From Ilex aquifolium (Eukaryota > Streptophyta > Magnoliopsida > Aquifoliales > Aquifoliaceae), in contig OX637410.1 of the NCBI GenBank assembly GCA_951799425.1, positions 1,426,001 to 1,490,000 on the forward strand: a stretch of 64,000 nucleotides of DNA, written 5' to 3'. Below the pieces are notes generated by a model. That model was not told where the DNA came from and searched no databases. It saw only the letters and a list, made by a program, of their open reading frames with translations. Both the position numbers and the translations under genes were made by a program. Below, one piece after another: positions 1 through 64,000 of this stretch (positions are counted from its first letter, which is position 1; each line of letters opens with the position of its first letter).

Positions 1-960
1 CATTGGTTCTAGCAAGTTGATAAGATCTTAGAGGCTATGGAGATCATGTCCGATGCCACTAAGATAAGACAAGCCACATTCCGGCTTGAAGGAGAAGCCC
101 ATTTATGGTGGGATTGGGCAAATGCATGGGGAGAGTTCCTGAAAACTTTTCATGGGAAAGTACTTCCCATCGGCTGTTCGACAAGTAAAAGCCCGAGAAT
201 TCTTGGATTTGAAGCAAGGGACCATGACAGTGATTGAATACATGACTAAGTTCACCGAGTTAGCTCGTTTTTCCATTGACTATGTGGCCACAGACTTGGC
301 CAAAGTGAGGAGGTTCGAGGATGGTTTGAAGTTGTCCATCCAGGGAAAGATTGTGGGCCACCACCTACAAGATTTGGACTCGATGTTCAAGACGGCTATG
401 ACCATTGAGAGAGCGGTTGATGATGCAAGGAGCATCTGGGAGACGAGTGCTAAGGACAATAAGAAGGAGGGCCAATCCTTTTCTTCTAGTTCGGTGAAGA
501 AGCAAAGACTTCTACCCTACAGGGTAATCAGGGACAGGGCCGCGACTATCAATGCCAAGGCCAAGGTCAATCCTCCCATGGCGGGAGAAATTTTAGGACT
601 TCTTACTAGACAGGCCAGATGGCATGTTTCATATGCCACCAGCTGGGTCACATGAAGCGAGATTGTCCTCAGAGGCAAGGATCTCAGAGCTATGAGGCAT
701 TTTAGTTCTAGACATCAGTGGGGCATCCACAGACTTATTTTATTCCTCCATACCCCACCATGGGCCAGGGAAACCAGTTTCAGTTCTAGGGTGTTACACA
801 GGCCCCTACTACTTCATGAGCGGGGATTCTGCAATCAGGCCAAATGGGCCAGGGCATGGGCCGGGGCCGAGGCCGAGGACAGGGCTTACAGGTCGGGACT
901 TCGGGGATCCAGGGGCGAGTCTATGCTATCACACCTCAGACTGAGCTAGTGGATCAGTCG
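1..960 (+). pseudogene. TkA copy 1 gag remnant (Tekay/Del-type chromovirus)
   Basis: This is the Gag capsid region of a Ty3/gypsy chromovirus; the window opens inside it. Readable segments include FLDLKQGTMTVIEYMTKF near 200-250 and VRRFEDGLKLSIQGKIVG near 306-356, which align closely with TkA copy 2 (16847-17300). The frame changes near 150 and stops follow. The zinc knuckle near 618-660 has decayed: copy 2 has an intact CX2CX4HX4C at the same place, whereas here only a few of the residues remain. The Gln/Gly/Tyr-rich tail is scrambled by frameshifts. Gag would normally form the particle and bind genomic RNA, but this copy is not functional. Confidence 0.85.
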
Positions 961-974
961 ATTATTTAGGGTAC

Positions 975-1122
975 ATTTTTACTCTCTCGCTTATGGGCAA
1001 GGGTATTATTTAACTTTGGTGCATCACATTCATTTATTTCTGCATCATGTGTAAGAGATTTGGGCTTAGAGGTTGAGACCTTGGAAGAACCATTGGATGT
1101 GAGTTCTCCCCTAGGAGCTAGG
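975..1122 (+). pseudogene. TkA copy 1 protease, N-terminal half
   Basis: This is the aspartic protease of the chromovirus polyprotein. The active-site region reads FNFGASHSFISASC, where copy 2 at about 17845 reads FDSGASHSLIAASC, so the catalytic Asp (DSG) is lost here. The frame continues through RDLGLEVETLEEPLDVSS to the CTAGG at 1118-1122, where a solo LTR interrupts it. The protease resumes at 2671. The element cannot be autonomous. Confidence 0.8.
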
Positions 1123-2670
1123 TGAGGCATAGTTAAAATTAACATCTTACTATGCTTTTATAAGAGTACTTGTGTTTTGATGGAGTTCAAATGACAACAT
1201 TTAAGGGGAAAAGTTGTACAAGTGCCTAAAGTCAACAACATCAAACTTTAAATCAACACACACGTGGTCTGGAAGAGAATGGAAGAAAGTGGGAACAAAG
1301 CACCCACGTTCGAACGCCATCTCACGTTCGAACGCCATCTTGAAATAATTGAGGACCCCCAGGAGATTGCTAGGGTGATGACACGTGGCCAGTTGCAGCT
1401 ATTTGCTGTGGAGGACAAAAGTTACATGAATACCACATTCAAACCTCAACAGTGTTTGAACGCTCATAAAAAAAGACAGGCTTCCACGTTCGAACGCCAA
1501 TAACGTTAGAATGTAAACCCCAGACAGGCTGCAGGAAGATTAGATCTCCATCCGGATTTGTGGCATTCACTTGGACTTTAAGCACTTGGGTCTGTACTTT
1601 TACCCCCTCCTCCTTGCCTATAAATACCTTCCCTTGGAACTTGTTAACTATCATCTTTTGGAAGAGGAAGAAACCCTCCAAAAGTAACTAGCTTTCTTCT
1701 GCTTTCATTATTAGTTTCATTAGCTTCCATTGTAAAAGCTTCTTTCTTCACTTAGAGGAGTGAAACTCTCTCACCTTTCTAGCCCTCTTGTAGTCTTGAA
1801 GGGTGGGAAGTGATCACTCATTCTTCGTCGAAGATAGGCTTATTGTGTAGTGTATTTTCTTTTGTAATTCCTCTACTTGGAGGGATGATGATCACTCCCT
1901 TTTCTAGCTTTTCCAAAGCCATATGAAGAGTGAGTAGTTTCTCATTCACTCTTTAGTAAGAGGTGATGGACATGTATAAATCATTCAGAAGTTATATTTG
2001 TGCATTTCATTTATGCTTAATGCTTTATCTTTTGATTGCTTATTGAATGATTGAATGCATCTAGCAAAGCTAAGGTAGTTTGTACAATCACGAGTCCTTT
2101 CTAAGACAAGTTATCTCTTGGCATAGGTGGATTCATTAGTTCTTTGCAAGTACTCAAGCTAGATCTTCATAACAACATTTCAATCTTCATTATTATTGTG
2201 TTTTAACTAAGAATGGAATAATATCACAGTGGTTGGATGATTTTTAGAATTACTTGCTTGTTTGTAGACGGGTTGAGTCCCGGCACTAACAATTCTTGTA
2301 AATCTCTACAAAGACATTGGAACCATGCTCTTAATTCTCACAGTCCATCTTTATCCTCCAATTAACTTGTTATTGACATAGGGGTTAATTGAGTTGTCAA
2401 GCACAAATGTAACAACTGGATGATTGACTACATGTCCAGATCCTTGAGCTAAAGGGTGACTCTTACATTTGAGAGAATCTTATATTATGTCCAGGAAATC
2501 CTATAATCATCATAACTTCAAATCTCAAAGGTTCCAGTAACTCTAGTCTCTATCACTGTTTACTTCAAAACACCAACATTAGTTCCCTGTGGATTCGACT
2601 TCGGACTTAACCGGATTATAACTACAACTTGACCACCTACACTTGGGTGTACACATTTTGGATCAAGGCA
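1123..2670 (+). mobile_element. AthC-type solo LTR inserted in TkA protease
   Basis: The segment starts TGAGGCATAG and ends GATCAAGGCA, and is flanked by the direct repeat CTAGG (1118-1122 and 2671-2675). Removing it rebuilds the protease frame seen in TkA copy 2 (17940-17970). It aligns along its length with the AthC LTRs (36440-38389): a GTTCGAAC array, TATA box CTATAAATA at 1618-1626, and the terminal block with CACTTGGGTGTACACATTT. It is 1548 bp against about 1.95 kb for the AthC LTR and is clearly diverged from it. No internal sequence remains, so this is a solo LTR left by LTR-LTR recombination. Confidence 0.9.
1308..1495. repeat. CpG-centred palindrome array (GTTCGAAC), AthC solo LTR
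   Basis: Exact GTTCGAAC copies lie at 1308-1315, 1326-1333 and 1488-1495, usually inside ACGTTCGAACGCC. Degenerate copies (ATTCAAAC, GTTTGAAC, GTTAGAA) lie between and after them. The array sits about 120-310 bp upstream of the TATA box at 1618. Several degenerate copies differ from the palindrome by transitions at the central CpG. Confidence 0.85.
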
Positions 2671-2910
2671 CTAGGGTATGCATTGATCAGATATGTCGGG
2701 GTTGTGAGCTAGAGATCTCGAGGATCCTACTCACGGTGGACCTTAGGGTCATGTACATATTAGAGTTTGATGTCATCCTTGGGATGGATTGGTTGGCGGC
2801 ACACAGATTCGTCATTGATTATAATCAGAAGAGGGTCACTACTTGTACACTGGATGGTGTTTGTTTCAAGTTTCAGGGGGAGAAACATGATGTTTTACCC
2901 TAAGTAGTGT
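2671..2910 (+). pseudogene. TkA copy 1 protease, C-terminal half
   Basis: This resumes the protease after the solo LTR, with VCIDQICRGCELEISRILL, then LEFDVILGMDWLAAHRFVID and a GVCFKFQGEKHDVLP tail. The same residues occur in TkA copy 2 at 17957-18180. The ILGMDWL motif is the conserved C-terminal protease box of Tekay-like elements. A TAA follows at about 2901 where copy 2 has a sense CAA codon, consistent with a C-to-T change. Confidence 0.85.
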
Positions 2911-3080
2911 ATGATTTTGGTTGGCACAGGCAGTTGATGGGCTGGCCTGCGAGCCTTACCCTAGAGTACAAGGTGAGACAAGAGTTGGGTCTGCATTAGG
3001 TTGTTTGTGAATATGAGAATGTTTTTCCGGATAAACTACCAGGATTACCTCCACATCGGGATGTAGACTTCACCATTGAG

Positions 3081-3780
3081 TTGCAGCCCAATACATCCCC
3101 TATTTCTATGACTCCGAATAGAATGACACCTGCAGAGTTGCAAGAACTCAAGGTCCAATTACAAGAATTGTTGGACAATGGCTTCATTAGACCGAGTACT
3201 TCACCTTGGGGCGCTCCGGTATTGTTTGCCAAGAAGAAGGACAAGACCCTTCAGTTATGTATAGACTACCGACAGTTGAATTGAGTTATTATCAAGAATA
3301 GGTACCATTTGCCGCGGATTGATGACTTGTTTGATCAACTGAGAGGGGCACGGGTCTACTCCAAGATAGATCTACGCACGGGTTACTATCAGTTGAGGAT
3401 TAGGGAGGTAGATATCCCTAAGACGGCGTTTAGGATGCGATATGGGCATTTTGAGTTCACTGTGATGCCTTTTGGATTAACGAATGCCCCGACAGCATTC
3501 ATGGATCTCATGCATAGGGTGTTCCAACCCTACCTAGATCAGTTTGTCGTGATCTTCGTTGATGACATCCTGATCTACTCCAAGTCTGAGGAAGAGCATG
3601 AGGGTCACTTGAGGGTTGTTCTCCAGACCTTGAGAGGCCATAAGTTGTACGCCAAGTTCAGCAAGTGCGAATTTTGGCTAATGGAGGTGAAGTTTTTGGG
3701 ACATGTGGTGTCGGCTTCAGGTGTGTCAGTCGACCCGGAGAAAGTTGAGGCAATCATGAGTTAGGAGAGGCCAAAGTTAG
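3081..3780 (+). pseudogene. TkA copy 1 reverse transcriptase
   Basis: This is the Ty3/gypsy reverse transcriptase. In order it shows [68 protein letters not shown] and the catalytic box [11 protein letters not shown], then the thumb region [20 protein letters not shown]. Both catalytic aspartates of the F/YVDD box are present. Internal stops follow RQLN (TGA, expected CGA) and EAIMS (TAG, expected TGG), so the copy is dead by nonsense mutation although residue conservation is high. Confidence 0.93.
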
Positions 3781-4375
3781 TCTTCGAGATATGTAGTTTC
3801 TTGGGATTGGTGGGATATTACAGGAGGTTCATTGAGGACTTCTCCCGACTAGCTGCACCTATGACTAGGTTGACCCGGAAGAAGGTCAAATTTCAGTGGG
3901 ATGACTCTTGTGAGAAGACATTCCAAGAGTTGAAGATGAGGCTTTCTTTAGCTCTTATTCTAGTAGTTCCGGAGAGGGGACAGAGGTACACAGTGTATTG
4001 TGATGCCTCTAAGGACGGACTTGGGTGTGTTTTGATACAGTTCGGGAGGGTGGTGGCTTATGGTTCTCAACAGTTGAAGAGCCACGAGCAGAACTACCCC
4101 ACACATGACATGGAGTTGGCGGCCATTGTCTTTACCTTGAAGGCTTGGCACCACTATTTGTATGATGAGTAGTTTGACGTGTTTTCGGACCACAAAAGTC
4201 TGAAGTACATCTTCACTCAGCGAGACCTCAACATGAGGCAGCGCAGGTAGATGGCGTATTTAGAGGACTATGACTTCACTTTGCATTACCATCCCGGTAA
4301 GACAAATGTGGTGGATGATGCACTCAGCTGGAAGTCACGGGGAGTCTTGGCTAGTATGGCTTCCCGGAAGTGGCA
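3781..4375 (+). pseudogene. TkA copy 1 RNase H domain
   Basis: The connection domain [20 protein letters not shown] leads into a gypsy-type RNase H with [13 protein letters not shown] near 3995, [26 protein letters not shown] and LHYHPGKTNVVDDALS. RNase H removes the RNA strand during reverse transcription. Stops occur at EQF (CAG to TAG, near 4170) and RRW (TGG to TAG, near 4248). Confidence 0.9.
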
Positions 4376-4439
4376 GATGATCCAGACGGTGGGGCAGTTT
4401 GGGCTACATTACACGAGTCAAGCTTAGGGCACTTTGGGG

Positions 4440-5545
4440 AGTTTGATGGCTACGCCTTCCCTACTGAGCAGGGTGATCGAGTCCTAGGGGCAAGTCGTAG
4501 AGATATTATCCATTGGGGACTGGGTATAGTCGGGTACAGGTGACGAGGGCTGGGCCATTCACGCAGATGGTAGTCTGCTGTTCAGGGGAAGGGTTGTGGT
4601 TCTCTAGTTTGTGGATCTGAGAGGGGATATCCTTAGGGAGTTCTATTACTCCCATTTTTCTGTACATCCCGGTGGCACGAAGATGTACCATGATCTTCGC
4701 CGCTAGTACTATTGGAGTGGGATGAAGAGGCACGTCGGAGATTTCGTTAGTCGATGTCTCACGTGTCAACAGGTCAATGCTGAGCACTAGAGACTAGCAA
4801 GGTTGCTCCAGCCTTTGGCGGTGGCTGAGTGGAAGTGAGAAAATGTCATGATGGATGTTGTGACCCACTTGCGATGGACATCGCGGGGACATGACGGGGT
4901 GTGGGTAATAGTGGACCGGCTTACGAAGTCGGCACATTTCTTGGCAGTGCGGATGACCTTCACACTGGAGGAATTCTGCAGGCTGTACATTCGGGAGATA
5001 GTCCGGTTACATGGGGTACCCATATCTATAGTATCGGATCAGAATCCCAGGTTCACGGCCCATTTTTGGGAGAGTTTTCAGCTGGCCATAGGGACACAGT
5101 TGATGATGAGCATAAATTTTCATCTCTAGATGGACGGTTAGTTGGAGAGGACCATCCAGACTTTGGAGAATATGATACGGGCATGTGTCATTGATCTCAA
5201 TGGTAGTTGGGAAGAACACTTACCCTTAGTAGAGTTCGCCTACAACAATAGGCGAGCATAGAGATGGCACCCTATGAGGCATTTTATGGGAGGCCGTGGC
5301 GTTCTCTGGTTTATTGGATGGAGGTTAGAGAGAGGCCCTCTATGGGTCCAGATTTGGTTAGAGACACCTCGGAGAAGGTGGACTTGATACGAAAGTGTCT
5401 TCTTACGACACAAAGCTGACAGAAGAGCTACGCTGACAAACGGCGGCGGCCTCTAGAGTTTGAGGTTGGAGATCACATCTTCTTGAAAGTGATGCCTAAG
5501 AGGGGAGTGGTCAAGTTCGAGAAGCGGAGAAAATTGTCATTGAGG
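4440..5545 (+). pseudogene. TkA copy 1 integrase
   Basis: The HHCC zinc-binding region is readable (FYYSHFSVHPGGTKMYHDLR then CLTCQQ near 4640-4765). The catalytic core follows, with MMDVVTHL (first Asp, near 4850), DRLTKSAHFLAVRM, LYIREIVRLHGVPISIVSDQ and RFTAHFWESFQLAIGTQL, then [20 protein letters not shown] containing the third acidic residue. Stops and at least one frameshift (after EFAYNNR, near 5250) disable it. Confidence 0.9.
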
Positions 5546-5864
5546 TATATCGGGCCCTTCAAGGTACTCGAGAGGGTTGGTACAGTTGCTTACCGATTGG
5601 CGTTATCGCCAAATTTATTGGGTGTTCACGCGGTATTCCATGTCTCCATGCTCCGAAAGTACACTCCAGATCCGACACGTGGTGGATTGGGACGAGCTGG
5701 TTGTTGATGCGGATGAGACCTTTGAGGAGGGACTGGTGCGTATCATGGATAGTCGAGAGCAAGTTTTGCGAGGCATGACCGTGAGGCTGGTGAAGGTGTT
5801 GTGGCAGCATCGAGGTGTGGAGGAGGCGACATGGGACCAGTTATCCATTCTTGTTCGAGGATGA
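5546..5864 (+). pseudogene. TkA copy 1 integrase tail and chromodomain
   Basis: The integrase C-terminal GPFKVLERVGTVAYRLALSP block and FHVSMLRKYTPDPT are followed, after a frameshift near 5690, by HVVDWDELVVDADETFEEG and a region ending VLWQHRGVEEATWD. This is the chromodomain-like tail of Tekay/Del chromoviruses, thought to direct integration to particular chromatin. A second, more decayed example lies at 62583-62790. Confidence 0.88.
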
Positions 5865-5944
5865 AGGTACATTCTTGTACTCATTCAGTGTTATATGACT
5901 GTTGCATATGCATGTGGTTGAATGTGGATGTGTGTGTGAATTTC

Positions 5945-5976
5945 GGGGACGAAATTCTTTTTAAGGAGGGGGGAAA
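5945..5976 (+). promoter_or_regulatory. TkA copy 1 polypurine tract
   Basis: GGGGACGAAATTC is followed by TTTTTAAGGAGGGGGGAAA directly before the LTR start TGTAAAATCC at 5977. This is the standard position and composition for the plus-strand primer of Tekay-like elements. The same block precedes the LTR at 62900. Confidence 0.85.
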
Positions 5977-8811
5977 TGTAAAATCCAGGAAAATTTGAAT
6001 TTTTATGAAAAAGGGCAAAACGGTAATTAGCTGCTACGATACGGGTTGAAAACCCAAATTTTTTGAGAACTCGAATGATGAAACAGACCTCATTGTTGGA
6101 TTCGTCTCGCAAAATCTAGTTACCCAGTTAATTTTTGTCGAATTTCGAGACAGTTAATTTTTTTTGCGTTTTACGAAGCAATCGGATGTCGCGTGACCTA
6201 AATAAATGAGAGTGGAAATTAAATTGCGAAAATTCTAAAATAATTTAAAACTAGTTCAAATAAAAATATTTTGAACTTGAACCGGGACGAATATTAATTG
6301 ATTCGGAACAAAATCGGACCCGGGAAAGGCGAACGTGTGACGCAACGAGGGCCAAGTGTTTGGAAGGTATAAAAGGGGAAGAAAAATCAGATTTCTTCCC
6401 CAATTCTCAGCAGATTTTCATTGGAGAGGGAAGAGAGGGAAAATGAATGGTTTCTTCAACTTCTCTCTTCGATCTACGACTCTTCATTCGTTAATCACCT
6501 TGGGCCAAGAACAAAGATTGTTCTACTCGACGTGGGCTACAAAACCATACCAAAAATCGAAGATTTTGACGGAGTTCAAAGGACGGGATTATAGGAAATC
6601 AAGGGTTAGAGCTTGATTTGGGTCTTGGAAGGCTTTTTACCACTTGTTTTACGCTCCAAGAGGTAGGGTTCCTTTCCTAATTTGGTATATTTTCAACCTA
6701 GGGTTCCATATGATATGGGTAGCATGAATTGAGATGAATTCTCTTGTTTGATGTACTCCTAGTGTAACTAGAGTATGATAAATGCGGGTATAGAAACATG
6801 CTAAACCAATCTTGCATGAATTGGGTTTGTAGAATTTACTTGTTTGATAAATTCATGAGAAATGTAATAAATTATGTATGATTACGTGTTACATGGTGTT
6901 TGATAAAATGCCTATGTTAATGTAGCATGTTTGTTTCATTGAAAATGTTATAACATGCTTGGTGAGAATGTGGATTGTAATTATATGCCTTTGATATATT
7001 TGACAATTTGGGAATATGATGATGTTGGAATGTAATTTTATGGTTTATGGAAAATGGGTATTGAGAAGGGTTAAAAATCAATTCTAGCATGAATTGGGTA
7101 TTTAGAAATTACTTGTTTGTGATTTTTTGTGAAATGTATTGATTGTGCATGCTAAGTGTTTACATTTGTGCCTTGAAGGTGTTTATTGAAATGCATATGT
7201 GGATTAAGTGTGTTATTTGCATTGATTATGTTATGACATGCTTGGGAGTTGATGTTGGTATATGCATTATGATATATTGACATTGAGGTTGTTGATAGTG
7301 GTTACATGCTTATGATGTAATTGACCATTGAAAAAGGTTGATGGACATTTAAATTGTTCATGTTGTGCCCATGATATATTGAATTTAATATTGGAAATGC
7401 AATTGTACATCACATTTGCATATGCACGGGAAACATCGCATTCGTGGCATGTGACATGAGTGTGGGTGTGTGTGCATATTTTTCGGATAAAACACCATTC
7501 TTGGTGGATGATACGTGGGCTCGGAAAATTTGGACCAAGGTTTGACTGAGGCCCACAGTTTGCATTGAAAATAGGGTTCGGGTTAGCAAGAAGGGCTAGA
7601 CTGTCCCTCGGCTGCAAGACCTGATGATTTTGGATACACACTTCGTTGGTATCGAGTCCATAAAGTGTGTCAGCGTACGCGGTGCCGTTGGTGGAATTCC
7701 ATAAATGTCGTGTCGATTGGGTGCCCGGTTGTGGAAGTCCATAAATACTCACCCCAAGAAAGACCCGGGATTTAAAATGGTCATTGGATGTGTAACATCA
7801 ATGACGGGGGCTTGGAATGCCCAGATTCATACGCATGGCATTGCATGTGTTATGGGAGCCGGTGAAGACTCAGGTTGAGTTGCATGTGTGATTCTCATCT
7901 CATATCATGACATGACATAGAGGATTCTATTATTGAATTGAATATTCTTGAATGGAGTAATTGTTGGTTGTGAATTGCATGTGAATATTTCATATGCATC
8001 TAGGTTAGGGAGTAGCCTCTTTAAGAGATACCCTATTGAGCGTGACTCACCGTTTATGAGGACAATATTTCAGGTGTGGGACAAGCGTCGGTGGACGACT
8101 CTCACATGGGCTCCTATTCATGAAGAAAAGCCGAGATGTAGCTTTAAATTATATTTTTGTAATACTAATATGTAATTTAGTTTTTAGACATGTAATATTG
8201 TGAAATGGAGTGTAGAACAAACTCTTATGGACTATGATTGTATAAAATTGTATGTTATACGAGTTTGGGTTGTTGTTATATGAGTATGGATAAATGGACC
8301 CGGTATGGTCAATGTTGTATGATTGCATAGGTTGCGTTTTGGGTAGAGCTCCTTGTACAAATGAGACTTTGTCCGAATTTTGTTAAGTTATGGATCTCGG
8401 TAAATGGGGCATAACGGCGTGGCATCGAGTTACGTGGCATCCACGGGTATTCCGCGGTTTGATGGGTGATCAACAGGGTAATTACAGACATGTAATATTG
8501 TGAAAAGGAGTGTAGAGCAAACTCTTATGGACTATGATTGTATAACATTGTATGTTATATGAGTTTGGGTTGTTGTTATATGAGTATGGATATATGAACC
8601 CAGTGTGGTTAATGTTGTATGATTGCACAGGTTGCGTTTTGGGTAGAGCTCCCTGTACAAAGGAGACTCTGCCCGAATTTCGTTAATTTATGGATCCCGG
8701 TAAATGGGGCATAACAGCGTGATATCGAGTTACGCGGCATCCACGGGTATTCCGCGGTTTGATGGGTGATCAACGGGATAATTACGGATGCCCAGATTTT
8801 GGGGCGTCACA
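5977..8811 (+). mobile_element. TkA copy 1 3' LTR
   Basis: It starts TGTAAAATCC after the polypurine tract and ends GGGGCGTCACA at 8811. A TATA box GGTATAAAAGG is near 6365, followed by a very long transcribed part of about 2.4 kb. It aligns with the LTRs at 13640-16240, the solo LTR 36046-54696 and the LTR at 62900. It is 2835 bp, longer than the about 2.6 kb of its relatives because of an internal 300-bp duplication. It lacks the palindrome array that copies 2 and 3 carry near their 3' ends. The 3' flank is LINE sequence. Confidence 0.9.
8185..8784 (+). repeat. 300-bp tandem duplication inside TkA copy 1 LTR
   Basis: Two head-to-tail units (about 8185-8484 and 8485-8784) are offset by exactly 300 bp. 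Shared landmarks are GACATGTAATATTGTGAAA (8187 and 8487) and GATGGGTGATCAAC (8461 and 8761). They differ by scattered substitutions but show no visible indels. Other TkA LTRs carry one unit. The junction lies at an ATTAC sequence. Confidence 0.9.
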
Positions 8812-9913
8812 TGTTCATTATGCTGTAAGGCTATGGAGTTTTCACAACATCTGTTTGTTGATTGTACTTTTTCAATGGCAATTTGGGATAAATTATCTTT
8901 TTTAATGGGATTTCCTTTGATTGAGAATGAAGCCACTTTGTGTCGATTTATGAGGATTGTTAAGTTATTTAAACATCCTTCAACTAGCCATGGTTTAGTT
9001 AGAGGAATTTCTTTATTAGTGTCTTGATAGCTTTGGAAAGAGTGGTGTAAGAGGATGTTTAAGGGGGTAAAGCTGAGTGGTATGGCTATCTTCTATTGAA
9101 TTTTAAGCATCTTAAGGTTGCAGGTTTTTAATATTAGACCTAAGGCCTTGGATACTTTGGTAGAGAATGTTTTTTTGAGATTCTTGGAGGTGGAGAATTA
9201 TGTGGTTCCTTTTGTGTGTGTTAAATGGGTTGGTTGGTCTTGTCCTCACAATGGAGGGTTGAAGATGAATGTTGATGGGGCTTCTAAGGGCAATGCAAGT
9301 GACTCAGGGGGTGGAGTGGTCATTCAAAATCAGTGGGGCAACTGGTTATTGCAGGAAGTAATTTTTATGGATGTTGTACTATTATGGAAGCTGAGTTGAG
9401 GGCTCTATGAGATGGATTAAAATTTTTGGAGGATTTTGGATTTAGTTCTTATCCAATTTTAATTGAGTCAGATTTTCAAATCCTAGAAGATTGGTTAATG
9501 GTAATGTGCAGGGCTCATAGAGATTCTGGTATGTCCTTTCCTATATAACTTCGATTTTGAGCAGATATGAGGTTAAACTTTCCCATGTTTATAGGGAATC
9601 TAAATTTATGGCTAATTGCTGGGCTAATAATAGGGTTAAGGATTGAGTCCAATTGGTGGTGACAGCTCTGGATTCTCTTCCAGCTCATGCATGATTGCTC
9701 CTCCTCCAAGACAATAGACAGATCAAGTCCTCAAGAACAAGAGTGCTAGTTGCTACTAACTAGGGTTCTTTGGTGTTATCCAACATTTTTTTTCATTTAT
9801 TAGGAATAATGTAATTTATTTTATTCTAGGGGTAAGGTTCTTGTCACCCCCATTGGTTATAAGTTCTATCTCTTATTAATAAATTATTACGTTATTGAAA
9901 AAAACAAAAAAAA
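8812..9913 (+). mobile_element. LINE 1, 3' end (zinc-binding and RNase H part of ORF2)
   Basis: The segment opens with a zf-RVT-like motif (TCSLCCKAMEFSQHLFVDC, then AIWDKLSFLMGF, 8809-8920). It continues into a plant LINE RNase H domain near 9215-9680 (VKWVGWSCPHNGGLKMNVDG, then ASKGNASDSGGGVVIQNQWG, and the tail VYRESKFMANCWANN). Stops and frameshifts break it. A 3' UTR follows and ends in an A-rich tail near 9896-9913. The 5' part is missing because TkA copy 1 abuts it at 8811. Confidence 0.85.
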
Positions 9914-10180
9914 GGGCTTAGGGTTTTGGTAGAGAGGGGGGCTTTTTCTTGTTTCTAGAGAGGAAAGCTCTAACTTCTCTATAAAAATCCTTTTTCTCAT
10001 TAGTGTTAACCAACCTTATGTAGATCCACCCAAACCACCAGATCAACCAAAACAACTAGATTTACTACCAAAATCCTTTGCATTATTGCTTCAGGAATCA
10101 CAAACTACTACTATTACAGATTTAGAGTCAAAAAAGTCAAAAAAGCTATTTTTGATAAAGGCCAGCACATTGTTTTTTGG
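9914..10180 (+). other. LINE 2 5' UTR and start of ORF1
   Basis: Immediately after the A-rich tail of LINE 1, GGGCTTAGGGTTTTGGTAG begins a new LINE. The leader is followed near 10021 by decayed ORF1 sequence. The head-to-tail placement suggests LINE 2 inserted at the A-rich end of LINE 1. Confidence 0.6.
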
Positions 10181-10800
10181 TCTAAGGAGGAAATGAGTGA
10201 TTTGGAGAAGCCCTTTCAACAGTCCTTGATTGCTAAATGTGCATTTGGGGGGCCATCACTTGCAGTGATCAGGGAATTCATCAATACTAAATGGAATATT
10301 AAAGGAAATTTTTTTATGGGGCATCTTGATGCAAGACACAGTTATAAGGTTCGCATTGTTTGAAGATAATGTAAGAGTCTGGCTCAAGGATGTTACTTAC
10401 AGTAACATCCTTTTTTTTTTTTTTGAGGGTCATCTATTTTTTTTCTTCAAGTGGGTGTCAGATTTCACTCCTAGAGTTCAGCCTTCTATGGTGTCCATGT
10501 GGGTTTCTTTGCCTTCTTTGCCTATATGTTTGTTTACTAAGGAATGCATAGTAGCAATCTTAAGTCCTATGGATAGGATATTGGATTTTGATAAGCCTAC
10601 TATGAATCTGGCAAGGCCTGGTGTGGCAAGAGCTTGTGTGGAGATGAACCTAATGGAGGATAATCCACAAAGGATTTAGTTGCAAATGAGAGGTTATAGA
10701 GGCAGATGGCAGAAAATAATGTATGAGAAAGAGGTGAAGTATTGCTCAGTCTATTTCAAGCAAGGCCATATTAATGTAGGAAGAAGAAATTTGGTGATTC
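10181..10800 (+). pseudogene. LINE 2 ORF1, DUF4283-like RNA-binding domain
   Basis: The reading frame includes SLIAKCAFGGPSLAVIREFI, FFMGHLDARHSYKVRIV, then after a frameshift VSMWVSLPSLPICLFTKECI and NLARPGVARACVEMNL. This order (variable start, WV-LP box, AR-CVE box) is that of the DUF4283 domain in plant L1 ORF1 proteins. A degraded zinc knuckle follows (YFKQGHINVGRRN, near 10750). A run of T near 10412 and a second near 10436 are likely indel sites. Confidence 0.75.
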
Positions 10801-11639
10801 TGATAAGCCAAATCAGAGCACAGATTCTCAGAAGGAGGAGAGATTGAGGAAAGGAAAGGCTAAACTTGAAGAGGTACCTAAACAGGTCAGTCAATCTAAT
10901 TTGAAGCCCTCTCAAAAAACCAGGCCTGGGTTTTTTAGAAATAAGCCATCTACATCCAAGGGACAGTGGAAAGTTTTAGATCAGCATGATAAGGAGCCCT
11001 TAAAGGTCTTAGAGGAAATTTTGAAGCATAGTAATTAGGAATTTGATGCATAGCTACTAGAGCCTAGTCTCACGCCTATTATTGAAAATCATCAATTCAA
11101 ATTATTTGAGCAATCCATAGATAATGCAGAGGTTGATAAATCTAGAAATCAGTCAAAGACCTTGACAAAGGATTTGAGGCAAACACCTTTTGTTCATGAA
11201 TCTCTAGGAAATGCAGATAGGTCTGCCATTGATCATTCTATCACTCCTCAAACAGATCAGTTGTTATCTCATGGTTATTTTGACTCATTAATCCCCATTG
11301 ATATAGCTAGTTCACCACAACCTGAGTGTCAATTAAACAGGCAGATTTCTCCCTCTCAAATGGACTCCACTTTTTTAATTGATCATCAATACACTACTCA
11401 ATCTTTAGTTGGTCTGCCATTGGACGATGATAGAGGATTGATTAATAGTAGAGAACCACTGGATAAAGGGTTGGAATATAAGAATGACATGTCCAAATGT
11501 ATGGAATGTTTGGAAGTGAGTTTATAGGGCTTAGAGTTTGAAGATCATTCAAATGGGCAATTTCCAAGTGTATCCATTCACATTGGTGTTCTTACTAGAT
11601 CCAAATCTAGGACATTAGCTCAACCGTCATCATCATAAA
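10801..11639 (+). pseudogene. LINE 2 ORF1 C-terminal low-complexity region
   Basis: Open segments (10844-11038 and 11162-11527) encode charged, Ser/Gln-rich sequence without a recognisable fold, as expected for the variable tail of plant LINE ORF1. It lies between the DUF4283-like domain and the endonuclease start at 11639. At least one stop separates the segments. Confidence 0.55.
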
Positions 11640-12653
11640 TGATTAATTTCATCTCTTGGAATATTAGGGGTACTCGTAAAGTTGCAACAAGGAGAAGACT
11701 GAAGAAGCTTATCAAATTTAAGGATGTTTGTTTGGTCTCAATTCGGGAACCAAAGCAAAGTCCATTGAAACTGCCAAGTCTATCCTCCACTCTGAATAAG
11801 AACTCTTTTCTTGCAAACCTATTTGCAGAGAAGAACATATGGCTTCTCGGGATTATAGGGTTCAGCTAGAAATTCCGCATGTTTCTTCTCAGTCTATGAT
11901 TGATCAAGTATCTTATTTGGGATCCTCACCTTTTATTTTGACTTTGGTATATGCTTCTTCTGACTATTTTTTTAGGAGACCATTGTGGGATCATTTGTTA
12001 GGAATTCACATCTCTTCTCAACCATGGATGATTATGGGGGATTTCAATGCTATCCACACCTCCTCATAACATGGGGGGGGGGGGGGGGGGGGCATTCCAA
12101 GTTTTCCCATCAATGGATGAATTCAATACTTTTCTGCATTCTACAGGGTTGGTTCACAGTGGATTTAGTGGGAGCGTGTTTTCATGGTGCAATAACCACC
12201 AAGGCAGGACTAGGATATGGCAAAGATTAGACAGAGCCTTGTTGAATTCTGAATGGATTCAAACTTTTGCTACAATAGAAGTCTATCATCTGGCAAGGGG
12301 TAAGTCTGATCATAGTTATCTGAGCATTACAGTTGCAAAACAAAATATGCCGCCTAGAATTTCTTATTTTAAATTCTTGGATATGTAGGTGGAGTATCCA
12401 TCTTTTTTGCATTTGGTTAGAAGCAAATTGGGGGGGGGGGGATAAAGAAGCAAGAGGGGATTTATTGGTAACTGAGCAGGAGCTGGATCTGAATCCTTCA
12501 AAGACTAATCAGCATGTCAAAGACCAAGCCCAACAACATCTGGAGGATACACTAAGATTAGAGGAACTTTACTGGAAGCAGAAGGCTAATATGAAATGGG
12601 ATATGTATAGGGAGAAATACTAAGCTATATCATGTTGTAGCTAAAGGTAAATC
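11639..12653 (+). pseudogene. LINE 2 ORF2 endonuclease, truncated before the RT
   Basis: This is the apurinic-type endonuclease of an L1 LINE. Motifs in order are FISWNIRGTRKVATRRRLKK, a degraded REPK (expected Glu of the active site), WMIMGDFNAIHTSS, FSWCNNHQGRTRIWQRLDRA and GKSDHSYLSIT. It continues into LLVTEQELDLNPSKTNQ and LRLEELYWKQKANMKWD, the linker before the reverse transcriptase. Frameshifts include two poly-G runs (12073-12092 and 12430-12441). Sequence stops at 12653, where a reversed LTR begins, so no RT is present. Confidence 0.85.
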
Positions 12654-13639
12654 TGTCACACCCCATTATGAGAAACCCCCTTGGATTCCCAGAAATGGAA
12701 GCATAACTCAACATGTGGTAATACCTGCATTTGTAATGCAATAATGCATTTAAAATCAATAATGCCACCTAAGGCCACAACCAAAATAGAAAAACTATAT
12801 AACAGAGTGCACAACGGTGTCACTTGTACCAAAACAAAAGATTAGGGATTCCATCCCTTTACAATAACAAGGAAAAACAAACTCTCCTATACAATATGCA
12901 CATAACCAGTCGCCTTAATTTTCCCCCATCTCTACCATGCTAGTGAAGTAGTGGACCTCACTCTAGACTTCGGCATCTTGAAACTAATAATTTTCTTGAG
13001 TGTACTGATCAAAGGAAATAAAACAAAATTATGGATCAAATATAATTTCACCCAAAAGATACTCATAACTTGCAAATCACAACCAAAGTGAACCCAACTC
13101 ACTTGGAACTCAAATCAACATCATATATCAAAATATTAAATATTCACATTGGCAACGAGTCATATAACAACATTTAAGCAATGTCAAGCTATCTACAACA
13201 TTTAAGCAATGTCAAGCTATCTCATAACAATTGCGCAATGTCAAAATCAACATGTAAGTCATGTCAAGCTATTAACAACTTGGCATAGTGGATAATACTC
13301 AGATAACAAGCTTTTCATAAGAGCACATTTGACCCAAACAATTAGCATATGTGCAAATGCAAGTGAGTATAGACTCAAAAATAACTTAATTAATGCAAAT
13401 GAATGCATATGAATATGTTTTGTATTCACCACTTAACTTCAATACCTAAGTTCAAAGACCAACTAGCCACTCAAGCGTTTACGAACTCAATCAGCACCCT
13501 CTGCGACCTGAAACTAGAATGTAAACTCTTTTGCCACTTAACCTATGTGCACTTACAATTAGTTTAAAAGGATTATGGTATCTCATTTTATACAGTCAAA
13601 TCCATCATTTCAGACCATTGTGTGTTACTGCACTCAAAA
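12654..13639 (-). mobile_element. LTR-G, reversed gypsy-type LTR fragment
   Basis: TGTCACACCCCATTATGAG at 12654 is the reverse complement of a typical gypsy LTR end (GGGGTGTGACA). The segment has no coding potential and interrupts LINE 2. It runs up to the start of the TkA copy 2 LTR, which appears to truncate it. It is not alignable by eye with the TkA LTR. About 28-bp tandem units (ACATTTAAGCAATGTCAAGC) repeat at 13168-13220, with degenerate copies to 13270. Confidence 0.65.
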
Positions 13640-16240
13640 ACTAAAACTCAAGAAAATTAAAAATTTTAATGTGAAAGGGCAAAATGGTAATTCACTGTTA
13701 CGGTATGGGTAAAAAAATTCAAAATTTTCTAGAACTCGAATGAAGAAATGAACCTCACCATTGGATTCGTCTCGAGAAATCTAGTTATCGAGTCAATTTT
13801 CATCAAATTTCGAGATAGTAGAATTTTTCGCGTTTTACGATTCGATCAAGCCTTGCGCGACTACAATAAGCACGTTCAGAATTTGGTGGCGAAACACCAA
13901 AAATAATTTAAACTTAGTTCAAATAAAATATATTGAACATAACACAGGACAAGATTTAATTGGTTCGGGATCAAAATTGGATCAAACAAAAGAGGCACGT
14001 GTGGCAGAATCTAGGCCAAGCATTAAAGGACTATAAAAGGGAAGAAAAATTATATTTTTCTCCACATTCTTCACCCATCAATAGCCGGAAATAGAGAGAG
14101 AGAAAGAGAAGAGAGAAAATAAAATCTCCAAGCTTCTCCTTGCGATCTAGGACGATCCGTTCTTCGGATTGCTTCGGGCAAAGAACAAAAAGTGTTCTAC
14201 ACGACGAGAGGTACGATTACGTACCAAAGATCGCGAGTGTCACCAACATCTCAAGAATGAGATTATTGGGAGCAAAGCTTTGAGGCTTGAGTTGGGTGAT
14301 TTGGGGTTTTCTATTACGTGTATTACGCTTCAAGAGGTAGGGTTCCTTTCCTAACTAGGTTTATTTCTAACCTAAGGTTGAAATATGAAATGGGTAGGGT
14401 GTTAGAGATGTAATCTCATATATGACACAAATCTAGTATAGTTGAAATGTAAAAATGAGTATGGGAATGGGTTAAAATAAATTCTTGCATGAATTGGGTT
14501 TTGGTGAGATTGCTCATTTGAGATTTCTTGAGATATGTGATGAATGAGGCATACTATGTGTTTACATTATGCCTTGATGGTGTTGGATAAAATGCCTCTG
14601 TTGATTAAGTGTGTTAATTGCATTGAAGATGTTATAACATACTTTGGTGATGTTGTGAATTGTGATTATATGCTTATGATATAATTGACAATTGGGAAAT
14701 ATTGATTGAGATGGAATATGTTCATAATATGCTTGTGATATATTGAACATAACATGGTGAATGCAAATGTACATTACATTGCATATGCACGGAAAGCATC
14801 ACATTCGTGGGTATGTGGCATGAGTGTGGGTGTGTGTACATGATATGATCAAACACTATCTTTGGTGGGTTGATACGTGGGCTCGGGAACGTTGAACCTA
14901 GGTTCGAATGAGTCGCACATGTTGCATTGAAAACAAGGGGTGGTGGATACGCATACACACTCCGTTGGTATTGAGTCCATAACGTGTGTTGGCGTATACA
15001 GAGCCATTGGTGGAAGTCTATAGATGTCGTGTCGGTTGGGTACCCGTTGCTGGAAGTCCATAAATACTCACCCCAAGAAAGACCTAGGATTTTTTAAAAT
15101 GGTCATTGGGTGTTCAACATCAATGGCGGGGACTTGGAATGCCCGGATGCATACGCATGGCGTTGCATGTGGTATGGGAGCCGGTGGAGAGCTCGGGTTG
15201 TATTGCATATGTGAGTATCATCGCATGGCATGGCTTGGTATTGTGAAATCCATTATGAAAAGTATATTCTGGAATAGATGTTTGATTGATTGTTGAATTG
15301 CATGTGAACATTTCATATGTATCTGGGTTGGGGAGTAGCCTCTTTAGGAGATATTCTATTGAGCGTGGCTTACCCTTTATGGGAACAATATTTCTGGTGC
15401 GAGACAAGTGCCGGTGGACGGCTCTCACATGAGCCCTTGTTGAGAAGAAGCCAGAATGTGACTTATAAATTACATTTTGTAAAACAATGGTGTAAATTGT
15501 TTTGGACTTGTAATATTTTATAATGGGTTGGGTAATAACTCTTATGGACTATAAATTGTGTTAATAAATGTATAAATATGTATGGGAAGAGATTTGATAG
15601 TTAAAGGTTGAAGATGTGGAAGAATTGGGGAAAATCTAGGCCCAGGTACCGGTACCGGTACTTAAGTGATTAAGTATCGGTACCACGTTGTTGGATGAAC
15701 CAAGTATTAGAACCTAGACTTATAGGTACCAGTACCTAGATTGCAGTAGGTTCAGGTACCGGTACCTCAATGGACAGTGGGTTCAGATTCTGGTATCACG
15801 ACATATAGGTACCGGTACCTAGAAAGCAGTTGGCTCAGGTACCGGTACCTGACTGATTAAGTACTAGTACCTGGTAAATGGAAGGGACCTGACAGACAGA
15901 AAGCTTAGGTACCAGTATCACGTGTAAGAGGTATCGGTACTTCTTCCAAAATTTTCAAAAATTTAAATATACCTCTGCCTAGCCTTCAGATCTTGAGCAC
16001 TCTTGTTGGTATGATCTAATTGGTCAAACATTAAGTCCTAATTGATGGGGATGGACCTTGGAATGGTCAAGCGGTTGATACGTGATAACGTGGAGACTCT
16101 GCCCAAATTTTGTGTTGGTTACGACCCCGGTGAAGGGATGTGATAACGTGGTGTTGGGTTATACGACATACATGGGTATTTTCGCAGGTTGATGGGTGAT
16201 CAACGGTTGATAAAGGACCCCTGAATTTTGGGGCATCATA
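13640..16240 (+). mobile_element. TkA copy 2 5' LTR
   Basis: The start is slightly degraded (CTAAAACTCAAGAAAATT against TGTAAAACTCGGG in copy 3). The end is GGGGCATCATA at 16240, followed by a tRNA-iMet primer site. A TATA box CTATAAAAGG lies near 14031. The part near 15640-15946 holds a GGTACCGGTACC-type palindrome array. It aligns with LTRs at 5977, 36046 and 62900 on the same strand. Confidence 0.88.
15641..15946. repeat. CpG-centred palindrome array (GGTACCGGTACC), TkA copy 2 LTR
   Basis: At least seven copies of a motif near AGGTACCGGTACCT recur, for example in CAGGTACCGGTACCGGTACT near 15641 and AGGTACCGGTACCT near 15758, 15808 and 15837. Degenerate forms (GTATCGGTACC, GGTACCAGTACC, GTACTAGTACC) lie between them. 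The array sits about 300 bp from the LTR 3' end. Copy 3 has a different palindrome at the same place and copy 1 has none. Confidence 0.88.
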
Positions 16241-16242
16241 GC

Positions 16243-16260
16243 TTGGTATTAGAGCCTAGG
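16243..16260 (+). other. Primer binding site (tRNA-iMet type), TkA copy 2
   Basis: TTGGTATTAGAGCCTAGG lies 2 nt after the LTR end. It corresponds to the usual TGGTATCAGAGC... primer site, complementary to the 3' end of initiator tRNA-Met, with a C-to-T change. It marks the start of the internal region; an untranslated leader runs to 16588. Confidence 0.85.
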
Positions 16261-16588
16261 TTCTCAATTTACCTAAGGCTTACGGGGCATCGGTCTAGGC
16301 CATTGCATCCATTATGCATTACATGTTGTGTGCATTAAATGCTACATGTTATGTACTATGTGAATTATATGCATGATTAAGTGTGTATGAAAATGAGATG
16401 CTAGGGTTAGAAAAGAAAACCTTGGGTGTCGGAAAAGAAGGAACATGAAGGTTCATGGTTAAGGTGTCTATTAGTGGGTGGCAAACCTCCTACTAGAGGG
16501 CCAAGGAGAGAAATCTCAATATTTTGACTTTGATCCCTAACTCTAGGATGTTAAGTTAGTGCTCTATTGCTATCTTACGTGTGTGTAG

Positions 16589-17790
16589 ATGGCAAATAGA
16601 GGAAGAAGACACCGAAACGCCCGAGGAGGTGGACGGAACAACAACCAACCACCACCGGTATTTGATCAACAAGCCTTCATGGAGGCTATAGGCACAATGA
16701 TAGCTACCTTTGCACACGTTAGCGCGAATGTGGGCCAAGGAGGCTCGAAAAACCTCCAGCGGTTCAAGGCACACAAGCCACCAATCTTTATGGGAGGGTC
16801 GGATCCGATGGTAGCCGACCACTGGTTTTAACAAATAGAAAAGATCTTGGAGGCTATAGAGATCATATCCGACGCCACTAAGATAAGGTTAGCGGCCTTT
16901 CAACTTGAGAGGGAGACCCATCAATGGTGGAATTGGGCCAAGGCCACGAAGCATATTGAGGCAATGACATGGGAAGAGTTCCGTGAGCTCTTCATGAACA
17001 AGTATTTTTCGTCGGTTGTTCGACAAGTGATAGCTCAGGAATTCCTAGACTTGAAACAAAGAAGCATGACAGTGATGGAATACGTGGCTAAGTTCACTGA
17101 GCTAGCCCGTTCGTCGACGACTATATAGCCACGAACTTGGTCAAGGTGAGGAGGTTCGAGGATGGCTTGAAGTTATCCATCCGGGGAAAGATTGTAGGCC
17201 ATCTCCTACAAGAATTGGACTCAATTGTCAAAATGGACATGGCCATTGAGAGGAAAGCAAAAGACGCAAAGAGCATCCGGGAAACTAGTGCTAAGGATAA
17301 GAAGAAGGAGGGTTAATCTTCTTCATGTTCGGGGAAGAAGCAATGGACGTCTACCCTGCAAGGATATCAAGGGCAGGGCTACGGCTATCAGGGCCAGGGC
17401 TAAGGTCAATCCTCCCAAGAAGAGAGAAATTTCAGGGCCACCTACCAAGCGTGTTAGAGGACTTGTTTCATATGCCACCAACCGGGCCACATGAAGCAAG
17501 ATTGTCCTCAAAGACAGGGATCCCAGAGTTACGGGGCATCTCAATCCCGGTCATCAGTTGGGCATCCACAAACTTTCTTCATTCCTCCCTATCCCTTGAT
17601 GGGCCAAGGGAATCAACTCTAGTTCCAGGGTATTACACAAGCCCTTACTACTTCACGTGCGGGAACTCCACAATCAGGCCAGATGCGCCATGTTTTAGGT
17701 TGAGGCTGAGAACAGGGCTTACAAGCCGGGACTTCAGGGACGCAAGGGCGAGTCTACGCCATCACACCTCAGACAGATTCGGTGGATCAG
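16589..17790 (+). pseudogene. TkA copy 2 gag
   Basis: ATG at 16589 opens MANRGRRHRNARGGGRNNN, an Arg/Asn/Gly-rich start typical of Tekay Gag. The capsid region follows with LQRFKAHKPPIFMGGSDPMV, the stretch EFRELFMNKYFSSVVRQVIA and DLKQRSMTVMEYVAKFTELA. An intact CX2CX4HX4C zinc knuckle (CFICHQPGHMKQDC) is at 17464-17505. The frame breaks at the TAA near 16829, a frameshift near 17115 and later stops. It is better preserved than copy 1. Confidence 0.9.
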
Positions 17791-17834
17791 TCGATGATTT
17801 AGGGTATATTTCTACTCTCTCACTTATGGACAAG

Positions 17835-18393
17835 GGTATTATTCGATTCTGGTGCATCACATTCATTAATAGCTGCATCATGTATAAATGATTTGGGCTT
17901 AGATGTTGAAACCTTAGAAGAGCCATTGCATGTGAGTTCTCTCCTAGGAGCTAGAGTTTGCATTGATAAGATATGTCGGGGGTGCGAGCTAGAGATCTTG
18001 CGGATTCTATTCACTGTGGACCTTAGGGTCATGGACATGTCAGAGTTTGATGTCATCCGCGGGATGGATTGATTGGTGGCACACCGGGTCGTCATCGATT
18101 GTGATCGGAAGAGGGTCATTGCGTACACACCAGAGGGTGTCTGTTTCAAATTTCAAGGGGAAAAGTACGATGCACTACCCCAAGTCGTGTATGAATCTCG
18201 TTGGCACAGGCAATTAATGGGTAGGCTTGCAAGCCTTACACTGGAGGACGAGGTGAGACAGGAGTTGGGTTTACCTCGGGTAATGTGTGAGTATGCAGAC
18301 GATTTTCCAGATGAGTTGTCGGGGTTACTTTCACATCGGGATGTAAACTTCACCATTGAGTTACAACTCGGTGCATCCCCTATTTCTATGACG
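17835..18393 (+). pseudogene. TkA copy 2 protease and start of RT, cut by NaB copy 1
   Basis: The protease reads FDSGASHSLIAASC with the catalytic Asp kept, then LDVETLEEPLHVSSLLGARV and EFDVIRGMD (TGG to TGA stop after it), then the linker VCFKFQGEKYDALPQVVYES. The polyprotein is cut at SPISMT (18390), exactly where copy 1 continues into the RT ([13 protein letters not shown]). Everything 3' of this point is replaced by NaB copy 1. Confidence 0.9.
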
Positions 18394-20120
18394 TGATTAG
18401 CACAAAACATTGCATATATTGTATATTGTTATGCCCTTTTATACTTGCTTTTGTTGTGAATTTGGGGAGAAATGCGTTTAATCTTCTCTTTAATGGAGTT
18501 TTGTGTAAATGAAGGCGAAAAGATGTAAATGGCTTGAGTTTGGGTCCCATCATAGTGTTGGAAGCCAATGAAGTTGAGGGGATAACTTAAAGGAAGGATT
18601 GGAAGGTGAAGAAACAAAGAAAAATGCAATTTGGATGAAAACCTTCCGGAAGGTTTACACTTGGTCTGCCTTTTCACTGCCAAAACCTTCCAGAAGGTTT
18701 TGTCTACTGGAATGAACCTTCTGAAAGGTTTGCATCGACTTTCCGGAAGGTTTTGCTCACTGGAATGTTGTTTCAACTGTTCCTGCACAAACCTTCCAGA
18801 AGGTTTTCATCGACCTTCCGGAAGGTTTTGCCTAGAATGCCCAGACAGCCTGCAACTCAAGCTCTGCCATTTGGGGGTCCTACCTACACTTCTCCCACTT
18901 GTCCCCTGACATCTCTTACACACATACAAGCCTCCCCTCACTTCAAGTTGGACTTTGGAGGCAATGACATTAATGAGGAGGAGAGAGAAGAGGCAAGCCA
19001 GGGAGATGCAGGCTAGGCCTGTCCTAGCCTGCCCAATGCCATCCAATCAGCCTCCTATAGATGGGAGGTTTGTCTCACACCTAGAGGGAGCTCCATGGAC
19101 GAAAATACAAGAATTCTTGGACATTATTCAGCATTGTAGAGATATAGAGAAAGAAGCTCTAGGAAGAAGACATAGTTTTTAGAGAGAGAATTGAGATTTT
19201 TACATTTCCTTTACCCATTTTCACTTGTAATTGTCTTGAATACTCTTGTAAGCTTCATTTATTGTCTTTAATGTCATTCATTTCCAGTACATTGCAAGTT
19301 TAGTTGGGTATGTTAGATTCTACCATTGTTGTATTTAAGTTTTTCATCTCAAGTTCTTCAATTGGGTATTAAATGCACTTTTCTATAGTTTATGTTTTAT
19401 TGCATTAATTTAAGTCCCAATCTTCATCTTTTCACAATGCCTCTTTATTTCATTTATATTTTTTCATTAAATATGAGTATCTAAGCTTAAAGTTGGCTAA
19501 TCCAAGAGAGAATTCCTCTTGGGTATGCTAAATCAACTCTTTTTCATTCCTCCTTGTAGTGTACGATGATTTGGTTTGACTAGGTTGAGTGTGGGCGTGG
19601 TTGTGAGTTCTTGATACACCGTAGACTTGTCACAGGGTATGCTTAAATCCTCACCTCAATTTTAGTCCCTCGCTTACTATGAATCAATCAATCATCTAGG
19701 CACCATTGGAGGAAGGTCTTGAGTTGATTTGGCATTCCCATTGGGATGACCTCTTTAGATTAGCCAACACTTGTTCCATTTCATTTTCATCAAGAACACA
19801 ATTCACCAAAAATCAAACTCAAAAGATTTTAAACTTTTCATTTTTCACAAAATCACCTTCACAAAATTCACCTTCCTTCCCCGAGGAGATGACCTTGGAA
19901 TACCCATTCCAAGTAAAACACGACACCCGAAAGTCTCTCTGCGTTTGGGGAGCACTTTTGTTCACACACACACACACACACACACTCATTTCATTCCACA
20001 CACCCGTTTTCCCATTTCTTGCATCGAATCCGAGTGAGAGTGACACTCACACACACACATAAGCCATATACACATTGAGGGTTCATGTTCGGAGATTTGG
20101 CACGACGGAATAAAACATCA
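18394..20120 (+). mobile_element. NaB copy 1 5' LTR
   Basis: It begins TGATTAGCACAAAACATTGC and ends AAAACATCA at 20120, followed by a tRNA-Asp primer site. It aligns with NaB LTRs at 31785-33666 and 41661-43499. Shared blocks include CTGCAACTCA, CTTCTCCCACTTG, the AAGTTGGCTAATCCAAGAGAG block and the GGAGACGACCTTGGAATAC block near the 3' end, plus CA repeats near 19970. The length is 1727 bp. It interrupts TkA copy 2. Confidence 0.88.
18639..18830. repeat. CpG-centred palindrome array (TTCCGGAA), NaB copy 1 LTR
   Basis: Six copies lie here. The best is the perfect 18-bp palindrome AAACCTTCCGGAAGGTTT (18639-18656), with further copies near 18682, 18714, 18738, 18788 and 18811. Three of the six have CA or TG instead of the central CG (for example TTCCAGAAGG), as expected from deamination of methylated CpG. 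The array is about 245-440 bp from the LTR start. Confidence 0.92.
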
Positions 20121-20128
20121 AGCATTTT

Positions 20129-20146
20129 TGGCGCCGTTGCCGGGGA
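20129..20146 (+). other. Primer binding site (tRNA-Asp type), NaB copy 1
   Basis: TGGCGCCGTTGCCGGGGA lies 8 nt after the LTR end. It is the primer site characteristic of Athila-type gypsy elements. About 90 bp of NaB leader follow, alignable with 43525-43620, before the sequence switches to a copia element near 20235. Confidence 0.9.
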
Positions 20147-20234
20147 AGGCAAATCGTTGAATTGAGAAGGTGATTTTCGGACGACGGAGGTAAGTCCCGT
20201 GAATTCTCATCACGGGCTGAGGTACGTCGCTCCT

Positions 20235-20472
20235 TGGTGCTATCAACATTGCCCATTATTCCGTTCAATACGATAGAACTAAATATATTGAAATTAATCA
20301 GCACTACACTGAGGAAAAATTAAACAAGGGTTTGTTTTGCATGCCCTTTGTGAAAATAGAAAATCAATTGGTTGATATCTTCATAAATGGGCTTAGTAGT
20401 AAGGTTTTTCACCCTATTGTTTGCATGTTGGGCATGAGAGATATATATGCACAAACTTGAGGGGGCTATTAT
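20235..20472 (+). pseudogene. Ty1/copia RNase H C-terminus
   Basis: The frame reads GAINIAHYSVQYDRTKYIEI, then YTEEKLNKGLFCMPFVKIEN, QLVDIFINGLSSKVFHPIVC and MLGMRDIYAQT, then stop. This is the classic end of a copia polyprotein (K-I-E-I...EKL, QLADIFTK-like, LG). A purine-rich GAGGGGGC follows. The upstream part is missing because the sequence is fused to NaB copy 1 leader. Confidence 0.85.
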
Positions 20473-20640
20473 GTTATGTGTTAGTACTAGATTACCTAGA
20501 TTAAGGGTTTTTTAGTACTTTGTGACTATATATGTGTTATTTTGTGTTGGTTGTAGTGGTGTAATTGTAGTACCACATAAATTCAGGACATGTGTTCACA
20601 TTTTGAGGGGACAAAAAAATGACAAGAATTGATAGGTTAC
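20473..20640 (+). mobile_element. Probable copia 3' LTR start
   Basis: TGTTATGTGTTAGTACTAG begins right after the copia polypurine-like GAGGGGGCTATTA, the expected LTR position. Its 3' limit cannot be set from this window. No target duplication was found. Confidence 0.5.
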
Positions 20641-21992
20641 ATGGTAGTGGGGCCCAACAGGGTCTAGCATAATTGGTCCGGACAATAGTACCACGATAGC
20701 ATTCCAGCGTTGCGGCAAGAATTAGCACTACAAAAGCACCACCATGTCGTGGTAGGCACCTAGTGCCGCAGTAGGTGCCTAGCTACGTGGCAGACACTCC
20801 AACACCGCAACAGGCACCAACACCGCGAAGGGCGGAACATATCCTCAACATATTGGAAGTGGAAAAATGGCATCGCAAGGGTCAAGGGGTAACCTTGGCG
20901 TGAAGCATCTCCCCCACTACAAGGATAATGCACAAAGTTGGGACTTCATAGCTAATGAAATTTGTAGCCTAAACCTGCTAGACACCATTGCTCGACTGGC
21001 CCATTAGACTAGGAGGAGAGGTCCCCACCTAGGAACAGGGCAGTATGGCCCTCCTCATGGGAGAATTGAGCAAAGGGGGCAAACGAGCATAATTGTCAAC
21101 CTCGACCTGGGGCAGGGTCTCAAAGTTTTAGTCTACTCGAGTAAGCCTCCCCTTGTAAAGCTCACTGCCCACTAGGATATACTTGACTAGGATTCAAAGG
21201 GACTCCAAAGGTAACTGGGCTTATTGGTTCGGATCAACATAGAGATAATTGGACATATGGATTGGTGGCTGAAAGACAAAAACTATGTGGGTTTCCTCTA
21301 TTGGGCACCTTGATAAAGGTCTCGATGAGGGGTTCAGAGAGGGAAGGAATGATCCGGGTAGGAGCGCGCTGGGGGCATCGTGTACATGGCCATCTTGAGG
21401 TCATGGTCCAATAGTGATCAGTCACAGTCAGTAACCTTGGGAGTCCCCTTTCGCTTCGACTATCACACCCTTCCTTAGGGGTCGCATCCAAGCTATGTTT
21501 AGGGAAATGTCATATCTACCTAGTTAGTGTTGAGACATGTGGCTCATGGTTAGTGGCCACTAGTATCACCTCGGTTGAGGCAATTGTAGGTTGGCGCGAG
21601 TGTTAGAGGGTCACGATGGGCAGCACAACCTGCCCGAGCACTGTGCTATAAATATCCGCATTACTTGCCCACTGTGGAGGGAGAGATTTCTACTTGGCTA
21701 GTGAGAGCATTTTATTCCACCTACCCTATGCCCGATTGGTTGGCCCCTTCGTTAATAGGTTGTTCGAGTTCATTCCATCCCATCTGCTTATCCTACTCAT
21801 TCCTTTCGATTATTCTTGACATAGACATGGGTGTCAGCCTCTTTTAACTCTCCACCTACATTCTTTTTGCGAGACATGGGTGTCAGGCACTTTTAACTCC
21901 ACCTACATTCTTTTGGCTACTTCACTAGGGAGGATTGTCCTCGCTAGTCTGTGCCTTTCACAACTTGAAGTTGAAAACTGATTTCTATCACT
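20641..21992 (+). other. Unassigned, LTR-like with TATA box; leader of Tat-like element
   Basis: No coding sequence is supported. A GC-rich stretch near 20700-20830 holds inverted GGTGCCTA/TAGGCACC motifs. A TATA box GCTATAAATATCC lies near 21650, followed by about 340 bp to the ATG at 21993. Taken together this looks like an LTR or leader feeding the Tat-like gag, but I cannot identify LTR ends or a primer site. Confidence 0.4.
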
Positions 21993-22747
21993 ATGACCAA
22001 AAATAGAAAAGATAAGGAAAATGAACAACAGGGAAGCCCACCCCAGTGCGAGGATAGTCATGATTTTTCCACGAGCCGATAGGCTCCCGAAGTGCCTGGC
22101 CCCTCCACAATGGTGGAGGTTCTACACAAAATGCAAACTTTGCAATAGTAGATGGCTGTAGCAGTGCAGATGATGCAAGCTCAGATGTATTTCCAACCAA
22201 TTGGCTTGTTAAACCCACCAATTTTCTTACCATTGCTCTCGCAATACCCGATGATATCACCTTCGACTTTGCTTGTATCCTTGCCAATGGCGCTGTCAGA
22301 CGATAACGGTACATCATGGAAGTCAAGCCCTCATGGACTAATAGTGCAAAATACCACCAGTAAACCTCTACTACTTCTGCCACAAGCTGTTGCAAATGAT
22401 CCCCTAGCGGCTTTGCAGCAAGCCACCATAAGCAGTCCTTTAGTGCTCTTGCAACAAACCGTTGCAACTGATTCTGTAATGCTCTTGTAACAAGCAGTTG
22501 TAGTTGGCCCTCAAACTGTCACAAATCCTGAGGTGCCCATTGTAGCCAAACTTGCAACCATGACTAGTGCACCTTTACTAAGCCCTGCAGTGGCTCTTGA
22601 ATGTGAACACACTACAACTGGCTACAACTATGGCTACACAGCCTCCCAAAATGGTCCCTCTCACCATCTCTACAACAGTGTCGACAACCACCCAAGTGTT
22701 GGGGCAAACTATTTTTCCTGCTAGCCCTACAACTATGCCTTCAGTAT
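21993..22747 (+). pseudogene. Tat-like gag, N-terminal part
   Basis: ATG at 21993 opens MTKNRKDKENEQQGS, followed by an in-frame stop and a Gln/Ala/Pro-rich segment (for example LAALQQATISSPLVLLQQTV). Such repetitive N-terminal gag regions are common in Tat-lineage gypsy elements. It is interrupted by LTR-H and the capsid part resumes after it. The assignment rests mainly on that continuation. Confidence 0.55.
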
Positions 22748-24299
22748 TGAGTACATAATATTGCATAAATTATATCTCAAATTACTCATTTTAGCTTTTT
22801 TTGTTTAGCATATTTTTCGTTTTAGTTAAGTTTGCATTTTATGTGGAATTCGTGTGTTTGTAAGTAATTTCGGGTTTACACTTATTTGAAGTGTATTGGA
22901 AGGTTTCAAGAAGTCGTGGAAAGGGGTAGCCTTGAACCCGGAGCATCACAACAGGAATTCAAAAAAAGAGCAATTGAACCAGTAGCAATTCTATCGATTC
23001 AACAGTTAGCAGATATAGTTCTACCAGTAATAGATAAAGTTCTACCGGTTTATCTCAGACATAGACTTTTCTACCTCTTTTGAAGTTTGGATAAGCAAAG
23101 GACAATTCTACCGGTTTATCACTTGTTTCTACCAGTTCATTCAAAATAGAGGCTTTGCTACCGGTTCATGCTTATTGATGCTACCGGTTCATCCTGAGTA
23201 GAAACCTTTCTATCAGTTTTCTTTTAGCAGAGTTAAAGTTCAATTAGGAGTCTAGTTTCTCAGACGTTGACCAACCAATATTTTTTAGAGATATTCTCTT
23301 AAGAATTTAGCTGGAATAAAATAGACATAATACAAGAGGGAAAAGGGTCTCTAGGGATTGGCAAAATCTTCCCCCCCCCCCCCCCCCCTCCCCATTTCTT
23401 TAGAAATTGGGATTGGGATTGAGGAGAGAGCTAGCATTGGTTTTTGGATCAAATTTATTCTTGGAATTGTCTTCCTAGGCATCTTCTTTAGAGTTCCTTC
23501 TTCAGTGTTTGATTAAAGTTAGAGCAAAGCACAAGTTCTTCTTAGTTTTACAAGTAGTGTTCAACTTTGACTAACATTTATGATACTTTTAATTTGTTAT
23601 TCTTATAATTGCGTCTAATTCTTATTTTTATTATGGATTTTTTTAATTTAAGTTTGTTTTCAATATAATTCTTCATTTATCTTTGAATTATCATGTCTTC
23701 CATAATTGCTTTTTATTTCACTTTTCTCATAAGTGAGTAGTTTAATTCTGGCATGATTGGATGAGGGATTCTCGTCCGTGAATGGGTAATTTTTACCTAA
23801 CAAGGGTTTTAATATTTAATATTATTTTATTGATTGAAATAACTAATTTTGAAAACATAGTTGACTTATAAGCATCTTTGCTTGGTCGTAGACAATTGAA
23901 TTTGGGAAGGTTAATTCTTAGAGTCCCTGCAATCACCATGATATTAATTCTTTCATGAATTAATTCTATCGTTAAAATATATATAATTCTACATTATGAA
24001 ATTTAGTTGAATATTTTCCATCCAAGTGAGTTTGATTACAATTTTGGATGAGTTACAAAATTTGGTCAAATTTCCTATTTATGGTGAGATGAACTTTGAT
24101 GATTAACCGGTTCGTTTTAATATTGTCTTTTAGTTTTTATCGACCATCACCACTAATTTTAAATCAAAGGGTTTTTATTTTTGTTTAACATTGTCACCAT
24201 TCAAATTTGTCCTAGTTTTCCATATGGAGACGACTTCGGTATTTTTTTGAGTTAATATACAATATATTTTCCTGTGCTTGGAAAGCATTTTAGATTAAC
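22748..24299 (+). mobile_element. LTR-H, probable solo LTR splitting the Tat-like gag
   Basis: TGAGTACATAATATTGCATA at 22748 resembles the NaB LTR start. The segment has no coding potential and separates two parts of one gag. It includes a GGAGACGACTTCGGTAT block near 24226, a motif found near the 3' end of NaB LTRs. The 3' boundary, about 24300, is uncertain and no target duplication could be fixed. It contains an 18-C run at 23371-23388. Confidence 0.55.
22985..23215. repeat. CTACCGGTT-type array, LTR-H
   Basis: The core CTACCGGTT recurs near 23043, 23108, 23158 and 23183, with degenerate CTACCAGT copies near 23020 and 23131. The palindromic centre is ACCGGT. The array lies 240-470 bp from the LTR start, as in the NaB and AthC LTRs. 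Confidence 0.75.
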
Positions 24300-25040
24300 C
24301 ACTTTAAGGGACAAGCATTCAACATTTTCAATCCCCGCCGCCACCCCTCATTTCCACCGGCAAGCGCCTGGGCTCCATACCCTACCAACACAGAATTGCC
24401 AATGCCTAGTGCTGGATAAGTCACGCTAGCCCTGGTCCAAGCTCTATTGGATAGACGAAAAGAGCCCATGCTAACAACCATGGACGTAAGGTCCAAGTTT
24501 ATCCCAACTGTGCAGCAAACCATGTACCCTATGGGGTACTCACTAGCAAAGTTTGAAAAGTTTGATGGAAAAAATGGCAATCCACAGGAACACCTTACTC
24601 GCTATCTTGAAAGCCTCGACCACTATGTGCTACACGAGCTCCTTTGGATGAGCGAATTTTCCAAGTCCCTCAAGGACAAGGCCTTCACCTAGTATGCCAA
24701 CCTTTCAGCAAAATCTGTGTGAGACTAGGACGAACTAGTCTCTCAATTCTATATCATGTTCTTCCATTCTGAATAGCGTACAACAGTGCAATCCCTGACA
24801 AAGATCACCCAAGATGACGGAGAGACCCTGATGGCATACATTTATAAGTTCCTGACAAAGCCATTCAGTGCCAGGAAAATGTCACCGAAGAGGCCCTTGT
24901 CCAAATTTGCATCGACTGCATGCACAACAAGTATAAGGCCTACATGGTTAAAAATAACTTCAAGACATTCACTAAGCTTTGTGAGTCTGCCTAGAGACTC
25001 TCAGAGGTGATTCAACCTTTCATTATAGAGAGGTCATGAA
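24300..25040 (+). pseudogene. Tat-like gag, capsid part
   Basis: The capsid reads MYPMGYSLAKFEKFDGKNGN, then PQEHLTRYLESLDHYVLHEL, MSEFSKSLKDKAFT, LVSQFYIMFF and TKITQDDGETLMAYIYKF. This is the Retrotrans_gag fold as seen in Tat-lineage plant gypsy elements (Y-P-KF--FDG-GNP-EHL, EF-KSL-D-A). Stops at 24691 and nearby and a frameshift near 24890 disable it. No pol follows: a reversed LTR starts near 25154. Confidence 0.8.
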
Positions 25041-25534
25041 AGGAGGAAAAATGGGCTATAAAAGGGGTTCTGAGGGTCGCTCGAGACTAAAGTGCATCAA
25101 AAAGACTTCCTCGACAAAAATATTTTATCTATAGGAGTTGATTCGACACTTTTTGTGATCTGAATTATATTAATTATACACTCAAGTGTAAGTGGTCAAA
25201 TTGTAGTTTTCTCGGTTTTAAGTCCAAGTATCGATCCCATGAAGAGTTTTAGTAATTTAGAATTTAAAATAAAAATAAAATAAAAAGAACATTAAAGTTG
25301 TTGTTTAAAGCAGTGTAACAGTTGATAGCTTGTGATGTGAGCTTAGATTGATAACTAGTTTACTTGAAATGAAATGCGTAGATAAGCTTGTAAATGACAA
25401 TAATATAAAAGATACCCTTCAGTTTAAGGATCCCATATGCTTTATATCGGTTAAATACTGGAAATTCTACCTTACAAAAATTAACTTCCATTTTACTGGC
25501 AAGTCAATCGGTAGGTCTTATGTATATAAACTAT

Positions 25535-26110
25535 CACACAACAACTTCTTAGGTTAGCTGGTGATATTAAGTCATAACTCAGCAACGTCTTAGGTTAGCT
25601 GGTTATATGCATGACAAGTGACTAATCCAAGCAAACCAGAAGGACAAGTCATTCATGAGGAATACTTGAATTATTCAATGTCTTGTGATAGTAAGTGCGT
25701 ATATAAATAAACCATAACTCAGCAACTTCTTAGGTTAACTGGTGGTAATAGTCATAACACAGCAACTTCTTAGGTTAGCTGGTTATAGATGTGCCAATTG
25801 ACTAATTCGAGTGAACTAGAAGGACAAGCCATTCATGAGGAATACTTGAATTACCCAATTGGTCATCTGTGATACATATACCAGTTAAACATCCTCAGCG
25901 TTCCGGTGGAGGACAAGCCATACCGGTAGGAACATTGTGGTTGTTAGACTGGCATTATAGTTATATATAGTAATTAAACAACCCTAATAACCCAGAAGGA
26001 CAAGCCATTCCTGAGGATCATTTAGGTTTTGTACCATGCATCAGTAGAACATCCTCAGCGTTCCGGTGGAGGACTAGCCATATCGGTAGGAACACCGTGG
26101 TTGTTTAACT
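25535..26110. repeat. Imperfect direct repeats in AthD LTR
   Basis: Two interleaved motifs recur. CAACTTCTTAGGTTAGCTGG-like blocks occur near 25541, 25581, 25720 and 25763. AGGACAAGCCATTCATGAGG-like blocks occur near 25641, 25821 and 25990, and ACATCCTCAGCGTTCCGGTG near 25889 and 26048. They lie in the 3' part of the minus-strand LTR, so downstream of its TATA box. Confidence 0.75.
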
Positions 26111-26681
26111 GGCAGGTCTATGATGCACCGATGACATAGTTCCAGGCACAGCACTGAAACTACGTACATCGTTGTATCATGCATGAAGCGTATAATACAT
26201 ATATAGATAAATATAAAACATCAGCATTTCCATAATCTAACTGATAATATACATATGTTCACCCTTCACCGAAGGGTATAAACGACTACTCACGCCCCGT
26301 TGCTACTAACAAGCAAGGAGTGCGGGTATTCGTCATTGCAACTGAAATGAAAGCACAAACTGTAAAACTTCTTTCACAAGGAACACTTGAAACACAACCA
26401 CTCTTATTATTAATTAAAACAACAAAGTGGCGGTAGTTCAACTATCCGAATAGAAAGACTAAACAGAAATGTAGAAATACAGAATATTGGTGAAGAACGG
26501 ACCGGCTATGACTTTCTCTTTCAATCTTTCTTTCTTTCTCTCTTTTTCTCTCTTTTTTCCTTCCCTTAGATGTCTTTCTTTTGCTCTTGGAGTGGCCGGC
26601 CATGAAGTGAAGGGGGAGGGGGCTATTTATAGACAAAATAAAGCTTGAGGTGGAAAGATAAGTGCTAGACACCGAGCCTGG

Positions 26682-26704
26682 CCGGCCGGTACCATCCGGA
26701 TGGT
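26682..26704. repeat. Palindromes CCGGCCGG and ACCATCCGGATGGT, AthD LTR
   Basis: CCGGCCGG (26682-26689) is followed directly by the perfect 14-bp palindrome ACCATCCGGATGGT (26691-26704). They lie about 50 bp upstream of the minus-strand TATA box. Both have CpG at or near the dyad. Confidence 0.85.
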
Positions 26705-27006
26705 AAATCCTTACAGCTGCTTCCACGTGTCTTATTCTTGATGTTCCAAGTGCCATTTTCTAGAGCTGACATGTGTCTTGTGCTAGCCTTTTCCTTGGAT
26801 CTTTTGCATTTTAGTCCTTCGTTGTTTCAAGCTTTGCAAGATTGCCTCATATTCTCTGGTATTTCTGCATTTAACCCTAAAATTTAAACATAAAGTATTT
26901 AAAACTTTAATTTAAGCACAATCCCTAATTCATAATGTTTAATTGTTTTATCTTACAAAGTTAATTACTTAATCATTTTTGATTACACACTAATTAGGGT
27001 TAATCA

Positions 27007-28752
27007 CACCCCCAACTTAAACTTTACTAGTCCCTTAGTAAACACAAACTATAGAAATTATTTCACAAAATAAAAATAACATAACAGAGGTAAAATCATT
27101 TTCGTAGATTTTTTTCACGATTGTATTTAGCATATGCAACAAGCTGTTAAACCCCTAGGTGATCCCTAGTGGACGAGTTTTGTCTCGTGAAGGTTTTCAA
27201 TGAAGCTGCCTACGAACTTCAGTAGTTATGAGTTTATAACTCATTTTTCACAACTAAAATTAAATCAGTATTCCTGTGCATTGTTACAATACTTCCCTTT
27301 TTCTGATCACTATAAGAGTAACACACGTTAGTTGTAATATTATCTATATATTTTTATAAAAATTTGTGTATGTGTGCTGATTTTATAACAGAAATTAAGA
27401 AATATTACCATCTTTCATGGTAGTCTTGATGTCAATCCTTTCCTGTAATACACTCAGCAAAGAATACGCATACGTTATAGTGACTATTCTCTCAATTGTT
27501 ACATGTGATTAGGAATATTGTTAACAAAGCAAATAATATCACATGTAGTATATCTGAAGAACGGGTATTTGAATAAAATTGAAATTTGACATAATCTCAT
27601 GACTGGATATCAACATTATATTAGACATATTATCAACATTCTCCTGTTATGAATAGATAGATAGGATTAATATAGATACATAATTTCTGGAATCAAAAAG
27701 GACTTTCTTTGGGTTCTAATGTGGCCATTGGTTTAGGGTTTAAGAAATGACGTCTATGGGATTCAAAGGCTATCCTTTCTTTGTATTGTGGCATACCTCT
27801 TCTTAGCTTTCTAAGACTTTACATATTTATCTTTTTTATTTTTCCATTTTTCACTTTCTTGGATATTTTCTTTCTGTTTTTTCTTTTCTTTGAATAGCCA
27901 ATACTCTTTTCTTTTTCTTTTCACTGTTTTGCTTCCTTCTCCTTTTGTTTTCCTGTATCATACTGATTTAAAAGAGGATGCAAGAAAATTAGATAGCAAA
28001 AGGTAGGTTTAATCTATTTTCATGTGGTTCGGGTATTTTTCGGGTTTCATGAAAATAATTTATACTCTTTTAGGCTCAATCATGGTTGACTAAGGATATA
28101 ATTTTGTAAAAGAAATGGTCAAAGCTCAAAGATAATGAAAAATGGCCTAAGATCATTTCCCAGAAATTATTTATTTGTATTAATCCCATATAAAAGAATT
28201 TCAAGGATAATGCTAATAATATATTCTAACAAATGCTAATCAAGACAAAATTAATGAAATTATTGAAAGAAAGTTTACCGTAGAATTGAAGATGTTTATT
28301 TGAGTAGATGTAGAATATCTCTCCAAGGAAGATTGACTCAAATTCTTCAATTGGTTATACATCTCCACTAAATATGTAAAGAGTGTAATATTTCACGAGG
28401 TTTCTGAAATAAAGAAATCTATTCGTGCTGTAACAGAATAAGTTCAAACAAAAATATTAAGATAATATACAACTAAAATATGAAAATCCCACGTGATCAG
28501 ATTAAGGTTATTTTCACAAAGCATAGGAATATTAACTTAATTCAACTGTAAATCATATGAAATAATCCTCCTAACGGAATTAATCCTGAATTCCATTTTA
28601 ATTATCAAAAACTAGTTAAGCACACAGAAGTTCAAAACAAACAGCATGGTTGAAACCTAAAGTAACTTAAAATTTAAGTGCATAAAGTAAAAGTGCATAA
28701 TGTAAAAGATGAGTGAAAGAAAGCAAATTATTTTGTAGAATCTCCAGTCTGT
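27007..28752 (-). mobile_element. AthD 3' non-coding internal region, reversed
   Basis: Between the end of the env-like ORF and the LTR lies about 1.7 kb of AT-rich sequence without ORFs. Read on the minus strand, near 27700-27870 it aligns with AthC 49720-49910 (blocks AAGTGAAAAATG, ACAATAC, GACGTC). It contains the three-hairpin element near its LTR end. Confidence 0.65.
27118..27225 (-). ncRNA. Three-hairpin 3' element, AthD
   Basis: On the minus strand it reads ACGAG-loop-CTCGT, then CTAGG-GATCA-CCTAG, then TTGCAT...ATACAA. A core of about 50 nt is identical to NaB copy 2 (31622-31672). It sits about 110-220 nt upstream of the 3' LTR. The assignment as a structured element is my inference from conservation in five elements. 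Confidence 0.6.
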
Positions 28753-28930
28753 TTAGGAAGTAGAAGGTTCTCTTCCAAAACATTCTCTAAAGAACTGTAC
28801 TTGATTCTGCTCATATTCCTCCATGCATCTATTGATCTGAGTAATATTGGTCTCCATCTCTAGTAAGATTTGTCTATCAGTTATGTCGTCCATTGGTATG
28901 TATGGTTGATTTTCTTGTGGTGTCAGTGGT
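28753..28930 (-). pseudogene. AthD env-like ORF, C-terminal end
   Basis: An open frame of about 60 residues on the minus strand reads MDDITDRQILLEMETNITQI, then NRCMEEYEQNQVQFF, and stops at 28753. Its position (3' of pol, before the 3' non-coding region) and charged helical character match the tail of Athila 3' ORFs. It is cut at 28930 by the junction with NaB copy 2. Confidence 0.55.
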
Positions 28931-28945
28931 AAAAAACATTAAGCA

Positions 28946-28963
28946 TTTTTGGCATCGTTGCCG
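28946..28963 (+). other. Primer binding site (tRNA-Asp type), NaB copy 2
   Basis: TTGGCATCGTTGCCGGGG matches the tRNA-Asp primer site TGGCGCCGTTGCCGGGGA with a GC-to-AT change in the middle. It is preceded by AAGCATTT as in NaB copy 1. Confidence 0.8.
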
Positions 28964-29088
28964 GGGAAGGTTAAGCATCGAGTTCGAAGGTGATTTTGGA
29001 CGGCATAGGTAAGTCTCATGAATTTCATCAAGGGCCAAGGTATGTCGTCTCATTTGTAAATAGTTGGTTTTAGTTTGTGTTTTGTGTT

Positions 29089-29908
29089 ATGTTTCCTAAT
29101 TTTTATGATAATGTGTTAAATGCCCCAAATTTTGAAAATGTGTGTGAGATTTGTGATGAGTATGGGCACATCACTAGTGAGTGCCCATTAAATTATACGG
29201 TTCAAGACTTTGCATGCGAATGTTCAAATTCAATATTGGCCTCCGAAAACTTTTACCCCGACCATTATGTTGCAAAGAGTTATTTGAGTTATGGTTGGGA
29301 GAATGAACCTTATAATTTTTCATCCGATCTCACACCACCAAATGAATTTTGCCACTATCCAACATATGAGGACTCAACTGAACAAGAATTGGAAAATACT
29401 ATTTGCGAGTTTATGCTATACCAAATGGAATTCAATGCCCAAGTAACCCATGACCTTAATGCATTGACTAATGCTGTAATTACTATGCTTGAAGAACAAC
29501 ATCTTGAGCATAGTCAATGTATTGAGGATGATCATCCCAATAGAATGCATATTGATGCTGAGTCTCCCACCATTGTAGATTGTGAAAATTTTAATGAAAA
29601 TATTATCTCACATGAGGCTAATGAGCCCAAGGTCATTTTGCCATCAAAGAGTGGTGTTGAGGTTCACAATTTTCAACTTGGGGAGGGCATTGAAATGGAG
29701 TTAAGCGTAGAAAATTTTAGATAGAAATTTTATACTCCATTGTTGGAATTACATAAACTTGCCTACACCTCTGTTTGGTTGAGATTTTTGAATCATTATC
29801 CTTTGTATTGTTGGATAGATTGATTAGGAAAGGCATTTGCACACCAAAAAAATTTTAAAATCAAAAAAATCAATAGACGTAAGCTTATGTCCGAATTGAA
29901 GCCGGATT
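29089..29908 (+). pseudogene. NaB copy 2 zinc-knuckle (Gag-derived) ORF, two stops
   Basis: This is the paralogue of the intact NaB copy 3 ORF (43646-44539). It has one CX2CX4HX4C knuckle (CEICDEYGHITSEC), then FACECSNSILASENFYPDHY, FCHYPTYEDSTEQELENTIC and KVILPSKSGVEVHNFQLGEG. In-frame TAG at 29722 and TGA near 29821 interrupt the last third, which otherwise stays alignable to the end (KIKKINRRKLMSELKPD). It has no capsid or pol. Confidence 0.8.
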
Positions 29909-31605
29909 GACATGAGTCCTTTTTGTTTTGTTTTCATGTACAAAGTAGTTAGATTCTTTTATTGCTATTTTCATGATGTTGTAGTGTAGATTTTAGCATG
30001 AAAAAAAAAAGAAAAGAAAAGAAAAGAAAAGGGAGTATCTTATTTCCCATATTACTTTCATTTTTCTCATTGCATGATTCCTTGTGCATTGAGGACAATG
30101 CATGGTTCAAGTTGGGGGGTAAGGTGCACCATTTACATTTTCCACCACTTTTTGTATAGAATAATGGGAAATGTGAAAATTTTGAAAATTTTGGACAATT
30201 TTTGGTGAAAAATATCTAATATTGAACTATATTCTCCTATCCTAATGGTTATGGGATTTGTGATCTTCATTTTGAACTTTGAATACATAAGCACATCATA
30301 GAATTTTATCCTATGCCGGAGTATCACATATGTGTTTTCTTTCGAACTCAACCATAGTGCACCTTGAATGTGTAATTTCAGAAATTTACGGATTGGATCC
30401 ACGTTTTAGAGTTTGACATGCATAGTGGAGATGAAATAAGTACCCGTGAGCTTTAGTGTCAATCATTGTTGGAAGGAACTTACATTTACTCGAGGAACAA
30501 TTTTTCAAATTTGTTCAATAATCTCATTATTTTTGTTTTGGTTAGGTGCATTTGAGTAGTTGATTGAATTTGTCTTGAAATGCATAATGCTCGTCCATGC
30601 TTATCTAGAAATGATCTTAGGACGTCCTTGATTTACTTTGAGCCTTAGCCATTTTCTTGGAAAATTTTATCCCTAGTGCCATGATTGAGCCTTAAATGAA
30701 ATTTTCATTTCCATGCCACACAATTTACCAAGCTAGTGCAAAATGATTACAATTACCACACCTTGGTTGTTCTGGGACTGACTGTGATTAATCATGAAGA
30801 AAGGGAAATGTGGTGAGGAAACCCAAAAAAGGGATGAATGATGTGGAATTCAAATGTGAATGGGAAAATAATGAAAAGTCCAAGAAAAATGAGAGAAAAA
30901 AAAAAGGAAAATGTTAAGGAAAAAAAGAAAAAGAAACAAAGAGTGCGGTGATGGTGTTAGACTGAAAATCCCATGAAAAATGAGATGTTTTTGAAATAAA
31001 AGTCTTTCACTCGGAAAAACCCTATTTTTTATCCTATATCCTTCATTTCATTTGCCTCAATATCACCCCAAGGCCCCATTATAACCCTTGAAAGTCCTAA
31101 ATGATCTAGAGAAGCATGGGGAAAGCATACTTTTAAAGAACAAGAAGGTTGATTTTGCTATCTAATGCCCTAGCATTCCTTTCATGAGATTATGCCAAGG
31201 TTGTTACATTTTTATGCATGTACTTCATTTTTGGATTATATGTGAGCATAATTCATTTTGTGCACAAGATTCTATCTCACATATGCACATGGAGAGCATG
31301 CTCGGATAATCATTGAGTTATTCATTTTTTAGAGAAACCCTTGGTGAGTTTTGCATCAAAGCTGAATTTTGATAGCTAAGTGAATGTGGATTCTGTTGAA
31401 TAAATGCTTAAATTACATATTCATTTCACACACACACGAGTTTTGATAGGAAATGTGTAGGTGGATACTCGAGAATAGCATTTAAGGTTATGATGTGATT
31501 CATGTGTGATTAGTTCGGGTGCATTGGACAAGCTATTTTTGACATCCCAATGCTAGTTAGGATACGGGCATATGTTTCAAATGTTGAATATTAGGAAAAG
31601 AATTT
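29909..31605 (+). other. NaB copy 2 non-coding internal region
   Basis: No ORF is supported. Landmarks are GAAAA repeats near 30010-30030, the Athila-type post-pol motif GAGGACAATGCATGG with TTGGGGGGT near 30090-30120, and AG-rich tracts near 30895-30945. About 90% of the visible blocks recur in NaB copy 3 (44540-45950), for example TGATTGAGCC and ACCCCAAGGCC. Parts also align with AthC 49420-50000. Confidence 0.7.
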
Positions 31606-31712
31606 TGTAGGTACCTTTACTGGAAACCTTCACGAGACAAAACTCGTCCACTAGGGATCACCTAGGGGTTTAAAGGTTTGTTGCATATGCTAAATGCAAT
31701 AGCGAAATTAGA
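31606..31712 (+). ncRNA. Three-hairpin 3' element, NaB copy 2
   Basis: ACGAG-ACAAAA-CTCGT, CTAGG-GATCA-CCTAG and TTGCAT-ATGCTAA-ATGCAA are all perfectly complementary. The element ends about 75-85 nt upstream of the 3' LTR. It is the most regular of the five copies. Confidence 0.65.
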
Positions 31713-31784
31713 ATAGGTTTATGTTTGTTTGCTTATTTTTTACATTTAGTTGCTTGGGAATCGCAAAGCTTAAGTTGGGGGGTG

Positions 31785-33666
31785 TGATGAGCGCGTAATA
31801 TTGCATATTTAACGGCCTCATTACATGCATTTTAACTCAACTTTGCATTTAAGTACTTAGAGTTAGTCGAATTTATGAATAATGTGGAAATTTTGATGTT
31901 GCAGGTAATCATAGGGTAAATGATGGCTTTCGGAACCCTGCAACTAAATGTGGAAGAGTGGTGAAGAGATGGACACATTACATGAGGATTTGGAGGCTTA
32001 AAAGTGAAAGAAATAAAGGAGGTATCGGTGCTTGGTAACATAAGCACCGGCACCATTTGGTAGCAGTACCTCGGTTTTCCTCCTTTTTGACCATGATCCA
32101 TTTATAATCTGAAAAAGTTCGAAACATGAAAGTTTTATATTTGGATGTCCTCTGTATTGTGTCAAACTTTCATCCCAATCTAATGGTTGGATCAAAATTT
32201 ATGACAATTCTACGAAAATTGGTCCGGAGCTGGCACCTTCCGGAAGACCTACCGGTAGATTTTGGCTACTGGAGTAAAACCTACCGATAGGTTTCATCGT
32301 TCTACCAGTAGGTTCTGCCCAGAAGTGCCAGAATGCCTGCAACTCATGCTCCACTTTCTTGAGGGTCCCACCTATGATTCTCCCACTTGTCCCCTGACAT
32401 ATTTTACATACATACATGCCTCCTACACCCCAAAGTCAACCTTGGAAGATGGAGGATGGGAAAATGGGAGAGAAAAGGGTGGAGGCATGGTGGGTGCAGG
32501 CTAGGCTTGTCCTAGCCTGTCCAAAGCCAATCAACTCACCTCCCATTGATGAGAGGCCTGCACACAGGCTATGAGGAGCCTCATGGACGAAAATGCATCA
32601 TCTCTACACCATATATTATGCATTCATACAAGCTTTGAAGGAGGAGGGAGGCTACCTAATCTTAGGCGTAGTTTTAGAGAGATAAGTTAGATTTTTGCAT
32701 TTCTTTTACCCATTTTCACTTGTAATCTTCTGTAAGACTCTTGTAAGCTTCATCTATTGCACTTAATGTCATTTATTTCCAGAGTATTGCAAGTTTAGTT
32801 ATGCATTCTAGATTCTACCATTGTTGTATTGAGTTGTTCTTGCAGTTCAATATTTACAGCTGGGTTTTCTCTGCAACTTTTACATTTTGGTGTGAAATGA
32901 ATTTCTCTTTGTAGTTTACTTCTTCCTAGCTTTAATATATGTTCTAAGTTTCATTCTCAACTCATTTTCATTTCCATTTCTTCTACATGTCTCTTTACAT
33001 TATGCATGTCTTTCCTTTTATTATGAGTAGTTAGATTTTAAGTTGGCTAATCCAAGAGAGAACTCCTCTTGGGTGTGCTAAATCAACTCTTTTTCATTCC
33101 TCCTCGTAGTGTACGTTGATTTGGTTTGACTAGGTTGAGTGTGGACATAGTTGTGAGTTCTTGATACACTGTAGACTTGTCACGGTGTATGCTTGAATTC
33201 TCACCCCCATTTTAGTCCTGCGCTTCCTATGAATCAATCAAACATTTAGACACCAGTGGAGGAAGGTCTTGAGTTGATTTGGCATTCCCATTGGAATGAC
33301 CTCTTCGGATTAGCCAACACTTGTTTCCATTTCATTTTCTATCACAAACTTCACTCGCCAAAACACAAACTCAAAGATTTTACACTTTTTCATTTTTCAC
33401 AAAATCACCTTCACACAATTCACCTTTCTTCCCTGAGGAGACGACCTTGGAATACCCATTCCAAGTAAAACACGACACTTGAAAGTCTCTCTGCGCTTGG
33501 GGAGCACTTTTGTTCACACACACACACATTTCATTTCACTACCACTTTTCTGTTTACCCCATTTCTTGAATCATTCCGAGGGAGAGTTACACTCCCCTAT
33601 CCGTATAAGCCACACACATATTGCGGGATGATGTTCGAAGATTAGGGACAACAACGAAAAACATCA
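31785..33666 (+). mobile_element. NaB copy 2 3' LTR
   Basis: TGATGAGCGCGTAATATTGC starts right after the polypurine tract AAGTTGGGGGGTG. The LTR ends AAAACATCA at 33666 and is followed by unrelated reversed TkA sequence. The length is 1882 bp. It aligns with NaB LTRs 18394-20120 and 41661-43499. Confidence 0.88.
32232..32318. repeat. Mixed palindrome array (TTCCGGAA and CTACCGGTAG), NaB copy 2 LTR
   Basis: ACCTTCCGGAAG and ACCTACCGGTAGAT lie side by side, then CCTACCGATAGG and CTACCAGTAGG. It occupies the same LTR position as the TTCCGGAA array of copy 1: the downstream flank GCCAGAATGCCTGCAACTCA is alignable in both. It therefore combines the copy 1 palindrome with the ACCGGT-type palindrome. 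Confidence 0.85.
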
Positions 33667-33845
33667 AGCAGCGAGCCACACTCAATAGGGTATCTCCTAA
33701 AGAGGCTACTCCCCAACCCAGATGCATGTGAAATATTCACATGCCATACAACAATCAAACAAACATCCATTCAAGAATATGCAATTCATAATGGAATTCA
33801 CAATGTCATGTCATGTCATGAGATGATACTCACATGGTGGCCATC
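33667..33845 (-). mobile_element. TkA LTR fragment, reversed
   Basis: CTCAATAGGGTATCTCCTAA and GAGGCTACTCCCCAACCCAG are the reverse complement of the TkA LTR block at about 8005-8045. The similarity continues to ATGTCATGTCATGAGATGA (reverse of about 7895-7920) and then stops. It is the sequence into which NaB copy 2 inserted or was joined. Confidence 0.75.
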
Positions 33846-34090
33846 GGAGGGCTCTAACCCTCTAGCACACAAAACCAAACACGCTCATCAATCGAATTTA
33901 GAAACACCCTCATTCGAGCTTTCCAATATGCATAGTTTGTACCATCAAAGAGTGGCGGTCGTGCTATTAAGCCTTCTTCTTTTTGAGAATCCATTAATAA
34001 CCAACCGGTAGTTATAATGAATCTAAAATCACAAAAACTAGGTCAATTAGGAAAATTAGCAAGGAATGACTACACTAAGTGCAATTCAAG
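33846..34090 (-). other. Probable internal leader of reversed copia element
   Basis: No coding sequence is supported. The position, just inside the primer site of the reversed LTR at 34112-35630, suggests it is that element's untranslated leader. Confidence 0.35.
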
Positions 34091-34111
34091 GAAAACCTTG
34101 CTCTGACACCA
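34091..34111 (-). other. Primer binding site (tRNA-Met type), reversed
   Basis: On the minus strand ATTGGTGTCAGAGCAAGG lies immediately after the putative LTR end CTCCACA. It resembles the TGGTATCAGAGC primer site used by many copia elements. Confidence 0.65.
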
Positions 34112-35630
34112 ATTGTGGAGAAAAATACAACACTTCACATGTAGAATCTTTCCACTCGATTATACATGAGGAATTGCATGCTAGACCTAGAGGGGGTGAA
34201 TAGGTTATTTAAAATTTTGCTTAGACAAATACCAATTTTAACCCAATTCAACCAAAATTACCTCTTCTCACAATGATATGTTAATCTAAGGGAGAACCCC
34301 TTTTTAACCTCCATAACTCAAAATACCCATGAACATTAGTGTAATGATTTTGTCAATTTGTTGATTAACAATCAATCTTACAAGTTGGTCCCAACCAAGA
34401 CAACTCAAACTCAATCAAGCAACTATATGTGATATCTAGATTCAAACAATTAATTCATCAAACACATAGTAAGTGTGTGCACTTCAAATCACAAGTGTAT
34501 ATGTAAAACAGATAAATAACACAAGTAATTTATTGGCACGGAAACCCTTCTCGGGAAAAATCGCGGGAAACTTTCTCGGTTCACCAAAGCCTAATCCACT
34601 AAAACCAAAGTCAATCTACAAGTACTCAAGACTTATACCTCAACCAATTCACATGGCTAGATGTTCCTTTCCATCATAGATCTCTCCATCGAAAGTCCCT
34701 CTTCAATGTTACAGCTAACTTTACTTGAACTCCCTATTGCACTATTCGTTTAGGCCTAGAGAAATCTTCAAGGCTTTACACCTAAGACTCGCAGTTTGTA
34801 CAGTCCAATGGGTTTTCTCTTCACCCAAACAAGTTCTTTTTCTTCAAGTTTTGAGGTTAGATAGGAATCACAAGAGGGTAGCCTTTGGGGTTAGGGCACT
34901 AGGGTTGTGGTTGAATCTCTCTAGAAAGGGTTTTGATTTTTTTTACCTCCTAGAGGCTTACCCTAGGTGTAGGAAAGGCCCTTCGTATTTATAGGCTCGA
35001 AAGAAGGGCAATCTTGGTCAACAAGAAAACTCAGATTCGCGAATGACCGCTCGATCGGTGGGAGGGAGGTCATAGGGCGGTGGTCTCGTGAATGAAAAAT
35101 GAATTCCAAATTGACCTAGGAAGAGCAGAACGCTTGAGCGACCTTTGAGAAAGCTCGAGCAGCCTCAAGGGTAGTCCATACTCCTCCTTTGTTTAGCCTT
35201 TACCTGTATTTTTTATAAGACATAAAGAGACCGCTCGAGCAAAAAACTTGTCCTCTTAGGCACTCAAGGGTGTTGCTCAAGAGGGGTCTATTAATGGCTC
35301 AAACTTTGTTTTCAAAACACAAAACGGTTTAGAAAATCTTTTCATTTCAAAACACCTAGAGCTATAGATGGATTAATCCCTAATTCTATTTTAACACAAA
35401 TCCTCCTAACTCTACTAAATTAAGTGATCATCTTAGGTATCTAGGTCATTACCTTTGTCCTAAGCTTGAAGGTGCATCGGAGTAGTCTTGATTTAGCATT
35501 GTAGCTTGATCTCTTTCCTATCCTTTGTTGCTTATGGATCTTGATCTTTGAAGCTTGATGACAATAGAATTTGGTTGCGATTTACAATGGACTTTACGAA
35601 AATAGCCAATTATAAAAATGATCTAACACA
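34112..35630 (-). mobile_element. Copia-like 5' LTR, reversed
   Basis: On the minus strand it starts TGTGTTAGATC or TGTTAGATC near 35628-35630 and ends CTCCACA near 34110. It has a TATA box CTATAAATACG near 34995 and, upstream of it, CTCGAG palindromes (35045-35290). GAGGGGGTGAATAGG (near 34191) is a short motif I recognise from plant LTR regions. No second LTR is present. Confidence 0.6.
35045..35290. repeat. CpG-centred palindrome array (GCTCGAGC), copia-like LTR
   Basis: Copies and near copies of GCTCGAGC occur near 35048 (GCTCGATC), 35132 (GCTTGAGC), 35152 (GCTCGAGC) and 35232 (GCTCGAGC), with degenerate ACTCAAGG and GCTCAAGAG near 35262 and 35275. They lie 50-300 bp upstream of the minus-strand TATA box. 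Confidence 0.75.
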
Positions 35631-36045
35631 TTGGGTTGATCCTCATTAGTCCTTTGGTACTACACATTCTTTCACAAGCAATCTGAATCGATTCCTAAAA
35701 CATATAGATCGATCATTTCTATTGTTCTAGCCTTCAAATGTACTTTTAGTCTAATTCTCATGCAATCATCCTTACCATGCACACAGTGATAAAATAATAT
35801 ACTAAAAGCTTGCTTTTGGTAGTGAAACTTAGTTTATTATTTAATAAAATTTCTTCATTTTCTATTTCAATGAGAATCTGTGTGGGTAAAATAATTACAT
35901 TATATTAAATATATGGTATGCATGTGTGTCTTTTATTTTACATTATAGATAATATGGTGTGTAGAGTTCAGCTTATACACAGAAGATCAGATTATTGGAT
36001 ACTTGTATGATATGAGTAAATGGTCACAATCTTATATTGAATTGG
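35631..36045. other. Unassigned AT-rich sequence
   Basis: No ORF, RNA gene or familiar repeat was recognised. It is the left flank of the TkA solo LTR (its last five bases ATTGG are the target duplication). It may be host or old repeat sequence. Confidence 0.4.
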
Positions 36046-36439
36046 TGTAAAACTCGGGAAAATTTGAATTTTTATGAAAAATGGTAAAACGGTAATTAGT
36101 CACTACAGTACGGGTTGAAAACTCAAATTTTTCTCGAACTTGGATGACGAAACTAACATCACCATTGGATTCGTCTCACGAAATCTAGTTACCTAGTCAA
36201 TTTTCGTTGAATTTCAAGACAGTTAGATTTTTTGCGTTTTACGATGCGATCGGATGTCGCATGACCAAAATAAACGCGATGGGGAAGTAATTGTGAAATA
36301 TATAAAATAATTTAAAGTTGGTTCAAATAAAATATATTGAACTTAAAACTGGACAATATTTAATTATTTCGGAACAAAATCGGATTAGGAAAAGATGAGG
36401 CGTGTGGCTTAATGAGAGCCAAGTATTTGGGAGTATAAA
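36046..36439 (+). mobile_element. TkA copy 3 solo LTR, left part
   Basis: It begins TGTAAAACTCGGGAAAATTT after ATTGG (36041-36045). It aligns with the first 394 bp of the other TkA LTRs and breaks at the TATA box (GTATAAA), where AthC inserted. The right part is 52527-54696, with a matching ATTGG at 54697-54701. Confidence 0.93.
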
Positions 36440-36626
36440 TGATTAGCACTTAAAATTAGCATATTACTATGCCGTTTTAAGACTAATTGTACTTTGATGG
36501 AGTTTAAGTGATGTCATTTCAGGCCCTAAACTGGACAAGGACCCAAGAACAACAAGTACCACACTTGGATGCAACACCAGCACATTAGAGCCCAAAATTG
36601 GAGAAGCTTTGGAGAACAGCCAGACT

Positions 36627-36986
36627 GTTCGAACGCCAACTCACGTTCGAACGTCCACATTACACTGTAGCAGAATCAACTGCTAAGAGAAGGCGTGTTG
36701 CAGTGAGGAAAGAAGACTGAAGCTCTGAAGCACTTGAGTGTCACGTTCGAACGCCAACTCACGTTCGAACGTGCACTTGACTTGATTGAAGACCAGACTA
36801 CTGCATAGAGTTGGAACTGAATTTCACAGAAGACCAACAGACCACTCGAGTGAAAGGGTCAGAACACATCTGGCGTTCAAACGCTCTTAGTGCAAAAACA
36901 GAAGAAACGTTCGAACGGCAGTCAACGTTCGAACGCCCTTAGTGCAAAAACAGAAAGAACGTTCGAACGCCAACTCACGTTCGAAC
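36627..36986. repeat. CpG-centred palindrome array (GTTCGAAC), AthC 5' LTR
   Basis: Eight exact GTTCGAAC copies start at 36627, 36645, 36745, 36763, 36909, 36927, 36961 and 36979, plus GTTCAAAC near 36874. They are arranged as pairs 18 bp apart (GTTCGAACGCCAACTCAC then GTTCGAAC). The array ends 95 bp upstream of the TATA box. The 3' LTR has the same array at 50767-51126 with two or three CpG transitions. Confidence 0.95.
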
Positions 36987-37080
36987 GTTCTCCACAGACT
37001 GGCAGCAGAGTGGTTGGCTTTTCACTTGGACTTGGGCGGCAAACACTATTCCTTCACCTCCTCTTGTCTCCTCCTCTTGC

Positions 37081-37090
37081 CTATAAATAC
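37081..37090 (+). promoter_or_regulatory. TATA box of AthC 5' LTR
   Basis: CTATAAATAC follows a CTCCTCTTGC pyrimidine stretch, the usual core-promoter setting in Athila LTRs. The same box is at 51221 in the 3' LTR and 1618 in the solo LTR. Confidence 0.8.
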
Positions 37091-38395
37091 TCCCCTTGTT
37101 GGAGAGCTGAAGGAGCCAAGTAGAATAGTTGATGGAGGCTTAGACTCCCACTCACATTGTAGATTTAGTTTATTTTCCTTGTATGAAGTCTTTATCTTAG
37201 AGATTAGTTTGGCTTTAGTCCAACATCTCTTGCTTGTTATAAAAGTAGTTTTATGCTTATGCTTATTCTTATGCTTTCATTTTACATGCATAGAAGAGAG
37301 ATAGTTCATCTTTTGGTTGAGGAAGCAACCCTCCAATTCTTGGTTGAGGAAGCCACCCTCCAAATGTGACTAGCTTTCTTCTACTTTTATTATTCATGCA
37401 TTTCACTTCCATTGTTTGAGCTTCTTTCTTTCTTAGAAGAGTGAAACTCTTCCACTTTTCTAGAGCTTTACCAAAGCCGTGAATGGTGGAACGTGATTCA
37501 CCCATTCTTTGTTAAAGATTGGCTCCGTGTTTGTTGTTACTTTATCTTTTAAGTTCTCTACTTGGAGGGATGAGCATCACTCACTTTTCTAGCTTTACCC
37601 AAGCCATGAAGAGTGAGTAGTTTCTCATTCACTCTTTAGTAAGAGGAGAAGGGCATGTATAAGTTATCCGGGAATCATATTTGTGCATTGTTTTTATGCT
37701 TAACGTTTATTTCTTCTTGTTATTGGATGATTGATTGCATCTAGCAAAGCTAAGTTACTTTGTATAACTGTGGGCTCTTTCTATGACACGGATGACTCTT
37801 GCATAGAAAGACTTATCAGTTCAAGGCAAGTACCCCGGCTAGATCCTCATGACTACCCTTCAATCCTCCCCCTTATTGTACTTCATTTAAAGAATGAAAT
37901 ATTAATATCATGATTGGATGTCTTGTAGAAACACTTGCTTGTTTGTAGACGGGTTAAGTCTCGGCACAGACAATTCTTGTAAACTTCTAGAAAGACATAG
38001 GAATCATGTTCTTAATTCTCACAATCCATCTTTATCTTCCGATTAACTTGCTGTTGACACGGGACTTAATTGAGTTATCAAGCACAATTATGACAAACCG
38101 GATAACTAACTACATGTCCAGATTCTTGCACTAAAGAGTGACTCTTTTTAATTAGCACTTATCTCCTGTTTTGTTAAGAAAATCTTCTTGGAAAGAATCT
38201 TATATTCTGTCCAGGAAAACTCATATCTCACAGCAAATCTCTCAAGGGTTACAATCAATAGATCTCTACCACTGCTTACCTCAGAAATATCAACAAAAGT
38301 TCCCTGTGGATTCGACTCCGGACTCAAACCGGATTATTACTACAGCTTGACCGCCTGCACTTGGGTGTACACATTTCGGATCAAGACCAAGTTTT

Positions 38396-38413
38396 TGGCG
38401 CCGTTGCCGGGGA
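38396..38413 (+). other. Primer binding site (tRNA-Asp type), AthC
   Basis: TGGCGCCGTTGCCGGGGA is perfect and lies 6 nt after the LTR end. It is the hallmark primer site of Athila-type elements and is shared with the NaB family. Confidence 0.93.
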
Positions 38414-38508
38414 ACCTTTAAAAGGTGTTTTAAGGTGAAAGGTAAAAAGACCTTCAACGTTGTGTATATTCTTTGGTTTACTGTAAATAACTTTGTTTTA
38501 TTTTCTTT

Positions 38509-39599
38509 ATGACTGAGGGCACTCCTCACTTCTAAAATTTGCCGGCAGAATCGTGTGAGTCCGTGAATCAGCCTGAACCAAATTCACCTAGATCAGTAGC
38601 AGACTCTTGTGAGGGTAGTATGGCAAATAATGAAAGAAATGGAGAAGTCCCTATGAGAGAGGAGGAGGTCCCTAACATCCGAACTTTGCGGGATTACTTA
38701 AATCCCACAAGAAACAGTGTCCCCTCTTGTTTTATTTTTCCTGAAAATGTTCCCCTCTTTACTGTAAAGCCGGGGACAGTGCAGTTATTACCCATGTTTC
38801 ATTGATTGGATGCAGAAAATGCATATCTGCATATAAAAGATTTTGAGGAAGTGTGTGGAACATTTCAAGACAATTCTGAATTGGCCAAGATGAAACTGTT
38901 TTCTTTCTCCTTGAGGGATAGAGCCAAACAATGGTTAAATTCTTTAAAAGCTTTTTCAATACCCAACTGGCAAGCATTACAAAATGAATTTTTTAGGAAG
39001 TTTTTTCCTCTACACCGCACAAATGCACTGAAAAGGCAAATCATGAATTTTGCGGTTAAAGAAGGAGAAACTTTTTATCAAAGTTGGGAGAGATTCAAAG
39101 ATCTGCTCCAATCCTGCCCACATCATGCTTTTGAAAATTGGACTTTGGTAGGATTTTTCTATGACTCCTTACCCTCTAGACTACGTCAGTTTGTCGAAAT
39201 GATGGCCCAAGGAGAATTCATGGGAAAAAGTCCGGAGGAGGCATTCAATTTTTTCGACACCATATCTGACAATTCTCAGATGTGGGACTCAGCCTCCCCT
39301 ACCACTGTAGAAGTCAGACCATCTACTTCCCAAGGAGGAAAATATGTCTTGAGAGAGGATGATGACTTAAGAGCAAAAATGTCCACATTGTCTCGAAAGC
39401 TTGAAGCTTTAGAGATGAAGAAAGTCCATCAAGTTGATGTTAGCCCTTCCACCGAGCAAGTGTGTGGAATCTGTGCGCTAACAGGACACCCTACTGGGGA
39501 GTGTCCCACCATCCCAGCATTCAAAGAAGTCTTGTTGGAACAAACACATGCAGTTTCCAACTTCAACAAGCCCTACTCCAAACTCCAACCCATATTCTG
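38509..39599 (+). pseudogene. AthC gag (capsid and zinc knuckle)
   Basis: An ATG at 38509 is in frame with the gag but a TAA follows nine codons later. The conserved part starts with RTLRDYLNPTRNSVPSCF and continues LDAENAYLHIKDFEEVCGTF, LFSFSLRDRAKQWLNSLKAF, FFRKFFPLHRTNALKRQIMN and FEVVGFFYDSL-like GFFYDSLPSRLRQFVEMMAQ. The zinc knuckle CGICALTGHPTGEC (CX2CX4HX4C) is near 39465-39506. Only the early TAA, one TGA (38803) and a frameshift at about 39599 disrupt it, consistent with youth. This is the standard Athila capsid. Confidence 0.93.
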
Positions 39600-40790
39600 A
39601 AACATACAATCCAGGGTGGCGAAACCACCCTAACTTCAGTTGGAAGAACACACAACCAATACCCATGAACCAATAACAAGTGTCATACCCACCACCCCAA
39701 GGACCTCATGCATATCAACCATATCAACCACCACAAAAGAGGAACCTTGAGGACACACTAAATCAGTTCATGCAAAGCCAAATGAATTATAACAATAATT
39801 CCACACAGGCTTTCACTGATTTCAAAATCCAGACCACTCAATCTTTTGAGGATCTTAAAAGCCACATCCAAAAGTTGACTCAATCCATGGTCATACACGA
39901 AAAGGGCAAGTTTCCTGCCCAACCAAAGCAACCACAAGGCCAATTCCATGTAGGAAACCCTTCAACAACAGGAAACACCCAAGACCAAGCCCAAGTTGTC
40001 ACGACACTAAGAAGTGGCAAGGTGATTGACAAGACAATCAGAGACATACTCATTCCCAAACCAAGACCTGAGTCAAGCCCAGCCAATCCATCATCTGAAC
40101 CTGAACCAATTGAGACTAAACTTGAGAAAGACCCTGAGCCTGTGATTGAACAAAAGCAAGAACCTTCTGAAAAAAGGGAACCTTTGTATCCCATTCCGGC
40201 TCTGTTTCCTCATCGACTCAAAACCAAACAGAAAGTGAAAGATCAGCCTGAAATTTATGAGCTTTTTAAGCAAGTAAATATCAACATCCCATTTCTGGAT
40301 GCAATCAAACAAGTTCCGTCTTATGCCAAGTTTCTAAAAGACTTGTGCACAGTCAAGAGAAGCCAGAATGTCCAAAAGAGAGCTTTCCTCACGGAACAAG
40401 CTAGTGCTCTTCTTCAACATAAAACCCTTCCAAAATACAAAGACCCAGGGTGTCCAACTATCTCATGTATCATTGGGAACTTCAGGATTGAACAAGCTTT
40501 GTTAGACCTTGGAGCCAGCGTTAATTTGCTACCCTACTCTGTCTATCAACAGTTGGGTTTGGGTGAATTTAAACCCATTTGTGTCACACTCCAGTTGGCC
40601 GACAGATCTGTCAAAACCCCCAGAGGGATTGTTGAAGATGTGCTTGTCCAAGTAGATAGTTTTGTCTTCCCTGTTGACTTCATTGTTCTGGATACTTAAC
40701 CAACAATAAATTCGGAGAACCAAATTCCCGTCATTCTTGGTCGGCCATTCCTAGCAACTTCCAATGCCTTAATCAATTGCAGGAATGGAG
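39600..40790 (+). pseudogene. AthC gag C-terminus and aspartic protease
   Basis: After the frameshift a Pro/Gln-rich linker (PPPQGPHAYQPYQPPQKRN) leads to LEDTLNQFMQSQMNYNNNST, a helical segment also found in the NaB ORF. The protease follows with CPTISCIIGNFRIEQALLDL, the active-site triad DLGAS, VNLLPYSVYQQLGL, LADRSVKTPRGIVEDVLVQV and FPVDFIVLDT. A TAA at 40697 replaces an expected CAA, then the frame continues (VILGRPFLATSNALINCRNG). The active-site residue order D-L-G-A is usual for Athila. Confidence 0.92.
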
Positions 40791-41660
40791 TCATGAAATT
40801 AACTTTTGGGAATATGACTCTCGAACTGAACATTTTCAATATTGCTAAACATCCAGAAGAAGAAAAGGAAGAAAGGGAAGTAAACTCCATAGAATCTTTG
40901 ATACAGGAACATCTAGATGATACATTCTGTGAGGATCCTACTGAATCATCTCCGTTAGAACTCATCTCATCAGAAACAACAGATGATGACCCAAATCTAC
41001 CAAGTGGCCCTACTCATACTGTTGAGACATGGGCACCCAAATTCGAAGAAATTTCACCAAGTAGCACAAAGCCAGTCTCATCAAGTGTTAGCCCACCAAA
41101 GCCTGAATTGAAACCTCTCCCATCTGACCTCAAATATGCATTTTTAGGAAAGAATGAGTCATACCCAGTGGTAATTTCATCTAAACTCACAGACTTACAA
41201 GAGCCTAAACTGATTGAAGTTCTTCGAAGTCATAAAAGCATCATTGGATGGACCATCGCTGACTTGAAAGGTATAAGCCCGTTAATCTGCAATCATGCCA
41301 TATACCTTGAAGAGGATTCAAAACCCTCTCGTCAAATGCAGCGACGACTAAACCCTCACATGAAGGAAGTTGTGAGAATTGAGGTACTCAAACTCTTAGA
41401 TGCAGGGATAATCTTCCCTATCTCAGATAATAAATGGGTTAGTCCAACCCAAGTTGTGCCAAAAAAATCTGGGGTCACAGTGGTAAAAAATGATGCAAAT
41501 GAACTAGTACCAACTCGAGTCGTCACAGGATGGCGAATGTGCATTGATTATCGAAAACTCAATTTGGTCACTAGAAAATATCATTTTCCTCTCCCATTTC
41601 TTGACCAAGTCCTAGAGAGAATTGCAGGCCATGCATTTTACTGTTTTTTTAGATGGGTAT
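40791..41660 (+). pseudogene. AthC reverse transcriptase, N-terminal part, cut by NaB copy 3
   Basis: An acidic linker (EEEKEEREVNSIESLIQEHL) precedes the RT. The RT reads LKYAFLGKNESYPVVISSKL, IGWTIADLKGISPLICNHAI, RRLNPHMKEVVRIEVLKLLD, WVSPTQVVPKKSGVTVV and WRMCIDYRKLNLVTRKYHFP. It stops at FYCF followed by TTAGATGGGTAT (the LDGY box, one extra T), where NaB copy 3 begins at 41661. The catalytic YVDD box lies beyond the break and is absent. Confidence 0.93.
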
Positions 41661-43499
41661 TGATGAGCACAAAATATTGTATATTTCAAGGCCTCATTAC
41701 ATGCATTTTAACTCAACTTTTGCATCTAAGTACTTAGAGTTAGCCGATTTTATGAATAATGTTGAATTCTCGAGGTTGCATGTTTTTATAGCTTAAATCA
41801 TGTATTTTAGGACCTTGCAACTATGATGGATGTGTTGTGAGGGCATGTACACATTACATGAAGATTTGGAGGCTTAAAAGTGAAGAAATCAAGGAGGTAT
41901 TGGTGTTTGGGAACAAAAGCGCCAGCAGCCACACCACTGGGTTGAAGAGCCTCGGTTTTACTCAATTTTGACCATGATCCACTTCGAATCTGAAAAAGTT
42001 CAAAACATGAAAGTTTTAGATCTGGATGTCTTCTGTATTGTGTCAAAATTTCAGCTCAATCGGACGGTTGGATCAAAAGTTATGCCAATTCTACGAAAAC
42101 TGGTCCGGAGCAGAAAAACCATACCGGTACGCCGTACCTGTATTGTACCATACCGGTACTCAGTACCGGTACGCCGAAGCTACTGGTGTACGAACAGCCC
42201 AAAAACGCCTGCAACTCATCTCCACTTGCTTGGGGTCCCACCTACACTTCTCCCACTTGCCCCCCAACATTTCCTTACACATTTTCATGCCTCCCTTACA
42301 CAATTAAAAGACTTTGGAGGCCATTGCATTAATGAGGATGGGACAGAAGGGGTAGCCTGGGGGAGGCTTGTCCTAGCCTGCAACACCCATCCATTCAGCC
42401 CCCTATTGATGGAGGTCTTTCACACAGCTAAGGGGGACCACCATGCACGAAATTTGAAGGCTCACACTCCATATACTCAGCATTATTCAGCATTGCAAAG
42501 GGTGTGGCTACCTAAGCTTAGAAAATCCAAGGAAGAAAATGATGAATAGTAGATAGAAGAGCTTAGATTTTTCCATTCTCTTCTCCATTTCAATTGTTGT
42601 AAGCTTTAATTTCTTGTAATCCTTAACTCTTGCACTTTAATCTCATCTATGTCAAGTATATTTCAAGTTTAGTCTTGCATTCTAGATTCCACCATTGTTG
42701 CTTCCAAGTTTTCTTCATTTTAAGTTTAAAATGGGTATTAAATATTTTTATTCTTAGTTTAAGATTTCTTGCATTAATTTAAGTTTCATGCTCCATTTCA
42801 ATTATGTCCATTTACATTATGCATGTCTTTCTTACTTTCATGAGTAGCTAGATTTTAAGTTGGTTAATCCAAGGGAGAACTCCTCTTGGGTGTGCCGCTT
42901 CAACTCATTTTCATTCCTCCTCTCAGAGTACGATGACTCGGTTTGACTGGGTTGGGGTGAGGACACGGTTGTGAGTTCTTGATACACCGTAGGCATTGTC
43001 ACGGGGTATGCTTGAATCCTCACCTCCATTTTAGTCCCGAGCTTCCCACGAATCAATCGTACATCTAGGCTCTATTGGAGGAAGGCTTGACTTGATTTGG
43101 TATTCCTATTGGAATGACCTCTTTGGATTAGCCAACACTTGTTTTATTGCATTTTCATTCACAAACACAAACACCAAAACACAAACAAAAGATTTTACAT
43201 TTTCTTTTCCTTTTGCAAAATCACCTTCACACAACTTGAACTTTCATTCCCTGAGGAGACGACCTTTGAATACTTTTCCAAGTAAAACACCGACACACAA
43301 AAGACTCTTTGCGATTGGGGAGCACTTTTGTTCACACACCCGCATTTCATTTCACATTTTGTTCATTCCATTCACCACCATTCCGTTGTTCCTATCTCTT
43401 GCATCATTCCGAGGGAGAGTGACACTCCCTTAGTCCTATAAGCCATACACACATTGAGGGATGATGTTAAGAGGTTAGGAACTACAACGGTCTTCATCA
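41661..43499 (+). mobile_element. NaB copy 3 5' LTR
   Basis: It starts TGATGAGCACAAAATATTG and ends GTCTTCATCA, 1839 bp. It is followed by ATCATT and the primer site. It shares the AAGTTGGTTAATCCAAGGGAG and GGAGACGACCTTTGAATAC blocks with copies 1 and 2. Confidence 0.9.
42119..42192. repeat. Palindrome array (TACCGGTA), NaB copy 3 LTR
   Basis: ATACCGGTACGCCGTACC, CATACCGGTACTC and GTACCGGTACGCC give three TACCGGTA cores within 75 bp, followed by a degenerate TACTGGTGTAC. The downstream flank (ACGCCTGCAACTCA) matches NaB copies 1 and 2, which have different palindromes here. Confidence 0.9.
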
Positions 43500-43506
43500 A
43501 TCATTT

Positions 43507-43524
43507 TGGCGCCGTTGTCGGGGA
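43507..43524 (+). other. Primer binding site (tRNA-Asp type), NaB copy 3
   Basis: TGGCGCCGTTGTCGGGGA lies 7 nt after the LTR end, with one substitution from the AthC site. Confidence 0.9.
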
Positions 43525-43645
43525 AGGTAAAACGTTGAGTTCAAAGGGTAATTTTGGGCGGCATGGTAAGTCTCGTGATTTTCATCACGGGCCAAGGTAT
43601 GTCGTTTCTTTTGTAAATATTTTGTTTTAGTTTGTGTTTTGTATT

Positions 43646-44539
43646 ATGTCTTATAATTTTTATGAAAATGTATCAAATGCCTCATATTATGAAAATGTGT
43701 GTGAGATTTGTGATGACTATGGACACATTACTAGTGAGTGCCCAAGAATGGCCTCTTATTTTGAAAATGTTTGCGAAATTTGTGGTGAGTATGGACACCT
43801 CACTAATGAATGCCCAAGAAATTATTTGGTTCAAGACTTTGCATACGAAGGTTCAAATTCATTTTTGGCCTCCGAAAATTTTTACCCCAATCATTATGTT
43901 ACACCGAGTTATCCGAGTTATGGTTGGGAGAATGAACCTCATGATTTTTCATCCAATCTCACACCACCAAATGAATTTTGCCATTATCCAACGTATGAGG
44001 ACTCAACTAAACAAGAATTGGAAAATACGTTTTACAAGTTTATGCAAAGCCAAATGGAATGGAATGCCCAAATAACTCAACAACTTGAAACATTGACTAA
44101 TGCTATAATTGCTATGCATGAAGAACAACATCTTGAGCATAGTCAATGTATTGAGGTTGATCATCACAATGGAATGCATATTGATGTTGAATCTCCCACC
44201 ACTCTTGATTGTGAAAAATTTGATAAAATTATTATCTCACAAGAGGCTAATGAGCCCAAGGTCATTTTGCCATCTATGAGTGGTGTTGAGATTCACATTT
44301 CTCAACTTGGGAAGGGCATTGCAATGGAGTTAAGTGTAGAAAGTTTTCAAGATAAATTGTATACTCCATTGTTGGGATTGCATAAACTTGCCTACACTTC
44401 TATTTGGTTGAGATTTTTGACTTCTTATCCTTTGTATTGTTGGATAGATGGATTAGTAAGGGCATTTATACAACAAAAAAATTGTAAAATCAAAAAAATC
44501 AATGGGCGCAAGTTCATATCCGAATTGAAGCCGGATTGA
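43646..44539 (+). CDS. NaB zinc-knuckle protein, Gag-derived, intact
   Basis: This 297-codon ORF starts at the first in-frame ATG (43646) and ends TGA at 44537. Two CX2CX4HX4C knuckles are at residues 19-32 (CEICDDYGHITSEC) and 43-56 (CEICGEYGHLTNEC), 24 residues apart; copy 2 has only one. Residues near 120-150 (QELENTFYKFMQSQMEWNAQ) match the post-knuckle helix of AthC Gag (LEDTLNQFMQSQ), so the protein is a Gag tail without capsid. A conserved C-terminal block (KLAYTSIWLRFLTSYPLYCW, KIKKINGRKFISELKPD) has no relative that I recognise. It may bind RNA for packaging by a helper element or act on element expression; function is unknown. Confidence 0.8.
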   Translation: MSYNFYENVSNASYYENVCEICDDYGHITSECPRMASYFENVCEICGEYGHLTNECPRNYLVQDFAYEGSNSFLASENFYPNHYVTPSYPSYGWENEPHDFSSNLTPPNEFCHYPTYEDSTKQELENTFYKFMQSQMEWNAQITQQLETLTNAIIAMHEEQHLEHSQCIEVDHHNGMHIDVESPTTLDCEKFDKIIISQEANEPKVILPSMSGVEIHISQLGKGIAMELSVESFQDKLYTPLLGLHKLAYTSIWLRFLTSYPLYCWIDGLVRAFIQQKNCKIKKINGRKFISELKPD

Positions 44540-45950
44540 CATGAGCCCTCTTTGTTTTACTTTCATGTACATAGTAGTTAGATTTCTTTTATTGTTATAT
44601 TTTTATTTTCATAAATGTTGTAGTGTAGACTTTAGCATGAAGGTTGTTTACCTCTTCCTAATTTGGACTCATTTCACTTTGAGCATCATTGTAGCAAATC
44701 TTATTGGGTATCATGTTCTAGTCTAAGTTGGGGGGTATAAACAAGCTTTTTGTGTTTTATTTTTCCGTTAATGTATACTAAAGAAAAAAAAAAAAAAAAA
44801 GAGGGGTATCTCATTCCCCGTTTTACTTTCATTTTTCTCATTGCATGATTCATTGTGCATTGAGAACAATGCATGGTTTAAGTTGGGGGGTGAGGTGCAC
44901 CATTTACATTTTCCACCACTCTTTGTATAGAATAATGGAAAATGTGAAAATTTTGAAAATTTTGGTTCTAATATTGAACTATATTCCCCTATCTTAATGG
45001 TTATGGGATTTGTGATTACTTGATCTTCATTTTGAACTTTGAATACATGATCACATTATAGAAGTTTATCCTATTGCTAAGAGTATCACATACTTATTTG
45101 CTTTTGAACTCAACCATAAGTGCACCATGAACTTGTAATTTTGGCAATTTACGGATTGAGTTCACATTTGAGTGCTTGACATGAATAGTGGAGATGAGTA
45201 AGAACCCATGTGAGCTTTAATGTCAATCCTTGTTTGGAGGGAACTTACATTTACTCAAGGAACAATTTTTCAAATTCCAAATTTGTTCAATAATTTCATT
45301 ATACTTGTTTTTGTTAGGTGCATTTGGATAGTTAATTGACTTTGTCTTGATATGTACAATGCTCTCCCATGCCTATCTAGAGATGATATTAGGCCATTTT
45401 TGAATGCTTTGAGCCTTTGCCTTTTTCTTGTGAAAAGTTTATCCCTAGTGCCGTGATTGAGCCTAATTGAATTCGTTTCTATGCCATACATTTGACCAAG
45501 CCAATGCAAAATGATATAAATCTACCTTACATTGGTTGTTCCTTGAGCTGAATATGAGTGATTGTAAAAGAGAAGGAAGTATGGCGTGGAAACTCAAACA
45601 AAAGGGATGAATGAAGTTGAAACTCAAAGAGTTGAACGAAAAAGAATGAAAATCCAAGAAAAGGAGAAAAAAAGGGTGAGAAGAAGAAAAGAAAGAGAAA
45701 AAGAAAAAGAAAAATGTTAAGGAAAATAAGCAAGAAAAGAAACAAAGAGTGAAGTGATGGTGTTAGCCTAGAAATCCCACAAAAGGGAGATCTTTTTGAA
45801 ATAAAGGTCATTCACTCGGAACAACCCTCTTTGTTATCCTATATCCTTCGTTTCCCTTACCTCAATATCACCCCAAGGCCTAGTTATAACCCGTGAAAGT
45901 CCTAAATGATCTAGAGAAACATGGGGGATGCATACTTTTAAAAGAACAAG
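44540..45950 (+). other. NaB copy 3 non-coding internal region
   Basis: No ORF is supported. It carries TTGGGGGGTATAAAC near 44730, an A-tract near 44785, the motif GAGAACAATGCATGG with TTGGGGGGTGAGG near 44860-44895, and an AG-rich tract near 45660-45720. Blocks are collinear with NaB copy 2 (29909-31140) to 45950. Confidence 0.7.
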
Positions 45951-46080
45951 AGAAGTTGAAGTGGAAAACCCAGCAAACGGTAATAGTTTTACTATTAATG
46001 GTCAGCGGTTAAAACCATTTTTGGAGGATTTTATTAAAAATGTGGAAACCATTCTTTTAATGGAACCAAAGTACTCCACT
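45951..46080 (+). pseudogene. AthC integrase C-terminal end
   Basis: The frame EVEVENPANGNSFTINGQRL, then KPFLEDFIKNVETILLMEP, is the extreme end of the Athila integrase (the NGQRLKPFL box). It is joined directly to NaB copy 3 sequence, showing that the central part of AthC pol has been deleted. Confidence 0.85.
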
Positions 46081-46560
46081 GAAATTCGCGCCTGCCGACA
46101 CTCCAGTGGATCAGGTCAGGAAAAATCTACTTCAACCCGACCCACTGGGGCGCCTTTATAAGGCACCCATTTTTTCTCCAAGCCGCCGCAGTTGCCCCCC
46201 CCCCCCCCATTTCTTCTTCTTCTTCTTCTTCTTTTTCTTTTCTTCTTCTTCTTTCTGTTCGTCTTCGAGTTCTCTGTTATCCAAGAAACCACCCATGACC
46301 ACACACTCCACAAACATGATATTTTGCTTCATGTTTTGCATTTTAATCTTATATTTGCTCATGGGTGTTCTTCTTTTATTCGCACTCACACATAAGGATT
46401 TTCAGCCTACCCGAAATCCAGATCTATGCACAGATGAGTAATTTTTGTGTTTTTATTTGTAGGTCTCAGTGGGTGAACAGATCTATACCATTCAACTTCG
46501 TCTCCACAATCCATGAATCGGTAAATTCGAAACATTGGGGACAATGTTCAGTTTAGGTTG
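46081..46560 (+). other. AthC pol-env intergenic region with splice-acceptor-like site
   Basis: It contains a 14-C run (46195-46208), a TTC/TTTC microsatellite (46211-46258) and a pyrimidine-rich acceptor-like site TTTTTATTTGTAG ending at 46462. The Athila-type motif CATTGGGGACAATGTTCAG with AGGTTGGGGGGTATG lies near 46533-46569. The latter has counterparts in NaB elements. The acceptor could serve a spliced RNA for the downstream ORFs. Confidence 0.55.
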
Positions 46561-46753
46561 GGGGGTATGATCAGTTCATCAGTTCATTAATTCATATTTT
46601 CGTAATTTTTTAAAATCTTTTATATTGTCGTTGTTGATCATGTTTGAACATTGATTGTAGAAATTGATGATTATGCTTATGAATCAGCTTCAATCGTCTT
46701 TGTGACTGGCAGACGTTAAAGAACCAGATAGTGAGTCTTAAAACTTAGCAATC

Positions 46754-47158
46754 ATGGATGTAAAAATTTTTTGGTTTAGCCTAGGAGTTCTACGTACCTT
46801 TCCATCTGATGTACATACTATGATCATGAGAAAAGCAAGATTAGTAAGGAAGGCTGAAATCCAAGAAAAACAAGCGAAACCCCTCTGTGGCAGAAGCAGC
46901 TTTGCCAAACGTCGTCGTGCCAAAAGGCTTGGTGCTTGTAAACAGTGTGGCAGAGTCTTTCATGAAAAAAGGTACAACCAGTGTTCTGAACCAATTTCCG
47001 GTAGCGCACTTGATCGATTACACTGGATAGTGAATGGGCTGAGTAAGGATTACCCTGATACGCCATGCTATTCCGGTACTTTGCTTAACCGGTTTGTGAG
47101 AGAGGAAGTTGGGAGAGTTACTGGTTGTCCATTCTACACAGACACAGAGGGAGACTAG
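46754..47158 (+). CDS. Virus-like cysteine-rich nucleic-acid-binding protein ORF inside AthC
   Basis: This is an intact 134-codon ORF from ATG 46754 to TAG 47156. Residues 46-56 are GRSSFAKRRRA, an Arg-rich block, followed by C62-x2-C65-x4-H70-x6-C77 (CKQCGRVFHEKRYNQC) and ISGSALDRLHW. This combination and order (G-R-S-aromatic-A-basic-RRA, compact Cys/His cluster, ISG..LDRL) is what I know from the small cysteine-rich nucleic-acid-binding proteins at the 3' end of Betaflexiviridae genomes (vitivirus, carlavirus and allied genera), several of which suppress RNA silencing. The length also fits. It lies between integrase and the env-like ORF of AthC and is flanked by AthC-type motifs. It does not resemble the Gag knuckles here. 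Viral origin is inferred from motifs only; no search was run. Confidence 0.62.
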   Translation: MDVKIFWFSLGVLRTFPSDVHTMIMRKARLVRKAEIQEKQAKPLCGRSSFAKRRRAKRLGACKQCGRVFHEKRYNQCSEPISGSALDRLHWIVNGLSKDYPDTPCYSGTLLNRFVREEVGRVTGCPFYTDTEGD

Positions 47159-47433
47159 GATTAGATAATTTTCTGTAAGAAATGTGTACTTTTGTTGGGG
47201 GAGTGAAAGCCAAAGGTCCGAATTTGTTGTAAAAAGTATAAAAATCTTTTTGTATAAATTCTTTTGACTGAAATGAAAATATGGGCCGAGTAAGGAATGT
47301 CCCAAAATACCAACCTGAAGCGTGGGTAGGGACTTATCCTGAGAGGACATAGTTTTTTTTGATTTAAAATTATGTGTTTAGCCCTCTTTGATTGTGTATA
47401 ATGTAGTGGAGAAAAATTTTAATTTTTTGGTTC
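47159..47433 (+). other. AthC spacer between the small ORF and the palindrome array
   Basis: No ORF is supported. The stretch is AT-rich with TATA-like AAAGTATAAAAATC near 47233, and then GGAATGTCCCAAAATACC. I see nothing else in it. Confidence 0.5.
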
Positions 47434-47702
47434 AACGTTCGAACGCCAGGTGACGTTCGAACGTCAGCTGCTTACAGTACTCAGCCTCTGATGAAGTTTC
47501 TGATGAAACTTAAAAGTACTGGGAGCTCAATCCGTTCGAACGCCAATAGACCGTTCGAACGAGATTAACGTTCGAACGCCAATAGAACGTTCGAACGTTA
47601 GATGCTTACAGTACTTTGGCCTCTGACAGAAACTCAAAAGTACTGAGAGCTTACCACGTTCGAACGATTTGTTTAAATCCTTCTAGTTACGTTCGAACGT
47701 TA
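47434..47702. repeat. Internal GTTCGAAC palindrome array upstream of the env-like ORF
   Basis: Eight GTTCGAAC copies occur, near 47437, 47455, 47533, 47552, 47570, 47588, 47658 and 47691, mostly as ACGTTCGAACGCC or ACGTTCGAACGT. Two tandem blocks share CTTACAGTACT and CAAAAGTACTGAGAGC. The palindrome is the one in the AthC LTR, but the intervening sequence is different. A TATA box follows 14 bp after the last copy. Confidence 0.93.
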
Positions 47703-47711
47703 TGACTCAGG

Positions 47712-47720
47712 CTATAAAAG
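47712..47720 (+). promoter_or_regulatory. Putative internal TATA box for the env-like ORF
   Basis: CTATAAAAG lies 14 bp after the palindrome array and about 210 bp before the ATG at 47930. It repeats the arrangement of the LTR promoter (palindromes, then TATA box). If transcription starts about 30 bp downstream, the ATG at 47702 is excluded and 47930 is the first start of the conserved protein. Confidence 0.55.
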
Positions 47721-47929
47721 CCTGGTTCGTCTTCTTCATTTCAAAACCCTCCAAAAGCTCTGAAAACCCGAAAAACCCTTGGAGACTCTTTACTACCCAG
47801 ACCCCAAAACCCCAACCATTCCCCATTTTCACCAAAAATCAACCCTCCCAAGACATTTGCCACTTCAAGAAGATCCATTTTCACAAAGAAATCAAAGATT
47901 TCAAAACCCTCCAACTAAAAAATCAAAAA

Positions 47930-48808
47930 ATGCCAAGAGTCAAGCTTCCTGCCAAGAGGAACCCAAACACCCAAGAGCCTAATTTTGTCGAAGAAGTGTT
48001 GGAGGTGAGAGAAGGAATGCCACCACTCACAAGGAGATACGACAAGAATCGATTCCCCACAGCTCTGAAAGCTGACAGGTATGAAAATTTCTACCAAAAC
48101 AAAGCCATTGTTTGTGAAAGAGATGTGATTTTGGCTGATTTTGCGGAGTTGGGGATCTTTGTGGAGATGGAGAGGAGAGGGTGGTTGTTTTATTTGAGGA
48201 ACGGCGGTGAGGCCGTAGTCGACTTGGTGCGGGAGTTTTACTCCAACGCCGAGATCATCGACGGGGAAATTCGAACATATGTAAGGGGAGTCCATGTGGA
48301 CGTTGATAAAAATTATATTTGGGGGATAAGGCAAGAAGTGCCTCGGGTTCCAAATCCCACTTATCCCCCAAGGAAGAATGTGGCGATGAATGAAGTGGGG
48401 AAGGAACTGACTGAAGTGCCCAATTTTTCGTGGACTGGGAAGAAATTTTTTTGACAAGGGGAGCTCACCGACAAATACAAAATGTTAAATTTGATTGCGG
48501 TGTCCAACTTCGATCCCATATGCGATTGGAAAAGGGCAAAGCATTGATCTCCCCTCCCTAATTTTGACAGAAATGAAAAAGGGGTGTGATGTGAAGAGGA
48601 ATTCGCTTCCCTTCGGCACCCTAGTGACAGAACTGTGCAAAGACCATGGGGTCAAGGTGAAACCCGAGATGGAAATCCAAAAGCCAATGGGGCCACTGAA
48701 CAAGGCATCCTTTCGAAGGAGCCAAAGTCATAGTGGCGGCCCGGCAGTCAGACAAGAGAGTGAGAGAGAGGGATCCCTGTTCTTGTTCTTGTTTTTTATG
48801 TTTGTTTA
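47930..48808 (+). pseudogene. AthC env-like 3' ORF (plant transposon protein domain)
   Basis: From ATG 47930 (MPRVKLPAKRNPNTQEPNF) the frame shows FYQNKAIVCERDVILADFAE, VVDLVREFYSNAEIIDGEIR, TYVRGVHVDVDKNYIWGIRQ and ends at a TGA (48452), then continues ELTDKYKMLNLIAVSNFDPI. After a one-base frameshift near 48535 come SIDLPSLILTEMKKGCDVKR and SLPFGTLVTELCKDHGVKV. This is the domain found in the 3' ORF of Athila-lineage elements, sometimes called env-like, though no clear signal peptide or membrane span is visible. AthF has the same region at 61146-61905. Only one stop and one frameshift break it. Confidence 0.78.
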
Positions 48809-50410
48809 AAGTACTTCTTTTTATGAATTTCTTCTTTGATAGTTGTAAGTTTTTGTGTGATTGTGAATGAATCGAACCGTTGATATTAAAAGATGATATT
48901 TTGAGAAATGAATGGTCTCATTCATCACTTTTATTTGTTTTAAATGCATTTGTAGATTTAGCATAAAATTAAAATGTGATGGAACAAATGTGGATGTTAA
49001 GAATGCATGCTAGAGTAAATATGCACATGATCGGTTTGACACCTCAATTTATCAACTGAGACTTATAACCACATTTCTTGAAAAAAAATTGGTATTCTCT
49101 CTATACTTAAATTGTCATATGTACATCAATATTTGTTATTTTAAAAGTACAGGAAGATTTGACTCGAAAATGGAATTGGTATATAACCAATACCCCCTGG
49201 AAAACCCGACATACACAGTGGAGATAACAAAGAACACCAGGGTGAGTTTCGAACCTAACGATGCTTTCGAGAGACAATCGATGTTTACTCAAGTAAATTC
49301 TTTTCACTCTCAATTTTTGAATGATCTCATTAACCTTGCTTTGATTGACGCACTTAAAAGTGATCTATTGACATATCCCACAAGGAACCATCGCATACAA
49401 CACATACATGTGCACATGCTTGAGAAATGATCTTAGGCCATCTTTGATATAATATTGAGCCTTAGACCTTTCTTTGACAAAATTTATCCCTTGATTAGCC
49501 ATGTTTGAGCCATCAATGTATGAATTTTTCTTTGATAAACCTATATTATTACCAATCCACAGGAAAACATACTTGACTTACCTTGGCTATCTAATTTTCT
49601 TACATCCTCTTTGTAATATGACACAGAAAAAGGAAAAGAAAAAGAAGCATTCAAGATTATCATCCAAGAAGAGTTGATTGGAATAATTGAAACAGAAAAG
49701 AAGCAAAAAGGCAAGAACTTGCCAAGAAAGTGAAAAATGAGAAAAGTGAAAGAAAGAAATGTCATCTCTAGGCGAAATATCAAAAAGTTAGAAAGAGGTG
49801 TGCTACAATACGTAAACAGAAGATAGCTTTTGAAAATCCCTGACGTCGTTTCGTTAGCCACTGACCTCTGGCCACGCTACAACCTATGAAAAGCCCTAAT
49901 TGATCTCAAGTCTGTTACATTCATGTGTTGTTAATCAAAATTGGGATATGGTAAATAGCAATTCTTTAAATTGCGTCAATATTCTTCCATGAGATTATGC
50001 CAAACATAAGTAGTTGCTTCTTTAAAATTTCACTCATTTCCTAATTGTGCATGTGATTTTTCAATTGGCCATCTTCTGGTCACATGATCTGTGAGAAACA
50101 AGTCACTATAATCAGAGTGAACTTTTGCTGAGGGTATACTACGTGAGGTTTTTGAAATCGAAACTATCCATGGAAGGTGGTAAAAGGGAGTATTTGTTAT
50201 ATAACAATTCCTGTTGCTTGAATGATCATTCCTACTGCATTGAGAATTTCAAATACCAATGTAACAAATGATAATTTTTGCATAGAATGAATACCTGTGA
50301 AATAAGGACATGTGTGATATAAGTCAAAATTGAGAATCTGGTGTCCCAACGACCATGATGCTAATTTACTTTAATCAGCACTCTCCTATGCACATCTGTT
50401 CGACTGAAGT
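48809..50410 (+). other. AthC 3' non-coding region
   Basis: About 1.6 kb without a supported ORF. Near 49425-49520 (AATGATCTTAGGCCATC, TGAGCCTTAGACC) it aligns with NaB copy 2 near 30600-30700. Near 49720-49910 (AAGTGAAAAATGAG, GCTACAATACGTAAACAG, GACGTC) it aligns with AthD reversed at 27700-27870. This collinear conservation between families is unusual for non-coding LTR-retrotransposon sequence. Confidence 0.65.
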
Positions 50411-50523
50411 TTGTGGGTAGCTTCCCTGGAAACCCTCACGAGATAACACTCGTCCGCTAGAGTAAACCTAGTGGTTCAACGGCTTGTTGCATAAGCTAAA
50501 TGCAACCGGATGACCTACGAAAA
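50411..50523 (+). ncRNA. Three-hairpin 3' element, AthC
   Basis: It reads CACGAG-ATAACA-CTCGT, CCGCTAG-AGTAAAC-CTAGTGG (7 bp with one G-U) and TTGCAT-AAGCTAA-ATGCAA. Compared with NaB copy 2, the second stem changes on both arms yet still pairs. It ends about 80 nt upstream of the 3' LTR. Confidence 0.65.
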
Positions 50524-50574
50524 TGGCATTAGGAGTAGATTTTTCTCTTTTTTTTTTATATTACTAGAGACTAG

Positions 50575-50595
50575 CAATATTTAGGTTGGGGAGTG
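50575..50595 (+). promoter_or_regulatory. AthC polypurine tract
   Basis: AGGTTGGGGAGTG lies immediately before the 3' LTR start TGATTAGCAC at 50596, the expected plus-strand primer position. Confidence 0.8.
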
Positions 50596-52521
50596 TGATT
50601 AGCACTTAAAATTAGCATATTACTAATTGTACTTTGATGGAGTTTAAGTGATGTCATTTCAGGCCCTAAACTGGACAAGGACCCAAGAACAACAAGTACC
50701 ACACTTGGATGCAACACCAGCACATTAGAGCCCAAAATTGGAGAAGCTTTGGAGAACAGCCAGACCGTTCGAACGCCAACTCACGTTCGAACGTCCACAT
50801 TACACTGTAGCAGACTCAACTGCTAAGAGAAGGCGTGTTGTAGTGAGGAAAGAAGACTGAAGCTCTGAAGCACTTGAGTGTCACGTTCGAACGCCAACTC
50901 ACGTTCGAATGTGCACTTGAGTTGATTGAAGACCAGACTACTGCATAGAGTTGGAACTAAACTTCACAGAAGACCAACCAACCACTCGAGTGAAAGGGTC
51001 AGAACACATCTGGCGTTCGAACGCTCTTAGTGCAAAAACAGAAGAAACGTTCGAACGGCAGTCAACGTTCAAACGCCCTTAGTACAAAAATAGAAAGAAC
51101 GTTCGAACGCCAACTCACGTTCGAACGTTCTCCACAGACTGGCAGCAGAGTGGTTGGCTTTTCACTTGGACTTGGGCGGCAAACACTATTCCTTCACCTC
51201 CTCTTGTCTCCTCCTCTTGCCTATAAATACTCCCCTTGTTGGAGAGCTGAAGGAGCCAAGTAGAATAGTTGATGGAGGCTTAGACTCCCACTCACATTGT
51301 AGATTTAGTTTATTTTCCTTGTATGAAGTCTTTATCTTAGAGATTAGTTTGGCTTTAGTCCAACATCTCTTGCTTGTTATAAAAGTAGTTTTATGCTTAT
51401 GCTTATGCTTTCATTTTACATGCATAGAAGATAGATAGTTCATCTTTTGGTTGAGGAAGCAACCCTCCAATTCTTGGTTGAGGAAGCCACCCTCCAAATG
51501 TGACTAGCTTTCTTCTACTTTTATTTTTCATGCATTTCACTTCCATTGCTTGAGCTTCTTTCTTTCTTAGAAGAGTGAAACTCTTCCACTTTTCTAGAGC
51601 TTTACCAAAGCCGTGAATGGTGGAACGTGATTCACCCATTCTTTGTTAAAGATTGGCTCCGTGTTTGTTGTTACTTTATCTTTTAAGTTCTCTACTTGGA
51701 GGGATGAGCATCACTCACTTTTCTAGCTTTACCCAAGCCATGAAGAGTGAGTAGTTTCTCATTCACTCTTTAGTAAGATGAGAAGGGCATGTATAAGTTA
51801 TCCGGGAATCATATTTGTGCATTGTTTTTATGCTTAACGTTTATTTCTTCTTGTTATTGGATGATTGATTGCATCTAGCAAAGCTAAGGTACTTTGTATA
51901 ACTGTGGGCTCTTTCTATGACACGGATGACTCTTGCATAGAAAGACTTATCAGTTCAAGGCAAGTACCCCGGCTAGATCCTCATGACTACCCTTCAATCC
52001 TCCCCCTTATTGTACTTCATTTAAAGAATGAAATATTAATATCATGATTGGATGTCTTGTAGAAACACTTGCTTGTTTGTAGACGGGTTAAGTCTCGGCA
52101 CAGGCAATTCTTGTAAACTTCTAGAAAGACATCGAAATCATGTTCTTAATTCTCACAATCCATCTTTATCTTCCGATTAACTTGTTGTTGACACGGGAGT
52201 TAATTGAGTTATCAAGCACAATTATGACAAACCGGATAACTAACTACATGTCCAGATCCTTGCACTAAAGAGTGACTCTTTTTAATTAGCACTTATCTCC
52301 TGTTTTGTTAAGAAAATCCTCTTGGAAAGAATCTTATATTCTGTTCAGGAAAACTCATATCTCACAGCAAATCTCAAGGGTTACAATCAATAGGTCTCTA
52401 CCACTGCTTACCTCAGAAATATCAACAAAAGTTCCCTGTGGATTCGACTCCGGACTCAAACCGGATTATTACTACAGCTTGACCGCCTGCACTTGGGTGT
52501 ACACATTTCGGATCAAGACCA
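50596..52521 (+). mobile_element. AthC 3' LTR
   Basis: It is 1926 bp and nearly identical to the 5' LTR, with the palindrome array at 50767-51126 and TATA box at 51221. It ends GATCAAGACCA, then GTAAA, the right target duplication. Confidence 0.94.
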
Positions 52522-52526
52522 GTAAA

Positions 52527-54696
52527 TAGTTGAGAAAAATCAAATGTTCTCCCTATTTACCTTCAAATTTTACGATAGAGAGAGAGAGAGAAGAAGAAGA
52601 AGAGAGGGAAAATAAAGTGAGTTTCAAGCTTCTCTATATGATCTAGGGCCAACCTTTCGTCGAAACGCTTCGGGCCAAGAACTAAAGTTGATCTACGCAA
52701 CGAGAGCTAAGTCTATGTATCAGAATCGAGGATTTTTCCGAAGTCTCAAAGAATGGATTTTTGAAAATCAAGGGTTGAACCTTGATTTGGGTTCTTAGGA
52801 GTTTCTACCACTTGTATTACGCTTCAAGGGGTAAGGTTTTTTTCCTATCTAGATTTATTTTCAACTTAGGGTTTCGTATGAAATGGGTAGCATGATTTGA
52901 GATGAAGTCTCTTGTCTAAATGTATTTCTAGTGTAACTAGAGTATGAGAAATGGTATGAAAATGAATAAAACCAATTTTGCATGAATTGGGTTTTGGGTG
53001 AAATTACTTGTTTGGTGATTTCATGAGAATGTGATAAATTTGGTATGATTATGTGTTTATATGATTTTGTGCCCCTTGGGTGTTTGATAAAATGCCTAGG
53101 TTGATTTAGCATGGTTGTTTCATTGAAGATGTTATAACATGCTTGGTGAGAATATGGATTGTAATTATATGCTTATGATATAATTGAAAATTAGGAATGT
53201 TGTTCATGTTGTGTTCATAACATGTTGAACATGATGTTGTAATTGCAATTGAAAACTTGGTTGCATAATGATATTAAATGTAATTGTACAAATGCATGAG
53301 AAGCATCACATTTGTGGGCATGTGACACGGGTGTGGGTGTGTGCATGATTTTGATCAAACACCATCCTTGGTGGGTTGATACGTGAGCTCAGAAAAGTTG
53401 GGTCAAGGTTCAACTGAATCACACGGACTTTGCATTAAAAATAGGGTCAGGATTAGCAAGAATGACTAGATTGTCCCTCGGGTGCAAGACCCGGTGATTT
53501 GGATATGCACTCCGTTGGTATTGAGTCCATAAAGTGTGTCAGCATATGCGAAGCCATTGGTGGAAGTCAATAAATACCGTGTCGGTTGTGTGCCCGTTGG
53601 TGGAAGTCCATAAATACCCACCACAAGAAAGACCCGGAATTTATAAATGGTCATTGGATGTGTAACATCAATGACGGGGGCTCGAAATGCCCGGATTCAT
53701 ACGCATGGCATTGTATGTGTTATGGGAGCCGGTGAAGACTCGGGTTGTGTTGCATATGTGAGTCTCACCTCATAACATGGCATAACATTGTGACATTCAT
53801 TCTTGAAGTTGTATGTTCTTGGATGAATGCTTGTTTTTTATTGTTGAAAGGCATATGAGCATTTCATACGCATCTAAGTTGGAGAGTAGTCTCTTTCTGA
53901 GATACCCTATTGAGTGTGACTCACCTTTTATGGGGACATTTCAGGTGCGGGACAAGTGTCAGTGGATGGCTCTCACTTGGGCCCTCGTTGATGAAGAAAG
54001 CCGAGTTGTGGCTTTAAATTACATTTTGTAAAATAATTGTGTAATTAGTTTTTGGACATGTAATATTTTTTAAAGGGTTGTGTAATGAACCTTTATGGAC
54101 TATATTTTGAGTATAATTTGATGTTATATGAGTTTAGGTAAATGTTGTATGAGATTGGATGAGTTGACATTGAAAAAAAAAACTAAATTGGGGGAAAACT
54201 GGGCTCATCTACCAGTTGCAAGTCTTGAGCTACCGGTAGCTCGCGGGCAGAGGGCTCAGTTACCGGTAGCACGTACACGAGCTACCGATAGCTCCTCCAA
54301 AAATTTGCACTGGTAGCTTGTTGGCAGAGGGCTCAGCTACCGGTAGCACATACACAAGCTACCAATAGCTCTTCCAAAATTTTAAAAAATTTAAAATAAC
54401 TTTGTCAAGCCTCAGGGCCTTGAGCCCTTTCGTTCAAAGGATGTAAATGGAGAAATATTAATGACAAATTGATGTATATTGGACCTTGGAATGGTCAAGT
54501 GATTGAAATGTATACAGGTTATGTGTTGGGAGTGCCCGGTACAAGGGAGACTTTACCCAAACTCTGTGTTGGTTACGATCTCAGTGAAGGGGATATTATG
54601 ACGTGGTGTCAGGTTATGCGGAATTCACGGATACTTCCGCAGGTTGATGGGAGATTAACGGGTTGACAAAGGATCCTCAATTTTAGGGGCATCATA
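52527..54696 (+). mobile_element. TkA copy 3 solo LTR, right part
   Basis: It continues the TkA LTR from the TATA box to GGGGCATCATA at 54696 and is followed by ATTGG, identical to the left flank. Joined with 36046-36439 it gives about 2.56 kb, the normal TkA LTR length. No internal sequence is associated with it. It carries the GAGCTACCGGTAGCTC array near its 3' end. Confidence 0.93.
54211..54373. repeat. CpG-centred palindrome array (GAGCTACCGGTAGCTC), TkA copy 3
   Basis: A perfect 16-bp palindrome is at 54227-54242, followed by TTACCGGTAGC, GAGCTACCGATAGCTC, CTGGTAGCTT, GCTACCGGTAGC and AGCTACCAATAGCTCTT. The left flank (GGGGAAAACTGGG) and right flank (CTTCCAAAATTTTAAAAA) match TkA copy 2, whose array uses GGTACCGGTACC. 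Confidence 0.92.
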
Positions 54697-54701
54697 ATTG
54701 G

Positions 54702-55903
54702 ACACACCATAAGTAGGATTGTAGTGTAATCTTCTAGTATATTCTGTCTTGGCTATAGGAGACTGTCTGATGTATCAGATTGTTGCACTAGTACATTTTG
54801 TATATTGAGCAGGACTGTTATTGAGGTTATTATATTTTTACTAACTAAATAAGAAAATAAATAACGCGTGGTTATTATGATTACTTAAGTTCTTAATCCT
54901 AAGTATTTAATTGACACGTGCATATAATAATGTTACTTTAATTCATCAAAGAGTAAGATTCATATTTGAGTCAACAAACTCAGTGAATTGAGTGATGACA
55001 TTATTTGCATAGTGAAAATTAAGTATTAAAGAAAATCATGTCTCAATATTTAAATGGGTTGATGATGTCCTCTTAAGAAAGCTCATAAGTTTTGTCCATG
55101 TCAAACCCTACAGGTGGATTTAATTATTCGACATAACAAATAAATTGAGTTATAAGATCCTAAGGATAAAAAGAAGTCAATTAAATATTATTGTCAATAA
55201 TTTAATTAATTGAAAAATATCTATAATTTTAAACATGGAGAGATTATTAAGCATATAATAACAAGAAGTTTGAAATATAATTTTGAGATAAGGCACGAGA
55301 GATCAAAAATAAATTTTTAGCTGACTAACTTTAATGGACCGTAGGATGTTAGATATGGGTTGGACATAGGATTCCTAGGCCCATTGGAAGCCCGACCTAT
55401 ATTTTTCCTTAAGGCCTCTGTTGTAGCCTATAAATAAACACACTTCTTGGTTCTCTCAATCATATACTTTACCTTCATGTTTAAAAGAGGTAGCGAGAGA
55501 GTAAGGGAGAAAATTCAGAGGATTGCAGCCCACACTGCAATCGAATTTTAGCGTCAAGAAGGACATAAAGTAGAAGACCGTGAGGTCCATCGAGCCGAGT
55601 GTTCTATCTATATCAGTTTTTTTTCGTGTTGCTCACGCTTCAAGAGGTAAACCCTAATTCTGCCTTATAGAGTTAGCAGATGAATAAATTTTGTTTGTAT
55701 TCAATTGTACACATTGTCAGCATATCTTGGGACTACCGTTCCAACACACACTTCTTCATGTACGTTCACATTTCATAATCATGCCATTTATATGTAAAAT
55801 TTCAACACAAATCCAAACGAACAAAAAAGATGAAATGATATTATAACCAGTATAATTGACAAGGAATCAGTGTAATTTATCATCTATAATATATCAAAAT
55901 AAC
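54702..55903. other. Unassigned; LTR-like promoter near 55427
   Basis: No ORF is supported. CCTATAAATAAACACAC near 55427 looks like a TATA box, followed by an A/G-rich leader and TTCAAGAGGTAAACCC near 55640, a splice-donor-like site similar to that in TkA LTRs. This could be an old LTR, but no ends were found. The 55750-55903 stretch may be the start of the reversed AthE LTR. Confidence 0.35.
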
Positions 55904-56000
55904 ACATTTAACCTAGATATTACTTGTCCCTCATAATACCAATAAAAAAAATAAAAACTCGAATAAAATAAATGCTCTATAAAACTACCAAACCACTTTC

Positions 56001-56115
56001 GTATGAATCATGATTGCATTTAGCGTATACAACAAGCCTTTAAATCTCTAGGTTACCCCTAGTGAACGAGTTATAGTCTTGAGAAGGTTTCCGGTGAAAA
56101 TACCTACAAACTTCG
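56001..56115 (-). ncRNA. Three-hairpin 3' element, AthE
   Basis: On the minus strand it keeps CTAGG-GGTAA-CCTAG and TTGTAT...ATGCAA (with G-U), while the first stem is weakened (CAAGA...CTCGT). Flanks GAAGTTTGTAGGTATTTTC and CGAAAGTGG are shared with AthF and partly with the others. Confidence 0.55.
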
Positions 56116-57996
56116 CATACTCCACTTACAACTTAGAGAATTTCTAACAATTCCAATGCATAGATTCAAGAACGCAATCAATAAACCTTAATACCTCAAC
56201 ATAAAATTTAATCCAAGTTCACAATACTATCTCAACCACTAATGATACTCATAAGCATTCAAAACTCAAAGTGTGTGCGAAGTACCATAGCCAGCATAAA
56301 AGTAAACCAAGCATTAAAGAAAAACACAACCAAAATTTCTTTCCAAACATGCTTTGACTAAAATCTGACCAAGATTACACTCAAAAATAAATCACTGAGA
56401 AATGGGTATAAATCTCTCCATCATAAGTGAGCAAAATATTATTTATCGAAAACATTAGTCTCGTGAAAGCAATGTCAAATCTGAAAAGCTTGAATAATAC
56501 CACACTTTCATCTGTATTCGTTCACTTCAACTTTCAAGCCATACTCCCCCTAAGATCTAAGTAGGACTTTAAAAATAGGATGAAACGTTAGACTTAGGAC
56601 ATGGGGTAAACAAGAAAATAATAAGGATAAAATAAAAAATTGCTTGAGAATAGCTAAAGAATCTATCAAATAATACTTGGGACATTCATCTCAAACTTTT
56701 TTTCACGTATCATCTTTTTATATTCTTTTTTTTTCTTAGCATTTGTTTTCTTTTTCTCTTTTTTTTTTTTCAATCAATGCCACTTTTCTTAATACAAAAC
56801 ATTGAAGTTTTCATGAATCCACTTGCATATAACATTAGCTCTTTCTTCAACCAAAACACTCCTTACTAATTGTCAAGACCACAAGATTAAATGCATAAAA
56901 TACTAATAAGGGTTACACTCCAAATCAGAGCAGGGTAAGAATAATAGGCTAAACAAAGGGAAATCTAATGAAAAATAACACTTTGGGTTGGCTTGAAAGG
57001 CTCAAATGATCCAATGATGGCCTGAAATATTTTTTTTGGGGTCATTTGATTATTCCATATCCATTAAAATCAAATGAATCAAGTATAACATTCAAAATGA
57101 CGATCTTCTTAGCTAATGACAAAAATGAAAGAATAACCTAACTTTAAACAAAATAATGTGCATGTGAAAGAAAAATAGAATTTCTGTGCAATAACCCTCC
57201 AAATGTAAATGACTCTAATCTTACAAGGTCAAAAGTCCCCACCATTTTTTTCCAATATTTTCAGATTGCATCCAAAATTAACTTAGATTGCATCCATGTA
57301 ATTTTGGCATTTTGAAGCTCATGAAATACTTTAGAAGAAGAGATAGTATAACAAACTCCAAATCAAATAATATACTAAAGTATCAAAGCTACATGACATA
57401 TGTTCCATAACTGGAAGTATTGAATATTAGGAAGAAACTGTAATCATTGCCAAGTAAGTATGATTTTTTTTTTAATGAACACTACTAACTACATGCAAAC
57501 TCTAACTAAAGGTATCACTACATACAAACTCTAACTAAAGGCATCCCTATATCCCCACCCTAAATTGAACATTGTACTCAATGGTTAAGATGCAAGAAAA
57601 ATCATGAGAGACATAAATAAAGATAGGGATCCAGATCACCTAAAGTGATGCAAAAGAATGCTTCCAAAGCTAAATCTGAAAAGTGTTAGAAACTAACAAA
57701 ATATGAAAGGAAATAGAAAAACAAAAAATAAAAATAAAATAAAATCTAAACTATGATCTAACTACTAATATACAACAAAAAGAAATGTAGTGATCAATCC
57801 GACTTTAATTCCCAATTAGATCCGCTACCACCTGACAATAGCAGTACATCCTTATCAGGCGATCTCAACTCCCCAAACTTGGGCCTCCATTCCCTTACCT
57901 CTAATTCATATGATGAATTTAACAAACCGTTTTAATATGCAACTTAAGAATCTGCAAAACATGCATCATCACAAGAATTAATCAAACACGCTTGTA
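56116..57996 (-). mobile_element. AthE internal region, reversed, non-coding or decayed
   Basis: About 1.9 kb of AT-rich sequence with no supported ORF lies between the hairpin element and the protease remnant. RT, integrase and env-like sequence expected here are absent, so a large deletion is likely. T-tracts occur near 56697-56770. Confidence 0.5.
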
Positions 57997-58345
57997 CTAG
58001 ATCTGAAACAAGGACAAATCAATTTTTTCTTGCACAATAGTGTCAATTAGATCCACTTCATGAATCCCACAATCATCATCATCATCTAGTTGTTTAGAAA
58101 CATTAAAAATACTCAACTCTACTATCACATTTCCAAAGGACAGTTTCATCACATCATTCCTACAATTAATTAATGCATTAAAAGTAGCTAGGAATGGACG
58201 ACTCATGATGACATGAATTCGAATGACAGCATGCAAGACCGATTATGTGTCCAACACTATGAAATCAACAAAACATAGAATTTGTCCATTTTGACAAGCA
58301 CTACCTCAACCACTTCCCGAGTTTCCCTATTTGGTTTAACATAGG
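57997..58345 (-). pseudogene. AthE protease C-terminus and linker, reversed
   Basis: On the minus strand REVVEVVLVKMDKFYV, then (shifted) FVDFIVLDT, then SRPFLATFNALINCRND, VMKLSFGNVIVELSIFNVSK, QLDDDDDCGIHEVDLIDTIV. It matches AthC 40620-40930 (LVQVDSFVFPVDFIVLDT, GRPFLATSNALINCRNG, LNIFNIAKHPEEE) in order, including the acidic linker. It is a fragment of an Athila gag-pol; nothing coding follows toward 57996 or beyond 58345. Confidence 0.85.
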
Positions 58346-59217
58346 TGGTAAAATTGGATCCACGGTGTGAATATTTAATCCGTTCATTACTTAGGCATTT
58401 TTTGTGCTAAATTTTTTTTTTAACTTTAGGGTTTTAGTTTTCGAAAGTAGTTTTTGAAATGAATCATTGGATGTAGACTTTCTAGGTACGACCCTTGGTA
58501 CTTAGAGAGTTGTTCTAGAACCTTGGTTTTTCGAGTAAACTAGTGGATAACGCTCTCCATATTCTCGCGGGGCTTAGGAAATTAAGGAGGGCTGGAAAAT
58601 AAATTCTAGTAGTCATCACTCTCCATCGCTCGCTTAAGTGCTCAAGCGCTGCCCCAAGTTGACTGTAGTTTGGATTATCCAATAGCCAACGCTCTTTAAC
58701 TGCTCTCTATAGAGCTCGAGCACTATATCGCAGACTGATTTCCAAACATGCCCAACTGTCTCTTGTTTCCTATTTCTATATATAGAAGATGGCCACTACG
58801 ACCTAAATAGGAGGACAAAGGAGTAAGAAAGAGTCTCTAAGGTTTAGAGAGGCTGCACATTTAAAAGAGAACTCACCCTAGACAAGAGCAAAACTTGATT
58901 CCTTAAAGATCAACAAAAAATCCTATGAGAATTTGAGCATCTATTGTTGAGAATCTTGAACACCAAATCAAACTCACAACACTAAGGGTTCAAGGAGAAG
59001 ACTCAATGATCAATGGGAGAATTCCAAAAAGGAGAAGAAGGAGGATTCCACAAGGACAGATCGTGGATCTCGGTTCGTTGCCTTTGAATCTAGTTGTCAA
59101 GACGCTTGAAGTGGATTTCTATAGTGCAAATTCAAGAGAGGAATCTCATAGCCAATGAATTGGTTGTGGTAAGACTTTGAACTTGTAATCTAAGTTTGAA
59201 ACTAGTGGATTAGTTCT
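58346..59217 (+). other. LTR-like sequence with CTCGAG motifs and TATA box
   Basis: GCTCAAGCGCT (58640-58650) and GAGCTCGAGCAC (58711-58722) lie about 60-130 bp upstream of a TATA box CTATATATAGAAG near 58774. An A-rich leader follows. The layout repeats that of the copia-like LTR at 34112-35630, but neither LTR end nor primer site could be placed. The 3' limit is the reversed AthF LTR. Confidence 0.45.
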
Positions 59218-60527
59218 TGACTCCGAAATATGTGCACCTAAGTGCAGGTGATCAAGTGTAGTAATAACTCGGTAGTCTAAGGTCAATCCTCAGGGATTGA
59301 ATAGATTGTAGGAAGATGAAGAACATTGTTTAGATTGTTTAAGGTAATTAATTATTATATACTGAAGAAAATTTCTTATGGGAAAAATGCTACTCTCTAG
59401 TTTCAGGATTGGGGGTCGTTCATGCACACCAAATATTCTACTTATACAATTATATTTTATCTCAGCTGACTTTCAACACCAGTGTAATAGACCAGAATAT
59501 ATAACCTTTGAAAACCAAGATTTTATTGATATGAAAATATGAATTTAAGAACTAGTTTTGTAAACTTGCAGAGAATTGTAAGAATCACTTATACCCAGAA
59601 ACCAATCTAGTTAATGAGCAATCTAAGTATACATAGTACAATACTTTGATAAAAATTATTCATTCAATCTTTAATTAATAGAAGATAAATCATTTAAGAA
59701 TAACAAGAATAATTACATAAATAATAATATTCAATGTATAATCCCAAAACCCTAACCTAGCTAGGGAGTAATAGAAGAACTACTCACAAGACATAGTTGT
59801 TCTTCTCAAAAGGCTGGAAAATAAACTAAGGACTAGATCCCCTAACAATGCTCTCCTATCCTGTATTTATAAGGGAAGGATACATAGGGTATTTAGGAAT
59901 TTGATATACAATAAAAATCCTACTAGGTCAAAGCATCATGACGCAAAACCAAAGGGCGCGTCCGGATGAACAAGTTCTTTGCTTAGAATCCAATCAATAT
60001 ACGTGTATGAACGAAAAGTGGTGTCTTAATGGAAGCACTATGTATCATCATACATTGTTCGCACGCATTCTCACATCTGAATAACTTCAATTCTCTGGAA
60101 TTTGCATCTTAATAGTTACATTCGGACGGGATTCTTGCGTCCAAATGGAAGTAGTCCAAGTCATCAAAGTCAAATCATCTCCAATTCCAAGGAATGTCCA
60201 ATCATTGCGTCTGAACATAAGAGTTGCGTCCGGATGCACCTATCTATTCAGGAATGTACAGCTCAAGTCCCACTTCCTCAAGAGTTAACTATTGACTTCT
60301 TTCTCAATGACACTTTGGTCCCCTTGAATTCAATTTGATCTCCAATCGACTGGTCAATTTATCAAGTACACCAATTCAAATCATTTTACCTGTTTTTACC
60401 TTATAAATTAAACAAACACTAGAAATTTAATCAAATCATAATATCAAGGGATAATTCATTTAACAGCTCTAAAATAATGCAATTCACCATAAATAACAGA
60501 TAAAATGGTACTTTTGATGACGAATCA
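59218..60527 (-). mobile_element. AthF 3' LTR, reversed
   Basis: On the minus strand it starts TGATTCGTCATCAAAAGTACC-like at 60527 after TAAGTTAGGGGTTG and ends CATATTTCGGAGTCA at 59218. The last block (CACTTAGGTGCACATATTTCGG) matches the AthC LTR end (CACTTGGGTGTACACATTTCGG). TATA box TTATAAATACAGG is near 59877 on the minus strand. It is 1310 bp. Confidence 0.82.
59955..60235. repeat. CpG-centred array (GCGTCCGGATG), AthF LTR
   Basis: GCGTCCGGATG occurs near 59956 and 60219, with degenerate ATTCGGACGGG, GCGTCCAAATGG and GCGTCTGAAC between. The palindromic core is TCCGGA. The array is 80-360 bp upstream of the minus-strand TATA box. Confidence 0.75.
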
Positions 60528-60619
60528 CAACCCCTAACTTACATCTTACTAGTCCTTAGTAATATCAAAATCCTAAAAAATCTAAAACATAATAAAATAA
60601 TCTAATAAAATAGCACATA

Positions 60620-60745
60620 TCCACTTTCGTAGGACTCGTGATTGCATTTAGTATATGCAACAAGTTTTTAATCCCCAACATTCCCCCTAGTGGACGAGTT
60701 ATAGTCTCGTGAAGGTTTCTAGAAAAAAATACCTATAAACTTCCA
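60620..60745 (-). ncRNA. Three-hairpin 3' element, AthF
   Basis: On the minus strand ACGAG-ACTATAA-CTCGT and TTGCAT-ATACTAA-ATGCAA are perfect; the middle stem is weak (CCACTAGGG...). It lies about 95-220 nt upstream of the 3' LTR. Confidence 0.6.
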
Positions 60746-61145
60746 TTAATCTGCCTACAACTTGAATTTTTTATATAATTCAACCAATAATCAAGCAAAT
60801 AGATCAGATCATAGAATTACAGGCTACACAATAGTATCCACAGATTGACTTCCCATTGAAACTAGTGTGTAGTGTGCAAATAACCTCACAAGATCAAAAA
60901 AATAGTGAAAAACACCTTAGCTCTCTACTATCCATGGACAGTTTTGAATCAATCCTCACTCAAGTTGTATCTCAACTCACATGTGCTGATTTCTATTCAT
61001 GAGACTATGCTAGTTCCCTTTTATTTGTTGCAGTGTTCGTTGTTTACAAAACATATGTGAGTTGAACTTTGCCTTGATTTTACATTAACTCTACTCACAT
61101 ATGGCGAGGGAAATGAAAATATGAAAACTAAGTCAAGCCCTAACT
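60746..61145 (-). other. AthF 3' non-coding region, reversed
   Basis: No ORF is supported between the env-like stop at 61146 and the hairpin element. The stretch is AT-rich. I see no further motif. Confidence 0.5.
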
Positions 61146-61905
61146 CTACCAACTGTGACTGGGGCTTTGACTATCACTCGATCCTAAACTAAATACTAAT
61201 AAGTAACTAGTAAGAACATCAAAAAAAGTAGCAGTCATATAGGAAGACAGACCCGCCCCATCATGTGGTCCAAGCTGAAGGCGGCAGAGAATCTCACCAT
61301 GCTCCGCCAAAGTAACCCTCACCTGTCTCTGCTCCTGTAAAATTTGGAGCAAGAGATCTCTATCAGAACAGGTATCCACAGGGTCTCTTATCAGCGGACC
61401 CACTCTCTCCTCAACATAAGCAAGCTCATCTCCCTCCTCATCCTCACCAAACTCATCTGATGTATCCTCTAGTATAGGTCCTCTAATCATATTGCCATGG
61501 CTCTTCACCAATGTCGTATTATCTAACACCCTGGACGCTTCTCCTTCAGCATCCAATCCCTCACTGCAATACCAATACCCATACAAATAAAAGTGACCAA
61601 GTACCTGAATGGAAGTGAAGCATTCTTAGTGCTGTCCTTTAATGTCCTCTACATCTTGGCCATGATAATAGAAGACAAACAGATAGTACGACCAGTCCCT
61701 ATAGCATACAATAACTTGGCCCTCTTCCAATAAATATGATTTTTCTGGGCCAACGGAAGCATACTGGTCATTGAGATCTAATTCAAGATCTTGTACTTGC
61801 TTGTCAATTGTACCTGGTTCAACTTCTTATCCCTCTGCAGCCACACAAAATGGGGATCTCCAATGAGTTCCCTGGCTACATCCTGCATGATATAGACTGT
61901 GGAAA
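61146..61905 (-). pseudogene. AthF env-like 3' ORF, reversed
   Basis: On the minus strand LAQKNHIYWKRAKLLYAIGT, then GRTICLSSIIMAKM, then NASLPFRYLVTFICMGIGIA aligns with the AthC ORF (IDLPSLILTEM... NSLPFGTLVTELCKDHGV). An acidic C-terminal part follows, stopping at 61146 (EFGEDEEGDELAYVEERVGP, LLLQILQEQRQVRVTLAEHG). The N-terminal half is damaged by stops. The C-terminal acidic and coiled region corresponds to the AthD end at 28753-28930. Confidence 0.72.
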
Positions 61906-61949
61906 AAATGAACTGTGGCCTCGGTACCACATTCACCTTTGCCACCGGA

Positions 61950-62195
61950 AAAATCATAAGGGAGTCAAAAACAAAACTTATCCCCTTAAAAATGTTACCG
62001 CTCTTAGGATTCTAAATTTTCACAACTCCATGAGGAAAAACCTCTTTAATTACGAATGAGCCAGACCACCTTGACATCAATTTATCAGGAAAAAAATAGA
62101 GGAGAGAATTGAAAAGCAGAACCTTTTGAGAAGGCTCAAAATTTTTCCTCACTATATTCCTATAATGGAAAGATTTCACTCTAGATTTGGCAATT
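61950..62195 (-). pseudogene. AthF integrase C-terminus, reversed
   Basis: On the minus strand KVLLFNSLLYFFPDKLMSRW, then SGSFVIKEVFPHGVVKI, stop, NPKSGNIFKGI. This is the conserved Athila integrase tail (LLFNSRL-FPGKLKSRWSGPF, FPHGAVEI, NP-G--FKVNG). It is followed downstream by the env-like ORF, as in AthC. Nothing upstream of it is present. Confidence 0.85.
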
Positions 62196-62433
62196 TTAGA
62201 ACTATCTTATCCTTCATTCCTAATGTGAGACTCGAGCATGCATGATAGGCATTTAAATATTGGGAATGTGAATGCTAATTTATGTCATAGAAGTTAATTT
62301 CAATCCAGTGAAATAAAAAGGTGAGCAACCGGGAATATAGGGGAATGGTGTATAGATATCGATAAAAAAATTTGGGTTTAATTTGAGAAATTAAGAGTGA
62401 GTGGGATACATATATATATATAAGTAACCATTT

Positions 62434-62470
<37 letters not shown>

Positions 62471-62540
62471 CATACCAGTTAGTGGGTGCACCACTAACTT
62501 GCATGTGAGTTTGCATGCAAGTTAGTGGGCTCTCCATTAA
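62196..62540. repeat. AT-rich spacer with TA and TTA microsatellites
   Basis: A TA run lies near 62410-62421 and a TTA/ATT run near 62436-62466. Nearby GCATGTGAGTTTGCATGCAA is a short inverted repeat. No gene is seen; this is the seam between AthF and TkA copy 4. Confidence 0.75.
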
Positions 62541-62899
62541 CTTGGAATGGAAGGTGGGGATTTAGAGGGGGAAGGGATAAGCTGTGGTAGATTGGGGTGA
62601 GTTGATTGTTGATGCGGATAGGACCTTTGATGAGGGACCGGTGCGTATCATGGATAGCCGAGAGCAAGTTTTGTTTGACAAGACTGTGAGGCTGATGAAG
62701 GTATTGTGGTAGGACCGTGGTATGGAGGAGGCGACGTGGGAGTGTGAGAACACTATCTGTGCTACCTATTCGTTCATGTTTAAGGATGGAGGTACATTCT
62801 GGTAATTATAGAGTAGTATGGGGTTTATGACATATGCATTTTGTTAAATGTACATGTGTGTGAAATTTCGGGGGTGAAATTCCTTTAAGAGGGGAAGAG
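62541..62899 (+). pseudogene. TkA copy 4 chromodomain and polypurine tract
   Basis: GELIVDADRTFDEGPVRIMD, then SREQVLFDKTVRLMKVLW, stop (TGG or CAG to TAG), DRGMEEATWE aligns with TkA copy 1 at 5690-5850. After a spacer, TTTCGGGGGTGAAATTCC and TTTAAGAGGGGAAGAG form the polypurine tract next to the LTR start at 62900. The rest of the element to the left is missing. Confidence 0.85.
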
Positions 62900-64000
62900 T
62901 GTAAAACCCATAAAAATTAAATTTTATGAAAAATGGCAAAACAGTAATTAGCCGTTACGGTATGGGTTGAAAATCCAAATTTTTCTAAAACTCGAATGAC
63001 GAAATGTACGTCATCATTGGATTCATCTGCCGAAATCTAGCCACCCTATCAATTTCGTCGAATTCTGAGACAGTCAGAATTCTTGCATTTTACGATGCGA
63101 TCGGGCGTCACGTGACTAAAATAAATGTGATCAGGATTTAATCGTAGAACCCAGAAAATAATTTAAAGACAGTTCAATAAAAATATATTGAACCTAACCC
63201 GGGACAAGATTTAATTGATTCGGAATAAAATCGGATCATAAAAAGATGGGACGTGTGGCTTAATGAGAGCCAAACATTGGAAGGTATAAATACGAGAGAA
63301 AATCAGATTTTTTACCCCATTTTACACTTGCATTCTACCGGAAAAGAGAGAGAGAGAAAGCCAAGGGTTTTCCACCTTCTCCCTCCGATTTACGGCGATC
63401 CGACTGTTAGATCTCTAGAGGCCAAGAACAAAAATTGTTCTACACGACGAGAGCTACGCATACCAAAGATCGTGAATTTTTCCAAGAACCTCAAAGACGG
63501 GATTTTTGGATTAAAGCTTTGAGGCTTGATTTGGAGTTTTTGAAACTTCTTCTCCACGGATTTACACTACAAGAGATATGGTTCCTTTCCTAACTAAGTT
63601 TATTTTCAACTTAGGGTTGAAATATGAAATGGGTAGGGAGTTAGAGATGAAATCTCATGTATAACACATACCTAGGGTTGTTAGAATATGGAAATGGGTA
63701 TAAGAATATGTTTAAACCAAATCTTGCATGATTGGGTTTTGATGAAATTGCTTGGTTAAGAACCTCATGCAGAACGTGATGTTTTGGGCATTCTATGTGT
63801 TTACATTTGTGCCTTGAAGGTGTTTGATAAAATGCTACGGATGATTAAGTGTGTTATTTGTATTGAATATGTTATAACATGCTTGGTGGTTTATGAAATG
63901 TTAGTATATGCTTCATGATATATCGACATTTGAGGAATTGGAAATGAGTATGTTCATTATATACCTTACGATATGATGAGCATGTGGTATGAATTGCAAT
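62900..64000 (+). mobile_element. TkA copy 4 3' LTR (window ends inside)
   Basis: It starts TGTAAAACCCATAAAAATT, has a TATA box GGTATAAATACG near 63285 and continues alignable with the other TkA LTRs to the window end. The splice-donor-like site conserved in other copies is changed here (AAGAGATATGG near 63572). Confidence 0.9.

What the first reader, a model, noticed from the sequence alone, without database searches (positions are those of the whole stretch)
46754..47158. A plant RNA-virus-like cysteine-rich protein gene carried by an Athila retrotransposon
Seen: an intact 134-codon ORF between integrase and env-like ORF of the young AthC element, with GRSSFAKRRRA (residues 46-56), a CX2CX4HX6C cluster (62-77) and ISGSALDRLHW. 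Known: Betaflexiviridae encode small 3'-terminal cysteine-rich nucleic-acid-binding proteins with this Arg-rich block and Cys cluster, several acting as RNA-silencing suppressors. Inference: AthC captured such a gene and may use it to blunt host small-RNA silencing. The ORF is uninterrupted while neighbouring gag, pol and env-like frames have stops, although its short length makes this weak evidence of selection.
Basis: partly seen in the sequence, partly recalled or inferred. Interest (0 to 1): 0.9.

Follow-up and report, generated by a model that had tools for sequence, protein, structure and literature searches.

The report
Viral silencing-suppressor-like gene in plant retrotransposons
A family of plant jumping genes (Athila-type retrotransposons) carries, in many copies, a small gene related to the RNA-binding silencing-suppressor proteins of plant RNA viruses, and selection seems to have kept it working, which suggests that the jumping gene uses it, perhaps to resist the plant's RNA defences.

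Summary
The ORF is real and its viral kinship confirmed: Pfam Viral_NABP E=7e-11 and Carla_C4 E=1e-6, above curated cut-offs; 35% identity over 126 residues to a Peach mosaic virus protein, 47% over 64 to Grapevine virus A p10. It is no private insertion: 150 near-full-length copies were scored in the host genome. Of 20 copies read, 16 are collinear with the element on both sides; INT - gene - env-like order was seen by Pfam in two. The window's own copy has lost its integrase. In copies picked by flank, 11 of 13 near-fixed differences between two subfamilies are synonymous and the other 2 fall in one codon; dN/dS against a third subfamily averages 0.24. That subfamily has at least 40 copies identical over 461 bp. 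Eleven relatives (66-87%) lie on unnamed metagenome contigs; a 182-aa relative group includes Populus, Xanthoceras and Orobanche proteins. Silencing suppression is inferred, not tested; direction and number of transfers stay open. Nine answered paper searches found no report of it.

The parts
46754..47158 (+). NABP ORF, 134 aa, pI 9.7, relative of betaflexivirus nucleic-acid-binding proteins / silencing suppressors
46889..46921 (+). Arg-rich block GRSSFAKRRRA (residues 46-56)
   Evidence: largely conserved in A1, A2, A4
46937..46984 (+). C-X2-C-X4-H-X6-C cluster (residues 62-77), putative zinc finger
   Evidence: the first two Cys are invariant in all 41 rows
36440..38389 (+). 5' LTR (TG...CA); 5-bp flanks ATAAA/GTAAA
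38396..38412 (+). primer-binding site TGGCGCCGTTGCCGGGG (tRNA-Asp type, recalled)
   Evidence: found with the same kind of leader in 11 of 20 other stretches searched (a twelfth, in L016, has a different leader)
38806..39600 (+). gag piece (PF03732)
39680..40699 (+). gag/protease piece (PF13650, just below cut-off)
41345..41647 (+). start of reverse transcriptase, then broken off
41662..45949 (.). foreign nested DNA in place of about 2.2 kb of pol (rest of RT, RNaseH, INT)
45955..46158 (+). last 68 residues of pol
46710..46712 (+). CAG of a candidate 3' splice site just before the ORF, kept in 29 of 31 aligned rows (inference only)
47702..48454 (+). env-like ORF, first part (PF20167, partial, below cut-off)
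   Evidence: longer homologues above cut-off in L014 and L028
48495..48809 (+). env-like ORF, second part (PF20167, partial, below cut-off)
50596..52521 (+). 3' LTR

Best explanation
An Athila-type Ty3/gypsy retrotransposon family encodes, between integrase and its env-like ORF, a basic zinc-finger protein of about 134-147 aa homologous to the 3'-terminal nucleic-acid-binding proteins of betaflexiviruses. Shown: homology, presence in many copies, gene order in the copies read, few amino-acid changes between subfamilies, and very recent amplification of one subfamily. Inferred: the gene came from a plant RNA virus, probably by template switching during reverse transcription; it is made from a spliced or subgenomic transcript; and the protein binds the element's RNA or small RNAs through its Arg-rich helix and zinc finger and weakens RNA silencing of the element, as the related vitivirus p10 does for its virus.
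For: Pfam Viral_NABP E=7.1e-11 and Carla_C4 E=1.1e-6, both above cut-off; of 41 relatives in one alignment 41 match Viral_NABP and 40 Carla_C4; named viral relatives by profile search; hhalign 99.1% against an alignment of 11 viral proteins; Foldseek BFVD rows 1-7 are all flexivirus small proteins, five of them named suppressor or nucleic-acid/RNA-binding, one NBP, one 15 kDa. Copies: 150 scored of 4115 first-look candidates. Context: of 20 copies 18 collinear upstream, 17 downstream, 16 both (my count); INT, gene and env-like ORF in order in L014 and L028; of the first 50 of 120 INT-picked copies 26 have a known copy of the gene 573-630 bp downstream, a lower bound, one of the 26 badly broken. 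Selection with flank-picked copies (18 against 39 rows): 13 near-fixed differences, 11 synonymous, 2 in one codon, p=2e-4; dN/dS 0.24 mean of L108 against the 35 gapless of 39 flank-picked rows. Burst: 40 of 40 scored hits (of 2320 candidates; L108 itself counted) identical over 461 bp, with a pol end upstream in the one copy read (L109).
Against: No expression, RNA-binding or silencing data. Within the youngest flank-picked subfamily variants look neutral (22/23/18 by codon position in at least 2 copies, 10/13/10 in at least 3), so selection shows only between subfamilies. The subfamilies compared were themselves first found through protein similarity, so some ascertainment remains even with flank-picked copies. 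The first set of 40 copies was picked from rows without stops. The structure model is weak (mean pLDDT 69, pTM 0.36), BFVD holds viral proteins only, and the PDB gives nothing. The grouping of the window family has modest support (76/75). Direction of transfer unresolved. Viral NABPs are multifunctional, so suppression is one of several possible roles.
Confidence: 0.58

Rival explanations
1. The protein is an RNA-binding helper of the element's own cycle (packaging, export or chaperone of genomic RNA) and does not suppress silencing.
For: Basic, Arg-rich, zinc-finger protein; the neighbouring env-like ORF also lacks a known role (PMC7264820, parts 1-2 of 3 seen); a retroelement protein needed for export of genomic RNA is reported (PMC10309623, title and abstract start in a listing).
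Against: Gag may already supply RNA binding (zinc knuckles in the nested relative at 43634-44539); relatives of the viral family are described as suppressors.
Confidence: 0.25
2. It acts in the nucleus as a zinc-finger regulator of host or LTR transcription, as reported (recalled) for chrysanthemum virus B p12.
For: Strongly basic block resembling a nuclear localisation signal; such a signal and a zinc finger are noted for mandarivirus proteins (PMC12172455, passages).
Against: The window family groups away from the carlaviruses (99/99 split); no DNA-binding evidence.
Confidence: 0.12
3. A passive endogenous viral fragment that merely hitch-hikes in the element.
For: Many copies carry stops (intact 21 of 39 and 12 of 20 flank-picked); variants within the young subfamily look neutral.
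Against: Near-fixed differences 11 synonymous to 2 in one codon; an ORF of about the same length in the three subfamilies seen and in unnamed relatives at 66-87% identity.
Confidence: 0.03
4. Reverse direction: flexiviruses took the gene from a retroelement or a plant.
For: Plant groups A, B and C lie among trichovirus, vitivirus and allexivirus branches, and one clade of all these groups is not rejected (p-AU 0.27); the tree is unrooted and several viral branches are long.
Against: The gene is found in several virus genera (PMC4472227, passages) and the viral sequences are far more diverse (32% mean column identity in 11 viral proteins against 73% in 11 of group A), though group A was gathered by similarity to the window.
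Confidence: 0.15
5. Host zinc-ribbon origin (ribosomal eL43/L37a) or chance convergence.
For: phmmer to PDB eL43 E=0.0087; one relative named L37AE/L43A by its source.
Against: Viral profile E=7e-11 over 109 residues, and no ribosomal family among the five Pfam hits up to E=10.
Confidence: 0.01

Closest known systems
Vitivirus ORF5 / Grapevine virus A p10
   Same: Arg-rich KRRRA block, Cys-Cys-His-Cys cluster, a DRL stretch after it, acidic tail; 47% over 64 residues. p10 binds RNA and suppresses silencing (PMC9104223, passages).
   Different: Encoded by a plant retrotransposon; the 90-aa p10 lacks the N-terminal part; Cys spacing CX2C instead of CXC.
Trichovirus/prunevirus NABP (Peach mosaic virus, Cherry mottle leaf virus, Prunevirus armeniacae)
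   Same: Similar length and near full-length alignment, 35% over 126 residues with a Peach mosaic virus protein; rows 1-3 of Foldseek in a viral library are of this kind.
   Different: Element-borne; no coat-protein gene seen beside it in the copies scanned.
Additional ORFs of plant LTR retrotransposons (env-like, Retand/Grande antisense ORFs, orchid AlkB)
   Same: A sense ORF between pol and the 3' LTR kept in many copies; the orchid element also gained an RNA-acting domain that some flexiviruses have (PMC9289625, section 12 and passages).
   Different: No paper seen names a Viral_NABP/Carla_C4 ORF; the review says antisense ORFs lack similarity to viruses (PMC7264820).
Endogenous non-retroviral RNA virus sequences in plants (Chiba et al. 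2011)
   Same: Betaflexivirus-like sequence in a plant chromosome (PMC3136472, passages).
   Different: The flexivirus-like one described there is a replicase-like sequence in cucumber; this is a multicopy gene inside a replicating element.

Membership tests
Viral nucleic-acid-binding protein family (PF05515 / PF01623) | Profile score above the curated cut-off | tested here: met
   42.9 bits (cut-off 23) and 29.0 bits (cut-off 20.9)
Viral nucleic-acid-binding protein family (PF05515 / PF01623) | Arg-rich block followed by Cys/His cluster | tested here: met
   compare the motif given in PMC9104223
Viral nucleic-acid-binding protein family (PF05515 / PF01623) | RNA binding and silencing suppression | not testable with these tools
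   bench assay needed
Endogenous betaflexivirus fragment | Other viral genes (coat or movement protein, replicase) beside it | tested here: not met
   the ORFs scanned around the gene in L014, L022 and L028 give only retrotransposon families or none at E up to 0.01
Athila lineage of Ty3/gypsy | gag-PR-RT-RNaseH-INT order, then env-like ORF (PF20167) | tested here: met
   pieced together from L014, L022 and L028; in the window copy only in part; that PF20167 marks the Athila env-like ORF is recalled
Athila lineage of Ty3/gypsy | tRNA-Asp primer-binding site | tested here: met
   TGGCGCCGTTGCCGGGG after the 5' LTR; that this matches tRNA-Asp and that Athila uses it are recalled
Athila lineage of Ty3/gypsy | Reverse-transcriptase phylogeny | not tested
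   no reference RT set at hand
Ribosomal protein eL43 | Better match to eL43 than to viral profiles | tested here: not met
   E=0.0087 by phmmer against 7e-11 by profile

The most novel reading that the evidence does not exclude
Plant retrotransposons as a class have armed themselves with RNA-virus silencing suppressors: several lineages across flowering plants (the 134-aa window group, the 182-aa group that includes Populus, Xanthoceras, Orobanche and Rhamnella proteins, perhaps a third) carry them, the gene has passed between viruses and retroelements more than once, and the present burst of identical copies in this genome happened because the protein shields the element from RNA silencing.
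Probability: 0.3. Interest if true: 0.94.

Novelty: new variant of a known kind. Interest (0 to 1): 0.82.

Why it matters
How high-copy retrotransposons escape RNA silencing in plants is an open question. An element that carries a conserved relative of a viral silencing suppressor, with one subfamily amplified so recently that at least 40 copies are identical over 461 bp, makes it testable with one small protein. It would also be a case of a non-retroviral RNA virus gene becoming a working gene of a retroelement, which bears on how retroelements gain accessory genes.

Tried and rejected
IMG/VR and GTDB contig scans gave no relative. The PDB fold search gave nothing. The first selection test used 40 copies taken from the top of the protein-similarity list, and I had passed over rows with stops; its 40 of 40 open frames and its dN/dS falling to 0.10 are therefore biased. 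I replaced it by flank-picked copies, in which the young subfamily looks neutral and only the contrast between subfamilies shows selection; the choice of subfamilies still goes back to protein searches. The 182-aa group B was not found in this genome: the 150 matches scored of 3113 candidates with P0014 are all 36-40% identical, that is window-type copies. Whether group B is carried by transposons could not be tested. The third subfamily was read in one copy only (L108, L109). A+B as one clade is weakly rejected (p-AU 0.03, groups named after the tree was seen), all plant groups as one clade is not (p-AU 0.27), so single or multiple capture stays open. A PF05515 family search of the genome did not complete. 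Of the paper searches, one search was too loose to tell anything (12,811 papers at two terms) and one search found two glyoxalase papers that hold 'PF01623', not opened.

Full report
What is there. The ORF at 46754-47158 encodes 134 residues with an N-terminal part, the block GRSSFAKRRRA (46-56), a C-X2-C-X4-H-X6-C cluster (62-77) and ISGSALDRLHW. Its predicted pI is 9.7. Pfam gives Viral_NABP (PF05515) at E=7.1e-11 over residues 7-115 and Carla_C4 (PF01623) at 1.1e-6; of the five families listed up to E=10 only these two pass the curated cut-offs.

Relatives. The protein search found 12 relatives among 29 candidates: 11 at 66-87% identity covering at least 84% of the protein, and one partial. 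One of them, P0011, differs by changes such as Cys to Tyr, Pro to Leu and Arg to His, which look like C-to-T decay of methylated DNA (inference). The profile search listed the best 120 of 376, many of them about 182 aa long, among them proteins of Rhamnella, Orobanche, Xanthoceras and Populus genomes. A third search returned 53, some of them named viral proteins: Peach mosaic virus, Grapevine virus A, Garlic virus D, Shallot virus X, Hemp virus T, Elderberry carlavirus A, Potato virus H, Birch carlavirus and others. Of 41 sequences in a mixed plant/unnamed alignment 41 match PF05515 and 40 PF01623.

Closest viral kin. In a small BLASTP set of 10 viral proteins (E-values are for that set only, composition correction off) the window protein matches Grapevine virus A p10 at 47% over 64 residues and the Peach mosaic virus protein at 35% over 126. 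Profile-profile comparison of the window group with 11 viral proteins gives 99.1%, of the 182-aa group with the same set 98.9%, and of the two plant groups with each other 97.7%. The AlphaFold2 model is helical and weak (mean pLDDT 69, pTM 0.36). Foldseek against BFVD, which holds viral proteins only, puts a Glyptostrobus prunevirus suppressor first (E=3.8e-5), then Prunevirus armeniacae and Cherry mottle leaf virus; rmsd values are large, so the sequence term probably does much of the work. The PDB gives nothing.

The tree. Of 39 proteins the window group falls on one side of a branch at 76/75 (90/92 with P0126), carlaviruses lie apart at 99/99, and plant or unnamed groups mix with tricho-, viti- and allexivirus branches; several viral branches are long and their places unsure. 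Holding groups A and B together is weakly rejected (p-AU 0.03), holding all of A, B and C together is not (p-AU 0.27). So capture from viruses, more than one capture, and the reverse direction all remain possible.

The element. The window's copy runs 36440-52521 with LTRs of 1950 and 1926 bp, K2P 0.0142 (18 transitions and 9 transversions in 1926 sites), a TGGCGCCGTTGCCGGGG primer site and flanks ATAAA/GTAAA. At rates recalled for plants (0.65-1.3e-8 per site per year) this is roughly 0.5-1.1 million years. Its pol is broken: 41662-45949 is nested DNA that resembles 28937-33656 of the same window, and only 68 residues of the pol end are left before the ORF. By Pfam, L014 shows gag, protease, INT, the gene and the env-like PF20167 in order (its RT is missing); L028 shows protease, RNaseH, INT, the gene and PF20167; L022 supplies RT-RNaseH and the INT start. 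Of 20 copies with 9.9 kb read, 18 are collinear with the window's element upstream, 17 downstream to the env end, 16 on both sides (my count). Of the first 50 of 120 copies picked by integrase similarity (120 scored of 22328 candidates), 26 have a known copy of the gene 573-630 bp downstream. The gene positions were the 150 plus 14 that I took by eye, so this is a lower bound; one of the 26 is the badly broken copy L073.

Copy number. With the window protein, 150 of 4115 first-look candidates were scored, all matched over 133 or 134 residues, 136 of them without a stop by my count. The genome is 800 Mb in 103 contigs and was not named.

Selection. A first set of 40 copies, taken from the top of the protein-similarity list and passing over rows with stops, gave dN/dS-like ratios from 0.54 in close pairs to 0.10 in distant ones and near-fixed subfamily differences 1/0/12 by codon position; that choice favours conserved proteins. 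I therefore picked copies by the upstream spacer alone: 39 of the window's subfamily (ORF present in 38, intact in 21) and 20 of the 39 other hits of a second one (present in 18, intact in 12). Inside the young subfamily variants are spread evenly over codon positions (22/23/18 in at least two copies, 10/13/10 in at least three), as expected for decay after insertion. Between subfamilies (18 against 39 rows, the window included), differences near-fixed at 80% are 2/0/11 by codon position: 11 synonymous and 2 non-synonymous, both in codon 23 (p=2e-4 against 0.667 for transitions; 2/0/13 at 70%, 1/0/11 at 90%). Within the second subfamily, variants in at least 2, 3 and 5 copies are 6/12/17, 1/2/11 and 0/0/7. 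Against a third subfamily (L108, 88% protein identity) dN/dS averages 0.24 (0.18-0.30) over the 35 gapless of 39 flank-picked rows. The gene was therefore most likely under purifying selection while the element replicated. A reservation stays: the second and third subfamilies were first met through protein searches.

A recent burst. The third subfamily mostly shows an open frame of 147 codons, with an upstream in-frame ATG also seen in relative P0005 (a GTG in P0006). All 40 scored matches (of 2320 candidates, L108 itself counted) of its 461-bp stretch are identical to it, on 13 contigs; 40 is the number scored, so there may be more. One such copy has a pol end (62% identical to that of L028) upstream of the gene (L109).

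How it probably works. From papers: Grapevine virus A p10 is RNA-binding with an Arg-rich motif and a zinc finger, and suppresses silencing (PMC9104223, passages); a zinc-ribbon protein 3' of the coat protein occurs in viti-, carla- and some trichoviruses (PMC4472227, passages); mandarivirus and carlavirus relatives act as suppressors or pathogenicity factors (PMC12172455, passages). Inferred: the retrotransposon protein binds element RNA or small RNAs and lowers RNA silencing of the element. A candidate splice acceptor just before the ORF, kept in 29 of 31 aligned rows, could serve a spliced mRNA. Neither expression nor activity was tested.

What is known already. Nine answered full-text searches listed no paper on this; most hits were seen as listings only. 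A review of additional ORFs lists none of this kind in the parts seen (1-2 of 3) and says that antisense ones lack similarity to viruses (PMC7264820). A screen of 121 angiosperm genomes names PMD, G-patch, AIR1, a 2-ODD (AlkB-type) domain and others but not this domain in the section read (PMC9289625, section 12); its search began from reverse-transcriptase regions with a five-consensus filter, and its supplement was not seen. The library lacks most subscription journals, so prior description cannot be excluded.

Noticed in passing
G000, L108 and 39 further places: At least 40 copies identical over 461 bp on 13 contigs, all covering the gene: a very recent or ongoing amplification.
   Followed up: partly
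window 41662-45949: Nested DNA replaces about 2.2 kb of pol in this copy and matches 28937-33656 of the window in swapped order, with gag-like zinc knuckles in the ORF 43634-44539.
   Followed up: partly
proteins P0014-P0121: A group of NABP-type proteins of about 182 aa, some in Populus, Xanthoceras, Orobanche and Rhamnella genomes and many on metagenome contigs; one cluster has 315 members. Carrier unknown.
   Followed up: partly
P0006 and P0020: Two NABP-like proteins both listed with a longest contig of 2941 bases from the same source: perhaps two copies on one contig.
   Followed up: no
window 47174-47293: Non-coding stretch just after the ORF that is as conserved between subfamilies (94-95%) as the ORF (the protein-picked set).
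   Followed up: no
window 8186-8785: Two adjacent 300-bp direct repeats, 92% alike.
   Followed up: no
window 62230-61988 (-): Another integrase-end fragment, 56% identical to part of this family's pol end; a tblastn of the window with these proteins found the ORF only at 46754.
   Followed up: no
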